A stretch of DNA of 64,000 bases from Pseudomonas alcaligenes (GTDB lineage Bacteria; Pseudomonadota; Gammaproteobacteria; Pseudomonadales; Pseudomonadaceae). Position 1 is the stretch's first letter. Every line of letters begins with the position of its first letter. The position numbers and the translations under genes are program-made. Shown one piece after another: positions 1 through 64,000 of the stretch. The stretch is from positions 1,697,501 through 1,761,500 of the forward strand of contig NZ_LZEU01000001.1 of assembly GCF_014490745.1 (NCBI RefSeq), given 5' to 3'. The notes beneath the pieces are model-generated. The model searched no databases. It had not been told where the DNA came from and saw only the letters and a program-made list of their open reading frames with translations.

Positions 1-265
1 CGGTCAGGCCGAGCTGGCCGAGCTGGCTCAGGCGGCCCATGGCCAGGCCCAGGGCCGGGTCGCCACAGAGCTGGATGGCCGCGTGGCCGAGGCGCATGTA
101 GCGCGGAATCGACAGGCGTCCCTGTGGCTCGCTGAGGCGTGCGGCGTCCAGGCCGAACTGCTGGAGCAGGCTGTCGCCGTCCTGACCGGCTTCGTGCAGG
201 GCGTCGACCAGGCTGTGGATGAAGCCCACCGAGAGATCGCCAAGGCGCACCCGTGGCGTTTTCAT
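1..265 (-). CDS. AraC-family transcriptional regulator, N-terminal part (cut by window edge)
   Basis: Only the first 88 codons are inside the window. The product starts MKTPRVRLGDLSVGF and runs through a helix-rich stretch with 'PQGRLSIPRYMRLGHAAI' and 'GDPALGLAMGR', which is the pattern of the arabinose-binding-like N-terminal domain of OruR-type AraC regulators. The DNA-binding helix-turn-helix would lie beyond the left edge. The ATG overlaps the TGA of the upstream nitrilase-like gene by 4 bp (ATGA), so the two are probably cotranscribed. The ligand cannot be told from this part. Confidence 0.75.
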   Translation of the reverse strand, partial: MKTPRVRLGDLSVGFIHSLVDALHEAGQDGDSLLQQFGLDAARLSEPQGRLSIPRYMRLGHAAIQLCGDPALGLAMGRLSQLGQLGLT

Positions 266-1173
266 GCCGGATCCAGCCACAGGTTGAGCAGTTGGCTGCC
301 GGCGCCTTCGCCGCTGTGCGAAGTGGCGCCCGGAGTCGGCTCGATGCTGGACAGCGGCAGGCGCCACAGGCGGCCGCGCAGGAACAGTTGTAGGCCGCGT
401 GGCGAGCCGGTGGGCGTCAGGTACAGGCCGCTGCCGGGGCTGCGCACTACTTCCAGGCTGCCGTCTGCCAGCGGCAGCTGGTAGCTGTGGCTGCTGCTGG
501 CAGCTTCCGGCCAGGGGGCGCTGTAGGGCTCGCCCAGCGGCTGGCCGTGGGCATCGAAGACCAGGCCGAACTCGTGCAGCGGGCCGTCGCCGACGTGAAT
601 CCGGCCGTCCACCAGGCTGGGCTGGGGCAGCAGCAACGAGCCGGCCAGCAGAGTGACCCGGTACTCGCGGGCCAGGCCGGCGAACAGCTGCTGGTAGTCC
701 TGGGCCAATTGCGTGGCCTTGTCGCGCAGCAGTGCTTCGTCCAGGTCGCGGCCCTGCAGATGGCCGCCGAGCAGCAGCCAGGGGTGGCTGAGGCCCAGGC
801 GCAGGTTGGCTTCGTCCAGCGAGCGGGCGGCATAGACTTCAGCCTTCTCGCCCTGCAGCAGCAGCCAGGTGCCGATCTGATCCGGCAGGGCGACCACCGT
901 ACGCTCGCCCAGCAGGCCGAGGTCGCGCGCCTTGTTCAGGCTGGCGGCCAGTTTCAGGCGCAGGGCGGCGGGGCTGCGGTAGTCGCTGGGGTAGAGCTGC
1001 GGGCGGATGCCCAGCAGGTTGCCGTGGTGGCCGGCCGGGGCCGGCGGGCCGACCAGTTCGCTGCGCAGGTCGCTGAGGTAGTGCGGCCTGTCGCGTTGCG
1101 CAGTCCACCAGGCGTAGCCGGCGAGGCTGGCGGCCAGCAGCAGGAGGGGCAGGGAGAGCAGCAGCTTGCGCAT
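262..1173 (-). CDS. Nitrilase-fold (carbon-nitrogen hydrolase-like) protein with no cysteine
   Basis: 303 aa, beginning with a hydrophobic N-terminal segment (residues 3-22) that is a membrane anchor or signal peptide. The middle region has the alternating strands of the C-N hydrolase fold: 'RTVVALPDQIGTWL' where active enzymes have a PE motif, and 'REYRVTLLAGSLLLP' near residue 185. The whole protein has no cysteine, so the Glu-Lys-Cys triad cannot be complete, and the usual Glu is Asp. This suggests a catalytically dead family member or a different chemistry. The ATG at 1173 was chosen because a later start would lose the hydrophobic segment and an upstream start adds an unlikely 19-residue extension. 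It is divergent from fadH. The family assignment is by pattern only. Confidence 0.55.
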   Translation of the reverse strand: MRKLLLSLPLLLLAASLAGYAWWTAQRDRPHYLSDLRSELVGPPAPAGHHGNLLGIRPQLYPSDYRSPAALRLKLAASLNKARDLGLLGERTVVALPDQIGTWLLLQGEKAEVYAARSLDEANLRLGLSHPWLLLGGHLQGRDLDEALLRDKATQLAQDYQQLFAGLAREYRVTLLAGSLLLPQPSLVDGRIHVGDGPLHEFGLVFDAHGQPLGEPYSAPWPEAASSSHSYQLPLADGSLEVVRSPGSGLYLTPTGSPRGLQLFLRGRLWRLPLSSIEPTPGATSHSGEGAGSQLLNLWLDPA

Positions 1174-1313
1174 GAGGAATGGGTCTGGGGTTGGGATGGT
1201 CAGGGTAGGGAAGGTGGCGGCCGTTGCCAAGCCAGCCTGCTATTTTTGATCAATAAGTTGTTAGTTTCGATCATTGAGCGGCGTTGGATGGCTCTTTATC
1301 GTCTGCCCCATAA

Positions 1314-3413
<2,100 letters not shown>

Positions 3414-3424
3414 GCAGTCGACGC

Positions 3425-3450
3425 AACGCCCCGCCTAGTGCGGGGCGTTT
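3425..3450 (+). terminator. Rho-independent terminator after fadH
   Basis: Perfect 10-bp arms (AACGCCCCGC 3425-3434 and GCGGGGCGTT 3440-3449) around a 5-nt loop, followed by a short T-rich run. It lies 12 bp after the fadH stop. Confidence 0.85.
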
Positions 3451-3483
3451 GCTTTATGGCCCGATAACAACAAGGAGAAGCCG

Positions 3484-3915
3484 ATGTCCCTCGATGCTCA
3501 ATTGCACCCCGCCGCAGCTGCCGCCCTGCAGCGCTGGCACCAGTTCATCGCCGCCCAGGATCTGCGCCAGCTCCCCGAGCTGCTGCACCCCGAGGCGGTA
3601 TTCCGCTCGCCCATGGCGCACACCCCGTACCCGGGGGCGCCGGCGGTCAACCTGATCCTCAATACCGTGCTGCAGGTGTTCCAGGACTTCGCCTACCACC
3701 GCGAACTGGCCAGCGCCGATGGCCTCAGCGTGGTGCTGGAGTTCTCGGCTCGCGTTGGCGAGCGCGAGCTCAAGGGCATCGACATGATCCGCTTCGATGA
3801 GGCCGGCAAGATCGTCGAGTTTGAAGTCATGGTGCGTCCCATGAGTGGCCTGCAGGCCCTTGGCGAGGAGATGGGTCGGCGTCTGGCGCCACTGCTGGCG
3901 GCCCGTAAGGGCTGA
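3484..3915 (+). CDS. NTF2-like (SnoaL-like) small protein
   Basis: 143 aa with the helix-then-sheet pattern of NTF2-like folds: 'LQRWHQFIAAQDLRQLPELLHP' (an N-terminal helix before 'AVFRSP'), then beta strands such as 'GLSVVLEFSARVGERELKGIDMI' with a buried polar pocket. Members include small isomerases, dehydratases and binding proteins, and nothing here fixes the substrate. AAGGAG at 3473-3478 precedes the ATG. It stands 70 bp after fadH, past that gene's terminator, so it likely has its own promoter or reads through. A role in lipid metabolism is only suggested by position. Confidence 0.7.
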   Translation: MSLDAQLHPAAAAALQRWHQFIAAQDLRQLPELLHPEAVFRSPMAHTPYPGAPAVNLILNTVLQVFQDFAYHRELASADGLSVVLEFSARVGERELKGIDMIRFDEAGKIVEFEVMVRPMSGLQALGEEMGRRLAPLLAARKG

Positions 3916-4123
3916 TTCACCCAACCCCATCACAGTTTCGCCGCACCGTCTGTCCGCCGCTTCTTTGCGGCGGATGACTGCCAACCCAATCACACTGCCC
4001 GCTGCGCTTTTTCCCCTAGACTTGCTCGGAACAGAGGGCTGGCTCCGCCCCCGGTGCGCTTTCGGCACCCGCGATCAGGCCACCGTCCCACGCGCTATAC
4101 CCGTGCCGGCCCGGAGGAAGAAC

Positions 4124-5488
4124 ATGAGCATGCAGAACAAACCGCAGATGGTCGAGGCCGTGCTGTTCTTCAACGAGCGCGGGATCTGCAAGGAAATGCT
4201 GTTTCCCGAGTTCGAGGCTCTGCTCGACGGTGTGGTCAACATGCCCGAGTACGCCGACGAACAGATGCGCATGGCCTACGTGCTGATCAACCCGCGCCTG
4301 CTGGTGCGTGCCGCCGTATTCTTCTACCTCGACTTCGACGAAAAGGGTGCTGCCGACTCCGGCTGGAACCTGCCGTTGCGCCACCTGGCCGACAACGCCG
4401 GGCGCGGCCCCGATCTCGGTGCCGGGCCGATTCGCCTGGCCTGCCGCAGCCAGTGCCCGGTGTCCTGGCACCAGATGCACCTGTGGGATCCGAGCCTGGC
4501 ACCGGGCAAGAACGACCTGGCGGTGCTGCGCGATACGATCAAGCGCAACCAGATGGGCCTGCTGGTGGTCGAGGACGCTCCGGCCGTGCTGCCCGAGCGC
4601 CTGCAGATCGCCGCCGAGGAAAAATGGCAGGCCCCCGACCCGGCGCGCGAGGCGTCCGAGAAGCTGGCCGAGCAGAAGGAACAGGAACACCGCCTGAAGA
4701 CCGCCCAGCTGATCAAGCAGCAGCGCCTGCGCATCAGCACCCTGGGTACCCAGCACGCCGAGGAGCTGGGTCGCCTCAAGCTGGCCATGGAAGAGCGTCA
4801 ACGCGCGCTGCAGACGGAGATCCACAACCTGCACCAGGCCCTGCGCCAGCAGGAAGAGCTGAACACCAGCCTCAAGCAGCAGCTGGACGAACAGGTCGAC
4901 AACTTCCAGAGCACCCGCGAGGAAATGTCCCAGCAGCTGCGTGCCCTGGAGCGCCACGGGCGCACCGAGGCGGATATCCTGCGCACCCAGTTCGGCGGCG
5001 AGCTGCAGGCCAAGGTGGCGGCGGCGGTGGCCGAGTACAAGGAGCAGGTGGCCATTCGTGATGTCGAGCTGGCCTACCGGGCCGAGCAGGAAACCCAGCT
5101 GCAGCAGGAGCTGGCGCGTCTCAAGCACGAGCGCGACGAGCTGGCCGGGCAGGGCGGCGAACAGATCCTCGAGCGCCTGTCCAAGCTCGGCGTGGTGTTC
5201 GTGGTCTACCATCCGGGCGCCGGTCACCTGACCATCCCGCTGCAGGACATCGCCCGCTACCAGGACAACCCGATGAGCTACGCCGCGGCCAAGTGTTTCG
5301 TCTCCGAAACCCAGTATCGCCAGTGGCTCGGTCACTACCAGCAGCCCACCTGCGAGGCCAGCCTGCCGTCCGGCGAGCGTTGCGCCATGCCCATCGACCG
5401 GGTGGAAACCCCCAGCCGCTTCGTGGTCGGCGATTCCAACTGCTGCGCCCGGCACAAGGCCGGCAGCCGCCTGCGTACCGTCAGCTAG
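4124..5488 (+). CDS. Coiled-coil protein with conserved N- and C-terminal domains, function unknown
   Basis: 454 aa. Residues 1-170 form a compact domain ('EAVLFFNERGICKEMLFPEFEA' is its start). Residues 175-350 are a long coiled coil rich in Gln, Glu, Leu and Arg. The C-terminal 100 residues hold a second domain ('LGVVFVVYHPGAGHL') and cysteines in 'PTCEASLPSGERC' and 'SNCCARHK', possibly a metal site. Homologues in Pseudomonas are sometimes labelled chromosome-partitioning-like, but no ParA motif is visible, so I assign no function. GGAGGAAG at 4113-4120 fixes the ATG at 4124; the open frame upstream lacks a ribosome binding site. Its TAG overlaps the GTG of the next gene. Confidence 0.75.
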   Translation: MSMQNKPQMVEAVLFFNERGICKEMLFPEFEALLDGVVNMPEYADEQMRMAYVLINPRLLVRAAVFFYLDFDEKGAADSGWNLPLRHLADNAGRGPDLGAGPIRLACRSQCPVSWHQMHLWDPSLAPGKNDLAVLRDTIKRNQMGLLVVEDAPAVLPERLQIAAEEKWQAPDPAREASEKLAEQKEQEHRLKTAQLIKQQRLRISTLGTQHAEELGRLKLAMEERQRALQTEIHNLHQALRQQEELNTSLKQQLDEQVDNFQSTREEMSQQLRALERHGRTEADILRTQFGGELQAKVAAAVAEYKEQVAIRDVELAYRAEQETQLQQELARLKHERDELAGQGGEQILERLSKLGVVFVVYHPGAGHLTIPLQDIARYQDNPMSYAAAKCFVSETQYRQWLGHYQQPTCEASLPSGERCAMPIDRVETPSRFVVGDSNCCARHKAGSRLRTVS

Positions 5489-6426
5489 TGGCGCTGCAGG
5501 TTCCCGCCTGGAGCCCGCTTGCCCCGCTACAGCCGCTGCACCTGGACTGGCTGGCCGCTGCCGGGGTCGAGGTGGCGGTGCTGCGCCTGGATCTGCTCGA
5601 TCCGCTGATCTCCGGCAACAAGTGGTTCAAGCTGCAACCTTACCTGCAGGCGGCCGCTGCTGCCGGCGCCGAGGGCCTGATCAGCCTGGGCGGCGCCCAC
5701 TCCAATCACCTGCATGCCCTGGCTGCCGCCGGTCAGCGCTTTGGTTTCGCCACGGCCGGCCTGCTGCGCGGCGAGCCGCAGGACACCCCGACCATCCGCG
5801 ATCTGCAGGACTTTGGCATGCAGCTGCACTGGCTCGGCTATGGCGGCTACCGCGCCCGTCATCAGGCGGATTTCTGGCGGCCCTGGGGCGAGCGCTACCC
5901 GCAGCTGTATCCGGTGCCTGAGGGTGGTAGCGGGCTGGCCGCGGCGCGGGCCTGCATGGCCATCGCTGGGCAGGCCGAGGTGCAGCTGGCCGCGCTTGGC
6001 TGGCATGGCCACGATGGCTGGTGGCTGGCCGCCGGTACCGGCACTACCCTGGCCGGGCTGGTGCTGGCCGAAGCCGGGCGCCGTCCGGTGTACGGGGCGC
6101 TGGCGGTACCGCCCGGGCATGGCGTGGAAAGTAACCTGAGCGCCCTGCTGCAAGAGGCGGGTTGCGCCAATGCAGGCTATAGATTGGTGGAGGCGGCGCG
6201 CGGCGGTTTTGCGCGCCTGGATGACGAACTGGCCGGCTTCGTCACCGCCAGCGAGGCGCAGGCGGGGCTGCCGCTGGAGCCGGTCTACACCGGCAAGGCG
6301 CTGCTGGCATTGCGCGCCGAGGTGCAGGCCGGTTACTTTGCCAGGGGCACGCGCCTGCTGCTGGTGCACACCGGTGGCCTGCAGGGGCGCCGGGCCATGG
6401 CCGCGAGCCGGCAGACCCGGGCCTGA
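5488..6426 (+). CDS. PLP-dependent D-cysteine desulfhydrase / ACC deaminase-like enzyme
   Basis: 312 aa fold-type II PLP enzyme. The N-terminal motif 'DLLDPLISGNKWFKLQ' carries the PLP lysine (the K in GNK), followed by 'SLGGAHSNHLHALAAA', the substrate/phosphate loop, and the glycine-rich 'AAGTGTTLAG' that grips the PLP phosphate. These match the ACC deaminase/D-cysteine desulfhydrase family, which in Pseudomonas mostly releases sulfide, pyruvate and ammonia from D-cysteine. The GTG at 5488 is the likely start: it overlaps the upstream TAG by one base and gives the family length, while the longer open frame has no support. Confidence 0.8.
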   Translation: MALQVPAWSPLAPLQPLHLDWLAAAGVEVAVLRLDLLDPLISGNKWFKLQPYLQAAAAAGAEGLISLGGAHSNHLHALAAAGQRFGFATAGLLRGEPQDTPTIRDLQDFGMQLHWLGYGGYRARHQADFWRPWGERYPQLYPVPEGGSGLAAARACMAIAGQAEVQLAALGWHGHDGWWLAAGTGTTLAGLVLAEAGRRPVYGALAVPPGHGVESNLSALLQEAGCANAGYRLVEAARGGFARLDDELAGFVTASEAQAGLPLEPVYTGKALLALRAEVQAGYFARGTRLLLVHTGGLQGRRAMAASRQTRA

Positions 6427-6471
6427 GCCCGGGCGGAGTTGCCAACAAGAATGATGCAAGGACTGGTTTCG

Positions 6472-7581
6472 ATGATCGAGCCGCTGAACCCCGAACAGTT
6501 GCGCAGTTTCACGCCGCTCAACGTGCTTTCCGAACAGCAGTGGCGCGAGCTGCGCAGCCAGCTGGTGCCCCAGCCGCTACTGGCGGGGCAACTGCTGTTT
6601 CGTCAGGGGGATCAGGCGCGTAGCACCTACTACCTGCTCTCCGGCGAGCTGCTGCTGCGCAGTGCCGATGGCCAGGAGGAACGCCTGCAGGCCGGCACCG
6701 CCGCCAGTTGCCATCCGCTTTCGCCGAGCCTGCCGCGCCTGCACGAGGCGCGGGCGCTGAGCGATGTCAGCGTGCTGATGCTCGACAGCGCCACCCTCAG
6801 CCGCCTGCTGACCTGGCGCCTGGCCTATCAGGATCTGCTGCTGCAGCTGGGTGGCAAGGGCGAGGATGTCGAGTGGCTGGAGCGCCTGCTGGAGAACCCG
6901 CTGTTCGCCAAGGTGCCGCCGGCCAATGTCGAGGCCATGCTCGAACGCCTGCACCCGATCGATCTGCCGGCCGGCAGCCGGATTCTGCAGGAAGGCGAGA
7001 GCGGCGACTGCTGCTACTTCCTCAAGAGCGGCCGCGCCGAGGTGTTCCGCGGTGGCGAAGGCTCGCGCCAGGTGCTGGCCGAACTGGAAGTCGGCGCCTG
7101 TTTCGGCGAGGAGGCGCTGCTCTCCGATCAGCCGCGCAACGCCACCGTGACGCTGATCGAGCCGGGCGTGGTGCTGCGCCTGGATCGTCAGGATTTCTTC
7201 GCCCTGCTCAAGGCGCCGGTGGTCGACGAGGTGTCTTTCGGTGAGGCCGCGCGCCTGTTGTCCGGCGGTGCGCAGTGGCTGGACGTGCGCCTGCAGGACG
7301 AGTACGAGCGCTCCCACGCCCAGCAGACCCTGAACATGCCGCTGCACCTGTTGCGGCTGAAGACCCGCCTGCTGGACAAGGGCAAGACCTACCTGTGCTA
7401 CTGCGACAGCGGCAAGCGCAGCGCCAGTGCGGTGTTCCTCCTGTCGCAGCTGGGCTTCACCGCCTATGCCCTGCGCGAGGGCCTGGATGCCTTGCCGGCC
7501 ATCCAGCGCGACGGCCTGCTCTGCGAAAGCGGGCCGGGCTACCTGGCGCGTACCGGCGGGCGTACCGAACGCAGCCACTGA
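6472..7581 (+). CDS. Protein with two cyclic-nucleotide-binding domains and a C-terminal rhodanese domain
   Basis: 369 aa. The first cNMP-like domain (about residues 8-115) has 'LLFRQGDQARSTYYLLSGEL'. The second (about 140-255) is the better one, with 'AGSRILQEGESGDCCYFLKS' and a phosphate-binding-cassette-like 'GACFGEEALLSDQPRNATV'. Residues 260-350 are a rhodanese domain with active-site loop 'CDSGKRSAS', so the catalytic Cys is present. No DNA-binding domain is seen, so this is probably a sulfur-relay or signalling protein, not a CRP-type regulator. AGGA at 6457-6460 favours the ATG at 6472; ATG 6451 is an alternative. It converges on the DUF1853 gene with a 12-bp gap. Confidence 0.8.
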   Translation: MIEPLNPEQLRSFTPLNVLSEQQWRELRSQLVPQPLLAGQLLFRQGDQARSTYYLLSGELLLRSADGQEERLQAGTAASCHPLSPSLPRLHEARALSDVSVLMLDSATLSRLLTWRLAYQDLLLQLGGKGEDVEWLERLLENPLFAKVPPANVEAMLERLHPIDLPAGSRILQEGESGDCCYFLKSGRAEVFRGGEGSRQVLAELEVGACFGEEALLSDQPRNATVTLIEPGVVLRLDRQDFFALLKAPVVDEVSFGEAARLLSGGAQWLDVRLQDEYERSHAQQTLNMPLHLLRLKTRLLDKGKTYLCYCDSGKRSASAVFLLSQLGFTAYALREGLDALPAIQRDGLLCESGPGYLARTGGRTERSH

Positions 7582-7593
7582 GGCCTGCGGCTC

Positions 7594-8559
7594 TTACTGC
7601 GCCTCGTCGTCGACGGGATGCGGCGGGGCCTGCAGCGGCCAGTGGTCGCTGACCAGGAACAGCCGCTCGCATTCCTGCCAATCCCCCTCTCTGTCAGGCT
7701 CCAGGCGCACCAGCAGCTGGGCCGGCGCGTCGCCGGGCAGCTGCTGCAGCCAGGTGTCGAACTGTTGCTTCGTCCATAGCTGGTCGGCGCTCAGGCGCGC
7801 CGGTGCCAGCCAGGCCCGGCGCGCCAGCGGCAACCAGCAGGCGCCGGCCTGCAAGGCCTGGCGTTGAGCCCAGGCGCGGCGCGGCAACCAATGGCCGCGC
7901 AGGTGCTGCGGGTGGGCATCGGCTGGCGCCGCGCAATCCTGCGGCCAGGGGTGGAACAGGTAGCCGCCGAGCCAAAGGCTGGCCCTAGGCGCCTGCTGCG
8001 TCTGCTCGGCGATCTGCGCCGCCGCGGCTGGGCTGGCCGACAATGGCAGCTGATGCTGCAGCAGGTGTTGCAGCTTGCGCCCCAGGCGATCCTCGCTGGC
8101 CGGCCCCAGCCAGTGCTGCGGATCGCCGCCGGGCAGGCTGGTCGGGCCCAGGTAGAGCTTGATCGCCAGCTCCAGGTGGTGCACGCCCTGGTCATCGCGC
8201 AGCAGCAGATCCAGTTCGCCGAGGGTGTGGCCCTGTTCGCGGATCGGCAGGTTGGCGGCCAGCAGCTCGACATCCGGCGCTTGCTCCAGGGCGTATTGCC
8301 AGAGGCGCTCGTAGTAGCGGCCGAGGCGCCGCGAGCCGTTGGCGAGAAACTGCTGCAGGGCGCTGCTGTCCTGTTCCTGCTGCTGCAGCCAGGCCAGCAG
8401 GCGCTCGGGGTCGCTGGCCCAGCGGCTGGCCGTCAGCGGGTGGCGCAGCGGCAGGTTGCCCTGCAGTAGCGGCGGCGACAGCAGCGCCCAGGCCAGGTCG
8501 CGCACCTGGGGGTGGCGCAGTTCGGCGAGGCTGGGCTGGAGTGGCGGCAGGCGGTTCAT
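7594..8559 (-). CDS. DUF1853 family protein with a PD-(D/E)XK-like core
   Basis: 321 aa with an ATG at 8559 and a TAA at 7594. The DUF1853 signature is visible as 'LRHPQVRDLAWALLSPPLL' near the start. Around residue 130 the strand pair 'GELDLLLRDD' and 'HLELAIKLYLG' has the E-x-D ... L-E-x-x-x-K spacing of PD-(D/E)XK nucleases. It is divergent from nadK with about 78 bp between starts, an order conserved in Pseudomonas. No enzymatic activity is established that I know of, so a nuclease role is inference from the motif. Confidence 0.8.
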   Translation of the reverse strand: MNRLPPLQPSLAELRHPQVRDLAWALLSPPLLQGNLPLRHPLTASRWASDPERLLAWLQQQEQDSSALQQFLANGSRRLGRYYERLWQYALEQAPDVELLAANLPIREQGHTLGELDLLLRDDQGVHHLELAIKLYLGPTSLPGGDPQHWLGPASEDRLGRKLQHLLQHQLPLSASPAAAAQIAEQTQQAPRASLWLGGYLFHPWPQDCAAPADAHPQHLRGHWLPRRAWAQRQALQAGACWLPLARRAWLAPARLSADQLWTKQQFDTWLQQLPGDAPAQLLVRLEPDREGDWQECERLFLVSDHWPLQAPPHPVDDEAQ

Positions 8560-8637
8560 GGGGCGAGCATAGCCGGTTTGCTGCTGTTGCCGGCTTTCGC
8601 CCATAATTCGGCCATTACTCCCGTCGCAGAGCGCCCC

Positions 8638-9525
8638 ATGGAGCAGTTTCGCAATATCGGCATCATCGGCCGCCTGGGCAGCGCCCAGGTACTCGATACC
8701 ATCCGCCGCCTGAAGAAATTCCTGATCGAGCGTCACCTGCACGTGATCCTCGAAGACACCATCGCCGAGGTGCTGCCCGGTCACGGTCTGCAGACCTGCT
8801 CGCGCAAGATCCTCGGTGAGGTCTGCGACCTGGTCATAGTGGTCGGCGGCGATGGCAGCATTCTCGGTGCCGCGCGCGCCTTGGCCGGCCAGCGGATTCC
8901 GGTGCTGGGGGTCAACCGCGGCAGCCTGGGCTTCCTCACCGACATCAAGCCGGACGAGCTGGAAGTGAAGGTGGCCGAGGTGCTGGAAGGGCGCTTCCTC
9001 GAGGAGAGCCGCTTCCTGCTGGAGGCCGAAGTGCGCCGCCACGGCGAGGCGATCGGCCAGGGCGATGCGCTCAACGACGTGGTGCTGCACCCAGGCAAGT
9101 CGACCAAGATGATCGAATTCGAGCTGTTCATCGACGGCCACTTCGTCTGCAGCCAGAAGGCCGACGGCCTGATCGTCGCCACGCCCACCGGCTCCACCGC
9201 CTATTCGCTGTCCGCCGGCGGGCCGATCATGCACCCCAAGCTGGACGCCATCGTCATCGTGCCGATGTACCCGCACACCCTGTCCAGCCGACCGATAGTG
9301 GTGGACGGCAACAGCGAGCTGAAGATCGTGGTGGCCGACGACCTGCCGATCTACCCGCTGGTGTCCTGCGACGGCCAGAACCACTTCACTTGCGCCCCCG
9401 GCGACACCATCACGGTGGCCAAGAAACCGCAGAAACTGCGCCTGATCCACCCGCTCGACCACAACTACTACGAGGCCTGCCGCACCAAGCTCGGCTGGGG
9501 CGGCCGCCAGTGGAGCCACGACTGA
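8638..9525 (+). CDS. nadK: NAD kinase
   Basis: 295 aa. It phosphorylates NAD to NADP in the cytoplasm. The family motifs are all present: 'VVGGDGSILGAAR' near residue 70, 'LGVNRGSLGFLTD', 'ALNDVVLHPG' and 'PTGSTAYSLSAGGPI'. The ATG at 8638 begins MEQFRNIGIIGR, the normal family N-terminus. The next gene starts 1 bp after the stop, so nadK, the metallophosphatase and the rhomboid form an operon. Confidence 0.95.
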   Translation: MEQFRNIGIIGRLGSAQVLDTIRRLKKFLIERHLHVILEDTIAEVLPGHGLQTCSRKILGEVCDLVIVVGGDGSILGAARALAGQRIPVLGVNRGSLGFLTDIKPDELEVKVAEVLEGRFLEESRFLLEAEVRRHGEAIGQGDALNDVVLHPGKSTKMIEFELFIDGHFVCSQKADGLIVATPTGSTAYSLSAGGPIMHPKLDAIVIVPMYPHTLSSRPIVVDGNSELKIVVADDLPIYPLVSCDGQNHFTCAPGDTITVAKKPQKLRLIHPLDHNYYEACRTKLGWGGRQWSHD

Positions 9526-9526
9526 G

Positions 9527-10501
9527 ATGCTCCTCGACAGCGAGCGCAGCTACGACCTGATCGGCGACGTGCACGGTTGCGCACGCAGTCTGGCGCGCTT
9601 GCTGGAGCAGATGGGCTATCGCCGTGAGGCCGGCGTGTGGCGTCATCCGCGGCGCATGGCGTTGTTCCTTGGCGACATCATCGACCGTGGCCCGCGTATC
9701 CGCGAGGCCCTGCACCTGGTGCACGAGATGGTCGAGGCCGGCCAGGCCCTGTGCATCATGGGCAACCACGAGTACAACGCCCTCGGCTGGTACACCGAGG
9801 CGCCGGCAGACAGCCCGCGCCAGTACGTGCGCGAGCGCACGCCGCGGCACGAGCGCCTGCTGCAGCAGACCTTCCGCCAGTTCGACGGGCATGCCGGCGA
9901 CTGGCGCGACTTCCTCGCCTGGTTCCAGCAGCTGCCGCTGTTCATCGATGCCGGGCGTTTCCGCCTGGTGCATGCCTGCTGGGACAAGCCGCTGATTGCC
10001 CAGCTCAAGAGCCAGTTCGCCGATGGCCGGGTCGACGAGGCGTTCGTCAGAGCCTCGGCGGTGCCCGGCAGCTTCGCCAACCGGGTGTTCGAGCGCCTGC
10101 TGCGCGGCACCGACATGCGCCTGCCGCAGGGCCTGACCCTGACCAGCGAAGAGGGCTTCACCCGCGCCTATTTCCGCACCAAGTTCTGGGAGGACGATCC
10201 GCAGACCTACGGTGACGTGGTGTTCCAGCCCGATGCCCTGCCCGAGAGCGTGGCCAGCCTGCCGCTGACCCCGACCGACAAGGGCCGCCTGCTGCAGTAC
10301 GGCGCGGACGAGCCGATGCTGTTCGTCGGCCACTACTGGCGCCGTGGCCGCCCGGCACCGATCCGCGCCAACCTGGCCTGCCTGGACTACAGCGCGGTGA
10401 TGTACGGCAAGCTGGTGGCCTATCGCCTGGACGACGAACAGCAGATCGATCCGGGCAAGTTCGTCTGGGTCGAGGTGGAGCGTCCCGAGGCGCCGCAATG
10501 A
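9527..10501 (+). CDS. Calcineurin-like metallophosphoesterase
   Basis: 324 aa. It has the classic dimetal motifs in order: 'DLIGDVHGC' (residues 8-16), 'LGDIIDRGPR' near 45-54, 'IMGNHEYNA' near 79-87, and later histidines 'LVHACWDK' and 'FVGHYWRRG'. This is the PPP-type phosphatase layout; substrates could be phosphoproteins, dinucleotides or other phosphoesters. It begins 1 bp after nadK and overlaps the rhomboid gene by 4 bp (ATGA at 10498-10501). Confidence 0.85.
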   Translation: MLLDSERSYDLIGDVHGCARSLARLLEQMGYRREAGVWRHPRRMALFLGDIIDRGPRIREALHLVHEMVEAGQALCIMGNHEYNALGWYTEAPADSPRQYVRERTPRHERLLQQTFRQFDGHAGDWRDFLAWFQQLPLFIDAGRFRLVHACWDKPLIAQLKSQFADGRVDEAFVRASAVPGSFANRVFERLLRGTDMRLPQGLTLTSEEGFTRAYFRTKFWEDDPQTYGDVVFQPDALPESVASLPLTPTDKGRLLQYGADEPMLFVGHYWRRGRPAPIRANLACLDYSAVMYGKLVAYRLDDEQQIDPGKFVWVEVERPEAPQ

Positions 10502-11361
10502 GTGCGGTAGCGGCCCTGCGTCGGCCGCTGCAGGAGGATCTGAGCGGCTTCGTCGGCCTGCTGCGCCACCTGCAGGTGCCGCACCGGGTCAGCGAGGAGC
10601 GCGGCGAGCAGGTGCTGTGGGTGTCGGCCGAGCCGGTGGCCGAGCAGGTGCGCGAGCTGTATCTGCGCTATCCGCAGGGCGACATGGCAGCCGAGCTGCT
10701 GCCGGCCCCAGCGCCGTCGGCGGCAGCTGGCGCCCTGCAGCAGCTGACGACCAGCCCGACTACTTCGCTGGTGCTCATCCTGGCGCTGCTGGTGGCGCTG
10801 TTCACCCGCCTGGGCGACGACTATGGAGCGCTGCGCTGGCTGACCTTCCAGGACTTTCGTGTCGACGCCAGTTACATCTACTTCAGCCCCTGGCTGGAGG
10901 GCCTGCACAATGGTCAGTGGTGGCGCCTGGTCAGTCCGGCGCTGATCCACTTCGGCGTCCTGCACCTGGCGATGAACGGCATGTGGTACTGGGAGCTGGG
11001 CCGGCGCATCGAGGCGCGCCAGGGCGGTCTGCAGTTGCTGGGGTTGAGCCTGCTGATCGCGCTGCTTTCCAACCTGGCGCAGTTCTGGTTCAGCGGGCCG
11101 TCGCTGTTCGGCGGCCTGTCCGGCGTGCTCTACGGCCTGCTCGGCTACTGCTGGATCTTCCAGCTGCTGGCGCCGACCCCGGCCTATCGCCTGCCGCGCG
11201 GCGTGCTGGGAATGATGCTGGTGTGGCTGCTGGTGTGCCTGTCCGGCGTCATCGATACCCTGGGCTTCGGTTCCATCGCCAATGCGGCGCATGTCAGCGG
11301 CCTGCTGGCCGGCTGCGCCACCGGCCTGCTGGGCGGTGCACTGGCGCGCGTGCGCCGGTAA
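10498..11361 (+). CDS. Rhomboid-family intramembrane serine protease
   Basis: 287 aa. A soluble N-terminal domain of about 75 residues precedes six hydrophobic segments. The catalytic Ser is in 'GGLSGVLYGLL' (about residue 208) and the His in 'NAAHVSGLLAG' (about 265); 'HFGVLHLAMNGMWYW' is the conserved H-x-x-x-N segment in TM2. This is GlpG-like architecture and should cleave single-pass membrane proteins in the inner membrane. Expression is coupled to the metallophosphatase by a 4-bp overlap. Confidence 0.88.
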   Translation: MSAVAALRRPLQEDLSGFVGLLRHLQVPHRVSEERGEQVLWVSAEPVAEQVRELYLRYPQGDMAAELLPAPAPSAAAGALQQLTTSPTTSLVLILALLVALFTRLGDDYGALRWLTFQDFRVDASYIYFSPWLEGLHNGQWWRLVSPALIHFGVLHLAMNGMWYWELGRRIEARQGGLQLLGLSLLIALLSNLAQFWFSGPSLFGGLSGVLYGLLGYCWIFQLLAPTPAYRLPRGVLGMMLVWLLVCLSGVIDTLGFGSIANAAHVSGLLAGCATGLLGGALARVRR

Positions 11362-11408
11362 ACTGGCCGCCTGTTCGAGTTTTTAGCTGTCTGCTGTCGG
11401 AGTTTCAG

Positions 11409-11672
11409 ATGTCGTCCTTTGCCGAAATGATCGAGAACATCACCCCCGAGATCTACCAGAGCCTCAAGCTGGCCGTGGAAATCGGCAAGTGGCCGGATGG
11501 CCGCAAGCTCACCCAGGAGCAGAAGGAGCTGTCGCTGCAGGCCATGATTGCCTGGGAAGTGCAGAACCTGCCCGAGGAAGAGCGCACCGGCTACATGGGC
11601 CCGCAGGAATGCCAGTCCCACGCCGAGCCGATCCCCAACCTGCTGTTCAAATCCAACACCACTCTGCACTGA
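11409..11672 (+). CDS. DUF1315 (YeaC-like) small protein
   Basis: 87 aa, starting MSSFAEMIENITPEIY with 'LKLAVEIGKWPDGRKLT' and 'MIAWEVQNLPEEERTGYM', a well-conserved small family of unknown function. CGGAG at 11398-11402 precedes the ATG. It sits between the rhomboid and DUF2797 genes, its usual place in Pseudomonas, and the 47-bp gap before it could hold a promoter. Confidence 0.85.
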   Translation: MSSFAEMIENITPEIYQSLKLAVEIGKWPDGRKLTQEQKELSLQAMIAWEVQNLPEEERTGYMGPQECQSHAEPIPNLLFKSNTTLH

Positions 11673-11683
11673 GGGTGGCGGGC

Positions 11684-12514
11684 ATGAACGAACTAGGTCG
11701 TGGCGCACTGAGCAAGATGGCGGTGCGCCTGGGCGAGACGGCGCAGTACGCCTTTCGCCTGGACGAGCAGGAAGTACCGGTCAATCCGCTGCTGGGCAAG
11801 CGCATCCGCCTGGAGTTCCTGGGCGCCATCCATTGCACCCACTGCGGGCGCAAGACCAAGAAGAGCTTCGCCCAGGGCTACTGCTACCCCTGTTTCACCA
11901 AGCTGGCGCAGTGCGACAGCTGCATCGTCAGCCCGGAAAAATGCCACCACGCCGAGGGCACCTGCCGCGAGCCGGGCTGGGGCGAGCAGTTCTGCATGAC
12001 CGATCATGTGGTGTACCTGGCCAACTCGTCCGGAGTGAAGGTGGGCATCACCCGCGCCACCCAGCTGCCGACCCGCTGGCTCGACCAGGGCGCCAGCCAG
12101 GCGCTGCCGATCTTCCGCGTGGCTACCCGCCAGCAGTCCGGCTTCGTCGAAGACCTGCTGCGCAGCCAGGTGGCGGACAAGACCAACTGGCGCGCGCTGC
12201 TCAAGGGCGACGCGGTGCCGGTGGATCTGCCGGGCATCCGCGACCAGCTGCTGGCCAGCTGCGCCGCAGGCCTGCTGGCGCTGCAGCAGCGCTTCGGCCT
12301 GCAGGCGATCCAGGCGGTGACGGACGCCGAGGTGGTGGACATCCGCTACCCGGTGGAGGCCTATCCGACCAAGGTGGCCAGCCACGACCTGGAAAAGACC
12401 CCGGTGGTGGAGGGTATCCTCAGGGGTATCAAGGGCCAGTACCTGATCCTCGACACCGGCGTGATCAATCTGCGCAAATACACGGCCTACCAGGTCGCCG
12501 TACTCACCGAATAA
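11684..12514 (+). CDS. DUF2797 family protein with zinc-ribbon cysteines and a GIY-YIG-like segment
   Basis: 276 aa. A cysteine-rich zone at about residues 46-100 ('CTHCGRKTKKSF', 'CYPCFTKLAQCDSC' and further Cys/His) looks like two zinc sites. It is followed by 'VVYLANSSGVKVGITRATQLPTR' in two parts: the strand 'VVYLANSSG' and 'VKVGITRA', reminiscent of the GIY-YIG nuclease core (V-Y-L ... V-K-V-G-I-T). I know no established function. It starts 11 bp after the DUF1315 stop and ends 14 bp before pepN, so it likely shares their transcript. Confidence 0.8.
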   Translation: MNELGRGALSKMAVRLGETAQYAFRLDEQEVPVNPLLGKRIRLEFLGAIHCTHCGRKTKKSFAQGYCYPCFTKLAQCDSCIVSPEKCHHAEGTCREPGWGEQFCMTDHVVYLANSSGVKVGITRATQLPTRWLDQGASQALPIFRVATRQQSGFVEDLLRSQVADKTNWRALLKGDAVPVDLPGIRDQLLASCAAGLLALQQRFGLQAIQAVTDAEVVDIRYPVEAYPTKVASHDLEKTPVVEGILRGIKGQYLILDTGVINLRKYTAYQVAVLTE

Positions 12515-12528
12515 GAGGCCACAAGCCG

Positions 12529-15186
12529 ATGCGTACCGAACAGCCGAAAATGATCTACCTCAAGGACTATCAGGCCCCCGACTACCTGATCGACGAGACC
12601 CATCTGACCTTCGAGCTGTACGAGGATCACAGCCTGGTGCATGCCCAGCTGGTGATGCGGCGCAACCCGGCCCTGAGTGCCGACCTGCCGCCGCTGGTGC
12701 TGGATGGCCAGCAGCTGGAGCTGATCCGCGTGGCCCTGGATGACCGCGAGCTGTCCGCAGGCGACTACCAGCTCAGCGACAGCCATCTGACCTTGCAGCC
12801 CAGCCAGGCCAGTTTCGTCATCGACAGCACGGTGCGCATCCACCCGGAAAGCAACACCGCGCTGGAAGGCCTGTACAAGTCCAGCGGCATGTTCTGCACC
12901 CAGTGCGAGGCCGAGGGTTTCCGCAAGATCACCTATTACCTCGACCGCCCGGACGTGATGAGCAAGTTCACCACCACGCTCAGCGCCGAGCAGCACAGCT
13001 ACCCGGTGCTGCTGTCCAACGGCAACCCGATCGCCAGCGGCAGCGAGGGCGATGGCCGCCACTGGGCGACCTGGGAAGATCCGTTCATGAAGCCGGCCTA
13101 CCTGTTCGCCCTGGTCGCCGGCGACCTGTGGTGCGTGGAAGACCGCTTCACCACCATGAGCGCCCGCGAAGTGACCCTGCGCATCTACGTCGAGCCGGAG
13201 AACATCGACAAGGTGCAGCACGCCATGGACAGCCTGAAGAAGTCGATGAAGTGGGACGAGGAGGTGTACGGGCGCGAGTACGACCTGGACATCTTCATGA
13301 TCGTTGCGGTCAACGACTTCAACATGGGCGCCATGGAGAACAAGGGCCTCAACATCTTCAACTCCAGCTGCGTGCTGGCCAAGGCCGAGACTGCCACCGA
13401 CGCCGCCCACCAGCGCGTCGAGGCGGTGGTGGCCCACGAGTACTTCCACAACTGGTCGGGCAACCGCGTGACCTGCCGCGACTGGTTCCAGCTGTCGCTC
13501 AAGGAAGGCTTCACCGTGTTCCGCGACGCCGAGTTCTCGGCCGACATGAACTCGCGCACGGTCAAGCGCATCGAGGACGTGGCCTACCTGCGCACCCACC
13601 AGTTCGCCGAGGACGCCGGCCCCATGGCCCACCCGGTGCGCCCGGATGCGTACATGGAGATTTCCAACTTCTACACCCTGACCATCTACGAGAAGGGTTC
13701 CGAAGTCCTGCGCATGATCCACACCCTGCTGGGCGCCGAGACCTTCCGCCAGGGCTCGGATCTGTACTTCGCCCGCCACGACGGCCAGGCGGTGACCTGC
13801 GACGACTTCGTCAAGGCCATGGAAGATGCCAGCGGTGTCGACCTGAGCCAGTTCAAGCGCTGGTACACCCAGGCCGGCACGCCGCGCCTGGAGGTCAGCG
13901 AGAGCTACGACGCAGCGGCCAATACCTATCGCCTGCAACTGCGCCAGAGCTGCCCGGCCACCCCGGGGCAGAGCGAGAAGCTGCCGTTCGTGATCCCGGT
14001 CGAACTGGCTTTGCTGGATGCCCAGGGTCGCGAGCTGCCGCTGCAGCTGGTCGGCGAAGACAAGCCGGTCGGCCGCAGCCGCGTGCTGCAGGTGACCCAG
14101 GCCGAGCAGGCCTTCACCTTCGTCAATATCGCCGAGAAGCCGCTGCCGTCGCTGCTGCGCGGCTTCAGCGCGCCGGTCAAGCTGAGCTTCCCCTATGGTC
14201 GCGACCAACTGATGTTCCTGATGCAGCACGATTCCGACGGCTTCAACCGCTGGGAAGCTGGCCAGCAGCTGGCCGTGCAGGTGCTGCAGGAGCTGATCGG
14301 CCAGCATCAGCGTGGCGAAGCCCTGGTGCTCGACCAGCGCCTGGTCACCGCCCTGCGCAGCGTGCTGGAGAATGAGGCGCTGGATCAGGCCATGGTCGCC
14401 GAGATGCTGTCGTTGCCGGGCGAGGCCTACCTCACCGAGATCAGCGCAGTGGCCGATGTCGACGCCATCCACGCGGCCCGCGAGTTTGCCCGCGCGCAGC
14501 TGGCCGAGGCACTGTTCGAGCCGCTGTGGAAGCGCTACCAGGCCAACCGCGAGCTGTCGCGCAGCACTGCCTACGTGGCCGAGTCGACGCATTTCGCCCG
14601 GCGCAGCCTGCAGAACATCGCGCTGTCCTACCTGATGCTGACGGGGCGCCCGGAAGTGCTGGCGGCCTGCCTGGAGCAGTACGAGGTGTGCGACAACATG
14701 ACCGAGCGCCTGACCGCCCTGGCGGTGTTGGTCAATTCGCCGTTCGAGGCGGAGAAGGGCGAGGCCCTCAAGGCCTTTGCCGAGCACTTCAAGGACAACG
14801 CCCTGGTCATGGATCAGTGGTTCAGCGTGCAGGCCGCCAGCACCTTGCCGGGCGGTCTGGCCCGTGTGCGGGCGCTGATGCAGCATCCGGCCTTCACCAT
14901 GAAGAATCCGAACAAGGTGCGCGCGTTGATCGGCGCCTTCGCCGGGCAGAACCTGGTCAACTTCCACGCCGCCGATGGCAGCGGTTACCGCTTCCTGGCC
15001 GATCAGGTGATCAGCCTGAATGCCTCCAACCCGCAGATCGCTTCGCGCCAGCTGGCGCCGCTGACCCGCTGGCGCAAGTACGACGCGGCGCGCCAGGCGC
15101 TGATGCGTGGCGAACTGGAGCGCATTCTGGCTTCCGGTGAGCTGTCCAGCGACGTCTTCGAAGTGGTCAGCAAGAGCCTGGTCTGA
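12529..15186 (+). CDS. pepN: Aminopeptidase N (M1 zinc metallopeptidase)
   Basis: 885 aa, the normal length for bacterial PepN. It releases N-terminal residues from peptides in the cytoplasm. The exopeptidase motif GAMEN is at 267-271, and the zinc motif HEYFH at 303-307 is followed by 'LSLKEGFTVFRD', which supplies the third ligand. The ATG at 12529 begins MRTEQPKMIYLKDY, the family start; the longer open frame upstream is only an out-of-frame read of DUF2797. A strong terminator follows. Confidence 0.96.
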   Translation: MRTEQPKMIYLKDYQAPDYLIDETHLTFELYEDHSLVHAQLVMRRNPALSADLPPLVLDGQQLELIRVALDDRELSAGDYQLSDSHLTLQPSQASFVIDSTVRIHPESNTALEGLYKSSGMFCTQCEAEGFRKITYYLDRPDVMSKFTTTLSAEQHSYPVLLSNGNPIASGSEGDGRHWATWEDPFMKPAYLFALVAGDLWCVEDRFTTMSAREVTLRIYVEPENIDKVQHAMDSLKKSMKWDEEVYGREYDLDIFMIVAVNDFNMGAMENKGLNIFNSSCVLAKAETATDAAHQRVEAVVAHEYFHNWSGNRVTCRDWFQLSLKEGFTVFRDAEFSADMNSRTVKRIEDVAYLRTHQFAEDAGPMAHPVRPDAYMEISNFYTLTIYEKGSEVLRMIHTLLGAETFRQGSDLYFARHDGQAVTCDDFVKAMEDASGVDLSQFKRWYTQAGTPRLEVSESYDAAANTYRLQLRQSCPATPGQSEKLPFVIPVELALLDAQGRELPLQLVGEDKPVGRSRVLQVTQAEQAFTFVNIAEKPLPSLLRGFSAPVKLSFPYGRDQLMFLMQHDSDGFNRWEAGQQLAVQVLQELIGQHQRGEALVLDQRLVTALRSVLENEALDQAMVAEMLSLPGEAYLTEISAVADVDAIHAAREFARAQLAEALFEPLWKRYQANRELSRSTAYVAESTHFARRSLQNIALSYLMLTGRPEVLAACLEQYEVCDNMTERLTALAVLVNSPFEAEKGEALKAFAEHFKDNALVMDQWFSVQAASTLPGGLARVRALMQHPAFTMKNPNKVRALIGAFAGQNLVNFHAADGSGYRFLADQVISLNASNPQIASRQLAPLTRWRKYDAARQALMRGELERILASGELSSDVFEVVSKSLV

Positions 15187-15199
15187 CGTTACCGCTACT

Positions 15200-15240
15200 C
15201 CGGATGGGTGACGCAAAAGTGTTACCCATCCGGCGTTTTT
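15200..15240 (+). terminator. Rho-independent terminator after pepN
   Basis: Perfect arms CCGGATGGGT (15200-15209) and ACCCATCCGG (15224-15233), with further partial pairing inside and a T run at 15236-15240. Confidence 0.88.
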
Positions 15241-15586
15241 GTTTCCTTTCTACCTGGTCAGCTTCACCGGCCGCACCCCTTGCCCCCGCTGCATTTTGCC
15301 CCCTCGCTCGACCGTCCCAGCTGGTGATTTTTTCTCAAGGTTATATTGCGCCATTACACGGACAAATGATGACAGCAAGCGCTTGCTTGGTTTTCTTTTG
15401 CCGATTTTTTGTTCGATGCGCGGCGGCTTTTTCCCGGGGCCCTGTTTCATGCTCGCGCCTACCGCTCAAGGGCGCTCGTTGGTATCGATTTTGAATAGTG
15501 CCTGCCGATCCGGGTGAAAGCGCGGCTGAGACCACGCTTCAGGGAAGAGTCGCCCATAACAAGAACAATCGATTGGGGAGCCGTTG
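15241..15586. other. Intergenic region upstream of the DUF1302 gene
   Basis: 346 bp without a believable gene. It is more AT-rich than its flanks, which suits a promoter region for the DUF1302/DUF1329 operon. The one clear element is the 14-bp palindrome at 15374-15387, listed separately. I could not place -35/-10 boxes with confidence. Confidence 0.5.
15374..15387. promoter_or_regulatory. 14-bp perfect palindrome, candidate operator
   Basis: AGCAAGCGCTTGCT reads the same on both strands. It lies about 200 bp before the DUF1302 start in the intergenic region. The shape fits a TetR-type or similar dimeric repressor, but the regulator is unknown. Confidence 0.4.
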
Positions 15587-17524
15587 ATGTACAAACCCTT
15601 GCGCAAGTCTCTTTTCCTCGCTCCGGCCCAGGCCGGTTTCACCTTGCTCGGGCTGCTGCCGCTGGTGCTGGCGGCGCCGCTGCAGGCCATGGAGTTCAGC
15701 CTGGCCGATGGCGAGGTCACCGGCTCGCTGGATACCACCCTGTCCTACGGGCAGTTGTACCGGGTGCAGGGCCAGGACAAGACCAACGACGACACCAACG
15801 GCAACGACGGCAACCGCAACTTCGATACCGGTCTGGTTTCCGAAGTGTTCAAGGTCACCTCTGACCTGGAGGCGAACTACCAGAACTACGGGGTGTTCGT
15901 GCGCGGCACGGCGTTCTATGACACCCAGATCATGGACAAGCGCAACGACAACGACGATTACCGTCCGAGCCAGAGCTACCCGAACAACGACCGCTTCACC
16001 TACGAGACCCGCCACAAGGCCGGGCGCGACGCGCAGATTCTCGACTCCTATGTCTACGGTAACTGGGACGTGGGCGACATGCCGCTGACCGCCAAGGTCG
16101 GCCGCCAGGTGTTCAACTGGGGCGAGGGCATCTTCTATCGCGGTGGGATCAACACCACCAACCCGGTGGATGCCGCCAAGTTCCGCCTGCCGGGCTCGGA
16201 GCTCAAGGAAGTGCTGGTGCCGGTGGAGGCCTTCAACTTCAACATCGGCCTCACCGACAGCCTGTCGATGGAAGCCTATTACCAGTGGAACTGGAAGGAG
16301 ACCGCCATCGACCCGGCCGGCACCTTCTTCTCCGAGACCGACCTGTTCGCCGACGGCGGCAACACCGCCTATACCCGCTACGACAACCCGCTGCTCGGCA
16401 CGGTGATGTCCAGCTACCAGACCGCCCTGAACGCCGGCCTGGTGGGCAACGGCCCGTTCGGCCCGAACGCCTACCTCGACCCGAACTACAACGTGTTCAA
16501 GGTGGCCAACATCGGCAGCGACATCAACGCCAAGAACGACGGTCAGTATGGCGTGGCCTTCCGCTATATCGCCGAAGAGCTGAACGCCACCGAGTTCGGC
16601 CTGTACTTCATCAACTACCACTCCAAGGAGCCGCAGATCGCCGTGGATCTGAGCGGCTATCAGGGCGTCGACATGACCGCCCTGGCCGGCTCGCTGGGCC
16701 CGTTCGGCGGGGCGCTGGCTCCGGCCGTGGCGACCCTCGATGCGGCCAGCAACGCCGTTGGCCGCCGCGAGTATGTCGAAGACATCCGCATGTACGGCTT
16801 CAGTTTCAACACCACCCTGGGCGATGCCTCGGTATTCGGCGAGCTGGCCTATCGGCCGAACATGCCGGTGGGCATCAGTGCCACCAACGACCTGCTCGGC
16901 GACCTGCTGGGCCAGGGCTTTTTCGGCCTGACCAACATCTATGACGGCAGCGTGTCCGGCGACCAGGCCTGTGCCGACATCTCCGGCAAGCAGCTGTGCC
17001 GTGGCCCGATGTTCCACAACTACGAGCGGGTCGAGGCGTTCAACACCTCGCTGGGCACCATCTACAACTTCGGCCCGTCGCTGAGCTTCGACTCGCTGTT
17101 CGGCGTGGCCGAGCTGGCCTCCGAGCATGTGCGCGCCAGCAGCCTGACCTACACCGCCTACGATGGCTCGACCCGCGGCTTCGCCGGGCGTGCCAACGGT
17201 GCCTATGTTTCCGGCTATGGCGACGAGGATCAGATCGACCGCGATGCCTACGGCTACACCCTGGCGTTGTCGGGTACCTGGAACGACGTGTACGCCGGGG
17301 TCAACCTGTCGCCCTTCGGCGTGTTCAAGCATGACTTCCGCGGCAACTCGCACCAGACCGGCAACTTCATCGAAGGCCGTATGGCCTACACCGCCGGTAT
17401 TCGCGCCAACTACCTGAACAGCCTGGAGGCCGAACTGCAGTACACCGAGTTCTACGGCGCCGGGCAGAACAACTCCGGGCGTGACCGCGACAACGTCGGC
17501 ATCAACGTCAAGTACTCCTTCTGA
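15587..17524 (+). CDS. DUF1302 outer-membrane protein
   Basis: 645 aa. A signal peptide ends around residue 34 ('LVLAAPLQAMEF'). The mature part has alternating aromatic/polar strands typical of a large beta-barrel ('GSLDTTLSYGQLYRVQGQD', 'RVGRQVFNWGEG'-like strands) and ends in Phe ('NVGINVKYSF'), the outer-membrane assembly signal. DUF1302 proteins usually travel with DUF1329 lipid-related proteins and RND transporters. GGGGAG at 15575-15580 supports the ATG at 15587, with the TTG 3 bp before it as a weak alternative. It is the first gene of a probable five-gene set; the substrate is unknown. Confidence 0.85.
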   Translation: MYKPLRKSLFLAPAQAGFTLLGLLPLVLAAPLQAMEFSLADGEVTGSLDTTLSYGQLYRVQGQDKTNDDTNGNDGNRNFDTGLVSEVFKVTSDLEANYQNYGVFVRGTAFYDTQIMDKRNDNDDYRPSQSYPNNDRFTYETRHKAGRDAQILDSYVYGNWDVGDMPLTAKVGRQVFNWGEGIFYRGGINTTNPVDAAKFRLPGSELKEVLVPVEAFNFNIGLTDSLSMEAYYQWNWKETAIDPAGTFFSETDLFADGGNTAYTRYDNPLLGTVMSSYQTALNAGLVGNGPFGPNAYLDPNYNVFKVANIGSDINAKNDGQYGVAFRYIAEELNATEFGLYFINYHSKEPQIAVDLSGYQGVDMTALAGSLGPFGGALAPAVATLDAASNAVGRREYVEDIRMYGFSFNTTLGDASVFGELAYRPNMPVGISATNDLLGDLLGQGFFGLTNIYDGSVSGDQACADISGKQLCRGPMFHNYERVEAFNTSLGTIYNFGPSLSFDSLFGVAELASEHVRASSLTYTAYDGSTRGFAGRANGAYVSGYGDEDQIDRDAYGYTLALSGTWNDVYAGVNLSPFGVFKHDFRGNSHQTGNFIEGRMAYTAGIRANYLNSLEAELQYTEFYGAGQNNSGRDRDNVGINVKYSF

Positions 17525-17588
17525 TCCACCGCTTTGCGGGCCGGGTTGCACGGGCAGCCCGGCCGCTGACTTACCACGGAGAATCACC

Positions 17589-18959
17589 ATGCTGAACAAG
17601 CACTCACTGATCGGCGCCGCCGTTGCCCTGGCCTTCTGTGCCGGTAGCGCGCTGGCGGCGGTCTCGCCCCAGGAAGCCGCCAAGCTCGGCACCAGTCTGA
17701 CGCCCTTCGGCGCCGAGAAAGCCGGCAACGCCGACGGCAGCATCCCGGCCTGGACTGGTGGCATCACCCAGGCCCCGGCCGGTTACAAGGGCAGTGGCTC
17801 GCACCACGTCGACCCGTTCCCGGACGACAAGCCGCTGTTCACCATCACCAAGGCCAATCTGGAGCAGTACAAGGACAAGTTGAGCGCCGGGCAGATCGCC
17901 CTGTTCAACTCCTATCCGGACACCTTCCAGATGCCGATCTATCAGAGCCGTCGCTCTGGCTCGGCGCCGCAGTGGGTGTATGACAACACCATCAAGAACG
18001 CCACCACCGCCAAGCTGCTGGCCGGCGGCAACGGTTTCGCCGACGCCTACGGCGGCATCCCGTTCCCGATTCCGCAGGACGGCGTCGAGGCGCTGTGGAA
18101 CCACATCGTGCGTTACCGCGGTACCTACATCACCCGCCGTTCCGTGGAGGCCCCGGTGCAGCGCAACGGCGTGTTCTCGCCGGTGGTGTCGGAAGTCGAG
18201 GCGCTGTTCCGCTACTACGACCCCAAAGGCAGCTACGCCGACCTGGGCAACATCCTGTTCTATTACCTGAACTTCACCAAGAGCCCGGCGCGCCTGGCCG
18301 GTGGTGCGGCACTGGTGCACGAGACCCTGGATCAGGTGAAGGAACCGCGTCAAGCCTGGGCCTATGCTGCCGGCCAGCGCCGCGTGCGGCGTGCGCCGAA
18401 CCTGGCCTACGACACGCCGATCGCTGCCTCCGAAGGCCTGCGCACCGCCGACGACACCGACATGTTCAACGGTTCTCCGGATCGTTATGACTGGAAGCTG
18501 CTGGGCAAGAAGGAGCTGTACATCCCCTACAACAACTACCGCATCGCCGCCGATGGGGTGAAGTACAAGGATGTGCTGCAGGTCGGTCACGTCAATCCGG
18601 CGCTGACCCGCAACGAACTGCACCGCGTCTGGGTGGTGGAGGGCACGCTCAAGCCGGGCGCCCGTCACGTCTACGGCAAGCGCACCCTGTTCCTCGACGA
18701 GGACAGCTGGCAGGCAGCGATCGTCGACCAGTACGACACCCGTGGCGAGCTGTGGCGCGTCTCCATTGCCTACCTGAAGAACTACTACGACCTGCCTACC
18801 ACCTGGTCGGCCATGGAGGCCTTCCACGACCTGCAGAGCCGTCGCTACTACGTGCAGAACCTCGACAGCGAGGAGGCGGGCACCGCCGACTTCTCCAAGC
18901 CGGTTCCCGCGGACAGCGAGTTCACTCCGTCGGCTCTGCGTCGTCGCGGTACCCGCTAA
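17589..18959 (+). CDS. DUF1329 periplasmic protein, copy 1
   Basis: 456 aa with a signal peptide cleaved near 'GSALAAVSP' (residue 23). DUF1329 proteins are periplasmic, with a LolA/LolB-like lipid-carrier-like fold, and are found beside DUF1302 barrels. Family hallmarks seen here are 'AGNADGSIPAWTGGIT', 'NGFADAYGGIPFPIP' and 'GSPDRYDWKLLGKKE'. It begins 64 bp after DUF1302. The next gene is a close paralogue, so this is a tandem duplication. A carrier role for a hydrophobic molecule is inference. Confidence 0.85.
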   Translation: MLNKHSLIGAAVALAFCAGSALAAVSPQEAAKLGTSLTPFGAEKAGNADGSIPAWTGGITQAPAGYKGSGSHHVDPFPDDKPLFTITKANLEQYKDKLSAGQIALFNSYPDTFQMPIYQSRRSGSAPQWVYDNTIKNATTAKLLAGGNGFADAYGGIPFPIPQDGVEALWNHIVRYRGTYITRRSVEAPVQRNGVFSPVVSEVEALFRYYDPKGSYADLGNILFYYLNFTKSPARLAGGAALVHETLDQVKEPRQAWAYAAGQRRVRRAPNLAYDTPIAASEGLRTADDTDMFNGSPDRYDWKLLGKKELYIPYNNYRIAADGVKYKDVLQVGHVNPALTRNELHRVWVVEGTLKPGARHVYGKRTLFLDEDSWQAAIVDQYDTRGELWRVSIAYLKNYYDLPTTWSAMEAFHDLQSRRYYVQNLDSEEAGTADFSKPVPADSEFTPSALRRRGTR

Positions 18960-19298
18960 GTTCTTCTGCTGTTCCGGCCAGGGGCATCATGCCCCTGGCC
19001 ATCCTCCCGCTGTTCTGCCATCTCCTGTGCCATGTGACCCGGTTGGCACTTCTTGGCATGACTGTCTGATCGTTTTTTGACCTTTCGGTCGCTGCTGGCT
19101 GGCGTGCGCTGTTCGGCGCTTTTACTGCTGGCAATCTGCTTCACTGCCGCCCGCTCGGGTCGTGTGCGTGGTCGCCCGGGGCACCGGTCATCACCTGCCC
19201 GAGCCTGCTGGCGCCTTGGTGCCACGGCATGGCTGCAGGCTGGCGGTGATGCTTACAGGCGGCCAGCCAGAACTGGCCTCAGCAGAGGGAGCAAGGGA
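18960..19298. other. Intergenic region between the two DUF1329 genes
   Basis: 339 bp with no gene I can support. It begins with the hairpin at 18976-19000 and then shows no obvious coding bias or terminator T run. The gap is long for an operon, so copy 2 may have its own promoter. Confidence 0.5.
18976..19000 (+). promoter_or_regulatory. Perfect inverted repeat just after DUF1329 copy 1
   Basis: 12-bp arms GGCCAGGGGCAT and ATGCCCCTGGCC around a single C. No T run follows, so it is not a standard terminator. It could protect the upstream mRNA 3' end or act as a Rho-dependent stop or repeat-type element. Confidence 0.5.
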
Positions 19299-20657
19299 AT
19301 GTTGAAAGGAGTAGTGACGGCAGGCTTGCTGGTGTGCCTGTCCAATGCCATGGCGGCCGTGGCGCCGCAGGAAGTGGCCCAGCTGGGCAGCAGTCTGACG
19401 CCCCTGGGTGGCGAGCGGGCGGGCAATGCCGATGGCAGCATTCCGGCCTGGAACGGTGGCATCACCCAGGCCCCGGCGGGCTACGCCGGCCCCGGCCACC
19501 ACCATGTCGATCCATATGCCGACGACAAGCCGCTGTTCACCATCAGCAAGGCCAATCTGGAGCAGTACAAGGCCCATCTCACCGCCGGCCAGCTGGCGCT
19601 GTTCGCCACCTACCCGGAGACCTTCCAGATGCCGGTCTACCCGAGCCGGCGCAGTGCCTCGGCGCCGCAGTGGGTGTATGACAACACCCGTGCCAATGCG
19701 GCCAGCGCGCACCTGCTCAAGGACGGCAACGGCTTCGCCGATGCCTACGGCGGCATCCCGTTCCCGATTCCAAAGAGCGGCGTGGAGGCCCTGTGGAACC
19801 ACGTGGCGCGCTACCGCGGCACCTACGCGGTACGCCAGTCCTCGGATGCCAGCGTGCAGCGCAACGGCAGCTACGGCCTGGTCACCACTCGCCAGGAGGC
19901 GCTGTTCAGCTACTACCAGCCGGGCGGCTCGGCCGCGCAGCTGGATAACAAGCTGTTCTACTACATGGCCGTGACCAAGAGCCCGGCGCGTCTGGCTGGT
20001 GGTGCGCTGCTGGTGCACGAGACCCTCGACCAGGTCGAGGAAGCCCGTTCGGCCTGGGCCTATACCGCCGGCCAGCGCCGCGTGCGCCGCGCCCCCAACG
20101 TGGCCTACGACACGCCGCTGAGCACCGCCGACAGCCTGATGACGGCCGATGACAAGGACATGTTCAACGGCTCGCCGGATCGCTACGACTGGAAGCTGCT
20201 GGGCAAGAAGGAAATCTACATCCCCTACAACAACTACCGGATCACCAGTCCGCAGGTCAGCTACGACCAGCTGATCAAGCCCGGTCACCTGGATCCGCAG
20301 TTCACCCGCTACGAACTGCACCGGGTGTGGGTGGTGGAGGGCACGCTCAAGCCGGGCGCACGGCATATCTATGCCAAGCGCACCCTGTTCCTCGACGAGG
20401 ACAGCTGGCAGGCTGCCGAGGTTGACCAGTACGACAGCCGCGGCGAGCTGTGGCGGGTTTCCCTGGCCTACCTGAAGAACTACTACGAGCTGCCGACTAC
20501 CTGGTCCGCCCTGGATGTGTTCCACGATCTGCAGGCAGGGCGCTACTACGTGCAGAACCTCGACAACGAGGAGCGCAGCATCAGCGACTTCAGCCAGCCG
20601 GTGCCGGATTCCGGCTACTTCTCGGTGGCGACCCTGCGCCGCCTGGGAACGCGTTGA
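19299..20657 (+). CDS. DUF1329 periplasmic protein, copy 2
   Basis: 452 aa, clearly paralogous to copy 1 over its whole length: long identical blocks include 'GSPDRYDWKLLGKKE' and 'VVEGTLKPGARH', and I estimate about three residues in four identical by eye. A signal peptide is cleaved near 'SNAMAAVAP' (residue 20). The GAGGGAGCAAGGG stretch at 19285-19297 supports the ATG at 19299. A terminator follows, which separates it from the YCF48/RND pair, although those genes are probably functional partners. Confidence 0.85.
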   Translation: MLKGVVTAGLLVCLSNAMAAVAPQEVAQLGSSLTPLGGERAGNADGSIPAWNGGITQAPAGYAGPGHHHVDPYADDKPLFTISKANLEQYKAHLTAGQLALFATYPETFQMPVYPSRRSASAPQWVYDNTRANAASAHLLKDGNGFADAYGGIPFPIPKSGVEALWNHVARYRGTYAVRQSSDASVQRNGSYGLVTTRQEALFSYYQPGGSAAQLDNKLFYYMAVTKSPARLAGGALLVHETLDQVEEARSAWAYTAGQRRVRRAPNVAYDTPLSTADSLMTADDKDMFNGSPDRYDWKLLGKKEIYIPYNNYRITSPQVSYDQLIKPGHLDPQFTRYELHRVWVVEGTLKPGARHIYAKRTLFLDEDSWQAAEVDQYDSRGELWRVSLAYLKNYYELPTTWSALDVFHDLQAGRYYVQNLDNEERSISDFSQPVPDSGYFSVATLRRLGTR

Positions 20658-20674
20658 GGGATAGACACCCGAAT

Positions 20675-20707
20675 AAAGGCCGCTACAGTGATAGCGGCCT
20701 TTGTTTT
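20675..20707 (+). terminator. Rho-independent terminator after DUF1329 copy 2
   Basis: Arms AAAGGCCGCTA (20675-20685) and TAGCGGCCTTT (20692-20702) around a 6-nt loop, followed by GTTTTT. Confidence 0.88.
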
Positions 20708-20842
20708 TCAGGGCTGTACGGCCTGCAGCGGCGCTTACAAAACATAACGTCACGCCGATTGTCAGATTTTTCCAAAGCCGTATAGCATGAGCCCGCCTGA
20801 TAAAAGGCATGTACCCACCTATAAGAATAAAGGGGGAAATCT

Positions 20843-21922
20843 ATGCGTGAGCCCGTCATGCGGCGCACCCGCTCCGGTGGTCTGAACTCTGTCCAGGCTC
20901 CGGCCCGTCACCATTCGCCGCTGGCGAAAGCGCTGTCTCTGTTGGGCGTCTGCTCGGCATTGATTCTCGCCACTCCCGTCCAGGCTGCTGCCGCCGATGC
21001 AGCGCCGGTCTACTCCATCGAATCGCCGAAAGCCGTCAGCGGCCTGCTGCTGGACATTGCCCATGCCGGCAAGCGCCTGGTTGCGGTGGGTGATCGTGGC
21101 CACATCCTGTTCTCCGAAGATGCCGGCAAGAACTGGGTGCAGGCACGAGTGCCGAGCCGTCAGCTGCTGACCGCCCTGTACTTCGTCGATGACAAGCACG
21201 GCTGGGCCGTGGGTCACGACGCGCAGATTCTCGCCACCGAAGACGGCGGCGCCAACTGGACGCTGCAGTACGAAGACCTCAGCCGCGAAGCGCCGCTGCT
21301 GGATGTCTGGTTCCGTGACGTCAACACCGGTTACGCAGTCGGCGCCTATGGCGCACTGCTGGAAACCACCGATGGCGGCAAGACCTGGAACGATGCCAGC
21401 GACCGCCTGGACAACGAAGACGGTTTCCACCTCAACGGCATCGCCGCGGTCAAGGATGCCGGCCTGTTCGTGGTGGGCGAGCAGGGCAGCATGTTCCGCT
21501 CCGCCGACTGGGGCCAGACCTGGGAAAAGGTCAAGGGCCCGTACGAAGGCTCGCTGTTCGGCGCCGTCGGCACCGCCAGTGCCAAGACCCTGCTGGTCTA
21601 CGGCCTGCGTGGCAACCTGTTCCGTTCTACCGATTTCGGCAATACCTGGCAGCAGGTCAAGCTCCTGGCCGACAGCGGCCCGCTGGAGTTCGGCCTGGCC
21701 AATGGCACCCTGCTCAAGGACGGCACCGTGACCATCGTCGGTCATGGCGGCAGCGTCCTGACCAGCAAGGATGCCGGGCGCACTTTCACCGTGATCAACC
21801 GTCCCGACCGCGCCTCGCTGGCGGGGGCGACCGACGATGCCGGCGGCAACCTGATCCTGGTAGGGCAGGGTGGCGTGCAGATCGCTTCACCGACTGGCGC
21901 CGAACCGGGCCAAAAACAATAA
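20843..21922 (+). CDS. YCF48-like / BNR-repeat beta-propeller exported protein
   Basis: 359 aa. A long twin-basic-like N-terminus leads into a hydrophobic stretch ending in 'ATPVQAAAAD' (about residue 50), so the protein is probably periplasmic. Repeats of the form G-x-x-G-x-I-x-x-S/T-x-D-x-G-x-x-W occur about every 45 residues ('ILFSEDAGKNW', 'ILATEDGGANW', 'LLETTDGGKTW', 'MFRSADWGQTW', 'LFRSTDFGNTW'), giving a WD40-like propeller. AGGGGGAAA precedes the ATG. It sits 18-27 bp before the RND gene and probably acts as its periplasmic partner. Confidence 0.82.
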   Translation: MREPVMRRTRSGGLNSVQAPARHHSPLAKALSLLGVCSALILATPVQAAAADAAPVYSIESPKAVSGLLLDIAHAGKRLVAVGDRGHILFSEDAGKNWVQARVPSRQLLTALYFVDDKHGWAVGHDAQILATEDGGANWTLQYEDLSREAPLLDVWFRDVNTGYAVGAYGALLETTDGGKTWNDASDRLDNEDGFHLNGIAAVKDAGLFVVGEQGSMFRSADWGQTWEKVKGPYEGSLFGAVGTASAKTLLVYGLRGNLFRSTDFGNTWQQVKLLADSGPLEFGLANGTLLKDGTVTIVGHGGSVLTSKDAGRTFTVINRPDRASLAGATDDAGGNLILVGQGGVQIASPTGAEPGQKQ

Positions 21923-21949
21923 GCCGGGGCTACTAAGGTAATGAATACG

Positions 21950-24328
21950 ATGACTAGCCATCACCAGGACAAGGCAACCTTCCTTGAGCGCCTGATTTTC
22001 AACAACCGGCCGATTGTGATTGCACTCTGTCTGTTGGTCAGTGTGCTCCTGCTCTGGCAGGCCTCGCACATCCGTCCCTCGACCAGCTTCGAGAAGATGA
22101 TCCCGCTGGAGCATCCCTTCATCCAGAAGATGATGGAGCACCGCAACGACCTGGCCAACCTGGGCAACACCGTGCGTATCTCGGTGGAAGCCAAGGACGG
22201 CGACATCTTCACCAAGGAATACATGGAAACCCTGCGTCAGATCCATGACGAGGTGTTCTACATTCCGGGTGTCGACCGTTCCGGCCTGAAGTCGCTGTGG
22301 AGCCCGAGCGTACGCTGGACCGAAGTGACCGAAGAAGGCTTCGCCGGTGGCGAGGTGATTCCGCAGACCTACGACGGTTCCGCGCAGAGCCTCAACGAGC
22401 TGCGCAACAACGTGCTCAAGTCGGGTCAGATCGGCCGCCTGGTCGGCAACAACTTCAAGTCGAGCATCGTCGATATCCCGCTGCTCGAGCAGTACCCGGA
22501 TCCGCAGGATCAGAGCAAGCTGCTCAAGCTGGACTACCGCCAGTTCTCCCACGAGCTGGAAGAGAAGATCCGCGACAAGTACCAGCTGCAGAACCCCAAC
22601 GTGCAGATCCACATCGTCGGTTTCGCCAAGAAAGTTGGTGACCTGATCGATGGCCTGATCATGGTGGTGGCGTTCTTCGGTATCGCCTTCCTGATCACCC
22701 TGGTGCTGCTGTACTGGTTCAGCTGGTGTATCCGTTCGACCATCTCGGTACTGTCCACCACGCTGATTGCGGTGGTCTGGCAGCTGGGCCTGATGAACCT
22801 GGCTGGCTTCGGTCTCGACCCGTACTCGATGCTGGTGCCGTTCCTGATCTTCGCCATCGGTATTTCCCACGGCGTGCAGAAGATCAACGGTATCGCCCTG
22901 CAGTCCAGCGATGCCGACAACGCCCTGACCGCTGCCCGGCGTACCTTCCGCCAGCTGTTCCTGCCGGGCATGATCGCCATCCTGGTGGACGCCGTCGGCT
23001 TCATCACCCTGCTGGTGATCGACATCGGCGTGATCCGCGAGCTGGCCATCGGTGCTTCCATCGGTGTGGCGGTGATCGTGTTCACCAACCTGATCCTGCT
23101 GCCGGTAGCCATCTCCTACATCGGTATCAGCAAGAAGGCGGTCGAGCGCAGCAAGAAGGACGCCTGCCGCGAGCATTCGTTCTGGCGCCTGCTGTCCAAC
23201 TTCGCTCACCCGGTAGTGGCGCCGATCTCCGTGGTCATCGCCCTGTCGGCCGGTGTCGGTGCCTTCTGGTACCAGAAGCACAACCTGCAGATCGGCGACC
23301 TCGATCAGGGGGCGCCGGAGCTGCGTGCCGACTCGCGCTACAACAAGGACAACAACTTCATCATCAGCAACTACTCCACCAGCTCCGATGTACTGGTGGT
23401 GATGGTCAAGACGCCCAACGAAGCCTGCTCGACCCACGAGACCCTGGCGCCGATGGACGAGCTGATGTGGCTCATGCAGAACACCGAGGGCGTGCAGTCG
23501 GCCATTTCCATGGTCAGCGTGTCCAAGCAGGTGATCAAGGGCATGAACGAGGGCAACCTGAAGTGGGAAACCCTGTCGCGCAACCCGGACATCCTCAACA
23601 ACTCCATCGCCCGTGCGGACGGCCTGTATAACGCCGACTGCTCGCTGGCGCCGGTGCTGGTGTTCCTCAACGACCACAAGGCGGCCACCCTCAAGCGCGC
23701 CGTCGGCGTGGTGCAGGAGTTCGCCAAGGAGCACAACAAGGAAGGCCTGGAGTTCCTCCTGGCTGCCGGTAACGCCGGTATCGAGGCGGCGACCAACGAG
23801 GTCATCGCCAAGTCCGAGCTGAAGATCCTGACCCTGGTGTACATCTGCGTTGCCGTGATGTGCCTGATCACCTTCCGCTCGTTCGGCGCCATGCTGTGCA
23901 TCATCCTGCCGCTGATCCTCACCTCCATCCTCGGCAACGCCCTGATGGCCTCGCTGGGTATCGGCGTGAAGGTGGCGACCATGCCGGTAATCGCGCTGGG
24001 CGTGGGTATCGGCGTGGACTACGGCATCTACATCTACAGTCGCCTGGAGAGTTTCCTGCGTGCCGGCATGCCGCTGCAGGAAGCCTACTACCAGACCCTG
24101 AAGTCCACCGGCAAGGCGGTGATGTTCACCGGTCTGTGCCTGGCCATCGGTGTGGTGACCTGGATGTTCTCGGCGATCAAGTTCCAGGCCGACATGGGTC
24201 TGATGCTGACCTTCATGCTGCTGTGGAACATGTTCGGGGCCCTGTGGCTGCTGCCAGCCCTGGCGCGCTTCCTGATCAAGCCGGAGAAACTGGCCGGCAA
24301 GAAAGGCGGTTCGCTGTTCGCGCACTGA
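21950..24328 (+). CDS. RND/MMPL-family transporter
   Basis: 792 aa. TM1 (about residues 22-42) is followed by a large periplasmic loop, five clustered TMs (about 225-390), a TM near 425, a second periplasmic loop and a final five-TM cluster (620-785). Each cluster has the MMPL hallmark in its fourth segment: 'FAIGISHGVQKING' in the first half and 'LGVGIGVDYGIYIYSR' in the second, where the Asp probably carries protons. The type fits HpnN-like export of lipids or hydrophobic metabolites. AAGG at 21935-21938 is too close to ATG 21941 but well placed for ATG 21950, so I chose the latter. Confidence 0.85.
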   Translation: MTSHHQDKATFLERLIFNNRPIVIALCLLVSVLLLWQASHIRPSTSFEKMIPLEHPFIQKMMEHRNDLANLGNTVRISVEAKDGDIFTKEYMETLRQIHDEVFYIPGVDRSGLKSLWSPSVRWTEVTEEGFAGGEVIPQTYDGSAQSLNELRNNVLKSGQIGRLVGNNFKSSIVDIPLLEQYPDPQDQSKLLKLDYRQFSHELEEKIRDKYQLQNPNVQIHIVGFAKKVGDLIDGLIMVVAFFGIAFLITLVLLYWFSWCIRSTISVLSTTLIAVVWQLGLMNLAGFGLDPYSMLVPFLIFAIGISHGVQKINGIALQSSDADNALTAARRTFRQLFLPGMIAILVDAVGFITLLVIDIGVIRELAIGASIGVAVIVFTNLILLPVAISYIGISKKAVERSKKDACREHSFWRLLSNFAHPVVAPISVVIALSAGVGAFWYQKHNLQIGDLDQGAPELRADSRYNKDNNFIISNYSTSSDVLVVMVKTPNEACSTHETLAPMDELMWLMQNTEGVQSAISMVSVSKQVIKGMNEGNLKWETLSRNPDILNNSIARADGLYNADCSLAPVLVFLNDHKAATLKRAVGVVQEFAKEHNKEGLEFLLAAGNAGIEAATNEVIAKSELKILTLVYICVAVMCLITFRSFGAMLCIILPLILTSILGNALMASLGIGVKVATMPVIALGVGIGVDYGIYIYSRLESFLRAGMPLQEAYYQTLKSTGKAVMFTGLCLAIGVVTWMFSAIKFQADMGLMLTFMLLWNMFGALWLLPALARFLIKPEKLAGKKGGSLFAH

Positions 24329-24343
24329 TAGTGGTGTGAAATG

Positions 24344-24371
24344 AAAAGGGCTCCTGCGGGAGCCCTTTTTC
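24344..24371 (+). terminator. Rho-independent terminator after the RND gene
   Basis: Arms AAAAGGGCTCC (24344-24354) and GGAGCCCTTTT (24359-24369) with a 4-nt loop and T-rich tail. The symmetric A/T flanks let it also work for the converging polysaccharide operon that ends at 24408. Confidence 0.9.
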
Positions 24372-24407
24372 TATCTAGGGCAAACAGCGCCAGTGCGACG
24401 ACTCGAT

Positions 24408-25187
24408 CTAGGTAGTGGGTTTCTGGCGCTTTGCGGTGACCGCATTGAGTTTGGCGGCCAGGAGCAAGCCTGAGTAGAGGTAGTTGGTGCTCAGGTAGCG
24501 CCAGGCGAGCCGGCGTGGCTCGAGCAGCATGCGGAAGCACCACTCCATGCAGATGCGCTGAACCCAGCGGGGAGCCCGGGGTAACTGCCCGGACAGCACG
24601 TCGAAGGAGCCACCCACGCCCATTCCCAGATTGACGCCCAGTTGGTCCCAGTGCTGGCGGAGGAAGTTCTCTTTCTTGGGCGAACTGATGCCGATGAACA
24701 GCAGCTTGGCGCCACTGGCGCGAATGGCCTGGGCGATATCAGCTTCCTCCTCGGCTTTGAAATAGCCGTGGTGAACACCGGCAATGCGCAGTCCGGGATA
24801 CTGCGCCGTCAGCCTATCAGCCGTTGCATGCACGACCCGAGCTTTCGCTCCCAGCAGGAAGACGGGCGCATCAAGACGAGCGGCGAGCGCGCATAGATCT
24901 CCTACCAGATCGATGCCGGCTCTGCGTGGCGGAACCCAAGGGTTCAGCCACCTGAGTCCCAGGTGAATGCCGGCGCCGTCGATATGGACGCGCTCGGCCT
25001 GTTCAAGCGCCAACATGAGATCGGGCGTTCTGCGGGCATCGACCAGTTTGGCAACGTTCAGTCCTTCGAGGCGAATACGGGCATTGCTATGCAGCGCCTG
25101 TTCGATATCGGCCAGCAACTCCTGCGGGCTCAGCAGGTCGACAGGGCAACCCAGCATGCTGATACGGCGTTTGGCGGCTGCATTCAT
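24408..25187 (-). CDS. WecG/TagA/CpsF-family glycosyltransferase (GT26)
   Basis: 259 aa. Family pattern: 'ISMLGCPVDLLSPQELL' at the N-terminus, 'RVHIDGAGIHLGLRW', 'GIDLVGDLCALAA', 'PVFLLGAKARV' and 'LLFIGISSPKKENFL', the last with the conserved P-K-x-E in the GT26 active region. These enzymes add ManNAc, ManNAcA or a related sugar to lipid-linked intermediates. It is the last gene of the minus-strand island operon, and a WecB-type UDP-GlcNAc 2-epimerase at 39929-41017 could supply UDP-ManNAc. Confidence 0.85.
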   Translation of the reverse strand: MNAAAKRRISMLGCPVDLLSPQELLADIEQALHSNARIRLEGLNVAKLVDARRTPDLMLALEQAERVHIDGAGIHLGLRWLNPWVPPRRAGIDLVGDLCALAARLDAPVFLLGAKARVVHATADRLTAQYPGLRIAGVHHGYFKAEEEADIAQAIRASGAKLLFIGISSPKKENFLRQHWDQLGVNLGMGVGGSFDVLSGQLPRAPRWVQRICMEWCFRMLLEPRRLAWRYLSTNYLYSGLLLAAKLNAVTAKRQKPTT

Positions 25188-25190
25188 GGA

Positions 25191-26471
25191 TCAGACAACT
25201 TGTTCTGCATCATGGCTCGTGCGCTGCTCAGACTGCGCAGGGCTGCGCAGGGCTGCGCCGCAGAGGAGCCAGAGTGCGCCGCTTCCCGATACGGAGAGCA
25301 TATGCTCCGAGCTGATCAGGGTGGTCGAAATACCCAGCAGGAGCCAGGTGGCTGCCAGCGCCAGCGGTTCCCTCTGGGTACGATAATGGTGCCATAGCTG
25401 GAGGGCCAGATTGCCCAGGAAAAGTAGAAACAGTAGGGTCGCCGGTAAGCCCAGCTGAAAGGCGATGCTGAAAATCGCGCCTTCGCCCCCGCCGATGGTG
25501 GCTGCCGCCATATTGCCGGCCATTCCGCCTTGCTGGCCGAGGCCGGCGCCGAACAGCAGCACCCTCGGCAAGTCCTGCAGGTTTTTCTGCAAGGCGATCC
25601 AGTGGCCGATGGTCGAGCCATCGAGGAATTTCACGCTCATGATCACGATCTGCCAGGATGCCACCACGATGGCCACGGCACTCGCGCCGAGTATCAGCCA
25701 GCGCCAGCCGCGACCTGGGAGCAGGGTGCGGTCGCAGAACAGGTAGCCGAGCAGGGCGAGGCCTGCTGCAAGCATGGCGCCGCGGGTGCCGGACATCCAG
25801 ATGCCGGCGAACAGCACTGCGCATAGCAGCAGGCCGAACATTGACGCGCGCCCCTGCAACCAGGCAACGGCCAGCAATGCACCAACGCACAGGAACATGC
25901 CCTGGGCCAGCGGCGATGCCAGCAGGCCCGCGGCCCGGCGCGCCTGCTCGATGCCGCCATAGAAGTTCCACGGCAGGCCATTCTCGGGGTTGCCGCCGAC
26001 CAGCATGCCTTTCACTTCCAGCATGTAGCGGGGATAGTCGATGCCGTACAGCCAGAACTCGCTGTTCTGCTGATCCCAGGCGCCGAACAGGGTACTGGCC
26101 AGTGCCAGCACCACCAGGCAACCCGACAGCGTGCGCAGCTGCCTAGGAGTGCGCACGCAGTAATAGGCGGCGAGGAAGAACAGCAGCGGTATGACCAGGG
26201 TGCCAAAGGAAGCAATCTGTAACGACAGCGGCGCGCCACCGACGGTAAGGATCAGGTAGATCGCCGCCAGGCCGCCATAGCCGAGCATGGGTAGCAGCAG
26301 TGATGTGGGCAGGCGGGTGGTGAGCAGGCAACACGCGGCCAGGGTGATGGCCAACCCATCGCGCAGGTAGCGCAACTCGGCGGCGGGCGGCCAGAAACTG
26401 TAGAGCCAGGCACTGGTCAGGTCGCCCAGGTGCACCCACAACACCAGAACGAGCAGCAGGACAAATCTCAC
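25191..26471 (-). CDS. O-antigen polymerase/ligase-like (Wzy/WaaL) membrane protein
   Basis: 426 aa with about eleven hydrophobic segments and a periplasmic loop between roughly residues 130 and 200 ('QQNSEFWLYGIDYPRYMLE', 'GGIEQARRAAGLLASPLAQG'), the usual layout of the O-antigen ligase/polymerase superfamily. Poor conservation prevents telling Wzy from WaaL. I chose GTG 26471: it overlaps the upstream TGA as GTGA and follows GGTGGAGAG at a good distance, whereas ATG 26516 would overlap the upstream gene by 49 bp. A second family member lies at 41002-42234. Confidence 0.75.
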   Translation of the reverse strand: MRFVLLLVLVLWVHLGDLTSAWLYSFWPPAAELRYLRDGLAITLAACCLLTTRLPTSLLLPMLGYGGLAAIYLILTVGGAPLSLQIASFGTLVIPLLFFLAAYYCVRTPRQLRTLSGCLVVLALASTLFGAWDQQNSEFWLYGIDYPRYMLEVKGMLVGGNPENGLPWNFYGGIEQARRAAGLLASPLAQGMFLCVGALLAVAWLQGRASMFGLLLCAVLFAGIWMSGTRGAMLAAGLALLGYLFCDRTLLPGRGWRWLILGASAVAIVVASWQIVIMSVKFLDGSTIGHWIALQKNLQDLPRVLLFGAGLGQQGGMAGNMAAATIGGGEGAIFSIAFQLGLPATLLFLLFLGNLALQLWHHYRTQREPLALAATWLLLGISTTLISSEHMLSVSGSGALWLLCGAALRSPAQSEQRTSHDAEQVV

Positions 26472-27463
26472 TTCTGCGACTCTCCACCAGAGTATCTGTG
26501 GCGCCAGCGTTGCCATTCGCCCACCGCGCCCGCCCCGAGAAGCCTTATCGCGGTGCGCTTGGCAAGTGCCTTGAGACTATCGCGCAGTCGCCAGTCCACG
26601 CGCATGATCCGGGTGTCGATGGCCGCAATGGTCTGTTCCCTCTCGGCGTGCAGTGGGCGCTGCAGTAGCGTCGCAGGGCGGCGCGCATGCAGCCAGAGGT
26701 TGCCGTGCATGCTCGGCAGCGGATGAGCGCCGCAGCTCAGTACCTCGAATCCGGCGGCCTGCACCAGGTTGCGCAGGCTCTCCTGGCAGAAGTAGCTTAG
26801 GTGTGCCGGATGCACGAACAGGCGGCTTGTCCAGTTCCCGAACAGATCTGGAACCTCCAGCCAGAGCTGGCCGTCCGGGCGCAAGGCGCGCGCGGCCAGG
26901 TCGAGCGTGGCGAGCGGATCTGTTACGTGCTCCAGCGTATGGAAGGCCACCAGTGCCTCCAGGCTCTCCGCCTCGAGGCTGTCCAGCCCTGCAACGAAGT
27001 GCACCTGGGCGCCCTCAAGCAGGGCGTCGCGGTGGCTGACATCAGGCTCACTGGCCAGCAGCCGAAGATCCGGGCGTTGCGCCGAAGCCGCACCGAGGAA
27101 GGCGCCGAACCCGGAACCCAGTTCGAATAGCCCGTCGCCATGCGCAAGTTGCGGGGCGATCAGTTGCAGGCGTTGCTGGGCGACGGTCCGATCGCCACGC
27201 CAGCTGAAGAAGCGCTCCAAGCTGAGCCATGGTATTTCGGCAGGAAACAGCTGCCGGTAGCGCTCCGCATAGAACTCATCCAGCCCCTGTTCGGTAAAGC
27301 CGGGGGCCAGGTAGACGCCCGCGCAGTAGCCACAGCGTCGCAGCTGCTGGCCAGAGTTGGCGTACACCTCTGGCCAGAAGTGTCGCTGCCCGAGCGTAGC
27401 GCCACATAGCCGGCACTGGCCGCTGTCGCAGGCCATGCCACGTTGCCAGAGCCTGTCAGGCAT
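26468..27463 (-). CDS. SAM-dependent methyltransferase with N-terminal zinc-ribbon-like domain
   Basis: 331 aa. Cysteine pairs near the N-terminus ('CRLCG' and 'CGYC') look like a zinc ribbon. The methyltransferase core follows with 'DGLFELGSGFGAFLGAA' as motif I, 'VAFHTLEHVTDPLATL' and 'DGQLWLEVPDLFGNW'. The C-terminal 50 residues are basic. This architecture is frequent in surface-polysaccharide clusters, where it caps or decorates sugars. The ATG at 27463 overlaps the end of the asparagine synthase gene by 8 bp. The methyltransferase at 32985 has the same architecture. Confidence 0.8.
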   Translation of the reverse strand: MPDRLWQRGMACDSGQCRLCGATLGQRHFWPEVYANSGQQLRRCGYCAGVYLAPGFTEQGLDEFYAERYRQLFPAEIPWLSLERFFSWRGDRTVAQQRLQLIAPQLAHGDGLFELGSGFGAFLGAASAQRPDLRLLASEPDVSHRDALLEGAQVHFVAGLDSLEAESLEALVAFHTLEHVTDPLATLDLAARALRPDGQLWLEVPDLFGNWTSRLFVHPAHLSYFCQESLRNLVQAAGFEVLSCGAHPLPSMHGNLWLHARRPATLLQRPLHAEREQTIAAIDTRIMRVDWRLRDSLKALAKRTAIRLLGAGAVGEWQRWRHRYSGGESQK

Positions 27464-29300
27464 AGAACCTCCGATACCAGAGCACCACCGCGAGGGCCTG
27501 CCACAGGGTGCTGTGCTCGGCATGCGGATCCTTCAGTCTGCGGCGCAGGCTGGGGACATCGATGAAGTTGCCCAGTTCGGCTGGCAGATCCTCCAATAGC
27601 GGCTGCCACGGCAGGCGTCGCAGCAGGAACTGCTCGGCGTGGCCGAAGCCGGTATTCTTGGGTGTATCGACAACCGAGGCGGGCAGCTCCGAGCGGAATG
27701 CCGAGCGCAGCAGCATTTTCGAGCGCTGCTCGCCGACGCGCTTGGTGGCTGGCGTGACCAGCGCTCGCTCGATCAGGCGATAGTCCATGAATGGGCTGCG
27801 CAGCTCGATTCCGGCATCCATGCTGGTGCGATCGGCCATGCGCAGTACTCTCGGCAGCAGGCTGTTCAACTGATCGTCGCGCAGGCGTTGCTGCAGATCC
27901 ATGCGCGCATTGTCGCGAATGGCTTCCATGCGGTGACGCTGGGCGGCCCACAGATCGCCGCCGATGGCTTGCACGCTTGGCCTGAGGCGTCTTAGCAACG
28001 GTGTGATGATTGCCAGCGGCGCGTCCCAGATCATCCGATTGAGCAGCAGCGCGCGCGGGAACGTCTGGTGGCCCATGAGCCTGGCCGCCTGCCGCCATTG
28101 CCCTCGGTGCAATGCGTCGCGTACGGCCAGTGGGTGGTAGCGCATGGTGTAGCCACCCAGGAGTTCGTCGGCACCTTCGCCACCCAGCACGACTTTGAAG
28201 CCTTGCTCGGCAATCGCCCGATAGGTGCGGAAGCCGGCCAATATCGAGGGAGTCGCAAATGGTTCGCCCTGCACACCCACCAGACGCATCAGCTCGTCGA
28301 CGCTGGGAATGGCTGCAAACCGTACGATGCGGTGCAGGTCGGCGTGCCCACTGGCGTGCATGAATGCGCTGGCTTTGGCGGACTCGTCGAAGGCTGCGTG
28401 CTCGCTTTCCTGGTAGGCGTAGGTGAAAGCGCCCCCCAGGCGGTGTTGCGGGGCGTCGCTGGCTTGGATCGCCAGGTGCGTGATGATCGAGCTGTCCAGA
28501 CCACCGGAGAGCAGGCTGGCTACCGGTACGTCGGCGCGTAGACGCAGGCTCACGGCGTCGGCGAGCAGAGCGCGCAGCGCTTCCGGGGTAAGCGGTTCGA
28601 GTTCGCCGGGCTGTGGCCAGTGGTGGTAGGCCCGCACGCGGGAGCGTCCTGTACGGCTCAGCCGATAGACCTGTCCCGGCGCCACGGCCTGAATGCCCTG
28701 GAAGAAGGTCGCTTGGCTCTGCTCGGAGTATGACGTCACCAGGAAGTCGAACAGCGTCTCCTGGTTAGGGGCCGGATAACCGCCCCTGAACTCTGCGATG
28801 GCGGATATTTCGCTGGCCAATATGGCCATCTCCCCGTCATGGCAGAGGTAGAGGGGCTTGACGCCCAGTCGATCCCGGCAGAATACCAAGTCGCCACTTG
28901 CAGCGTCCCAGATCACCAGGGCCCACATGCCGTTGCAGCGCGCGAACAGCCCTTCGCCCCAGATGCGCCAGCCGTGTAGCAGTACCTCGGTGTCACTGTC
29001 GGTAATGAAAACGCAGCCGGCGGCGCGCAGCTCTTCGCGCAGGCTGCGGAAGTTATAGATAGCGCCGTTGAACACCAGCACATTGCCGGTGTGTGGGCAA
29101 CGCATCGGCTGGGCGGCCACTGTGCGGGTGTCGTAAATGGCCAGGCGGCGATGGCCGAGGACAGTGGCGGGAGCCTGCTCCACGGTAGCCAGTCCCTCGC
29201 CATCCGGTCCTCGTCTGGCCAGGCTGACGAGCGCGCGCCGCACGCTGGGCTCGAGATTGTGAGCGGCGGAAAAGGCGCGTACTGCTATCAGACCGCACAC
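27456..29300 (-). CDS. asnB: Asparagine synthase (glutamine-hydrolysing), AsnB type
   Basis: 614 aa. The start codon is GTG at 29300, and the second residue is Cys ('VCGLIAV' in frame), which becomes the N-terminal nucleophile of the glutaminase domain after Met removal. AGGAG lies about 9 nt upstream. The N-terminal domain shows 'RRGPDGEG' and 'VLVFNGAIYNFRSL', and the synthetase domain has the ATP-PPi motif 'SLLSGGLDSSII'. In sugar clusters such enzymes often amidate uronic acids, so the true acceptor may be a sugar acid and not aspartate. It contrasts with the Cys-less paralogue at 48014-49927. Confidence 0.85.
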   Translation of the reverse strand: MCGLIAVRAFSAAHNLEPSVRRALVSLARRGPDGEGLATVEQAPATVLGHRRLAIYDTRTVAAQPMRCPHTGNVLVFNGAIYNFRSLREELRAAGCVFITDSDTEVLLHGWRIWGEGLFARCNGMWALVIWDAASGDLVFCRDRLGVKPLYLCHDGEMAILASEISAIAEFRGGYPAPNQETLFDFLVTSYSEQSQATFFQGIQAVAPGQVYRLSRTGRSRVRAYHHWPQPGELEPLTPEALRALLADAVSLRLRADVPVASLLSGGLDSSIITHLAIQASDAPQHRLGGAFTYAYQESEHAAFDESAKASAFMHASGHADLHRIVRFAAIPSVDELMRLVGVQGEPFATPSILAGFRTYRAIAEQGFKVVLGGEGADELLGGYTMRYHPLAVRDALHRGQWRQAARLMGHQTFPRALLLNRMIWDAPLAIITPLLRRLRPSVQAIGGDLWAAQRHRMEAIRDNARMDLQQRLRDDQLNSLLPRVLRMADRTSMDAGIELRSPFMDYRLIERALVTPATKRVGEQRSKMLLRSAFRSELPASVVDTPKNTGFGHAEQFLLRRLPWQPLLEDLPAELGNFIDVPSLRRRLKDPHAEHSTLWQALAVVLWYRRFYA

Positions 29301-29319
29301 TGGGTTGGCTCTCCTGGTT

Positions 29320-30672
29320 TCATGTGGATGTCTGCAGCGCGGAGGCGGGGCGGTAGCAGGGGGTTCTGCCTGCAACTGCGACCACCAGGGGCAGTGCCAG
29401 CAACACGCCGAACCAGGGAGCTGCCGCATTGAACCCTGCGATCCCGGCCAACAGGGCGCCGCCCATGGCGAGCCAGCCCCACCCCGACAGTCGCAGGTGC
29501 TGCAGCCGGATCACCCCGAGCATGATGCTGGCCAGGCAGAGGGTTCGGGTCCACAGCAGCAGATCAGGTGCTTGCGCCCAGGCCGCGAGAACCTGCAATG
29601 GGGCACTGATCGCCATCGTGATGACGAACAGTTGGGCCATGGCGTGCTCGCGATTAGCGTCGATCAGCGGCAGGCCGAGGAAGCCGCCGCTGACACTGAT
29701 ACCCCAGGCCAGCAGCAGGACGCCGGCAAGGGCCAGCCAATACCGCTGCTCCGGATCGGGCGTCGCTGCCTGCAGCAACAGGACACTGATCAGCAGGGCG
29801 GCTGTGCCTTGCAGGGCCCATGAGCCGGCCTGAAGCACTTTCTCTCGGCCGTGATCGCGTGCGGCCCCGGGCAGTAGCAGACGAGACAGCTGGGCCTGTA
29901 TGCCCGAGAGGCCATTGAGCGCATGGCTGATCAACAGATACCAGGGGAGGAAACTGGGGGTCAGGGGGGCGAGCAAGAAAGGGGTCAGACGATCATGCAG
30001 GGTGCTGCAGATGCTCAGCGTCGACAGATGCAGGGCCGCATTGAACTGGCCGCTTCCCAGTCGGGGTAGCCAAAGTCGCAGTTTGCGGCTGAGCAGCAGA
30101 TGCACCAGCGCCTGGACGGCAAAGCCCAGGCTCACGGCGATACCCGCGCTGGTGGCCGTGGAGAAGGGCAAGCACGTCGGGAGCGTGAGGCTCAGCAGAA
30201 GGGCAACCGGCCAGGCGATCTGGCCGGAGAGTAGTGCCCGCAGACGCTGGCCCCGGGCAATGAGTGGCGAGGAAAAATTGAATAGCGCCAGCAGGGCGGC
30301 GGGGGCGGCACCTAGCCAATAATCGAATGCGGCAGAATCCGCCGCCAGCGCGCTCACCGCGAAACTGCAGAGAGACAGCAGCAGCAGGGTTACACCCAGT
30401 CTATGGCTCAGGGCACAGGCCCAGTCGTGCGGCCAGCCGGGATGATCGGGGGCCTGCCGCAGGAAGATCGAGGAGTAGCCCAGGTCAGCGAGGAAGATCA
30501 GCGTGATCAGCAGCAGGTGCGCCAGTCCCGCGTCGCCGTAGGCGCTGCTGCCCAACAGGTGCAACAGGTGCAGCTGGAAGAGGAAGTTGGTGCTCTGACC
30601 TATCCCGTAGGTCAGGGTTGCGAGCAGCAGCATCCCGCTCATTGCCGAGTTTTGCTCGCGTGTCCGAATCAC
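29320..30672 (-). CDS. Wzx-like polysaccharide flippase / oligosaccharide transporter
   Basis: 450 aa with about twelve hydrophobic segments throughout and few charged loops, the pattern of the MATE/MOP oligosaccharide flippases. The N-terminal 'GIGQSTNFLFQLHLLHLLG' resembles the first helix of Wzx proteins. It should flip lipid-linked repeat units across the inner membrane for Wzy. The ATG overlaps the epimerase gene's TGA by 4 bp; the asparagine synthase starts 20 bp after its stop. No substrate can be assigned. Confidence 0.75.
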   Translation of the reverse strand: MIRTREQNSAMSGMLLLATLTYGIGQSTNFLFQLHLLHLLGSSAYGDAGLAHLLLITLIFLADLGYSSIFLRQAPDHPGWPHDWACALSHRLGVTLLLLSLCSFAVSALAADSAAFDYWLGAAPAALLALFNFSSPLIARGQRLRALLSGQIAWPVALLLSLTLPTCLPFSTATSAGIAVSLGFAVQALVHLLLSRKLRLWLPRLGSGQFNAALHLSTLSICSTLHDRLTPFLLAPLTPSFLPWYLLISHALNGLSGIQAQLSRLLLPGAARDHGREKVLQAGSWALQGTAALLISVLLLQAATPDPEQRYWLALAGVLLLAWGISVSGGFLGLPLIDANREHAMAQLFVITMAISAPLQVLAAWAQAPDLLLWTRTLCLASIMLGVIRLQHLRLSGWGWLAMGGALLAGIAGFNAAAPWFGVLLALPLVVAVAGRTPCYRPASALQTST

Positions 30673-31598
30673 GCCTGGCTGTCCGGGAATGCAACCTGCC
30701 GTAGAGCTTGCCTGAAGCCCAGGCGTGGCTGCCAGCCCAGCGTCTGCAGGGTGTGGCGCGGATCGCCCAGCTGGCTGAGACGGTCGACCGGGCGTTGGCG
30801 TGCCGGATCCACCTCGATGGTCACCGGGCGTTGCAGGACATTCGCCAGTTCACGCACGAGCTGCTCCACCGAGTGTTCGACACCCGAGCAGAAGTTGAGC
30901 GCATCGAAGGCCTGCGATTCGCGCGGATCGTTGAGCAGGGCGATCAGACCGGCGGCGATATCGTCGGCATGCAGGTAATCGCGGCGGGGTGTCAGGTTGC
31001 CCAGCCGCACCAGTCCGTCGGGGGACTGTCGCAGCTGCGTCAGAATGTCGGGAATCAGGTGCGCGTTGGGATCGTCGTGCCCGATGGCATTGAAGATGCG
31101 CGCGGCCCGCCCGATGCGCCGGCCCTGGCTGGCCCAGAAGCGCAGCTGCTGTTCGTTGCAGAACTTCGACAATGCGTAGTTATCACAGGGGGCCAGCGGG
31201 CTGTGTTCTTCGCTGAGGGGGGCTTCCTGCCAGGCATAGACTGCGCCACTGGAGGCCAGCGCGACGCGCTGGATGCCTTGCTCCGCTGCTGCCGCGAGCA
31301 GGTGCTCGGTACCTAGCACATTGACGTCCAGGCAGTAGGCGCGTTGCCTTTCACAGGTGGGAATGTGATGGATGGCGGCCAGGTGCAGGATGGCTTCCGG
31401 GCGGAAATCGCGCAGTACGGCCTTCAAGCTGTCTTCGTCGCGCAGGTCGGCTTGTACCGCCAGGCTTGCCTGGTGCGGCATGGGCAGGCCGCTGCTGAGG
31501 TTGTCGTAAACGGCGACTTCGCCCAGGCGGGCTCGCCACTGTGCGACCACGCGTCGCCCAATCATGCCTGCCCCGCCCGTCACCAGAAGACGCATCAT
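30669..31598 (-). CDS. NAD-dependent sugar epimerase/dehydratase (extended SDR)
   Basis: 309 aa. It has the Rossmann motif 'LLVTGGAGMIGRRV' (residues 4-17), 'ILHLAAIHHIPTC', the catalytic Ser region 'VALASSGAVYAW' and 'NYALSKF' supplying the Tyr-x-x-x-Lys pair. This is the UDP-glucose 4-epimerase/GDP-mannose dehydratase superfamily; the exact nucleotide sugar cannot be read from motifs. It overlaps the Wzz-like gene by 4 bp (ATGA) at its start and the flippase by 4 bp at its end. Confidence 0.85.
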   Translation of the reverse strand: MMRLLVTGGAGMIGRRVVAQWRARLGEVAVYDNLSSGLPMPHQASLAVQADLRDEDSLKAVLRDFRPEAILHLAAIHHIPTCERQRAYCLDVNVLGTEHLLAAAAEQGIQRVALASSGAVYAWQEAPLSEEHSPLAPCDNYALSKFCNEQQLRFWASQGRRIGRAARIFNAIGHDDPNAHLIPDILTQLRQSPDGLVRLGNLTPRRDYLHADDIAAGLIALLNDPRESQAFDALNFCSGVEHSVEQLVRELANVLQRPVTIEVDPARQRPVDRLSQLGDPRHTLQTLGWQPRLGFRQALRQVAFPDSQA

Positions 31599-32803
31599 AC
31601 GGACGTTCCGCCAATCAGCAGGGCGCGCACACGGCGTGGCAGCCAGCGCAAGGCAGGTTCAGATCCGTGCAGCCAGCCATGCAAAGCCAGCCAGAGCGAT
31701 AGGCCTCCGAGCACGACGAAGAATACCGCCGTACCGACCAGCACAGGGTTGCGGGCCGGTATGGGGGCCAGCGACAGGGCTGAATGCGACTTGGCGCCCA
31801 TGGCGTCATAGCGAGCTTTGGCCAGGTCGGTCTTGGCACTGAACTCCTGCAGAGCCTCGTTCTGTGCGGTCATCAGCTCAGGTTGTAGCGACTCCAGACG
31901 GGTGCGGTTCTGCTGCAGGCGCGCCAGTATCTCGGTGCCCGAGGCGGCCTGCTGCAGGACCTGGTTCATGTCTGCCATTAGCAGCGCGGTGGCATCCAGT
32001 TTGTGCAGGTCGCGCTCCAGCTTGCGCAGGCGCGCCTTGCTTTCCGATATCGTCGCTTCCAGGGCCACGATCTGCGGCAGAGGCGCCAGATACTTGCCGC
32101 CCTCGTCGCGTACCGATACGACAGTGTTGGGGGACATTTGCCGGGATTCGGGATAGCGCTCCATCACATCGCGCATGTCGCGGATACGCTGTTCAGCCTG
32201 CTGGATTTCGAAGCTGACCTGTAACTGCTCGGTCTGCAGTTTTGCGCGCTCGGCAAGCGCCTTCTGCCCTTCTCGAATGGCCGACAGCAGGTCGTTGGCG
32301 AGGAATGCCTGGCGTATGTGCTCGGTTAACGCCTGCAGATGGTGCTGAGCCTGTTCCGCATCGCGCACCTGCAGCTTCAGGGTCACACCTAGCCCACTGT
32401 TTTTCTCGTTCTGCAGTCCTGGAATTTCGCGGAAGTCCTCGCGAAAAATCGAGGGCCGGTAGTTGGCGGTGGAGCTCCAGAAAGCCGGGCTCTGTGCCAT
32501 GGTCTGCAGCTTGCGCAGATCCTCGTCGTCACTGGCAAAGCTTCGTGCTACCCAGGTTTCGTCCCATAGATAGGGCTGGGTCTGGCGCCATTCCTGTAGG
32601 CTGATGTCCGGTACTTCAAGAAATGCCTCCAGCGTGAAAAGCGGACGCAGGGAAACCTGCCAGGCTGCGCATAGCGCCAGCAACAGTGACGGAATGACCA
32701 GCAGGCGGAAGAACTTCTGGTAGAAACGCAAGACCCGCAGCAGCAATTCGCCGAGTGAAACCTCACTCTGCTGAAAGGACAGTGGGGAAGTCGGGGTGGG
32801 CAT
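31595..32803 (-). CDS. Wzz-like chain-length determinant protein
   Basis: 402 aa. TM1 at about residues 30-52 ('LLVIPSLLLALCAAW'), a long periplasmic region with extended alpha-helix/coiled coil (about 150-330), then TM2 near 360-380 ('PVLVGTAVFFVVLGGLSLWL') preceded by proline-rich 'LAPIPARNP'. This is the polysaccharide co-polymerase layout without a kinase domain. Start ATG 32803 was preferred over 32839 because the extra 12 residues are not family-like. It is the first gene of the island's minus-strand operon and is divergent from the methyltransferase at 32985. Confidence 0.8.
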   Translation of the reverse strand: MPTPTSPLSFQQSEVSLGELLLRVLRFYQKFFRLLVIPSLLLALCAAWQVSLRPLFTLEAFLEVPDISLQEWRQTQPYLWDETWVARSFASDDEDLRKLQTMAQSPAFWSSTANYRPSIFREDFREIPGLQNEKNSGLGVTLKLQVRDAEQAQHHLQALTEHIRQAFLANDLLSAIREGQKALAERAKLQTEQLQVSFEIQQAEQRIRDMRDVMERYPESRQMSPNTVVSVRDEGGKYLAPLPQIVALEATISESKARLRKLERDLHKLDATALLMADMNQVLQQAASGTEILARLQQNRTRLESLQPELMTAQNEALQEFSAKTDLAKARYDAMGAKSHSALSLAPIPARNPVLVGTAVFFVVLGGLSLWLALHGWLHGSEPALRWLPRRVRALLIGGTSV

Positions 32804-32984
32804 GCAATCAACCTGAATTTGAGCGGCGAGGAACCACACGACATCCGCTTATGTCGGTCGGGTCTGTGTGCGTGGAAAGGCTCTGCAATGTGCCATAGCC
32901 CCATAAAACGATGCAATTGAAGGTTTACTTGCGCGGCATTCGGTCTGGCGGCACAGTGCCATTTTTGAAGAGTCCGAGCTGACT
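32804..32984. promoter_or_regulatory. Divergent promoter region, wzz-like operon / methyltransferase
   Basis: 181 bp between divergent starts, locally AT-richer. It contains an inverted repeat CGACAT (32839-32844) / ATGTCG (32851-32856) with a 6-nt spacer that may be an operator. Individual promoter boxes were not assigned. Confidence 0.4.
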
Positions 32985-33944
32985 ATGCCTTTCGTTCAAC
33001 CTTCGTCACTACTCGCTGGGCTTCGTGCGCTTGATCGGCAGTTGGTTGAGCTGACCTGCCCGGCTTGTGGCGCCAATGAGCCTGTGTCGATCTGGCGGCG
33101 CGATCGATATCTGCTACGTGTCGAGCTTTCCAGTTGTGGCGCCTGTGGTCTGATCTACCTGGCGCGCGGCCTGCGTGGTGACGCCGAAACGCACTTTTAT
33201 CAGAGCCTTTATCCGCGTCTTTTGAAGCAACCGCCGCCCCTTGGTGATCTCTGGCATTACCGGTTGATCGCCGGTTATCGCTACAGCCGGATCACGGCCA
33301 CGGTGGGTACTTCGGAGTCTGTATTGGATGTCGGAGCAGGGCTGGGTTTCTTCCTCGACATGTGTCGTGAGCAGGGCGTCCAGCGGTGGATCGGACTGGA
33401 GCCTGGCGTGCCGCAACGGGAGTACGCGGTGCATAAGCTGGGCTTGGGCGAGCATGTGCTCGCGACGGGGCTGACGGATGAGGCGCAGCTACCCTTTGCG
33501 CCCCGGCTGGTCACGCTATTCCATGTGCTCGAACACCTCGAAGAGCCCGGTCGGGCGTTGCGGCGCCTGGCACAACTGATGGATCCGCAAGGTTGGCTGG
33601 TGCTGGAAGTGCCTGATATCGAGGCAGACTGGCGGGCCATGGGACTGATCCAGATCCATGTGTCGCACCGCAGCTATTTCACCGAGGGCACGTTACGGGC
33701 TCTGTTGGCCCGCAGCGGTTTTCGCGTCGACATCGTGCAGCGCGAACCAGCCGGCATTTACTGCGGAAACCTGCGTGTGTATGCACGCCCCTGTGCAAAT
33801 GCCGATCAGACCACCGAGGTCGCCCCTCCGTCCTTCCAGCGCAACCGTGATCTGGTGGTCAGTCGGATCCGCCCCTGGAGCTTTCGCCATGGCTATCCGC
33901 GCATGCTCATGCGCCTGGCACGTATTGCATTGACCCGCCGCTAG
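32985..33944 (+). CDS. SAM-dependent methyltransferase with zinc-ribbon N-terminus
   Basis: 319 aa. The N-terminal zinc ribbon is 'CPACGANEP' ... 'CGACGLIYL'. The methyltransferase core has 'SVLDVGAGLGFFLDMC', 'VTLFHVLEHLEEPGRAL' and 'QGWLVLEVPDIEADW'. It is built like the enzyme at 26468-27463 and is probably a distant paralogue acting on a different sugar. It stands alone on the plus strand. Its TAG shares bases with the convergent stop of the nucleotidyltransferase gene. Confidence 0.8.
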   Translation: MPFVQPSSLLAGLRALDRQLVELTCPACGANEPVSIWRRDRYLLRVELSSCGACGLIYLARGLRGDAETHFYQSLYPRLLKQPPPLGDLWHYRLIAGYRYSRITATVGTSESVLDVGAGLGFFLDMCREQGVQRWIGLEPGVPQREYAVHKLGLGEHVLATGLTDEAQLPFAPRLVTLFHVLEHLEEPGRALRRLAQLMDPQGWLVLEVPDIEADWRAMGLIQIHVSHRSYFTEGTLRALLARSGFRVDIVQREPAGIYCGNLRVYARPCANADQTTEVAPPSFQRNRDLVVSRIRPWSFRHGYPRMLMRLARIALTRR

Positions 33945-35038
33945 CCTGATCTGGCGACCAGGCGATATAGCCGCACCAACGGATAGAGTAATCTCAGTGC
34001 AGGCGGCAGCTTTAGCCAGTGGTGATCGGTCGCGGTAGGGCTCAGCCAGTCGCTCAGGGCCTGCCAGCGCAGGTGCCAGTGATCGCGCAGAAGCAGATCC
34101 AGCAGGACACGGCGCAACAGACCTTGCTGTGCGGCGACCTGGTCATCCGACAGCGACAGCTCGATGGCTTGCAGGGCCTGCGCTGTCACACGATTGCTGG
34201 CGCGGCAGGGGCGTCTCACGGCCTGCAGCTGCGCAGGAATTGGCGAGTCGAATAGCCGCGTCAGCAAGTTCAGACAGGCGTCCAGGGCGCCGCAGGTGCC
34301 ACTGCTCACGAATTGGTCCGCGGCTGCCTGTGCGTCCAGCTGTGGGTGGGCGAGCAGGGCATGGATATCGAGCAGCCAGATCAGGCGGCGGAAGCAGTGC
34401 TGGTTGGCATGCGCAACCAGGTAGGAGAGAGCGCTGGCCGGCGCCAGGCAGGTGACTTGCGTGTCGAGCAGGGCGATCGACGTGTAATCGCCTTGCAGTA
34501 CGGAGCGGTGGCGTAGCAGGCGCCGATGCAGCTCGACCCTGGGCTGCCCCTGCGGGTGCTGCAATACCAGCTCGTGGGTGCCTTGCGGGAGGGGGAGCGA
34601 TTGCCCGGCGGCGGGCTGATAGCCCAGTTCTCGAAGCACCTCCAGCGCCGCTGGCCAGTGTGCCTCCTCAAGGAAGATGTCGAGATCCACGCCACCTCGT
34701 GCGGCAAGATTGCCATGGGCCTGCAGGGCCAGCGCGGGCCCCTTGAGTGCCAGCGGTTTGAGTCCCTGCGCCTGCAGGGCATCGCATAGTCGCTTCAGCG
34801 TGGCGCCCAGTTGCAACCCGCGCAGGGCAATCTGGCGGCGCTCCTGGGTGAGCGCCTGTCGCGGTGCCTCGTCGAGCACTGGCAGGCGCTGTCTGTCGAG
34901 CAAGCCGGCTACGCCGTGGTGGCGCACGAAGGCGGCCAATTGCGGCGCCTGTAGCGCAGCGTCGGCGCTGGTATACCCGAGCGTCCAGAGCGTCTGTTGC
35001 AGAGCGGGCGATAACCCGGGTAGGGCGTTGGCTGACAT
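33941..35038 (-). CDS. Nucleotidyltransferase-family protein (NTP_transf_5 type), candidate RiPP tailoring enzyme
   Basis: 365 aa. The core is 'LKPLALKGPALALQ' followed by 'RGGVDLDIFLEE', the G-x-D-x-D motif of this uncharacterised nucleotidyltransferase family, and a helical C-terminus. Family members recur beside PqqD, HprK-like kinases and asparagine-synthetase homologues in lasso-type and polysaccharide clusters. As I recall, the pseudomycoidin cluster member adds sugars to the phosphorylated terminal Ser of its peptide. It stands 8.4 kb from the kinase here, so membership of the RiPP system is inference. It is convergent with the methyltransferase and divergent from 35150. Confidence 0.7.
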   Translation of the reverse strand: MSANALPGLSPALQQTLWTLGYTSADAALQAPQLAAFVRHHGVAGLLDRQRLPVLDEAPRQALTQERRQIALRGLQLGATLKRLCDALQAQGLKPLALKGPALALQAHGNLAARGGVDLDIFLEEAHWPAALEVLRELGYQPAAGQSLPLPQGTHELVLQHPQGQPRVELHRRLLRHRSVLQGDYTSIALLDTQVTCLAPASALSYLVAHANQHCFRRLIWLLDIHALLAHPQLDAQAAADQFVSSGTCGALDACLNLLTRLFDSPIPAQLQAVRRPCRASNRVTAQALQAIELSLSDDQVAAQQGLLRRVLLDLLLRDHWHLRWQALSDWLSPTATDHHWLKLPPALRLLYPLVRLYRLVARSG

Positions 35039-35149
35039 GGGCGGGAAATGTCTCGGGCTTGGGCGGCGCTGGCAGTGTGCCGATGGGGTTCGAGCTTGGC
35101 AATTGCAGGCGGTGCGGGTAGCGTGGCGGCACTTTTACGGGTGTAGTAA

Positions 35150-36421
35150 ATGATGTCATCGGATGAGTCGCCTAATGCCTTTGCTCGCCAGTTGGCGGCA
35201 TTGCGTCTGCGAGTTGGCGACGAAGCGCTGGACGTGCGGCACGAGGTGTTCTTTCTCGCGGTCCGCTACGGGCGCGGGGCGGGTCTGCGTGGTTGTGTGG
35301 CGCTGCTGCGGGACGCCTGGCTGCTCCTGCGCTGCCCGGCCCCCGGTCGCCAGCCGCTCGCCGATGGACTGATGCTGGTGGTCACCCTGGCCGGCCAAAG
35401 CGGCTGGGGTACTCTGGCGCGCAGCTTGCCCCTGTTGGCGCCTGGCAGCCCTGTAATCCTGGCGCATCCTCGCCTTGCTGCCTGCGACTTTGCGCAAGGT
35501 GTGCCGGTGCGGCGTCCGCTACGTCCTTCCCTTAAGGCTATCGGTAGTGCCGCATCCACCTTTTGTCGCGTGTTGCTCACTCAACGCTCCTTGCTGTTGG
35601 CCAGCTGTTTGGCGCGTCGTGCGTTGTGGCGTGCCAGCTTGGCCCGAACGCTTTCTGGTCGTTGCGGGCCACTGATCTTGCACAACGATTTCGACATGAT
35701 GAGCAATGCGGCTATCGGCCAGGCCGGGGCCACCGTATGTCTTCAGCATGGGGTGCCGACCGAGGAGTTCTTTCCGATTCGTGCGGACTGGTATGTGGTG
35801 TGGGGCGAGCGTAGTCGCCAGGCGTTTATCGATGCCGGCAGTGCGGTCCCCCGCCTGGTCGAGGACGCTCTGGGGCGTGCTCCTGCGCCGAGCGCTCCGG
35901 AAGCGGCTCCCGATGGGATTTCGCTGCTATCGCAGGCCCATGCCCCGATCCTCGGTAATGAGCTTGCCGGATGGCTTCACCAGTTTGCACTGAGGTTGTT
36001 GCAGGCTGAACCCGCGCTGCGCATCCTGCTGCACCCGCAGGAGCACACGGCTTACCCAGGGGCGGCAGCGCTTGCCTGCAGCAGGCCGCCTCATGCCGAG
36101 TTAGCTGCCGCGGCGACGCCTTGCCTGGTGCTGGGTTGCTGCAGCTCGGCGCTGTTCGATGCGGCTCTTGCAGGGCACTGGGTCGTGCGTCTGGCCGCGC
36201 CACTGGCCGGTAACCGGGCGGCCCTGCACTTGTTGGAGGGGCTCCCGTGCGCCGAGAGCGCGGAGCAGGTGTTGCGTCTGTACGAGCGCTTGCGCACTGA
36301 CGTGGCGTTCCGCCGAGAGACTGCGCTGGCGCAGCTGTCCTGGCTAAAAGAAAATTTCGCCGCCGAGACGGGGGCGTTGGCCCGGTTGTTGGCGCGTCTT
36401 GAAGATGAGGCGCATGCATGA
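35150..36421 (+). CDS. Glycosyltransferase-like protein of unknown type (GT-B-like)
   Basis: 423 aa, not confidently recognised. The central stretch 'LILHNDFDMMSNAAIGQ' followed by 'ATVCLQHGVPTEEFFP' and 'DWYVVWGERSRQAF' has the Q-H-G and W-G-E features found in several capsule and teichoic-acid-type GT-B enzymes; 'LRILLHPQEH' later also fits. There are no TM segments and no signal peptide. It is the first gene of a four-gene plus-strand run with 4-bp overlaps or short gaps (glycosyltransferase, ABC transporter, WecB-like), so a role in making or exporting a surface glycan is likely. Confidence 0.55.
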   Translation: MMSSDESPNAFARQLAALRLRVGDEALDVRHEVFFLAVRYGRGAGLRGCVALLRDAWLLLRCPAPGRQPLADGLMLVVTLAGQSGWGTLARSLPLLAPGSPVILAHPRLAACDFAQGVPVRRPLRPSLKAIGSAASTFCRVLLTQRSLLLASCLARRALWRASLARTLSGRCGPLILHNDFDMMSNAAIGQAGATVCLQHGVPTEEFFPIRADWYVVWGERSRQAFIDAGSAVPRLVEDALGRAPAPSAPEAAPDGISLLSQAHAPILGNELAGWLHQFALRLLQAEPALRILLHPQEHTAYPGAAALACSRPPHAELAAAATPCLVLGCCSSALFDAALAGHWVVRLAAPLAGNRAALHLLEGLPCAESAEQVLRLYERLRTDVAFRRETALAQLSWLKENFAAETGALARLLARLEDEAHA

Positions 36422-38172
36422 AGGTTCGTGTGCTCTTCGTGAGCAAAGAGTTCCAGCCGCTATACAGTGGTGTTGCCCGGCATATTCAGGGGTTGGCGCA
36501 AGCGCTGGTCGATGACCCCGTTGTGACATTGAGCATGCTCGCGCCGGAGGTAGGCGATGGACACGCGCCGCTCTCGGTGATGCGTGGGGGATATCGCAAG
36601 CTCTGGGCCTGCCTGCGCAGTTGCGATGTGGTGCACCTGCATGGCTCGCGTACGCCTCTGGTGTTCTGTACTGCGTTGCTGGCGCGCTTGCGCCGGCTGC
36701 CGGTGGTGTATACCCCGCATTGCTATTACGACGGTGGCTCGCTGCCGAAGCGTGTTCTGAAGCGCCTGTGGGACCTGACGGTAGAGCGTGTTCTGCTGCG
36801 CATTGCCGGCGCTCTGGTGCTGTTGCATGAGGGCTGGATCGATGACCTGGTGCGGCGTGGCCTGAAACCCCGGCGGGTGATGATTGTTCCCAACTGCATC
36901 GACGCGCAGCGTACGCGTACGTCTTCCACCGTGACGCGCCTGGAGGGGCGGCCTGCCGTGCTTTCGATCGGGCGCCTGGATCCGATCAAGCGTCTGGAGG
37001 ACATGCTGCAGGCATTGCTCGAGCCCTGCCTGTCAGACGCCGTGCTGCATGTCGTCGGGCGTGGCGAAGAGCGTGAGCGGCTGGGGTTGCTGGCCGAGCA
37101 GCTGGGTATCTCCCAGCGCGTGGTCTTTCACGGCTGGCAGGATGATGACGCCTCGACGGCCATGATGGCGGGGTGCGACACGATGATCCTGGCATCTGCC
37201 CGCGAGGGCATGCCGACCGTGGTTCTGGAGGCGTTGCTGGCCGGCGTGCCGATTGCCTGCTCCGATATCGAAGGTAATCGCGCGATTCTGGATACCGTGG
37301 GTTGGGATGGTCTTTTTGCCATGGGCGATGTGCCTGCTCTGGCCCGCTGTGTGCAGGCTGCCGCGCAGCGGCAGGTTTCGGATCAGGTGCGTGAGGCGGT
37401 GCGGAGTCGGTTCACCTGGGAGGGGCAAGCCCCACGGCTGGTCGAACGTTATCTCGAGCTGGCGAATCCGCCGCGGGTGGTGGGCTGGCATCGGCGGTTG
37501 ACGCGCAAGCTCGTCGATTACGACGACCCCGGCTCGTTGGGCTCGCGTATACGCAAGCGCCGTCTGGTGCGGCTGATGTCGATGATCGATCGGATCCATG
37601 CGCAGCACGGCCATGTGAAAATCATCGACGTTGGCGGAACGCATCGATACTGGCGGCTGCTTCCGGCAAGCTATCTGGAGTCTCGATCGGTCAGTGTCAC
37701 ACTGGTCAATCTGCAACCTGTAGCTATGCCCTCTGCCGATGGCTGTTTTACCTTTATGCAGGCCGATGGCTGCGACCTACAGGGCATCGGTACAGGCGCA
37801 TTTCATCTGGCCCACTCCAATTCCGTGATTGAGCATGTGGGCGACCGGGGGCGCATGGCGCGCTTTGCCAGTGAGCTGCAGCGTGTTGCTGAGCGCTACT
37901 ACATTCAGACCCCTGATTTCTGGTGCCCGCTGGAGCCTCACTGCATGACACCGATCTTTCACTGGTTGCCCCGGGCGTTGCGCATTCAGCTCGTGCGCCA
38001 TCTGGCTCTGGGGCATTGGCGCCGGGCGCGTAACCGGGCAGAAGCCGAGGCCATGGTGGATAGTGCGCGCCTGTTGGGTCGCCGCGAGCTGAAGGCGCTG
38101 CTGCCGGGGGCCACGATCCTGCATGAGCGGGTGCTGGGAATGCCCAAATCACTGATCGCGATCAATCCATGA
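36418..38172 (+). CDS. GT4 glycosyltransferase fused to a methyltransferase-like domain
   Basis: 584 aa. Residues 1-350 form a GT4 GT-B enzyme: 'SGVARHIQGLAQAL' near the start, 'VVYTPHCYYDGG', 'LSIGRLDPIKRLEDML', and the E-x7-E region 'REGMPTVVLEALLAG' with 'SDIEGN'. From about 395 on, a second domain begins with 'HVKIIDVGGTHRYWRLLP' (a SAM-binding motif I look-alike) and 'FHLAHSNSVIEHVGDRGRM', typical of class I methyltransferases. One polypeptide thus joins sugar transfer and probable methylation. It overlaps both neighbours by 4 bp. Confidence 0.78.
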   Translation: MKVRVLFVSKEFQPLYSGVARHIQGLAQALVDDPVVTLSMLAPEVGDGHAPLSVMRGGYRKLWACLRSCDVVHLHGSRTPLVFCTALLARLRRLPVVYTPHCYYDGGSLPKRVLKRLWDLTVERVLLRIAGALVLLHEGWIDDLVRRGLKPRRVMIVPNCIDAQRTRTSSTVTRLEGRPAVLSIGRLDPIKRLEDMLQALLEPCLSDAVLHVVGRGEERERLGLLAEQLGISQRVVFHGWQDDDASTAMMAGCDTMILASAREGMPTVVLEALLAGVPIACSDIEGNRAILDTVGWDGLFAMGDVPALARCVQAAAQRQVSDQVREAVRSRFTWEGQAPRLVERYLELANPPRVVGWHRRLTRKLVDYDDPGSLGSRIRKRRLVRLMSMIDRIHAQHGHVKIIDVGGTHRYWRLLPASYLESRSVSVTLVNLQPVAMPSADGCFTFMQADGCDLQGIGTGAFHLAHSNSVIEHVGDRGRMARFASELQRVAERYYIQTPDFWCPLEPHCMTPIFHWLPRALRIQLVRHLALGHWRRARNRAEAEAMVDSARLLGRRELKALLPGATILHERVLGMPKSLIAINP

Positions 38173-39899
38173 GTCGACAGTCGTTCATCGCGCCGTTGCG
38201 TGCGCTTGCATTGATCGAGCGCTGCGGCGTACCGAGGCGCAGCGTGATGCTCATGCTGTTGCTGGCGCTGGCGCGAGCAATTGTCGATGCCGTCTCTGCC
38301 ATGTTGTTCGCAGTGGTGCTGGCCATGTTGCTGGGTGTCGGTATGGGCGCGCCCGCCTGGTTAGGGGGGCTGTGGGTGCAGCTCCTGGCATTACCGGTCG
38401 AGGCGCTGCTGGCCTGGCTGATCGTGGTGCTGATGCTGTGCAAAGCCGTGCTGGCGCCTTTTCTGGGGCGCTTGCGGGGGCGGCTGATTGATCGCTGGTC
38501 GGTTGCCCTTGCCATGAGGGCACTGGCCGCCGAGCTCACGCCCGCCGCGAGCGGCGGACGCCAAACCCACGCCCAGGGGCGCAATATCACCGTCAACTTC
38601 ACGGTGTCGCGGGTGATCATGGGCGGCGTTTTTCCGAGCCTGGACCTGCTGACCGAGTTGCTGGTGGTGGCTGTGCTGCTGGCCTATCTGAGCTGGCATC
38701 TGCCGTTAATGGGGGCAGGCATGCTGCTGGGACTGGCGCTGGTGGGTGGTGCGGTCGGGCTGCTGCGCAGGCGGTTTGGGCGTCGCGACCTGAACTTTCA
38801 CCTGCGGCTCCAGGAACAGATGCATCGCTGGGTCACGGACAGCAGCCACTGTTTGCGCGAACTTCAGTTATACGGTCGGGTCTCGGCAGTACTCGAGCGC
38901 TACAGCCCCTTGGCACGTACCTTTGCCGAGAGCACCTCTCGTGAGCGTCTGCAGCAGGACGCACAGGCTCCGGTGGTCGAGTTGGGCGTGTTGCTGATGC
39001 TGGCTGGGGCCGTGTTCGTTCTGCACCAGTTGGCCCCGCAGACCGACCTGACGAGTGTGGCGCTGTGCACGGCCATCGGATTGCGCCTGCTCCCGGCGCT
39101 GCGGCGGGTATTCGCTGCCACCCAACTGGTGGCGCAGGTACAGGGCAGTATCTTCGAGCTGCATGCCCTACTGGATCGCGCCGACTGCCTGGCAGCGCAG
39201 CGCTCTGCACCCCGCGTGACGCCTATGCAGGCGCCGCGGCTGATGTTGTGTGAAACGCTGGGTTATCGTTACCCGGGCGCTTTGGAGGCGGTCTTGCGGG
39301 ATGTCAGCACGCATCTGGAGCGAGGCGAGTGGTTGGGCCTGGTCGGGATGTCGGGCGCTGGCAAGTCGACGCTGGTCGACCTGTTGATCGGGCAGCTTCA
39401 ACCCACCTCCGGGACTCTGGTCTGGGCCGGTTCGCCCGTCATCGGCTATGCCGGCGCCAGTAGCACGCTGTTGCCAGGCACCTTGCGTGACAATATCGGA
39501 CTATTTGGTCAGCATTACACCGATGTCGAGCTCGGTCAGGCTCTTGCGATTGCCGGGCTCGCAGGCTGGTTGGTGAAGCGGCCCCAGGGCCTGGATACCC
39601 CGGTTGGCGAGTTCGAGCAGCATCTCTCCGGTGGCGAGCGTCAGCGCCTGGGGTTGGCGCGGGCGTTCCTGCATGCGCAGGATCTGCTGATTCTCGATGA
39701 GGCAACGGCTGCGCTGGACGAGCTGATAGAGGGCGCTTTCCTGTCGGCTTTGAAGGTTGCCAAGCCACACCTGGCCGTATTGCTGATCACTCACAGGTTG
39801 AGTGCGTTGCGTCATGCCCATCGAGCGGTGCTGCTGGTCGATGGGCGGCTGGAAAGCTATTGCGGTCAGGCGCTGAGTTCAACTGAGACCGTGCAGTGA
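38169..39899 (+). CDS. ABC exporter half-transporter (TMD-NBD fusion)
   Basis: 576 aa. About six TM segments occur in residues 25-310, then the ATPase domain: Walker A 'GMSGAGKSTLVDLL', signature 'HLSGGERQRLGLARAF' and Walker B 'DLLILDEATAALD', H-loop 'LLITHRLS'. The MsbA/McjD-like architecture exports lipids, glycans or peptides as a homodimer. In lasso clusters the D protein has this form, so it may export the peptide predicted at 42342-42515, but glycan export is equally possible from its neighbours. It is coupled to the upstream glycosyltransferase by a 4-bp overlap. Confidence 0.85.
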   Translation: MSRQSFIAPLRALALIERCGVPRRSVMLMLLLALARAIVDAVSAMLFAVVLAMLLGVGMGAPAWLGGLWVQLLALPVEALLAWLIVVLMLCKAVLAPFLGRLRGRLIDRWSVALAMRALAAELTPAASGGRQTHAQGRNITVNFTVSRVIMGGVFPSLDLLTELLVVAVLLAYLSWHLPLMGAGMLLGLALVGGAVGLLRRRFGRRDLNFHLRLQEQMHRWVTDSSHCLRELQLYGRVSAVLERYSPLARTFAESTSRERLQQDAQAPVVELGVLLMLAGAVFVLHQLAPQTDLTSVALCTAIGLRLLPALRRVFAATQLVAQVQGSIFELHALLDRADCLAAQRSAPRVTPMQAPRLMLCETLGYRYPGALEAVLRDVSTHLERGEWLGLVGMSGAGKSTLVDLLIGQLQPTSGTLVWAGSPVIGYAGASSTLLPGTLRDNIGLFGQHYTDVELGQALAIAGLAGWLVKRPQGLDTPVGEFEQHLSGGERQRLGLARAFLHAQDLLILDEATAALDELIEGAFLSALKVAKPHLAVLLITHRLSALRHAHRAVLLVDGRLESYCGQALSSTETVQ

Positions 39900-39928
39900 C
39901 TGGTGCAGGCCTCATACCAAGGAAACGC

Positions 39929-41017
39929 ATGCATTTAGCGTTCGTACTGGGCACTCGTCCGGAAATCATCAAGCTCTATTCGCTGCTGGGCGCATGTGCT
40001 CGCCAGGGGATTCCCTACACGCTGATCCACACCAATCAGCACTACGACGCCGCGATGGATGGTCAGTTCTTTAGAGAATTCGGCTTGCCCTGCGCCCAGT
40101 ACAATCTAGGGGTCGGTTCTGGTTCTGCCGGCCAGCAGATCGGGCGCATGTTGCTGGGTATCGAGCCGGTGCTGCGTGATGTGAAGCCTGATTGCGTCAT
40201 CGTGCAGGGTGATACCAACAGCGCGCTTGCAGGTGGCCTGGCGGCCAGCAAGGCGGGCATCGAGGTCGCGCACGTCGAAGCCGGTCTGCGCAGTTTCGAC
40301 AAGGGCATGCCTGAAGAGAACAACCGGGTTTTGCTGGATCATCTGTCCAGCCTGTGGTTCTGCCCCTCTTCGCTGCAGGTCGAGCTGCTGGCCCGTGAAG
40401 GTATTCACGGGCCTGGAGTTCATGTCACGGGCAATACCGGTAACGATGCTGCGCTGCAGTATGCCCCTTCAGCTATCGAGCGTTCCTCCATCTATCGAGC
40501 ACTCGGGTTGCAGCAGGGGGGCTATCTGTTACTGACCTGCCATCGTCCCTCCAATACCGACGATCCAGCGCACTTCGCTCGATTGATGTATGCGGTGCAG
40601 GGTGTAGCGGAGACGCTGGGACGTCAGGTGATTTTTCCCCTGCATCCCCGGCTCAGCCGCCAGAACCGCGAGCTTGTGGACGAGATGGGACATCTCCGTG
40701 CCTTAGATCCCGTCGGTTATTTGGACATGCTGGCGCTCATGCAGGGCGCTGCGCTCGTGCTGACCGACAGCGGCGGCATGCAGGAGGAGGCCTGTGTGCT
40801 GCAGCGCCGCTGCCTGATCCTGCGGGCCAATACCGAACGCCCGGAGAGCCTGGATACCGGGGGGGCCTGTCTGGTGCCGGGAAACGAACGCGGCCGGATG
40901 ATCGCGGCTGCCCACGCCTTGCTCGGCGCCCAGGTGGCCTGGAGCAATCCCTTTGGCGATGGCCGCGCCTATCAGCGTATTCTGGATGTTCTGCGGTCGC
41001 GCTATGAGGGAGCTTGA
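39929..41017 (+). CDS. wecB: UDP-N-acetylglucosamine 2-epimerase (non-hydrolysing)
   Basis: 362 aa. It makes UDP-ManNAc from UDP-GlcNAc in the cytoplasm. Family motifs: N-terminal 'FVLGTRPEIIKL', 'VQGDTNSALAGGLAA', 'HVEAGLRSFDKGMPEENNR' and 'LTDSGGMQEEA'. ATG 39929 is preceded by AAGGA at ideal spacing and gives the normal N-terminus; the GTG at 39896 that overlaps the ABC gene's stop is less likely. Its 3' end overlaps the convergent Wzy-like gene by 16 bp. It probably supplies sugar for the GT26 enzyme at 24408. Confidence 0.9.
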   Translation: MHLAFVLGTRPEIIKLYSLLGACARQGIPYTLIHTNQHYDAAMDGQFFREFGLPCAQYNLGVGSGSAGQQIGRMLLGIEPVLRDVKPDCVIVQGDTNSALAGGLAASKAGIEVAHVEAGLRSFDKGMPEENNRVLLDHLSSLWFCPSSLQVELLAREGIHGPGVHVTGNTGNDAALQYAPSAIERSSIYRALGLQQGGYLLLTCHRPSNTDDPAHFARLMYAVQGVAETLGRQVIFPLHPRLSRQNRELVDEMGHLRALDPVGYLDMLALMQGAALVLTDSGGMQEEACVLQRRCLILRANTERPESLDTGGACLVPGNERGRMIAAAHALLGAQVAWSNPFGDGRAYQRILDVLRSRYEGA

Positions 41018-42234
41018 TCTGGGCTGCGCCGCAGAGCAATGAGAAAGGCAATCGGCAGCCACACAATCACCCAGTAAGGGCTGGGGCGATGGAACAGGGC
41101 ATAGATGTCCGAGACCATCGCCACCAGGGCGAAAACCAGCGCGGCCAGGCCGATGCGTGCCTCCTTCTGCCGGCGCAGTTGCCAGCCCTTGAGCACCAGT
41201 GTGCCCAGCAGTGCCACGAACAGGGCTGCGCCGATCACACCGTATTCGTACCAAAGCTGCAGGTACAGGCTGTGGGCGTGATGGACCGTGTCGCCCCAAG
41301 GGTAGGTGTACACCAACGGCTTGCCGGCCCCGTTGCCATACAGCCAGAACTCGGGCAGGCGAGCGAACCAGTTTTGCCAGATCGGGCCGCGTTGGCTGGT
41401 GCCCTGGCGAAGCTCGCTCTGCAGCTCGTTGTGAAAGATGAGCAGTATCGCCAGCAGTATCAGGATGCCCAGCCCCAGCAATTGTCGTGCGCGCGGCTTA
41501 GGCGACAGCAGGAGCAGCGCCAGGCCGCCGGCCAGCGTGGCGAACCAGGCGCCGCGCGAGAACGTCAGCAGGACATAGAGCAACAATCCGGCAAGGCCAG
41601 CGTGGGCGAGGATCAGTGCGGGCCAGCGCGGCTCGAACTCGACGATCAGCCCCAGCATCAGCAGCGCGAACAGACCGAAGTACAGACCGGCAATGATGGG
41701 GTGCGAGAGGTCGGCGAAACCACCCCAGCCGAGCTCCGACAGGCGCCCATAGGTTCTTAATGCACTGTATGAGAACGGCTTGTCGAGCACACCGAACTGA
41801 TAGAAGAGCGTCAGCCAGGCCGCCAGGGCGCTGACGATGACAGCTGCCAGCAACGGCCTTTTGACAAAGCCGGCGAGCAGGAGCCGATGGATGCTGAAGA
41901 CATACAGCAGGATGAACAGACCGATTTTCAGCCAGTAGTGAGCCGGCTTGTCGCTGTCGCTGCCCAGTGTGCCACGCAGTAAAACCCAGCCGAGCAGTGC
42001 CGCCAGGAGGCAGGCGCAAGGCTGTCGCCACAGCGCCCAGTCGATCTTTTCGCTGAGCAGAAGCAGTAGCGCCGGCAGAAACAGCAGCAGGTGAGTCTGG
42101 GTGGCGTAGCGACTGTCGTCGTTGTTGAAGAGCAGGCCGCTCAGTTGGGCGAAGAGTCCGATTGCCAGTAGCGTCGTTAGGGTGGTTGTACGCAATTTAT
42201 GCAATGGTCTTGCCTGTGAGCATTGTGGCCTCAT
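41002..42234 (-). CDS. O-antigen ligase/polymerase-like membrane protein, second copy
   Basis: 410 aa with about eleven hydrophobic segments. The superfamily signature is seen in 'FADLSHPIIAGLYFG', 'LLTFSRGAWFATLAGG' and the large periplasmic loop 'RLPEFWLYGNGAGKP' ... 'TVHHAHSLYLQLWYEYG', where His and Arg residues typical of WaaL lie. This looks more ligase-like than the copy at 25191. ATG 42234 is preferred; the frame stays open to 42309. It lies 107 bp after the predicted precursor gene on the same strand and may be cotranscribed. Confidence 0.78.
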   Translation of the reverse strand: MRPQCSQARPLHKLRTTTLTTLLAIGLFAQLSGLLFNNDDSRYATQTHLLLFLPALLLLLSEKIDWALWRQPCACLLAALLGWVLLRGTLGSDSDKPAHYWLKIGLFILLYVFSIHRLLLAGFVKRPLLAAVIVSALAAWLTLFYQFGVLDKPFSYSALRTYGRLSELGWGGFADLSHPIIAGLYFGLFALLMLGLIVEFEPRWPALILAHAGLAGLLLYVLLTFSRGAWFATLAGGLALLLLSPKPRARQLLGLGILILLAILLIFHNELQSELRQGTSQRGPIWQNWFARLPEFWLYGNGAGKPLVYTYPWGDTVHHAHSLYLQLWYEYGVIGAALFVALLGTLVLKGWQLRRQKEARIGLAALVFALVAMVSDIYALFHRPSPYWVIVWLPIAFLIALRRSPDQAPS

Positions 42235-42341
42235 GAGATGGGCGGAGCCCATCATCCCCGCCACGTCTATTAGACATGGCGGATTACTTGGCTGCCGAGA
42301 ACATGACATGGCTAACCATATCGGCCGGTCGGATATTCAGG

Positions 42342-42515
42342 TCAAGAACTCCCCGTGAAATCTGGGCCTGGGAAAACACTGAAATGTGTTGCCGAGGTAT
42401 CCAAACGCTCCAGTCGCGGGGGGTGGTACGGCGCACGTTGATGCTGCTCTACAGTCACCTCCGTCGCAAGGTGTTTGACGTTTTGCTGGTCAGCTTCACG
42501 GTTCTTCTGGTTCAT
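42342..42515 (-). CDS. Predicted lasso-type RiPP precursor peptide
   Basis: 57 codons that I found by reading the minus strand; it is too short for usual gene callers. The leader (residues 1-44) is hydrophilic and carries 'YHPPRLERLDTSATH' at 30-44, matching the Y-x-x-P-x-L-E-x-L-D-x-x-x-T recognition pattern of paeninodin-type lasso leaders, with Thr at -2. The predicted core is 'FSVFPGPDFTGSS' (45-57): Asp at core position 8 would close an 8-residue macrolactam with the Phe1 amine, leaving a 5-residue tail ending Ser-Ser. GGAGG stands 5 nt before the ATG. It lies 303 bp downstream of the B2 protease gene on the same strand. Phe as residue 1 is unusual but has aromatic precedents. The gene is strongly suggested, not proven. 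Confidence 0.72.
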   Translation of the reverse strand: MNQKNREADQQNVKHLATEVTVEQHQRAPYHPPRLERLDTSATHFSVFPGPDFTGSS

Positions 42516-42520
42516 CCTAT

Positions 42521-42525
42521 CCTCC
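42521..42525 (-). promoter_or_regulatory. Ribosome binding site of the predicted precursor gene
   Basis: GGAGG on the minus strand, 5 nt before ATG 42515 (GGAGGATAGG-ATG). It is the best Shine-Dalgarno site in this intergenic zone and fixes the start of the small gene. Confidence 0.65.
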
Positions 42526-42818
42526 GCTCGTTACAGAAAACACTGGCGTCTGCTGGGGGGTCTAAGCGTTCACGCGGCAAAAGCCAGAGGCCGGTCTTGG
42601 CATCATTCAAGTATGTCAGGCGGGCAACATGCTAATGCATTTCGATAAATGCGAAGATGCCGGTTCAGCAGCAGTACCACATATATCCTGCTCGGTAGTG
42701 CCGATATACTCAATGTCCGGCACGCGCTCCTGGCATTACAAGGACGCTGGTTAGCGTAGGCTCGCCCGGGGTGTGGCTGGGCTAAAGATTACCCTGTTGC
42801 CGATTAGGCAGGGAATAT
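42526..42818. other. Intergenic region between precursor gene and B2 protease gene
   Basis: About 300 bp, AT-richer than the neighbours, with no other open frame I can support. It contains GCATTT-CGAT-AAATGC (42637-42652), a perfect 6-bp hairpin, and a looser inverted repeat TATATC/GATATA further on. It probably holds a promoter and 5' leader for the minus-strand precursor gene. No terminator for the B2 gene is visible. Confidence 0.45.
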
Positions 42819-43298
42819 CTAGCGTGATTTTGGATTGTCCGACAATGGTCCTGCCATGAAACTCCCGACGACAGTGAAGCGCGCGCAGACCTTGCCTCCA
42901 GTCACATAAGTTTGTCCGGCACATACCCAGGCATGGGCCTCAAGGCGCCCGCTTTCATCGCGCGCCACGCCGAAATGCAGGGTGTGGGGGATGCGTTTGG
43001 CGCCAAGCAGGACTCGGGCGGTGATGGCCTGGGCGAAACAGTTGGCGTCCCAGGGGGTGTGTCGCGCTGCGCGTTGAATGATCTCACCAATGACCAGCGC
43101 TTGCGCCTGTTGCTGTGGCGTGACGTGCTGAGCGCCGGCAAGTTCGCTGCTGCGCCTGCCCAGTACCGGTGCGATATGGCGGAAAGGGATTGTGACAATC
43201 AGTGCGCGGCTGAAACCGAGCATTATCCACGCGAACAACAGGCGCCATTGTTCTGCAGCAGGGCGCCGGACAAAGCGGCCCAGAATGCCCGGCGGCAT
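42819..43298 (-). CDS. Lasso peptide biosynthesis B2-type protease (transglutaminase-like fold)
   Basis: 159 aa. Residues 79-125 have the family core: 'RHTPWDANCFAQAITARVLL' with the candidate catalytic Cys87, then 'IPHTLHFGVARDESGRL' and 'AHAWVCAG' with His122. The acidic third residue is not obvious. Such proteins cut the leader from the precursor when guided by the PqqD-like B1 partner. ATG 43298 comes 1 bp after the PqqD-like stop; ATG 43325 is possible but would overlap. A TM-like stretch near 20-40 may tether it to the membrane. Confidence 0.8.
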   Translation of the reverse strand: MPPGILGRFVRRPAAEQWRLLFAWIMLGFSRALIVTIPFRHIAPVLGRRSSELAGAQHVTPQQQAQALVIGEIIQRAARHTPWDANCFAQAITARVLLGAKRIPHTLHFGVARDESGRLEAHAWVCAGQTYVTGGKVCARFTVVGSFMAGPLSDNPKSR

Positions 43299-43299
43299 G

Positions 43300-43584
43300 T
43301 CAGTCGCAGAGCCTGGCGATGCCATGCTTCAGCATCTGGCGCGCGAAGTCGAGCAGGTCGGCTTGGCAGGTCTGTGCATCGACCTCGTACTCCTGTTCGA
43401 TCACTCTGGCCAGTTCGCCAAGGCTAGCGGGCTGTTGCAGGCTGTCCCAGATGCGGATGCCGATACCGCTGATGCCGAAATAGCTGCCACTGTCGATATG
43501 CATCATGACCAGGTCGCCGTCCATTTCACTGGCGACCAGATCAGACGTTCTTACTAGGCGAGTGTTCAGGTTGATGTCGGGCAT
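43300..43584 (-). CDS. PqqD-family peptide chaperone (RiPP recognition element, B1-like)
   Basis: 94 aa. The RRE pattern is plain: 'DLVMMHIDSGSYFGISGIG' then 'IRIWDSLQQPASLGELARVI' and a C-terminal helix 'DLLDFARQMLKHGIARL'. These proteins bind the leader and present the peptide to protease and cyclase. ATG 43584 gives the normal length; the frame stays open for 60 more codons upstream but that extension is unlike the family. It is divergent from the HprK-like kinase with a 178-bp promoter region between. Confidence 0.88.
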   Translation of the reverse strand: MPDINLNTRLVRTSDLVASEMDGDLVMMHIDSGSYFGISGIGIRIWDSLQQPASLGELARVIEQEYEVDAQTCQADLLDFARQMLKHGIARLCD

Positions 43585-43762
43585 ATGCGGCTTGTGGCTT
43601 CGATAGTGGAGGTCGGAGATTATCAGTCCGTACCCGGCTTTGCGATCTGGCTCTCTACCTGATAATGGTTCGCCTCGCTGCCGCGGACGCCCAAACCAGT
43701 TCATTGGGGCTGTGATGTCGTGCCATATTGGCACCTTAATTAGGGAATTCGATCGAGTCTTC
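43585..43762. promoter_or_regulatory. Divergent promoter region of the RiPP cluster with inverted repeat
   Basis: 178 bp separating the PqqD-like and HprK-like starts. The inverted repeat GTGCCA (43720-43725) / TGGCAC (43729-43734) with a 3-nt spacer lies 29 bp before the kinase ATG and is a plausible operator. It could coordinate both directions. Confidence 0.45.
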
Positions 43763-44674
43763 ATGTCGCTTCATTTTTACCAGGCATACGCCTTGACCAT
43801 TCACAGCGAGTTGGCTCTGCCCGAACTGCTGGGGACCGATCCATCGATGAGCCCTGCGATGTGCGATGTCTTGATCCGCTTCGGGCGAGCGGCCGCCCCG
43901 GTGGCGGAGGGGCCACTTGAGCAACTGAGCGCCTTCGCCTGGGCGCGTCCGGGATTGCTCAAACTGGATGTGCCCGGGATTGCCAGTTTTCTTGTGTGTG
44001 GCGGATGTGAAATCACAGTAGAGCCGGCGGTTGGCTCCGATGAGGCCTCCATTCGCGCGTTTCTGCTCGGCTCGGCGCTTGGGGCGCTGCTGATGCAGCG
44101 CGGGTTGTTGGTTATGCACGGCAACGCCATTCGCATTGGCGATCGCTGCATGCTGTGTGTCGGCCACTCGGGGGCGGGCAAGTCCACCCTGGCAGCGGCA
44201 TTCACCCAGCGTGGTTACGCGCTGCTGGCCGACGACGTGATTCCCATCGACGGCAAGGGCTGTGCACTTCCCGGCGTGCCGCGTGTCAAGTTATGGCCCG
44301 ACAGCGCAGCTCAGCTGGGGCTCGACGTCACGCGGCTGGATGCTATCCGCCCGGGGGTGAACAAGTTCACGCTGCCCGTACATCAGTCGATGACGGATCT
44401 TCCCCTGCCGGTTGGCTGGATCTATGTGCTGACGGCTGGCGAAACTCCCAGCCTGAGCGCGGTGCGAGGCATGCGGCGCTTCGAGCTTCTGCAAGGCTAC
44501 GGCTATCGTCCGCGCTTCGTGGCGGGGCTTGGACTGCAGAAGGAGCAACTGCTTTCCTGCAGTCGCCTGGCGAATCAGGCGCAGATGAGCGAGCTGGTGC
44601 GCAAGCGTGACCATTTCGATCTGAATGGCCTGGTCGATAGCTTGCTGGCAGATATGCAAGAGGCCTGCGTGTGA
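43763..44674 (+). CDS. HprK-like kinase, candidate peptide Ser kinase
   Basis: 303 aa. The HPr-kinase fold is marked by 'LLVMHGNAI' (116-123), P-loop 'GHSGAGKSTLAAAF' (Walker A at 134-141) and 'ALLADDVIPIDG' (153-164) with the tandem Asp. There is no HPr protein or PTS gene nearby, so sugar control is unlikely. Homologues in paeninodin-type lasso clusters phosphorylate the C-terminal Ser of the precursor, and the predicted precursor here ends in Ser-Ser. It is the first gene of a five-gene operon; its TGA overlaps the sulfotransferase GTG by 4 bp. Confidence 0.82.
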   Translation: MSLHFYQAYALTIHSELALPELLGTDPSMSPAMCDVLIRFGRAAAPVAEGPLEQLSAFAWARPGLLKLDVPGIASFLVCGGCEITVEPAVGSDEASIRAFLLGSALGALLMQRGLLVMHGNAIRIGDRCMLCVGHSGAGKSTLAAAFTQRGYALLADDVIPIDGKGCALPGVPRVKLWPDSAAQLGLDVTRLDAIRPGVNKFTLPVHQSMTDLPLPVGWIYVLTAGETPSLSAVRGMRRFELLQGYGYRPRFVAGLGLQKEQLLSCSRLANQAQMSELVRKRDHFDLNGLVDSLLADMQEACV

Positions 44675-45534
44675 GTCGAGGCATTTTCTGGCTTGCTTCA
44701 TACCCCAAATCGGGTAACACCTGGTTTCGCATCTTTATCGAGAATCTGCAGCGAGATGCTGCGTGCCCTGCGGATATCAACAGGCTCTCGATCAAAAATG
44801 CCGCCAACAAGTTTTGGCTGGATGAAACACTTGGCTTCTCGACTGCTGATCTGCGCGAAGACGAAGTCGAAGCGCTGCGTGCTCCGGCGTATGAGTGGTT
44901 TGCGTCGACACAGGAGGCTGCCGGTTACTTCAAGATTCATGATGCGTATCGGCCCGAGTTACTGGTAGCGCAGCGGCACTACATGCGCGGTGCACTTTAT
45001 CTGATACGCGATCCGCTCGATGTAGCGCTGTCGCTCGCCAACCATCATGGCTGTGACCTGGATTCGGCGGTTTCGATGATGATCGACACGCAACGCACGA
45101 CCAGCTCTGGAGGCTCGCGCTATCTGGCGCAGGCCAGGCAGTACCTGTCGTGCTGGTCCGGTCATGCCACCAGTTGGGTGGACGGGCTGCAGGTGGGGTG
45201 CCATGTGGTGCGCTACGAGGATCTAATCGCGACCCCTATGGAGACGTTCACGCGTGCCGCCCGTTATCTACAACTGCCCGACGAGCCGGAGCGGATCGCC
45301 AAGGCCATCAGTTTCAGCTCGTTTGCCGAATTGGTGCGGCAGGAGGAACATTCCGGTTTTCGCGAGCGCAACGCCCCTGGGGCGCGGTTCTTTCGCCGAG
45401 GCCGGAGCGGCCAGGGGCGGCAGTGCCTGAGTAGAACCCAGATCAATCGTATTGTTTCCGCACATGGCGCCGTCATGGAGCGCTTTGGCTACCTGAATCA
45501 TGATCGTGAGATAGGTAATGACACTGCTTGCTGA
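44671..45534 (+). CDS. Sulfotransferase (PAPS-dependent, P-loop)
   Basis: 287 aa, GTG start within the kinase stop (GTGA). It has the 5'-phosphosulfate loop 'LASYPKSGNTWFRIF' near residue 8-22, the 3'-phosphate-binding 'LIRDPLDVALSLANHHG' near 110-126, and a late R-x-G-x-x-G-like 'RFFRRGRSGQGRQ' segment. It should move sulfate from PAPS onto a hydroxyl. The target may be the RiPP product (its core has Ser and Thr) or a surface glycan. It overlaps the CobS-like gene by 17 bp. Confidence 0.85.
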   Translation: MSRGIFWLASYPKSGNTWFRIFIENLQRDAACPADINRLSIKNAANKFWLDETLGFSTADLREDEVEALRAPAYEWFASTQEAAGYFKIHDAYRPELLVAQRHYMRGALYLIRDPLDVALSLANHHGCDLDSAVSMMIDTQRTTSSGGSRYLAQARQYLSCWSGHATSWVDGLQVGCHVVRYEDLIATPMETFTRAARYLQLPDEPERIAKAISFSSFAELVRQEEHSGFRERNAPGARFFRRGRSGQGRQCLSRTQINRIVSAHGAVMERFGYLNHDREIGNDTAC

Positions 45535-46474
45535 TATCTCTTACCCCGATACCCACTGCGATAGCCTCGCCTCGTTTGGCTGCGAGATGCCGTGGCCGGT
45601 TCCTGCATTTTCCCGCCCCGGGCCGCATGTGCCTGACATCGACCCTGCTTTCCAGTTCGTTCCCGAAGTCTGTCGTGCGCTGCTCATGGGCTTTGCCCAC
45701 AATCGCCGCGTCTATGTGCATGGCCCGCATGGCAGCGGCAAGTCGGCGCATGTCGAGCAGGTGGCTGCTCGTCTGAACTGGCCGTGCCTGCGTGTCAATC
45801 TGGATGGACATATCAGCCGCGCCGATCTGCTCGGGCGCGACATGCTGGTGCTGCGGGAAGGACGGCAGGTCACCGAGTTCGTGCCGGGGCTGCTCGCCTG
45901 GGCTCTGGAGCGCCCGATGGTACTGGTGCTCGATGAGTATGATGCCGGTCGTCCCGAGGTCATGTTCGTGCTGCAGCAACTGCTGGAGAGCGACGGACGA
46001 CTGACGCTGCTGGAGCAGAATCGAGTGATCACCCCACATCCGGCCTTCCGGCTTTTCGCCACGGCCAACACCGCTGGTTCGGGTGATACCTCCGCTCTGT
46101 ACAGCGGTGTGCAGATGCTCAATCAGGCGCAGCTGGATCGCTGGAATGTGGTGGTCGAGCTGGGGTACCTGTCCAGAGAGCGCGAAGGCGATATCCTGCG
46201 TGCGCGGCTGGCTCACCTGGCTGTGGATGAGGTGCAGGCCATGCTCGATCTGGCGGGTTTCTGTCGACAGGCGCATACCCAGGGTGAGCTGTCGACACTG
46301 CTTTCCCTGCGCACGCTGATCGCCTGGGGCGAGAATCACGCCTTGCTCGGCGACATGGCTGCCGCGTTCTGCCTGGCATTCTTCAATCGCTGCGATGGAC
46401 ATGAGCGCGCTTTGCTCGCGGAGCTCTATCAGCGCTGTTTCGCCCAGGAGCTGCCGGTAGATGCTCAGCGCTGA
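45518..46474 (+). CDS. CobS-like AAA+ ATPase (MoxR/chelatase group)
   Basis: 318 aa. From residue 28 on it resembles the CobS subunit of aerobic cobaltochelatase closely: 'VPAFSRPGPHVPDID', 'GFAHNRRVYVHGPHGSGKS' (Walker A 69-76), 'QVAARLNWPCLRVNLDGHIS', 'VLVLDEYDAGRPEVMFV' (Walker B 136-140) and 'PHPAFRLFATANTAG'. CobS normally works with CobT and CobN to insert Co2+ into a corrin ring, but no CobN or cobalamin gene is near. Here it is embedded in a RiPP-like operon, so it may power remodelling of another client. It overlaps both neighbours. Confidence 0.85.
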   Translation: MTLLADISYPDTHCDSLASFGCEMPWPVPAFSRPGPHVPDIDPAFQFVPEVCRALLMGFAHNRRVYVHGPHGSGKSAHVEQVAARLNWPCLRVNLDGHISRADLLGRDMLVLREGRQVTEFVPGLLAWALERPMVLVLDEYDAGRPEVMFVLQQLLESDGRLTLLEQNRVITPHPAFRLFATANTAGSGDTSALYSGVQMLNQAQLDRWNVVVELGYLSREREGDILRARLAHLAVDEVQAMLDLAGFCRQAHTQGELSTLLSLRTLIAWGENHALLGDMAAAFCLAFFNRCDGHERALLAELYQRCFAQELPVDAQR

Positions 46475-48017
46475 TCATCTCTCGGCGTTTGCCGTCTGGC
46501 CCGCGGTATATGCGAATGGCCAGGGTGAGAGCCCGGGATTCGTGGCGTCGGAGCGTGCGCTCAGTGACAGGCAGGCGGCATGGCGGCGCTGGCATCGCCC
46601 GCAGGCGCTGCAGCGATTCAACGTTGTTGAGCGGCTTTGGTACGAGTCGCTGGAGTGGGCTCGCGTCGAAACCCTCGCCAGTCGGCACCTGCCGGGCATG
46701 CGCGTCAATCTGGTTGTGGATCCGGAGCTGCCGCCTGGAGTTACGGCGCGCGACCATTTATACCGCTGCGCGCGCTGGGTATTCAGCGATGCCGAGTGGC
46801 GCGATGAGCAGTGGAAGTTGCCTGCACCGCCCGCGGCTGGATGGTGGGCGCGTATTGCGCAGCGTCCAGGGCAGCGGTTGGAGCACCTGCAGGCTCTCCT
46901 GCCCGCGTTGTTGCCGGTTGCGCGCGCGAGTCTGGAGGATGCGCAGAGCTTTGCCGATAAAGTGGAGCCGCTGGTCAGGCTATATGTGCAGATCTACGCG
47001 GATACTGTTGGCCCCCATGTGCCCGGCCTTGCTCCAGTGGTCGCAACTGCTGCTGCGGCCCAGAGCCTCCGCGAGGCTCCCCAGCGGATTCAGGAGGAGG
47101 GTGGGGATGAAGGCTACAAAGTGTATTCCCATCGCTGGGATCGTGTTCTCACGCGCAGGGAGCTCGTTCAGCTGCCGGCAGAGCCTTCCATGCTGGCGCC
47201 TTCCATTGATGCGGAGGCGAGGCGGCTGGCTCAGCTCTTTCGGCGGCGTCTGCTGGCGCGGCAGCCTGCGGGTTGGCGCTTCGATCTGGAGGTCGGCGCT
47301 CTCGATTCCAGGCGGCTGGCTTCGCTAGTCAGCTCGAACAATCGCGCCGTGTTTCGCCAGGAGTCGAACCTTCCGGCTGCGCAGGCTTGTGTGACGCTGC
47401 TGCTGGATGTCTCGGGTTCGATGCGTGGGCGGCCCTGGCAGCTGGCGTCTCTGGCGGTGGACTTGGCGGTGCAGGCGCTGGAGGCGGCTGGCATTCGTTG
47501 CGAGGTGCTCGGTTACGGTACCGGCACTGATCAGGAAAATCCGCTGTTGCGGGCTTGGCAGGAAGTCGGGGCGCCGTTGTCTCCTGGGCGACTGAATGCC
47601 ATGCGTTACCTGATTTTCAAAGCGGCTAATCAACCCTGGCGTCTGTGCCGAGATTTGCTCGGGCGCCAGGGCATCGTCGGGGGTGAGAACATCGACGGCG
47701 AAGCGCTCCATTGGGCCGCATCGCGGCTTCTGCGCCAGCCGCAGGCGCGGCGCATCCTCCTGGTCTTGAGCGATGGGCAACCCCATGACGATGCCACGCG
47801 GCGGGCCAATGGTTCTGAGTATCTCGACCTGCACCTGCACAACACGATTGCCGAGATCGAGCGCGGATCCATCCATCTTGCGGCCTTCGGCGCCGGTCAG
47901 GGTGTGAGTCGTTTCTATCGCAACAGCAGGGTGCTTGGGGCGCCCGAAGAGATTTTTCGGTCGCTATTTGGCGCCCTCGACGAGTTGCTCGGTGGTCCGC
48001 GAGGTGGAAGTGTATGA
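46461..48017 (+). CDS. CobT-like VWA-domain protein
   Basis: 518 aa. The middle and C-terminal parts follow CobT: 'DEGYKVYSHRWDRVL', 'RRRLLARQPAGWRFDLEVG', the VWA MIDAS 'LLLDVSGSMRGRP' (about 314-326), 'SPGRLNAMRYLIFKAANQPW', 'GGENIDGEALHWAASRLL' and 'RRILLVLSDGQPHDD'. The acidic linker typical of true CobT is replaced by a shorter less acidic stretch. With the CobS-like ATPase it forms a chelatase-type AAA+/VWA pair that lacks the large CobN subunit. Start ATG 46461 overlaps the upstream gene by 14 bp, and its own end overlaps the cyclase by 4 bp. Confidence 0.85.
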   Translation: MLSADHLSAFAVWPAVYANGQGESPGFVASERALSDRQAAWRRWHRPQALQRFNVVERLWYESLEWARVETLASRHLPGMRVNLVVDPELPPGVTARDHLYRCARWVFSDAEWRDEQWKLPAPPAAGWWARIAQRPGQRLEHLQALLPALLPVARASLEDAQSFADKVEPLVRLYVQIYADTVGPHVPGLAPVVATAAAAQSLREAPQRIQEEGGDEGYKVYSHRWDRVLTRRELVQLPAEPSMLAPSIDAEARRLAQLFRRRLLARQPAGWRFDLEVGALDSRRLASLVSSNNRAVFRQESNLPAAQACVTLLLDVSGSMRGRPWQLASLAVDLAVQALEAAGIRCEVLGYGTGTDQENPLLRAWQEVGAPLSPGRLNAMRYLIFKAANQPWRLCRDLLGRQGIVGGENIDGEALHWAASRLLRQPQARRILLVLSDGQPHDDATRRANGSEYLDLHLHNTIAEIERGSIHLAAFGAGQGVSRFYRNSRVLGAPEEIFRSLFGALDELLGGPRGGSV

Positions 48018-49927
48018 GTGCGATAGCCGGGATCATTCGCTTGGATCGGCAGCCTGTAGAGCGCTCGGTCCTCGAGCGCATGTGTAATGTGCTGGCGCCC
48101 TATGGTCGAGACGCCCAAAGCATCTGGCAGGGCGGCGGCGCGGGGCTGCTGCGCACGCTGCTGCGAAGCACGCCGGAGGATGCGTTCGATCGCCAGCCCC
48201 TGGGTGACGATCACTGCATGCTGGTCTTTTCCGGGCGCCTGGATAACCGCGAGGAGCTTGCTGCCCGTCTCGAGCTACCTGTGTCGGAGGTGGCGGACAT
48301 GGCCGACGCCGAGCTGGTGCTGCTGGCCTGTCGACGCTGGGATACCCGCGCGCTCGAGTATCTGTTGGGTAGCTATGCGCTGGCCTGCTGGCAGCCGCGG
48401 TGTGGCCGGTTGTGGCTGGCGCGCGACCCGATGGGCGGGCGCCCGCTGTTCTGGCATCAGAAGTCGGGTTTTGTTGCCTTTGCCTCTCTGCCCAAGGCGT
48501 TGTTCTGTGTGCCCGGTATTGCCAGGGTGATTTGCCAGGACAGTCTGCTCGATCGCCTTGCCATGCTGCCCATGAGCGGCTCCGGTAGTTTCTTCAAGGA
48601 TGTCCAGCGTGTTGAGGCCGGGCAGGTGGTGTTGTTCGAGGAAGGGCGCTTGAGTTCGCGCTTCTTTCACCGTTTCGAACCCGAACGGGAGCTGCAGCTT
48701 GGTCGTGACGAGGACTATCTGGAGGCTTTTTCCGGGCATTTCGAGCGAGCCGTCGCAGCATGTCTGCGCAGCGCGGGTCCCGTTGCGACGCATCTCAGCT
48801 CGGGGTTCGATAGCTCGGCAGTGACCGCGCTGGCTGCCCGCCAACTGAAGCTTCGTGGACAGCGTCTCACTGCTTTCACCGCTGCTCCTCGCGAGGGCTT
48901 CGCGGGGCCGGCGCCGCGCGGCAGGCATGCTGATGAAAGCCAGGTGGCGGCCAAGATGGCAGGCCGTTTTGACAACATCGATCACGTGGTGATTCGTTCG
49001 CAGGGACGTTCTCCGCTCGAAGATCTCCAGGTGTGCATCGAGGAGATGGACCGTGCGCCGCAAAACCCCTGCAACCGCGTGTGGCTGCGTGCCATCGAGC
49101 TGGAGGCGCAGGCGCGTGGCTGCCGAGTCATGCTCACTGGCGAGCGCGGCAACATGTCCATTTCCTATGACGGTCTACCGTACCTGGGGACGCTGTTCCG
49201 CTCTGGCCGGCTGCCTAGCTGGTGGAAGGAGATCAAGGCCTGTCAGGTGCGGCGCAAGCGTAGTCTGATCGCGCATTCGATCGCTGCGGCGTTACCGGCA
49301 TTCGCTTGGCGGCTGATAGCCAATCGGGCGGACCTAACTGGGCACCTCGCCGAGTACTCGGCGGTTGATCCTCGTCACTTGGCTTATCTGCACGGGCGCT
49401 CGCGTGAGGTGGCCTGGGACATGGACTACCAGCCGTGGCATGACAGTCGCGCCATGCGTATCGCGGTGCTGAAGCGGCAGGATACCGCCCAGCAAGCCAT
49501 GGCTGCCTGTCTGCGTGGAGTCGACATGCGCGACCCGACCGGGGATTTGCGTCTGGTCGAGTTCTGTCTGTCCGTGCCGGACCGCCAGTTTCTGCGTAAC
49601 GGCAAGCCACGCTGGTTGTTGCAGCGCATGATGGCAGGCGTTCTGCCTGCCGAGATCATGGAGGCACGGACCAAAGGCTACCAGGCGAGCGACTGGTTCG
49701 AGGGGCTTTCTGCAGATCGCGAGCGGCTGCGCGAGTCGCTGGCGCAGCTCAAGGCGCATCGCCGGGTAGGGGAGCTGCTCGATCTTGCGGGGCTTGAGGC
49801 GCTGATGGATGAGTGGCCCGAAGAGGGGTGGGACTCGAAAAGTGTTGTGCGCAACTATCGATTGAAGTTGCTCAGGGGCATGGCGGTCGGCGCCTTCGTG
49901 CGCTATGTCGAGCCGGACAATCGCTGA
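48014..49927 (+). CDS. Asparagine-synthetase homologue without Cys2, lasso cyclase-like
   Basis: 637 aa. It begins MSAIAGIIRL, so the Cys2 nucleophile of glutaminase domains is missing and this domain cannot release ammonia from glutamine. The degenerate N-terminal domain still shows 'MLVFSGRLDNREEL' and 'ARDPMGGRPLFW'. The ATP-PPi motif 'HLSSGFDSSAVTAL' (S263, G264, D266, S267) is intact, so it can adenylate a carboxylate. Those are the properties of lasso cyclases (McjC-like), which activate a core Asp/Glu for attack by the N-terminal amine. It is the last gene of the operon and is followed by a terminator. Confidence 0.82.
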   Translation: MSAIAGIIRLDRQPVERSVLERMCNVLAPYGRDAQSIWQGGGAGLLRTLLRSTPEDAFDRQPLGDDHCMLVFSGRLDNREELAARLELPVSEVADMADAELVLLACRRWDTRALEYLLGSYALACWQPRCGRLWLARDPMGGRPLFWHQKSGFVAFASLPKALFCVPGIARVICQDSLLDRLAMLPMSGSGSFFKDVQRVEAGQVVLFEEGRLSSRFFHRFEPERELQLGRDEDYLEAFSGHFERAVAACLRSAGPVATHLSSGFDSSAVTALAARQLKLRGQRLTAFTAAPREGFAGPAPRGRHADESQVAAKMAGRFDNIDHVVIRSQGRSPLEDLQVCIEEMDRAPQNPCNRVWLRAIELEAQARGCRVMLTGERGNMSISYDGLPYLGTLFRSGRLPSWWKEIKACQVRRKRSLIAHSIAAALPAFAWRLIANRADLTGHLAEYSAVDPRHLAYLHGRSREVAWDMDYQPWHDSRAMRIAVLKRQDTAQQAMAACLRGVDMRDPTGDLRLVEFCLSVPDRQFLRNGKPRWLLQRMMAGVLPAEIMEARTKGYQASDWFEGLSADRERLRESLAQLKAHRRVGELLDLAGLEALMDEWPEEGWDSKSVVRNYRLKLLRGMAVGAFVRYVEPDNR

Positions 49928-49984
49928 CCCGCTGCCTGGGTGGAGGCCGCTGGCGCTGAACTAGGGCAATACACCGATCCACAA

Positions 49985-50010
49985 AAAAAGCCGCCTTGCG
50001 GCGGCTTTTT
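49985..50010. terminator. Bidirectional terminator between the RiPP operon and etfQO
   Basis: AAAAAGCCGCC (49985-49995) and GGCGGCTTTTT (50000-50010) pair around a 4-nt loop with A/T flanks on both sides, so it can serve both converging operons. Confidence 0.9.
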
Positions 50011-50024
50011 CGGTGCGGCTCGAA

Positions 50025-51689
50025 TTACATGTTGGGGTAGTTCGGGCCGCCGGTGCCTTCCGGAGCCACCCAAGTGATGTTCTGGGCCGGATCCTTGATG
50101 TCACAGGTCTTGCAGTGCACGCAGTTCTGCGCGTTGATCTGGAACTTCTTCTCGCCGTCTTCCTGAGTCACCACCTCGTACACGCCGGCCGGGCAGTAGC
50201 GCTGCGCCGGTTCGTCGTACAGCGGCAGGTTCTTGCTCAGCGGAATGCTGGCGTCGGTCAGCTTCAGGTGGCAGGGCTGCTCTTCCTCGTGGTTGGTGTT
50301 GGAGAGGAACACCGAGGAGAGCTTGTCGAAGCTGATCTTGCCGTCCGGTTTCGGATAGTCGATGCGCTTCGATTCTGCAGCGGGCTTCAGGCAGGCATAG
50401 TCCGGCTTGGTATCGTGCAGGGTGAAGGGGATCTTGCCGCCGAATACGTTCTGATCCAGCCAGTTGATACCGCCACCGATCAGCGGGCCGAACTTGTGCA
50501 GTGCCGGGCCGAAGTTGCGGCTGCGGAACAGCTCGTCGTACAGCCAGCTGGCTTTGAAGCCATCGACGTAGCCATTGAGCAGGTCGCCGCCCTGGCCGTC
50601 GGCCAGCAGAGCGTCGGCTACCGCTTCGGCGGCCAGCATGCCGGACTTCATGGCAGTGTGGCTGCCCTTGATCTTGGCGAAGTTCAGGGTGCCGAGGTCG
50701 CAGCCGATCAGCGCGCCGCCCGGGAAGACCATCTTCGGCAGCGAGTTCAGGCCGCCTTTGCAGATGGCGCGAGCACCGTAGGCGACGCGCTTGCCGCCTT
50801 CCAGGTACTGCTTGATCACCGGGTGGTGCTTGTAGCGCTGGAACTCGTCGAACGGCGACAGGAAGGCGTTGCCGTAGGACAGGTCGACGATCAGGCCGAC
50901 CACCACCTGGTTGTTTTCCAGGTGATAGAGGAACGAGCCACCGGTGTTCTCGGTACCGACCACGTCCAGCGGCCAGCCGGCGGTGTGTACTACCAGGCCT
51001 TGCTCGTGCTTGGCCGGGTCGATGTCCCAGATTTCCTTGATGCCGATGCCGTAGTGCTGGGCGTCGGCTTCGGAGTCGAGGTTGAACTGCTTGATCAGTT
51101 GCTTGCCCAGGTGGCCGCGGCAGCCTTCGGCGAACAGGGTGTACTTGCCACGCAGTTCCATGCCGGGGGTGTAGTAACCCTCTTTCGGGTGACCTTCGCG
51201 GTCGACGCCGAGGTCGCCGGTGATGATGCCGCGTACCACGCCATTCTCGTCGAACAGGACTTCCTGGGCGGCGAAGCCCGGGTAGATCTCGACGCCCAGG
51301 GCTTCGGCCTGCTGGGCCAGCCAGCGGCACAGGTTGCCCAGGGAGATGATGTAGTTGCCTTCGTTGTGCATGGTCTTGGGTACGAACAGCCCCGGCACCT
51401 TGATGGCGCTGTCAGCGTTCTTCAACATGTAGATGTCGTCACGCTTGACTTCGGTGTTCAGCGGCGCGCCCAGTTCCTTCCAGTTGGGGAACAGTTCGTT
51501 CAGCGCGCGCGGTTCGAAGACCGCACCGGAGAGGATGTGAGCGCCGACTTCGGAACCCTTCTCGACCACGCAGACGCTGATCTCTTTGCCGGCGTCGGCG
51601 GCCTTCTGCTTCAGTCGGCAAGCGGCGGACAGGCCGGAGGGGCCGGCGCCGACGATGACGACGTCGAATTCCATAAATTCGCGTTCCAC
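50025..51689 (-). CDS. Electron transfer flavoprotein-ubiquinone oxidoreductase
   Basis: 554 aa. It passes electrons from ETF to ubiquinone at the inner membrane during fatty-acid and amino-acid oxidation. The FAD motif 'DVVIVGAGPSGLSAACRL' opens the protein, and the 4Fe-4S cluster is in the C-terminal 'YCPAGVYEV' ... 'NCVHCKTCDIKDP'. The start is GTG 51689 (VEREFMEF), preceded by AGGAGA at good spacing; the TTG 18 bp upstream is unlikely. It is divergent from etfBA. Confidence 0.93.
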   Translation of the reverse strand: MEREFMEFDVVIVGAGPSGLSAACRLKQKAADAGKEISVCVVEKGSEVGAHILSGAVFEPRALNELFPNWKELGAPLNTEVKRDDIYMLKNADSAIKVPGLFVPKTMHNEGNYIISLGNLCRWLAQQAEALGVEIYPGFAAQEVLFDENGVVRGIITGDLGVDREGHPKEGYYTPGMELRGKYTLFAEGCRGHLGKQLIKQFNLDSEADAQHYGIGIKEIWDIDPAKHEQGLVVHTAGWPLDVVGTENTGGSFLYHLENNQVVVGLIVDLSYGNAFLSPFDEFQRYKHHPVIKQYLEGGKRVAYGARAICKGGLNSLPKMVFPGGALIGCDLGTLNFAKIKGSHTAMKSGMLAAEAVADALLADGQGGDLLNGYVDGFKASWLYDELFRSRNFGPALHKFGPLIGGGINWLDQNVFGGKIPFTLHDTKPDYACLKPAAESKRIDYPKPDGKISFDKLSSVFLSNTNHEEEQPCHLKLTDASIPLSKNLPLYDEPAQRYCPAGVYEVVTQEDGEKKFQINAQNCVHCKTCDIKDPAQNITWVAPEGTGGPNYPNM

Positions 51690-52016
51690 AGAGAATCTCC
51701 TGCTCAAGGCTTCTTCGGTGTTGTTGATCTGGCTATAGGGCTAGGCTTTCTCTGGCCTGCGCGCTGGGCATTATATATATAGCCCCTTGCACGTCCAATA
51801 CAAACGTTTGTTTGAATTTTGTCAAAGCCATGTAGGGCAAGGCTTGGCGCCGGATGGATGGGTGGTTTTTCGTGTTGACCGAAAAGGGCGTTCCGGTCAA
51901 GATACGGGCGGTTTTGCGTTCGCCGTATGGGCTGACCGTCGGTTCCGGCCGACTTGCATCACCGGCCAGGCTTGCCTTGGCGACATTCTTATTCACCGGA
52001 GAGTAACGAGGAATCC
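51690..52016. other. Divergent promoter region between etfQO and etfB
   Basis: 327 bp without a gene, containing the PsrA-like site listed separately. The AT-rich stretch TATATATA lies at 51772-51779. The region should carry promoters for both directions, allowing joint control of the ETF genes. Confidence 0.55.
51801..51814. promoter_or_regulatory. PsrA-type operator (candidate)
   Basis: CAAAC-GTTT-GTTTG matches the published PsrA pattern (G/C)AAAC-N2-4-GTTT(G/C). PsrA is the TetR-family fatty-acid-responsive repressor of Pseudomonas beta-oxidation genes. The site is in the etfQO/etfB divergent region, as expected for genes that serve acyl-CoA dehydrogenases. Binding is inferred. Confidence 0.65.
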
Positions 52017-52766
52017 ATGAAGGTTCTTGTAGCTGTCAAACGAGTGGTCGACTACAACGTCAAAGTTCGCGTCAAAGCGGACAACTCCGGCGTCGACCTC
52101 GCCAACGTCAAGATGTCGATGAACCCCTTCTGCGAAATCGCCGTGGAAGAAGCCGTACGCCTGAAGGAAAAAGGCGTGGCGAGCGAAATCGTCGTCGTCA
52201 CCATCGGCCCGAACACCGCTCAGGAGCAACTGCGTACCGCACTGGCTCTGGGTGCTGACCGCGCCATCCTGGTCGAGTCCAATGACGAGCTGAACTCCCT
52301 GGCCGTGGCCAAGCTGCTGAAAGCCGTGGTCGACAAGGAGCAGCCGCAACTGGTCATCCTGGGCAAGCAAGCCATCGACAGCGACAACAACCAGACCGGC
52401 CAGATGCTGGGCGCCCTGACCGGTTTCGGCCAAGGCACCTTCGCTTCGAAAGTCGAAGTTGCTGGTGACAAGGTCAACGTGACCCGCGAAATCGACGGCG
52501 GTCTGCAGACCGTTGCGCTGAACCTGCCGGCTATCGTGACCACCGACCTGCGCCTCAACGAGCCGCGCTATGCGTCGCTGCCGAACATCATGAAGGCCAA
52601 GAAGAAGCCGCTGGACGTGGTAACTCCGGACGCCCTGGGCGTTTCCACCGCTTCCACCGTCAAGACCCTGAAAGTCGAAGCGCCGGCTGCTCGCAGCGCT
52701 GGTATCAAGGTCAAGTCCGTGGCTGAACTGGTTGAGAAACTGAAGAACGAGGCGAAGGTAATCTAA
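52017..52766 (+). CDS. etfB: Electron transfer flavoprotein beta subunit
   Basis: 249 aa. It forms a soluble heterodimer with EtfA and binds AMP. Family features: N-terminal '[19 protein letters not shown]', '[23 protein letters not shown]' in two parts, '[17 protein letters not shown]' and C-terminal '[16 protein letters not shown]', the recognition loop region for dehydrogenases. ACGAGGAATCC precedes the ATG. etfA follows with no gap. Confidence 0.96.
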
Positions 52767-53696
52767 ATGACTATCCTGGTTATCGCTGAACACACCAACG
52801 CCGCCCTGGCTGCTGCCACCCTGAACACCGTGGCTGCTGCCGCCAAGATCGGTGGTGACATCCACGTGCTGGTTGCCGGCGCCAACGCCGGTGCCGCTGC
52901 CGAAGCCGCTGCCAAGATCGCTGGCGTAGCCAAGGTTCTGGTTGCCGACAATGCCGCCTACGCCAACCAGCTGCCGGAAAACGTCGCGCCGCTGATCGCT
53001 GAACTGGGCAAGGGCTATAGCCACATCCTGGCTGCCGCCACCAGCAACGGCAAAAACATCCTACCGCGCGTTGCCGCTCAACTGGACGTCGACCAGATCT
53101 CCGAGATCATCGCCGTCGAGAGCGCCGACACCTTCAAGCGCCCGATCTATGCCGGTAACGCCATCGCTACCGTGCAGTCCAGCGCTGCCGTCAAAGTCAT
53201 CACCGTACGCTCCACCGGTTTCGACCCGGTTGCTGCCGAAGGCGGCTCCGCTGCCGTCGAAGCTGTGAGCGGCTCGGCTGACGCTGGCAAATCCGCCTTC
53301 GTTGGCGAAGAGCTGGCCAAGTCCGATCGTCCGGAACTGACCGCTGCCAAGATCGTCGTTTCCGGCGGCCGCGGCATGGGCAACGGCGACAACTTCAAGC
53401 ACCTGTATGCCCTGGCCGACAAGCTGGGCGCTGCCGTTGGCGCTTCCCGCGCTGCGGTCGACGCCGGCTTCGTGCCGAACGACATGCAGGTTGGCCAGAC
53501 CGGCAAGATCGTCGCTCCGCAGCTGTACATCGCGGTCGGCATCTCCGGTGCCATTCAGCACCTGGCGGGCATGAAAGACTCCAAAGTGATCGTCGCGATC
53601 AACAAGGACGAAGAAGCCCCGATCTTCCAGGTGGCTGACTACGGCCTGGTTGCTGACCTGTTCGAAGCCGTACCGGAACTGGAAAAACTGGTGTAA
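52767..53696 (+). CDS. etfA: Electron transfer flavoprotein alpha subunit
   Basis: 309 aa, starting in the base after the etfB stop. It binds FAD: '[15 protein letters not shown]' and '[20 protein letters not shown]' with '[17 protein letters not shown]' are the FAD-domain signatures. Together with EtfB it collects electrons from acyl-CoA dehydrogenases and delivers them to ETF-QO. It ends in a strong terminator. Confidence 0.96.
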
Positions 53697-53712
53697 GCCA
53701 GCTTTCCCGCTC

Positions 53713-53748
53713 CAACAAAAAACCCGCCATCGAGCGGGTTTTTTGTTG
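53713..53748. terminator. Terminator after etfA (bidirectional shape)
   Basis: Perfect 15-bp arms CAACAAAAAACCCGC (53713-53727) and GCGGGTTTTTTGTTG (53734-53748) around a 6-nt loop. A and T runs on each side let it serve both etfA and the converging hydrolase gene. Confidence 0.92.
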
Positions 53749-53764
53749 CCTGCGATTATTCGGC

Positions 53765-54694
53765 TCAGCCTTGGCGGGCGCCGAGAAAGTTCAGGTAGTG
53801 CTGCGCGGTTTCTTCCGGGCGCTCGATCATCGGGGCGTGGCCGCACTGTTTCATGATTACCACGCTGGGGTTTTTCAACAGCGGTTTCATCACCTCGATG
53901 CTGGAAACATCCAGCACGCGATCCTGATCGCCCCACAGCAACAGGGTCGGGGCCTGGATCTTCGGCAGCTCCGGCTCCAGCGCTACGTAGTGCTCGCGCA
54001 GCTGGGCAAAGATCTGGTCGTAGTGGTCGCGGTTGGCCAGCGACTGTTCGGCGAAGTGCTGCTTGAGCGCGGCCGGCAACGGCGGCGGGCTGACGAAGAC
54101 GAACTGCAGCAGCGCGTCGAAATCCTCGGGTTTGCGCACCACCAGCGGGTTGGCTTCGCCGTTCTCGATGCGGGTGAACATCTCGCTCTTGTGCGGCGAG
54201 GTCACGCCGGCATTGTCGAGCAGGGCCAGGCTGGCCACTTCATCCGGGTAGCGGGCGGCGTAGAGGGCGGCGATATGGCCACCCATGGAGTTGCCGATCA
54301 GGTGCACCTTGTCCAGCCCCAGGGCCTTGGTGAAAGCATGCACGCGCTCGGCCTGGCTGGCGACGTCGTAGCTGATGGCGGGCTTGCTGCTTTCGCCGAA
54401 GCCGGGCAGATCCAGGGCGATGATGTGATAGTCGCCGCTGAGGAAGCGCGAGAAACGCAACCAGTTGTCGCGGTTGGCACCGAAGCCGTGGAGCATCAGG
54501 ATGGTCGGAGCGTCGCTCGGGCCGCCCTCGTAATAGACGATATCCAGACCGTCGACCTGGATCTGCCGGGTCGACACGCCGGCCAGTTGGCGCTCGATGA
54601 ATTGGACGCTGGCGAGTAAGGTGGCAGGGGAGAAGTAGAGCACCCCGGCGGCACCTGCCAGTAAGAGAACCAGTGCTAGAAGCAGCTTTTTCAT
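53765..54694 (-). CDS. Alpha/beta hydrolase (lipase/esterase-like)
   Basis: 309 aa with an N-terminal signal or membrane anchor (residues 3-20). Hydrolase motifs: oxyanion 'LMLHGFGANRDNW', nucleophile elbow 'LIGNSMGGHIAALYA' (Ser), the acid in 'LLLWGDQDRVLD' and the His in 'KQCGHAPMIERPEE'. It is probably an inner-membrane or periplasm-facing carboxylesterase or monoacylglycerol lipase. Its place next to the etf genes is conserved in Pseudomonas and suggests a role in fatty-acid supply. It is divergent from the solute-binding protein. Confidence 0.85.
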   Translation of the reverse strand: MKKLLLALVLLLAGAAGVLYFSPATLLASVQFIERQLAGVSTRQIQVDGLDIVYYEGGPSDAPTILMLHGFGANRDNWLRFSRFLSGDYHIIALDLPGFGESSKPAISYDVASQAERVHAFTKALGLDKVHLIGNSMGGHIAALYAARYPDEVASLALLDNAGVTSPHKSEMFTRIENGEANPLVVRKPEDFDALLQFVFVSPPPLPAALKQHFAEQSLANRDHYDQIFAQLREHYVALEPELPKIQAPTLLLWGDQDRVLDVSSIEVMKPLLKNPSVVIMKQCGHAPMIERPEETAQHYLNFLGARQG

Positions 54695-54805
54695 GGCGAA
54701 TCCTTATCGCTAATTATTATTTCGATGGCTTATTACGCTAGCATGAACGCTGTCGAGCGCTGGCGGTCATGCCTGTCTCCCCACTCTACACGCCGGTGTC
54801 TGCCT

Positions 54806-55645
54806 ATGCGCAATCAGCCCTTGTTCCTGGCCCTGTTGCTTCTGTCGTCCCTGTTACCCGGGATGGCGCAGGCGGTGGGCAAGTGTGAGCGCCTGGTGGC
54901 CACGGGTAACCCGGAGTATCCGCCGTACCTGTGGCGCGATCCGCAGAGCCCGGATCACCTGATCGGTGCCAACGCCGACCTGCTGCTGCAGATCGGCGAG
55001 CAGCTCGGGGTGAAGATCGAGGTTCTCTATACCGGCCCCTGGTCGCGGGCCCAGGACGAAGTACGTACCGGCCGGGTCGACCTGCTGGCCGGCGCCTTCC
55101 TCACCCTGCCGCGCCTGGAGAGCATGGATTACGTGCATCCGGCCTTCTTCCAGACGCCCAGCGTGGTCTGGGTGCGCAAGGGCATGGCCTTCCCCTACAG
55201 CGGCTGGGACGACCTGCGCGAGCGCACCGGCGGCACCCTGGTCAACAACAGTTTCGGTCAGCAGTTCGACAGCTTCGCCAAGGCAAACCTGCACCTGGAA
55301 GAGGTGCCCGGCCTGACCCAGGCCTTCCAGAAACTGCTGCTGGGACGTACCGACTATGTGCTGTACGAGCGTTATCCCGGCGTGGCCCTGGCCGATACCC
55401 TGGGCATGCAGGACGACCTGGAAACCCTCGAACCGCCGATTTCCAGCGAGGGCCTGTACCTGACCCTGTCCCATGACTCGGCCTGCAACGAGCCCTGGCT
55501 GCGCGGACAGCTGGCGAAAAAGATGACAGAATTGACCGCCGCTGGCCTGCCGGAGACTCTCCTGCAGCGCAACCTGGAGCGCTGGAAAGCGCAGCAGCTG
55601 CAGCCGGCGAGTGTCCCTCCGAAAGAGCAGGAAGATTCTCTGTGA
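54806..55645 (+). CDS. Periplasmic solute-binding protein (family 3 type)
   Basis: 279 aa. A signal peptide ends near 'PGMAQAVGKCERL' (about residue 23). The mature domain reads 'RLVATGNPEYPPYLWRD' and 'GANADLLLQIGEQLGVKIEVL', the opening of family 3 amino-acid-type binding proteins, then 'GRVDLLAGAFLTLPRLESMDYVHP'-type sequence. No ABC permease is adjacent, so it may serve as a sensor or act with a distant transporter. ATG 54806 gives the proper signal peptide; the frame open upstream does not. It is coupled to the next gene by GTGA. Confidence 0.82.
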   Translation: MRNQPLFLALLLLSSLLPGMAQAVGKCERLVATGNPEYPPYLWRDPQSPDHLIGANADLLLQIGEQLGVKIEVLYTGPWSRAQDEVRTGRVDLLAGAFLTLPRLESMDYVHPAFFQTPSVVWVRKGMAFPYSGWDDLRERTGGTLVNNSFGQQFDSFAKANLHLEEVPGLTQAFQKLLLGRTDYVLYERYPGVALADTLGMQDDLETLEPPISSEGLYLTLSHDSACNEPWLRGQLAKKMTELTAAGLPETLLQRNLERWKAQQLQPASVPPKEQEDSL

Positions 55646-55995
55646 ACAAGCAACGTCTTGGCGCCGTACTGGCGCTGCTGGCTCTGGGCGGCTGCGCCAA
55701 TGACCCGGCACCGAGCGAACAGATGCGTCTGACCACCCAGGCGGTGGAGCAGGCCCGCGCCGTCGGCGCCGACTCGCAGATTGAGGAAATGCAGCTGGCC
55801 GAGAAGAAGCTGGCCCGCGCGGAGAAGAACATGGGCGAGGAAGACTACAAGCGTGCCCGGGTCTTCGCCGAACAGGCCGAGCTGGATGCGCGCCTGGCCG
55901 AGGCCAAGGTACTCAACCAGAAGAGCCAGAAGCAGCTGGATGATCTGAACGCGCGCATCACGCGTCTGCGCAAGCAGCTGGGGGATGTGCAGTGA
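55642..55995 (+). CDS. DUF4398 lipoprotein
   Basis: 117 aa, GTG start overlapping the upstream TGA. A lipobox 'LALGGC' sets the lipid-modified Cys at residue 18. The rest is a single long helical hairpin rich in Ala, Glu, Lys and Arg ('AEKKLARAEKNMGEEDYKRA'), the DUF4398 pattern. It is translationally coupled to the OmpA-like lipoprotein, whose own N-terminal part is similar, so the two may interact at the outer membrane. Confidence 0.85.
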   Translation: MNKQRLGAVLALLALGGCANDPAPSEQMRLTTQAVEQARAVGADSQIEEMQLAEKKLARAEKNMGEEDYKRARVFAEQAELDARLAEAKVLNQKSQKQLDDLNARITRLRKQLGDVQ

Positions 55996-56801
55996 TGGGC
56001 AGAATCTTCTTCGGCGGCAGCCTGCTGCTATCCCTGAGCCTGCTCGGCGGCTGTGCCAGCCAGGAGAGCGAACAGGCTCTGGCCCAGGCCGAGGCCAGCT
56101 TCCAGCGGGTCAAGGAAAACCCGGACGTGCTGCGCAGCGCACCCAAGGACGTGATCCGTGCCGGCGAGTCGCTGGCGCGTGCCGATCGCCTGTCCAGCTA
56201 CTGGGGCAGCAGCGACGACGTGCTGCACTACGCCTACCTGAGCCAGCGCTACAGCGAGATTGCCAGCCAGCACAGCGAGCTCAACCTCAATCACGAGCGC
56301 GCGGCCAAGCTGGAGCTGGAGCGCGAGCGCCTGCAGCTGGCGCTGCGCGAGGCCAAGCTGCTCAGCCTGCAGCAGCAGGGGCCGGGCCTGGAGGAGCAGA
56401 TGCTCAGCCTGGCCGCCAGCGAGACCGACCGCGGCCTGGTGATGACCCTGGGCGACGTGCTGTTCGAGGCCGGGCGCTCCGAACTGAATGCCTCGGCCAA
56501 CCGCACCCTGCTCAAGCTGGTGCAGTTCCTGCAGATCAACCCGCGGCGCATGGTGCGTATCGAGGGTTACAGCGACAGCCGTGGCGATCGCACCGAGAAC
56601 CTCGAACTGTCCCGTGCCCGTGCCCAGGCAGTGGCCGACGTGCTGGTCGACCTTGGTGTCGATGCCAAGCGCATGCTGGTGCAGGGCTATGGTGAGGCTT
56701 ACCCGCTGGCCGAGAATGCCTCCAGCAGTGGGCGGGCGCAGAACCGCCGGGTGGAGATCGTGTTTTCCGACGATCAGGGGCATCTGGCTCCCAGCCGCTG
56801 A
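55995..56801 (+). CDS. OmpA-like lipoprotein with DUF4398-type helical region
   Basis: 268 aa. Lipobox 'SLLGGC' near residue 20 marks an outer-membrane lipoprotein. Residues 25-135 are helical, like the upstream protein. The C-terminal domain is an OmpA/Pal peptidoglycan-binding domain: 'LGDVLFEAGRSELNASANRT', 'VRIEGYSDSRGD' and 'LSRARAQAVADVL' with 'GRAQNRRVEIVF'. It should anchor the envelope to peptidoglycan. ATG 55995 overlaps the upstream TGA by one base; the GTG at 55992 is an alternative. Confidence 0.88.
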   Translation: MGRIFFGGSLLLSLSLLGGCASQESEQALAQAEASFQRVKENPDVLRSAPKDVIRAGESLARADRLSSYWGSSDDVLHYAYLSQRYSEIASQHSELNLNHERAAKLELERERLQLALREAKLLSLQQQGPGLEEQMLSLAASETDRGLVMTLGDVLFEAGRSELNASANRTLLKLVQFLQINPRRMVRIEGYSDSRGDRTENLELSRARAQAVADVLVDLGVDAKRMLVQGYGEAYPLAENASSSGRAQNRRVEIVFSDDQGHLAPSR

Positions 56802-56821
56802 GCCAAGCCCTGCGCACCGAC

Positions 56822-56849
56822 AACCCCGGGCCCGTTGCCCGGGGTTTTT
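56822..56849 (+). terminator. Rho-independent terminator after the OmpA-like gene
   Basis: AACCCCGGGC (56822-56831) pairs with GCCCGGGGTT (56837-56846), followed by TTT. Confidence 0.87.
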
Positions 56850-56898
56850 CGTTGTGCCGGCGAATGTGCGGCCAACAAGCGGTGATCGTGAGTAATTT

Positions 56899-56943
56899 CA
56901 GTTACAGATTGAACTGTATTGCTTCTAAACTCTCTGACTGTAT
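56899..56943. promoter_or_regulatory. Candidate operator upstream of the MocR-type gene
   Basis: Two direct copies of ACTGTAT (56913-56919 and 56937-56943) start 24 bp apart, and the first overlaps an inverted repeat CAGTT/AACTG (56899-56916). Paired direct repeats about two helix turns apart are typical of MocR regulators that bind their own promoter. Confidence 0.45.
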
Positions 56944-57002
56944 CGTCAAGTTAATCAATTGCTCCGCTACTGTTACGGTTCAGTGGTGAAAGGATCCGTA
57001 TC

Positions 57003-58436
57003 ATGACCAGTTTGTTGCTCTATCAGCGCATTGCCCAGCAGCTGGCCGACGACATACGCCGCGGCGTGTACCAGCCCGGCGAGCGTGTGCCCTCGGTGCG
57101 CAAGATGAGCTCGCAGCTCAGCGTCAGCCACGCCACTGTGCTGCAGGCCTACGCCAATCTGGAAGATCAGGGCCTGATCCGCGCCCGTCCGCAGTCCGGT
57201 TTCTATGTGCACCAGACGGCGGCCCTGACCGCTGCGACCCCCGATATCGCCCGGGTCGAGCGGCCGGCCATGGTCACCCGCAGCAGCATCATCAGCCAGG
57301 TGCTCACCGACTCGCGCCAGGAAGGGGTGTTCCCCCTTGGCGCCGCCGTACCCCATGTCGACTACCTGCCGGTGCGTGCCCTGCACCAGCAGTTGGCCAA
57401 GGTCACCCGTTTCCACAGCCCGCGGGCCTTCAGCTACATGTTCAGCCCCGGCTTCGAGCCGCTGCGCCGCCAGGTGGCGATCCGCATGCGCGATGCCGGT
57501 GTGGCGGTCGACCCGTCCGAGGTGGTGATCACCCACGGCTGCGTGGATGCCATCCACATGGCCCTGCGTGTGCTGACCAAGCCCGGCGACCTGATCGCCG
57601 CCGAGTCGCCGACCTATTACGGCCTGCTGCAGCTGGCCGAAGTGCTTGGTCTCAAGGTCATCGAGATTCCCAGCGACCCGACCACCGGCATGAGCCTGGA
57701 GGCCCTGCAGCTGGCCGCCAACCAGTGGCCGATCAAGGCCCTGGTGCTGACCGCGCGGCTGAGCAACCCGCTGGGCGGCAGCATGCCCGAGGAGCGCCAG
57801 AAGCAGTTGCTCAGGCTCACCGCCGACTACGGCATCCAGGTGATCGAGGACGACATCTACGGCGAGCTGCTGTTCGAGCCGGGGCGCAGCAAGGCGCTCA
57901 AGGCCCATGACCGTGACGACCAGGTGGTGTACTGCTCGAGCTTCTCCAAGACTCTCTCGCCCGGCGTGCGCATCGGCTGGATCATCGCCGGCCGGCACCA
58001 GGACGAGGTGGTGCGCCTGCAGACCTTCAGCACTCACTCGGCCTGCAGCGTGACCCAGATGGGCGTGGCCGCCTACCTGGAGAACGGCGGTTACGACCGC
58101 CACCTGCGGCATATCCGTCAGGAGTACCGCAAGAACATGACCGCCTACCAGCTGGCGGTGCAGCAGTACTTCCCGGAAGGCACGCAGATGACCAGGCCCA
58201 ACGGCGGCTTCATCCTCTGGGTCAGCCTGCCGGGCAAGGTCAGCGCCAAGGATCTGCACGTGCGCGCCCTGCAGCAGGGCATCAGCATTGCGCCGGGGCT
58301 GATCTTCAGCAACACCGAGCAGTTCAATCACTGCCTGCGCCTGACCTGCGGCATCCCCTGGGGCCGCGAGGCCGAGCGGGCGATGATGACCCTCGGCATG
58401 CTCGCCAGCCAGTTGAGCCAGGAAGCGGCCGGCTGA
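57003..58436 (+). CDS. MocR-type regulator / PLP aminotransferase-like protein (GntR HTH + fold-type I domain)
   Basis: 477 aa. The first 75 residues are a GntR winged helix ('QLADDIRRGVYQPGERVPSVRKM'-type core with 'SVSHATVLQAYANLEDQGLI'). The remainder is an aminotransferase domain with the PLP lysine in 'SSFSKTLSPGVRIGW', 'NPLGGSMPEERQ' and 'IEDDIYGELLF'. These proteins sense an amine or PLP-related ligand and control neighbouring genes; no clear metabolic target is beside it except downstream repeats. The gene has its own promoter region with candidate operator repeats. Confidence 0.88.
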   Translation: MTSLLLYQRIAQQLADDIRRGVYQPGERVPSVRKMSSQLSVSHATVLQAYANLEDQGLIRARPQSGFYVHQTAALTAATPDIARVERPAMVTRSSIISQVLTDSRQEGVFPLGAAVPHVDYLPVRALHQQLAKVTRFHSPRAFSYMFSPGFEPLRRQVAIRMRDAGVAVDPSEVVITHGCVDAIHMALRVLTKPGDLIAAESPTYYGLLQLAEVLGLKVIEIPSDPTTGMSLEALQLAANQWPIKALVLTARLSNPLGGSMPEERQKQLLRLTADYGIQVIEDDIYGELLFEPGRSKALKAHDRDDQVVYCSSFSKTLSPGVRIGWIIAGRHQDEVVRLQTFSTHSACSVTQMGVAAYLENGGYDRHLRHIRQEYRKNMTAYQLAVQQYFPEGTQMTRPNGGFILWVSLPGKVSAKDLHVRALQQGISIAPGLIFSNTEQFNHCLRLTCGIPWGREAERAMMTLGMLASQLSQEAAG

Positions 58437-58458
58437 TCTTTTTCACTCCGGCTGAACA

Positions 58459-58593
58459 GGTTGTTGAAAGCGTTGGCGAGGCCGTCTGGCCTAGGCAAGA
58501 ACAGCTGGGAAAGCGCAGTTTACGAGTGGTAAATGAGCATTTCGAGGCTGTTTTTAACAACGGCCAGACAGCGTAGGTAGTTTTTCAACAGCC
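58459..58593. repeat. MITE-like small repeat element
   Basis: About 135 bp bounded by imperfect inverted ends GGTTGTTGAAA (58459-58469) and TTTTTCAACAGCC (58581-58593), with an inner perfect pair GTCTGGCC (58484-58491) / GGCCAGAC (58562-58569). There is no coding capacity. The shape suggests a non-autonomous element mobilised by a transposase elsewhere, or a large structured RNA. No target-site duplication is clear. Confidence 0.5.
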
Positions 58594-58663
58594 GGTTAAC
58601 CCGCCGTGCACGGCGGCGCCGTCTACCTCAGCGAATGGACTTTCGCCCCAGGAGACCGCCGCC

Positions 58664-60424
58664 ATGTCCGACCTCACCACCCTGATCCGCCAACCCCTGC
58701 TCGCCGGCTTCACCGCCGGTCTGGCCTTTGCCCTGGCCGCCTGCAACGTGGCCAATACCGACGCCGAGAAAAAGGTAAAAAGCGCTACGGCTGAGCCGCA
58801 GGCCCGTCAGGAACTGCTGTACGAGCAGGTGGATGCCAATGCTGCCTACCGTGCACCGGCCAAGGCCGAGAGCGAGGCGGCCAGCGTCGCCGGCGCCGTC
58901 GAGGCGCGCAAGGCGATGCCGCAGAGCATGCCGATGATTGCCCCGGCGGCGCCCTTTGCCGATGCCTTGCAGCCCGGCTATCAGGACGTCTACCGCGAGC
59001 AGTACCAGAAGATCGAGAGCAGCCCGGTGCAGGCCGTGGCTCAGCAGCCGGTGTCGACCTTCAGCATCGATGTCGATACCGGCAGCTACGCCAATGTGCG
59101 GCGCTTCCTCAACAGCGGCAGCCTGCCGCCCAAGGACGCGGTGCGTCTGGAGGAGCTGGTCAACTACTTCCCCTACGCCTATCCCAAGCCCGAGGGCGAT
59201 GTACCGTTCAGCGTCGCCACCGAGCTGGCGAGCACGCCGTGGAACCCCGAGACCCGCCTGCTGCGGGTGGCGATCAAGGCTGCCGACCTGAGCGCCGCCG
59301 AACTGCCGCCGGCCAACCTGGTGTTCCTGGTCGACGTGTCCGGCTCGATGGATCGCCGCGAAGGCCTGCCGATGGTGCAGAGCACCCTCAAGCTGCTGGT
59401 CGAGCAGTTGCGCCCGCAGGATCGTGTGGCCCTGGTCACCTATGCCGGCACCGCCAGCGTGGTGCTGGAATCCACTGCCGGCAGCGACAAGGCGAAGATC
59501 CGCGCGGCCATCGACCAGCTCAGCGCTGGTGGCTCCACCGCCGGCGAGTCGGGCATCCAGCTGGCTTATCAAGAGGCGCAGAAGGGCCTGCTCAAGGACG
59601 GTATCAACCGCATCCTGCTGGCCACCGACGGTGACTTCAACGTCGGCATCAGCGACTTCGACACCCTCAAGCAACTGGCCGCCGACAAGCGCAAGAGCGG
59701 GGTGTCGCTGACCACCCTGGGCTTCGGCGTGGACAACTACAACGAGCAGCTGATGGAGCAGTTGGCCGATGCCGGCGACGGCAACTACGCCTACATCGAC
59801 AACCTGCGCGAGGCGCGCAAGGTGCTGGTGGAACAGATGAGCTCGACCCTGGCCACCGTGGCCAAGGACGTGAAGATCCAGGTCGAGTTCAACCCGGCCG
59901 AAGTCAGCGAGTACCGCCTGCTGGGCTACGAGAACCGCGCGCTGAAGCGCGAGGACTTCAGCAACGACAAGGTCGATGCCGGCGAGATCGGTGCCGGGCA
60001 CACGGTCACCGCGCTGTACGAGGTCGTCCCGGTCGGCGCCAAGGGCTGGCTGGAGCCGCTGCGCTACGCCCAGGCCGGCAAGGGCGAGGGCAAGCCCGGC
60101 GAGATCGCCTGGCTGCGCCTGCGCTACAAGGCGCCGCAGGGAGGGGCCAGCAAGCTGCTGGAAGTGCCGATCAGCAAGGGCGAAGCGGTCACGCCGATTG
60201 CCCGGGCCAGCGAGGATCTGCGTTTCGCCGCCGCCGTGGCCGCCTTCGCCCAGCAGCTCAAGGACGACAAGTACACCGGCGACTTCGGCCTGGCCGACAG
60301 CGCGCGCCTGGCCCGCAGCGCCAAGGGTGAGGATCGCTACGGCCTGCGCGCCGAGTTCGTGCAACTGGTGGAGCTCGCGCAAAGCCTGCAAACTCCGCAA
60401 AACGTTCAAGTCAGGGCCGACTAA
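58664..60424 (+). CDS. VWA-domain lipoprotein (YfbK-like)
   Basis: 586 aa. Lipobox 'ALAAC' near residue 27 indicates a lipoprotein. Residues 130-210 form the N-terminal domain seen in YfbK-type proteins ('STFSIDVDTGSYANVRRFL' and 'RLEELVNYFPY'), the VWA domain follows with MIDAS 'FLVDVSGSMDRREG' and 'ATDGDFNVGI', and a C-terminal DUF3520-like domain ends the protein. GGAGACC before the ATG supports the start. It abuts the ECF sigma factor and putative anti-sigma protein, so it may be part of an envelope-stress signalling unit. Confidence 0.85.
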   Translation: MSDLTTLIRQPLLAGFTAGLAFALAACNVANTDAEKKVKSATAEPQARQELLYEQVDANAAYRAPAKAESEAASVAGAVEARKAMPQSMPMIAPAAPFADALQPGYQDVYREQYQKIESSPVQAVAQQPVSTFSIDVDTGSYANVRRFLNSGSLPPKDAVRLEELVNYFPYAYPKPEGDVPFSVATELASTPWNPETRLLRVAIKAADLSAAELPPANLVFLVDVSGSMDRREGLPMVQSTLKLLVEQLRPQDRVALVTYAGTASVVLESTAGSDKAKIRAAIDQLSAGGSTAGESGIQLAYQEAQKGLLKDGINRILLATDGDFNVGISDFDTLKQLAADKRKSGVSLTTLGFGVDNYNEQLMEQLADAGDGNYAYIDNLREARKVLVEQMSSTLATVAKDVKIQVEFNPAEVSEYRLLGYENRALKREDFSNDKVDAGEIGAGHTVTALYEVVPVGAKGWLEPLRYAQAGKGEGKPGEIAWLRLRYKAPQGGASKLLEVPISKGEAVTPIARASEDLRFAAAVAAFAQQLKDDKYTGDFGLADSARLARSAKGEDRYGLRAEFVQLVELAQSLQTPQNVQVRAD

Positions 60425-61009
60425 TTGAACCAACCGATGAAGGATGATGACGCCGCCTTGTTGCGGCGTTATCGCAACGGCGAGGCGGCGGCGTTCGCCC
60501 AGCTCTACGAGCGCCACCGCCTCGGCCTGTTTCGTTTCCTGCTGGGCCTGTGCGGCGATCACGCCCTGGCCGAGGAGGTGTTCCAGGACACCTGGATGAG
60601 CCTGATCCGCAGTGCCAGCGAGCAACGCGAGGCGGTGCTGTTCAAGACCTGGCTGTACCAGATCGCACGCAACCGCCTGATCGACCACTGGCGCAAGTCC
60701 GGTCGCCACCAGGGAAAGCTCGATGAGTACGACGAGCAGCAGCATGCCAGTGCCGACCCGGGCCCCGGGCCGGAGCAGCAGCTGCTGCTCAGCCGCGACC
60801 AGGAGCGCCTGCAGGCGGCCCTGGCCGACCTGCCCGAAGAACAGCGCGAAGTGTTCCTGTTGCGCGCCCATGGCGATCTGGAGCTGCAGGAGATCGCCGA
60901 ACTCACCCGTACTCCGGCGGAAACGGTGAAAAGCCGCCTGCGTTACGCGCTGAGCAAGTTACGTCGGCTGTTGGCCGATCCGGCCGCGGCCGAGGAGGTA
61001 TCCGCATGA
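60425..61009 (+). CDS. ECF-family RNA polymerase sigma factor
   Basis: 194 aa. Region 2 is 'FAQLYERHRLGLFRFLLGL' through 'VFQDTWMSLIR' and 'FKTWLYQIARNRLIDHWRK'; region 4 is 'LPEEQREVFLLRAHGDLELQEIAELT' in outline, with 'TVKSRLRYALSKLRRLL' as the recognition helix. The TTG at 60425 follows the upstream stop directly with AGGG 8 nt before it; ATG 60437 would shorten the protein by 4 residues. The next gene overlaps by 4 bp and probably encodes its anti-sigma factor. Confidence 0.88.
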   Translation: MNQPMKDDDAALLRRYRNGEAAAFAQLYERHRLGLFRFLLGLCGDHALAEEVFQDTWMSLIRSASEQREAVLFKTWLYQIARNRLIDHWRKSGRHQGKLDEYDEQQHASADPGPGPEQQLLLSRDQERLQAALADLPEEQREVFLLRAHGDLELQEIAELTRTPAETVKSRLRYALSKLRRLLADPAAAEEVSA

Positions 61010-61872
61010 CCCGACCCGATCACGAACTGCAGCAGGAGCAGGAATTGCTGCAGCACTTTCGTCAGCACAGCCAGGGCGAGCCGTCTGCCGCACTGGATGC
61101 GCTGATTCTCGACGCCGCCCGCCGGGCTGTAGCCGAGCCGGCGCCGCGCCCGAGTCGCGCCCAGCGCCTGCATGCCTGGCTGTTCGGTGCCGGCAGCCGC
61201 ACGCGCTGGTCGGTGGCCTTTGCCAGCCTGGCCACCCTGGGCATCGGTCTGAGCCTGACCTGGCGTACCCAGGAGCAGTTGCCGGCGACCTATGACATGC
61301 CTGCTCCGGCAGCCGCCGAAGCCCCGGCAGCCCCAGTGTTGCGCGAGATGGCGCCACAGCTGGCCGGCGAGGCGCGCAAGCAGTCCGCCGAGGTCGAGCA
61401 AGGCAAAGCCGAGGTGATGGAGAAGAAGGTCAGCGCGTACCGCTCCAGCGCCGGGGCCTTGCAGCCGAATGCCTCCTTTGCGGTATCGCCAGCGGCTGCC
61501 GCCGCACCGCGAGCGCCAGCCCCGGCCAAGCCGCAGGCGGCGCCGGTAGAGGCGTTGAGCGACATGGCCGTCGATGCCAACTCGGCTCCTGTGGAGGCGC
61601 AGGCCCGGGCTCAAGAGCCCGCCAAGGCCAAGGAGGAGCGCCAGGTGCTGAACGAGGATCAGTTGGCGGAGACGCTCGGGCACTCGGAGGTTGACGAGGC
61701 GCCACCGCTGGAGCTGCAACTGCACAATATCCTGCGCATGCGTGCGCTGGGGCTGCAGGCGGATGCCGATCGGCTGTTGCGGGCCCTGCGTGCGGAGCAT
61801 CCACAGCTGGATCTGGATGCCGAGCTCAAGCGCCTGCAGGCGGAGATGGAAAAGCCAGCCAGTTCGCCGTAG
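61006..61872 (+). CDS. Putative anti-sigma factor, single-pass membrane protein
   Basis: 288 aa. A cytoplasmic N-terminal part (1-65) precedes one TM segment (about 66-84, 'SVAFASLATLGIGLSL'). The periplasmic part is Ala/Pro/Glu-rich and low in complexity, ending in a helical 'LHNILRMRALGLQADADRLL'. Position right after an ECF sigma gene (ATGA overlap) and the topology suggest an anti-sigma role, but no zinc anti-sigma motif (H-x3-C-x2-C) is present. Confidence is in the gene, less in the function. Confidence 0.7.
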   Translation: MTRPDHELQQEQELLQHFRQHSQGEPSAALDALILDAARRAVAEPAPRPSRAQRLHAWLFGAGSRTRWSVAFASLATLGIGLSLTWRTQEQLPATYDMPAPAAAEAPAAPVLREMAPQLAGEARKQSAEVEQGKAEVMEKKVSAYRSSAGALQPNASFAVSPAAAAAPRAPAPAKPQAAPVEALSDMAVDANSAPVEAQARAQEPAKAKEERQVLNEDQLAETLGHSEVDEAPPLELQLHNILRMRALGLQADADRLLRALRAEHPQLDLDAELKRLQAEMEKPASSP

Positions 61873-61925
61873 CGGCGAGCCCGTCCGGCTAAACTGCGGC
61901 TCTTTGTTGCGCAAGGAGCCGCGCC

Positions 61926-64000
61926 ATGCCTGCCGAACCCCTCAATCCCACCGCGAAGGATGACGAGTCGCTCACGCGGCTGATGCTCAACCTGCTGCTA
62001 GAACTGGCCAAGCTGATCCTGCCGATTGCCGCGGTGGCCTGGCTGCCGCCGTTGGCGGGGCTGGTCGTGGCGCTGTGCTGCACTTTGTTGACCGGTCTGT
62101 TTGCTCGGCTCGGCTGGCGCAAGAGCGCCGAGACGCTGAGCTGGCTGCTGAGCGCCTCGGTCATGGGCTTCGCCTTTGCCGTGTTTGGCTGGATGGCCAG
62201 CGGCTGGGGCGTACCGGTCTGCGCCGTGCTGTTCTTCGGCGGCCTGGCTGCGGTGAGCCGCTACGAACAGTACCTGGGGTTGGCCAAGGCCAAGCCGCAA
62301 GCGGTCGAGCTGGGCGAGCCGCGCGGTGACAGCGCATGGGGCGGCGCCGACCTGCTGACGCCCGAGGGCGAGCGGGTGCGCACCCTGAACTGGGGCGAGA
62401 TCGCCATGGGCGGCCCCACCTACGCCACCTACCTGTTTCCCGATGGTGTGCTGCTCGAGGGGTTGGGCGCCTCGGTGCGCTTCTCCAGCAGCGGCCGCTA
62501 TTTTGCCGCGCCGTTGCCGAGCCGCGAGCGCTGGGGCCTGCTGATCCTCGATCGACAGGAAAAACGCGTGTACCGCAATGCGGACATCGGCGAGTTCTGG
62601 GAGCTCGACGAATTCACCGACGAGGCCCTGACCGGTCGCCATAGCCCGCTGGTGGGCAACCAGGGCTACCGCATGGCCCTGGCCGATCTGCTCAGGCAAA
62701 GCGAGGCGGTCGAACTGGTCGCGGTCGGCGATCTGTGGCTGGAGCCGGGCTGGCAGCAGGTCGAGCTGGACAAGGCGTTCCCGCCTCCGGCTGGCGCCCA
62801 TCGCCTGCGTGGCATCAGCCACCTGCCGGCCAGCCTGCGCGAGCAGGATGACCCCACCGAGCCGCTGCGCTACCCGGCCCTGCGCCTGGAACTCGACGGT
62901 GAACTCAGCGAGCTACTGATTCATGCCGACGAGCAGCCGGTCTGGCGTGCCGATGGCCAGGCTCTGGTCTGCCGCGCCGTGCGCCTGCCGGCGAGCCAGC
63001 GCTGGCCGCGGCCGCTGTGGTTGTGGCAGGCCGGTGCGGGCTGGCGGCAGCTGTCCGACTCCTGGGTCGCTGCCGAGGGCGAGCCGGCGCTGTCCTGGGC
63101 TGCGGTGAGCGAACTGGGCGAACAGACGCTGCGCCTCACCGGCGCGCTGGATGCCCCACAGCTCGATCAACTGGGCTTCGGTTACGCGCTGCACAGCTGC
63201 TTCAGCAGCATCGAAAGAGTGGCCGGCCACGATGCCGAGGGACGCATTGTGCCCGGCGAGTCGGCCCGCACGGCACTGAGCCTGCTGCAGCCGCTGGTGG
63301 GCGATGGCCGGCGTGGCGAGGGCGTGCTGCTCAGCCAGCCGCTGCAGGGCGAGCAGGCGGCACGCTTCGACTGGCTGCGCGACAGCCGCGACGGGCGCCT
63401 CGGTGCCTACCGCTGCCAGATCGGCGACTGGCAGCTGGACGGCGAATGGCTGCTCGATCACCGGGTTTCCGACTGCGGCCGCTACCTGGCGCTGGTGGTC
63501 TTTGCCGAGGCGCCGGCAGCGCCCAGCCAGGTTTGCGTGGCGGATGTGCAGACGCGGCGCTTGCTGCGCTCGGCCGGCCAGCCACTGGTGGCGCGTCTGC
63601 TGGACTTTACGGGGGGCGTGCTCAGCCTGGCCCAGGTGCTCGGGCGTCTGGGGCGGGACGAGCGCGACACGCCGCTGCGCCGCTGCGAGCAGGCGGCGCC
63701 GGCAGCGGCGAGTGCCGCCCGTTTTCTGCAGCACGCCGACGATTCGCGGCTCTACTATCGCCAGCTCGACCTGCACGTGAGCGAGCAGGGCCTGCAGGAG
63801 CTGCCGAACTGGCGCCTGGTGACGCAGCCGCAGGTGGCCAATGCCGATGGCGACTTCGTCCTGCCGGCGCCGGGAGGGCAAGACGCGGCCTGGTTCTTCG
63901 GCGCGCAGAGCGAGTACCGCGACCATTACCTGCGCGAGCGCCACCCGCGTGGCGACGGCTGCCTGCTTACCGCTTCCGGCCTGGCCGTGGCCAACCTGGC
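61926..64000 (+). CDS. Large membrane protein of unknown function (cut by right edge)
   Basis: At least 691 codons open to the window end, on the frame starting MPAEPLNPTAKDDESL. Three hydrophobic segments near residues 20-110 are followed by a long soluble part with repeated W-x-L/W-G type strands ('MGGPTYATYLFPDGVLLEG', 'RFSSSGRYFAAPLPSRERW', 'WLEPGWQQVELDKAF'). It looks like a beta-rich, possibly propeller-like domain. AAGGAG at 61913-61918 precedes the ATG. I do not recognise a characterised family. The long frames on the other strand are shadows of its GC-rich codons. Confidence 0.75.
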   Translation, partial: MPAEPLNPTAKDDESLTRLMLNLLLELAKLILPIAAVAWLPPLAGLVVALCCTLLTGLFARLGWRKSAETLSWLLSASVMGFAFAVFGWMASGWGVPVCAVLFFGGLAAVSRYEQYLGLAKAKPQAVELGEPRGDSAWGGADLLTPEGERVRTLNWGEIAMGGPTYATYLFPDGVLLEGLGASVRFSSSGRYFAAPLPSRERWGLLILDRQEKRVYRNADIGEFWELDEFTDEALTGRHSPLVGNQGYRMALADLLRQSEAVELVAVGDLWLEPGWQQVELDKAFPPPAGAHRLRGISHLPASLREQDDPTEPLRYPALRLELDGELSELLIHADEQPVWRADGQALVCRAVRLPASQRWPRPLWLWQAGAGWRQLSDSWVAAEGEPALSWAAVSELGEQTLRLTGALDAPQLDQLGFGYALHSCFSSIERVAGHDAEGRIVPGESARTALSLLQPLVGDGRRGEGVLLSQPLQGEQAARFDWLRDSRDGRLGAYRCQIGDWQLDGEWLLDHRVSDCGRYLALVVFAEAPAAPSQVCVADVQTRRLLRSAGQPLVARLLDFTGGVLSLAQVLGRLGRDERDTPLRRCEQAAPAAASAARFLQHADDSRLYYRQLDLHVSEQGLQELPNWRLVTQPQVANADGDFVLPAPGGQDAAWFFGAQSEYRDHYLRERHPRGDGCLLTASGLAVANL

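Follow-up and report, generated by a model that had tools for sequence, protein, structure and literature searches.

The predicted precursor of a 13-residue lasso peptide in Pseudomonas and the CobS/CobT genes linked to its cyclase

Does a 57-codon open reading frame on the minus strand of a Pseudomonas alcaligenes contig encode the precursor of a lasso peptide and, if so, what might its neighbours contribute to the product? We addressed this in the window, i.e. the whole 64,000-nucleotide stretch of DNA that was analysed, and in related loci and 398 genomes of the genus.

The precursor gene and the enzymes around it

The reading frame and the genes on its upstream side are laid out as follows.

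42342–42515, minus strand: precursor gene A, 57 aa with ATG start (from the ORF, its motifs and homologues)
42345–42383, minus strand: predicted 13-residue core, FSVFPGPDFTGSS, with a predicted Phe1–Asp8 ring
42399–42428, minus strand: leader motif YHPPRLERLD (YxxPxL type), residues 30–39, predicted B1-binding element
42521–42525, minus strand: GGAGG ribosome-binding site, 5 nt upstream of the ATG
42819–43298, minus strand: B2 leader peptidase, transglutaminase-like (NF033537, 88.4 bits, cut-off 33; inferred start)
43300–43584, minus strand: B1, a PqqD-type RRE (PF05402, 58.6 bits, cut-off 23.4; inferred start)
43763–44674, plus strand: HPr-type kinase K, with H, GxxGxGKS and DD present (inferred start)
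44671–45534, plus strand: sulfotransferase (PF00685), motif YPKSGNTW
45518–46474, plus strand: CobS-type AAA+ ATPase, Walker A intact
46461–48017, plus strand: CobT-type VWA protein, DVSGS (MIDAS-type) intact
48014–49927, plus strand: lasso cyclase C, asparagine synthetase-like, motif LSSGFDSS, its start overlapping the CobT stop by 4 nt

Translation of the minus-strand ORF 42342–42515 gave MNQKNREADQQNVKHLATEVTVEQHQRAPYHPPRLERLDTSATHFSVFPGPDFTGSS, in which F45, taken as core residue 1, places Thr43 at −2 and Asp52 at core position 8. The first-pass annotation had proposed a lasso precursor here, citing the 57-codon ATG frame with GGAGG 5 nt upstream, the YHPPRLERLD motif, Thr(−2), Asp8 and the PqqD-like and B2-type genes upstream on the same strand. 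Each of these features was confirmed, the motif at residues 30–39, Thr and Asp at residues 43 and 52, and the two genes over the cut-offs of PF05402 and NF033537; the precursor assignment itself draws support from the cluster genes, from small ORFs found repeatedly beside related cyclases and from 50 homologues. The window peptide combines a YxxPxL leader and Thr(−2) with Asp/Glu within core positions 7–9, as expected of a lasso precursor. Likewise, both marks of the lasso kinase type are present, i.e. a C-terminal Ser on the core, the predicted kinase target, and the kinase motif H, GxxGxGKS, DD (taken from an excerpt of PMC10368454).

The Cys (PW..C) and His (AHAW) of B2 are kept in 13/13 aligned B2 proteins, and the best solved relative of B1 is TbiB1 (5v1u, E 4.6e-13). 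The kinase matched PF07475 at 32.0 bits (E 1.1e-7), below the Pfam cut-off of 33.3, and the solved chains nearest to the sulfotransferase are Teg12, Teg14 and StaL. The cyclase scored 127.6 bits against PF00733 (cut-off 21), and its best NCBIfam match was the lasso cyclase model NF033535, at 304.7 bits below the cut-off of 525. Kinase, sulfotransferase, CobS, CobT and cyclase form an overlapping gene set divergent from A, B2 and B1. To the right of the cyclase, the gene at 50025–51707 matched FAD oxidoreductase models below their cut-offs; we call it ETF-QO, our own label, because an ETF gene (PF01012) comes next. B1, B2, kinase, sulfotransferase and cyclase are known lasso-cluster parts; HPr kinase, sulfotransferase and nucleotidyltransferase genes have been published from such clusters (excerpts of PMC8498205, PMC4289311, PMC9266682 and PMC10368454). 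On one MAG contig (L028:4144–6070), the cyclase reading frame is broken into two frames.

A related Pseudomonas region (genome G377, L036) is collinear with window positions 39903–42161 and 49984–57228 at 82–85% identity. These flanks are 144 bp apart in G377, whereas in the window they enclose a 7.8-kb stretch with A, B2, B1, K, the sulfotransferase, CobS, CobT and C; the lasso genes, precursor included, thus differ between the two genomes as one unit. A promoter and terminator scan of 42200–43850 returned nothing, nor did Rfam on 41900–50100.

A family of short precursors

No Pfam or NCBIfam model matched the window 57-mer, and a single-sequence homologue search with it found nothing. A loose precursor pattern matched 47 window segments, one of them the window precursor, and with that many matches it was given no evidential weight. 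A leader-only pattern, which required neither D8 nor a C-terminal Ser, was run over the window and 22 loci and returned 17 rows, every one beside a lasso cyclase; as L011/L019, L012/L020 and L013/L021 are identical DNA, these amount to nine distinct peptides. All nine carry D at core position 8 and a terminal Ser, and the Y and P of the leader motif are invariant in the 9/9 aligned Pseudomonas precursors.

A profile search with this nine-member alignment, in which eight members lack the final Ser on account of coordinates drawn too short, recovered 50 proteins at E ≤ 0.01 among 130 candidates, a set that includes several already-known relatives and comes without genomic context. Terminal Ser is present in 50/50. 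P0172 is truncated, leaving 49 full-length relatives, of which all have Thr(−2), 48 have D and one has E at core position 8, and 33 have a core of 13 residues (14 residues in 6, 15 in 8 and 16 in 2). We also built a hold-out profile from which the window peptide was excluded and whose members, its relatives, had been picked by leader motif and in some cases by Asp/Glu spacing as well; with this profile, the window peptide ranked first of 1188 six-frame segments of the window (E 1.8e-9; next, 0.43). All source-named relatives among the 50 except P0126 are labelled hypothetical or uncharacterized, which means that these records do not recognise the family.

Lasso cores are described as 13–33 residues long with rings of 7, 8 or 9 (excerpt of PMC13352647) or as ranging from 14 to 24 (excerpt of PMC6856326), and the window core falls at the small end of the known sizes. 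Its Phe1 had been read as a hint of distinct ring chemistry. Residue 1 varies among the 49 relatives (A 24, G 10, N 5, F 4, I 3, S 3) while D/E8 is constant, so Phe1 calls for no new chemistry; Ala, Ser, Cys and a wider flexibility at this position are already reported in the available part of PMC6856326. The label "paeninodin-type" holds for the kinase gene and the C-terminal Ser and fails at the family model: NF033524 (paeninodin family) did not match the window peptide. This model matched 3/9 members of the Pseudomonas alignment (best E 3.5e-4) and, among the full sequences of ten relatives, one at E 0.09, below its cut-off; a relative in L024 passes NF033521 (19.6 bits, cut-off 19). Finally, the suggested comparison of synonymous and nonsynonymous changes gave no evidence of purifying selection: of the 62 codons of the two L020 paralogues, 13 carry nonsynonymous and 4 carry synonymous differences.

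With one cyclase as query, a search of genome contigs returned nothing; a cyclase alignment as query found 14 loci. We define a close clade by cyclases at least 47% identical to the window's (window, L019–L028 and L031; n = 12) and excluded L032 (34% over 140 residues) from the counts. Four of these 12 loci yielded no precursor (L022, L023, L025 and L028), and two of the four lie on truncated contigs: that of L022 starts at the cyclase and that of L023 ends 0.3 kb past it. Wider searches, some of which demanded D/E spacing or a terminal Ser, gave further precursor peptides in L014–L018, L024, L026, L027 and L029–L031; in L014–L017 the ring can be read as 8 or 9 residues, and in L027 two loose-pattern matches are unlike precursors.

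Several loci have features of their own. The more distant, kinase-linked precursors of L029 and L030 have Ala, not Thr, at −2, and that of L018, likewise distant and kinase-linked, appears to as well. In genome G013, a single cluster (L021/L013) combines four different precursors with two cyclases, 57% and 56% identical to the window's; these might serve as a natural pair for probing cyclase specificity. In Litchfieldella anticariensis (L027:11980–13854) there are four similar precursors with 24-residue cores, and a second, distant cyclase-like gene (25%) lies at L027 17883–19628.

CobS/CobT and the surface-glycan locus as companions

Within the close clade, CobT was found in 11/12 loci and CobS in 10/12. 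L022, whose contig starts at the cyclase, has neither in the following 10 kb, and L024 (4.1 kb) contains just the CobT end. In nine of the 11 loci with CobT, this gene immediately precedes the cyclase and shares its strand; in L026 and L031 the CobS/CobT pair follows the cyclase on the opposite strand. These loci come from Pseudomonas, Pigmentiphaga, Litchfieldella, Thiocapsa, Desulfobacter and several MAGs, one of which is labelled Akkermansia and may be misbinned. The seven more distant cyclase loci (31–39%; L014–L018, L029, L030) showed no CobS/CobT in the available DNA, some contigs being short, which argues that lassos can in general form without the pair.

Across the genus, CobT occurred at E ≤ 1e-20 in 17/398 genomes and, as the full-length type, at E ≤ 1e-100 only in G000, G013, G054 and G377, exactly those with a cyclase at least 56% identical to the window's. 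In the other 13, mostly the C-terminal part of CobT matched (37–41%), with CobS adjacent, and no cyclase, kinase, B1 or B2 was found in the 6.3–8.5 kb around each. A tree of 22 CobS sequences, omitting that of L054 (in two pieces) and including three long lasso rows, separated 10 lasso-linked CobS from 12 other CobS of the genus by a branch with 100/100 support, L026 and L028 lying nearest to the non-lasso group.

The window CobS matched 9ujv at E 1e-108; the cobaltochelatase equivalogs were not reached (TIGR01650, 384 of 558.55 bits; TIGR01651, 220 of 759.05 bits), and no CobN adjoins the window pair. G000 holds a single CobT_C in the whole genome and a CobN at G000:C1:2545720, ~0.8 Mb off, with a ChlI-type ATPase adjacent. 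The CobS tree and this remote CobN, paired with a ChlI-type ATPase, make a cobalamin chelatase role for CobS/CobT unlikely.

On its other side, the precursor gene adjoins a second set of genes.

24408–42309, strand not assigned: surface-glycan locus, co-occurring with the lasso cluster
33941–35038, minus strand: PF14907 nucleotidyltransferase, candidate tailoring gene (inferred)
38169–39899, plus strand: ABC transporter encoded in the glycan operon, a candidate for lasso export

Using window 25191–26516 as marker, we found the glycan locus in 10/398 genomes and a cyclase at E ≤ 1e-60 in 8/398, all eight within the ten (hypergeometric 3e-15, a figure that ignores kinship). The lasso clusters of glycan-locus genomes have cyclases of two groups ~32% identical and lie at either end of the locus or, in G377, elsewhere. 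G051 and G334 have the glycan locus and no cyclase at E ≤ 1e-60 genome-wide; the 20 kb inspected in each, covering one end of the locus, contained no lasso genes. The PF14907 gene is part of the glycan locus and is separated from gene A by 7.3 kb; we take PsmN of the pseudomycoidin cluster to be a PF14907 protein. The G377 glycan locus is without the window's PF14907 and ABC segments, and the lasso cluster of this genome, on another contig, has its own ABC gene together with a nucleotidyltransferase of weak similarity (E 1.2e-7). In both G054 and G377, a lasso-type ABC gene lies in the lasso cluster and the glycan ABC gene is missing from its locus; G000, G013, G061, G139 and G306 have the glycan ABC gene, with no lasso-type ABC seen in the DNA examined; and G154 showed neither in the fetched DNA. 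As to a lasso-type exporter elsewhere in the genome, a candidate we set aside, 13 matches at E ≤ 1e-20 included none above 38% identity. The glycan locus also holds, at 27456–29429 on the minus strand, a second asparagine synthase-like gene (TIGR01536, 353.7 bits), found in related glycan loci as well.

A possible biosynthetic route and its known relatives

Lasso folding is usually credited to the cyclase and the B protein. A cyclase clade that travels with an ATP-driven AAA+/VWA pair offers a directly testable case of assisted folding, and precursors at the lower lasso size limit make the idea of a tail phosphate as stopper testable. We are fairly confident in predicting gene A to be the precursor of a 13-residue lasso peptide with a Phe1–Asp8 ring and a five-residue tail, likely phosphorylated on the C-terminal Ser and likely assembled with the assistance of CobS/CobT; the product is perhaps sulfated as well. 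The calculated [M+H]+ is 1326.600 for the dehydrated 13-mer as ring or lasso, 1406.566 for its phosphorylated, 1406.557 for its sulfated and 1486.523 for its doubly modified form, phosphate and sulfate being 9.5 mDa apart.

In the proposed route, B1 would bind the YxxPxL leader and the kinase would phosphorylate the last Ser while the precursor is linear; in paeninodin, the kinase is reported to act on the last Ser and not to work once the peptide is threaded (excerpt of PMC8498205). B2 would then cleave after His(−1), and the cyclase would adenylate Asp8 and shut the ring around the tail. As the tail, FTGSS, has no bulky residue beyond Phe9, the stopper must be Phe9 or the modified Ser, and a charged group on the latter may keep the thread in place; in the window peptide, the phosphate may be this stopper. 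The sulfotransferase may sulfate Ser or Thr. Going by gene linkage, CobS/CobT probably remodel the cyclase or the peptide–enzyme complex, as MoxR/VWA pairs do other enzymes, and export probably proceeds through the ABC transporter of the adjoining glycan locus.

Several other explanations compete with this route. That the ORF is a chance open frame is very improbable: it has no family model match and its single-sequence search was empty, yet its peptide ranked first against the hold-out profile, it has 50 homologues with fixed motif residues, and it lies behind a ribosome-binding site within the 7.8-kb unit. A macrolactam ring whose short tail is not threaded, i.e. a branched cyclic peptide and no lasso, we regard as an unlikely product. 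It would fit a five-residue tail without a bulky plug past Phe9 and a length at the bottom of the known core range (13–33 aa, PMC13352647, in excerpt), but the B1/B2/cyclase set is the same as in lasso clusters and a charged last Ser could serve as the plug.

It is possible, if doubtful, that we are dealing with an ordinary kinase-type lasso cluster in which CobS/CobT are passengers for another task, e.g. cobalamin synthesis. CobS is a good member of its family (9ujv), G000 has CobN and no second CobT_C, and lasso clusters without nearby CobS/CobT exist. However, the pair is linked to the cyclase in 11/12 loci from Pseudomonas to Desulfobacter, and the tree sets the 12 non-lasso CobS of the genus apart. 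Nor was any cyclase, kinase, B1 or B2 found in the 6.3–8.5 kb fetched at each of the 13 remaining CobT loci, and the G000 CobN has a ChlI-type ATPase at its side. Rather more doubtful is a glycan-linked lasso, in which the PF14907 nucleotidyltransferase and the glycan locus would add sugar to the Ser-phosphate and carry the conjugate out of the cell. For it speak the 8/8 cyclase genomes (E ≤ 1e-60) carrying a locus present in 10/398, and G377, where the glycan locus lacks PF14907 and ABC genes and the remote lasso cluster has an ABC gene and the weakly similar nucleotidyltransferase; against it, G051 and G334 have the locus and both genes, yet no cyclase at that threshold, and G154 has the cluster with neither gene in the fetched DNA.

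Beyond the predicted CobS/CobT-assisted lasso, we tentatively propose a wider scheme: a CobS/CobT machine, which a single cyclase clade would have acquired long ago, might drive the threading or remodelling of minimal 13-residue lassos with a Ser-phosphate stopper, perhaps sulfated or sugar-capped, the Pseudomonas product working with the surface glycan. Searches of open-licence literature found no report of CobS/CobT paired with lasso peptide clusters, of a Pseudomonas 13-residue precursor family or, in a narrow search, of glycan-locus co-occurrence with lasso clusters. One paper that mentions both lasso peptides and VWA proteins deals with methyltransferases and with an FHA-VWA cluster distinct from them.

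As described in excerpts of the papers cited, several known systems resemble the window. Paeninodin and the proteobacterial kinase-type lassos (SyanK, ThcoK; PMC8498205) share with it an HPr-type kinase gene and a C-terminal precursor Ser, and paeninodin B1 binds its leader, to which we liken the window B1 (PMC8498205); in contrast to them, the window has a 13-residue core, CobS/CobT in the operon and no NF033524 match. A sulfotransferase gene is known from some other lasso clusters. Pseudomycoidin (PsmK/PsmN; PMC9266682) has the kinase in common and a nucleotidyltransferase presumably of similar kind, whereas that of the window, a candidate tailoring enzyme, is encoded in the glycan locus at a distance from the precursor gene. 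The Bradymonas bsf cluster (BsfK, BsfN; PMC10368454) matches the window in Asp8 ring, kinase, YxxPxL leader and nucleotidyltransferase gene, but the target of BsfK is Ser3 (PMC10368454) and position −2 of its precursor is Ile, where the window peptide has Val at core position 3 and Thr(−2). Finally, the CobS/CobT cobaltochelatase and MoxR/VWA pairs such as NorQ/NorD (PMC9976466) likewise combine an AAA+ with a VWA protein, with Walker A and MIDAS-type motif intact; unlike these, the window pair has no CobN nearby, and its operon partner is a lasso cyclase.
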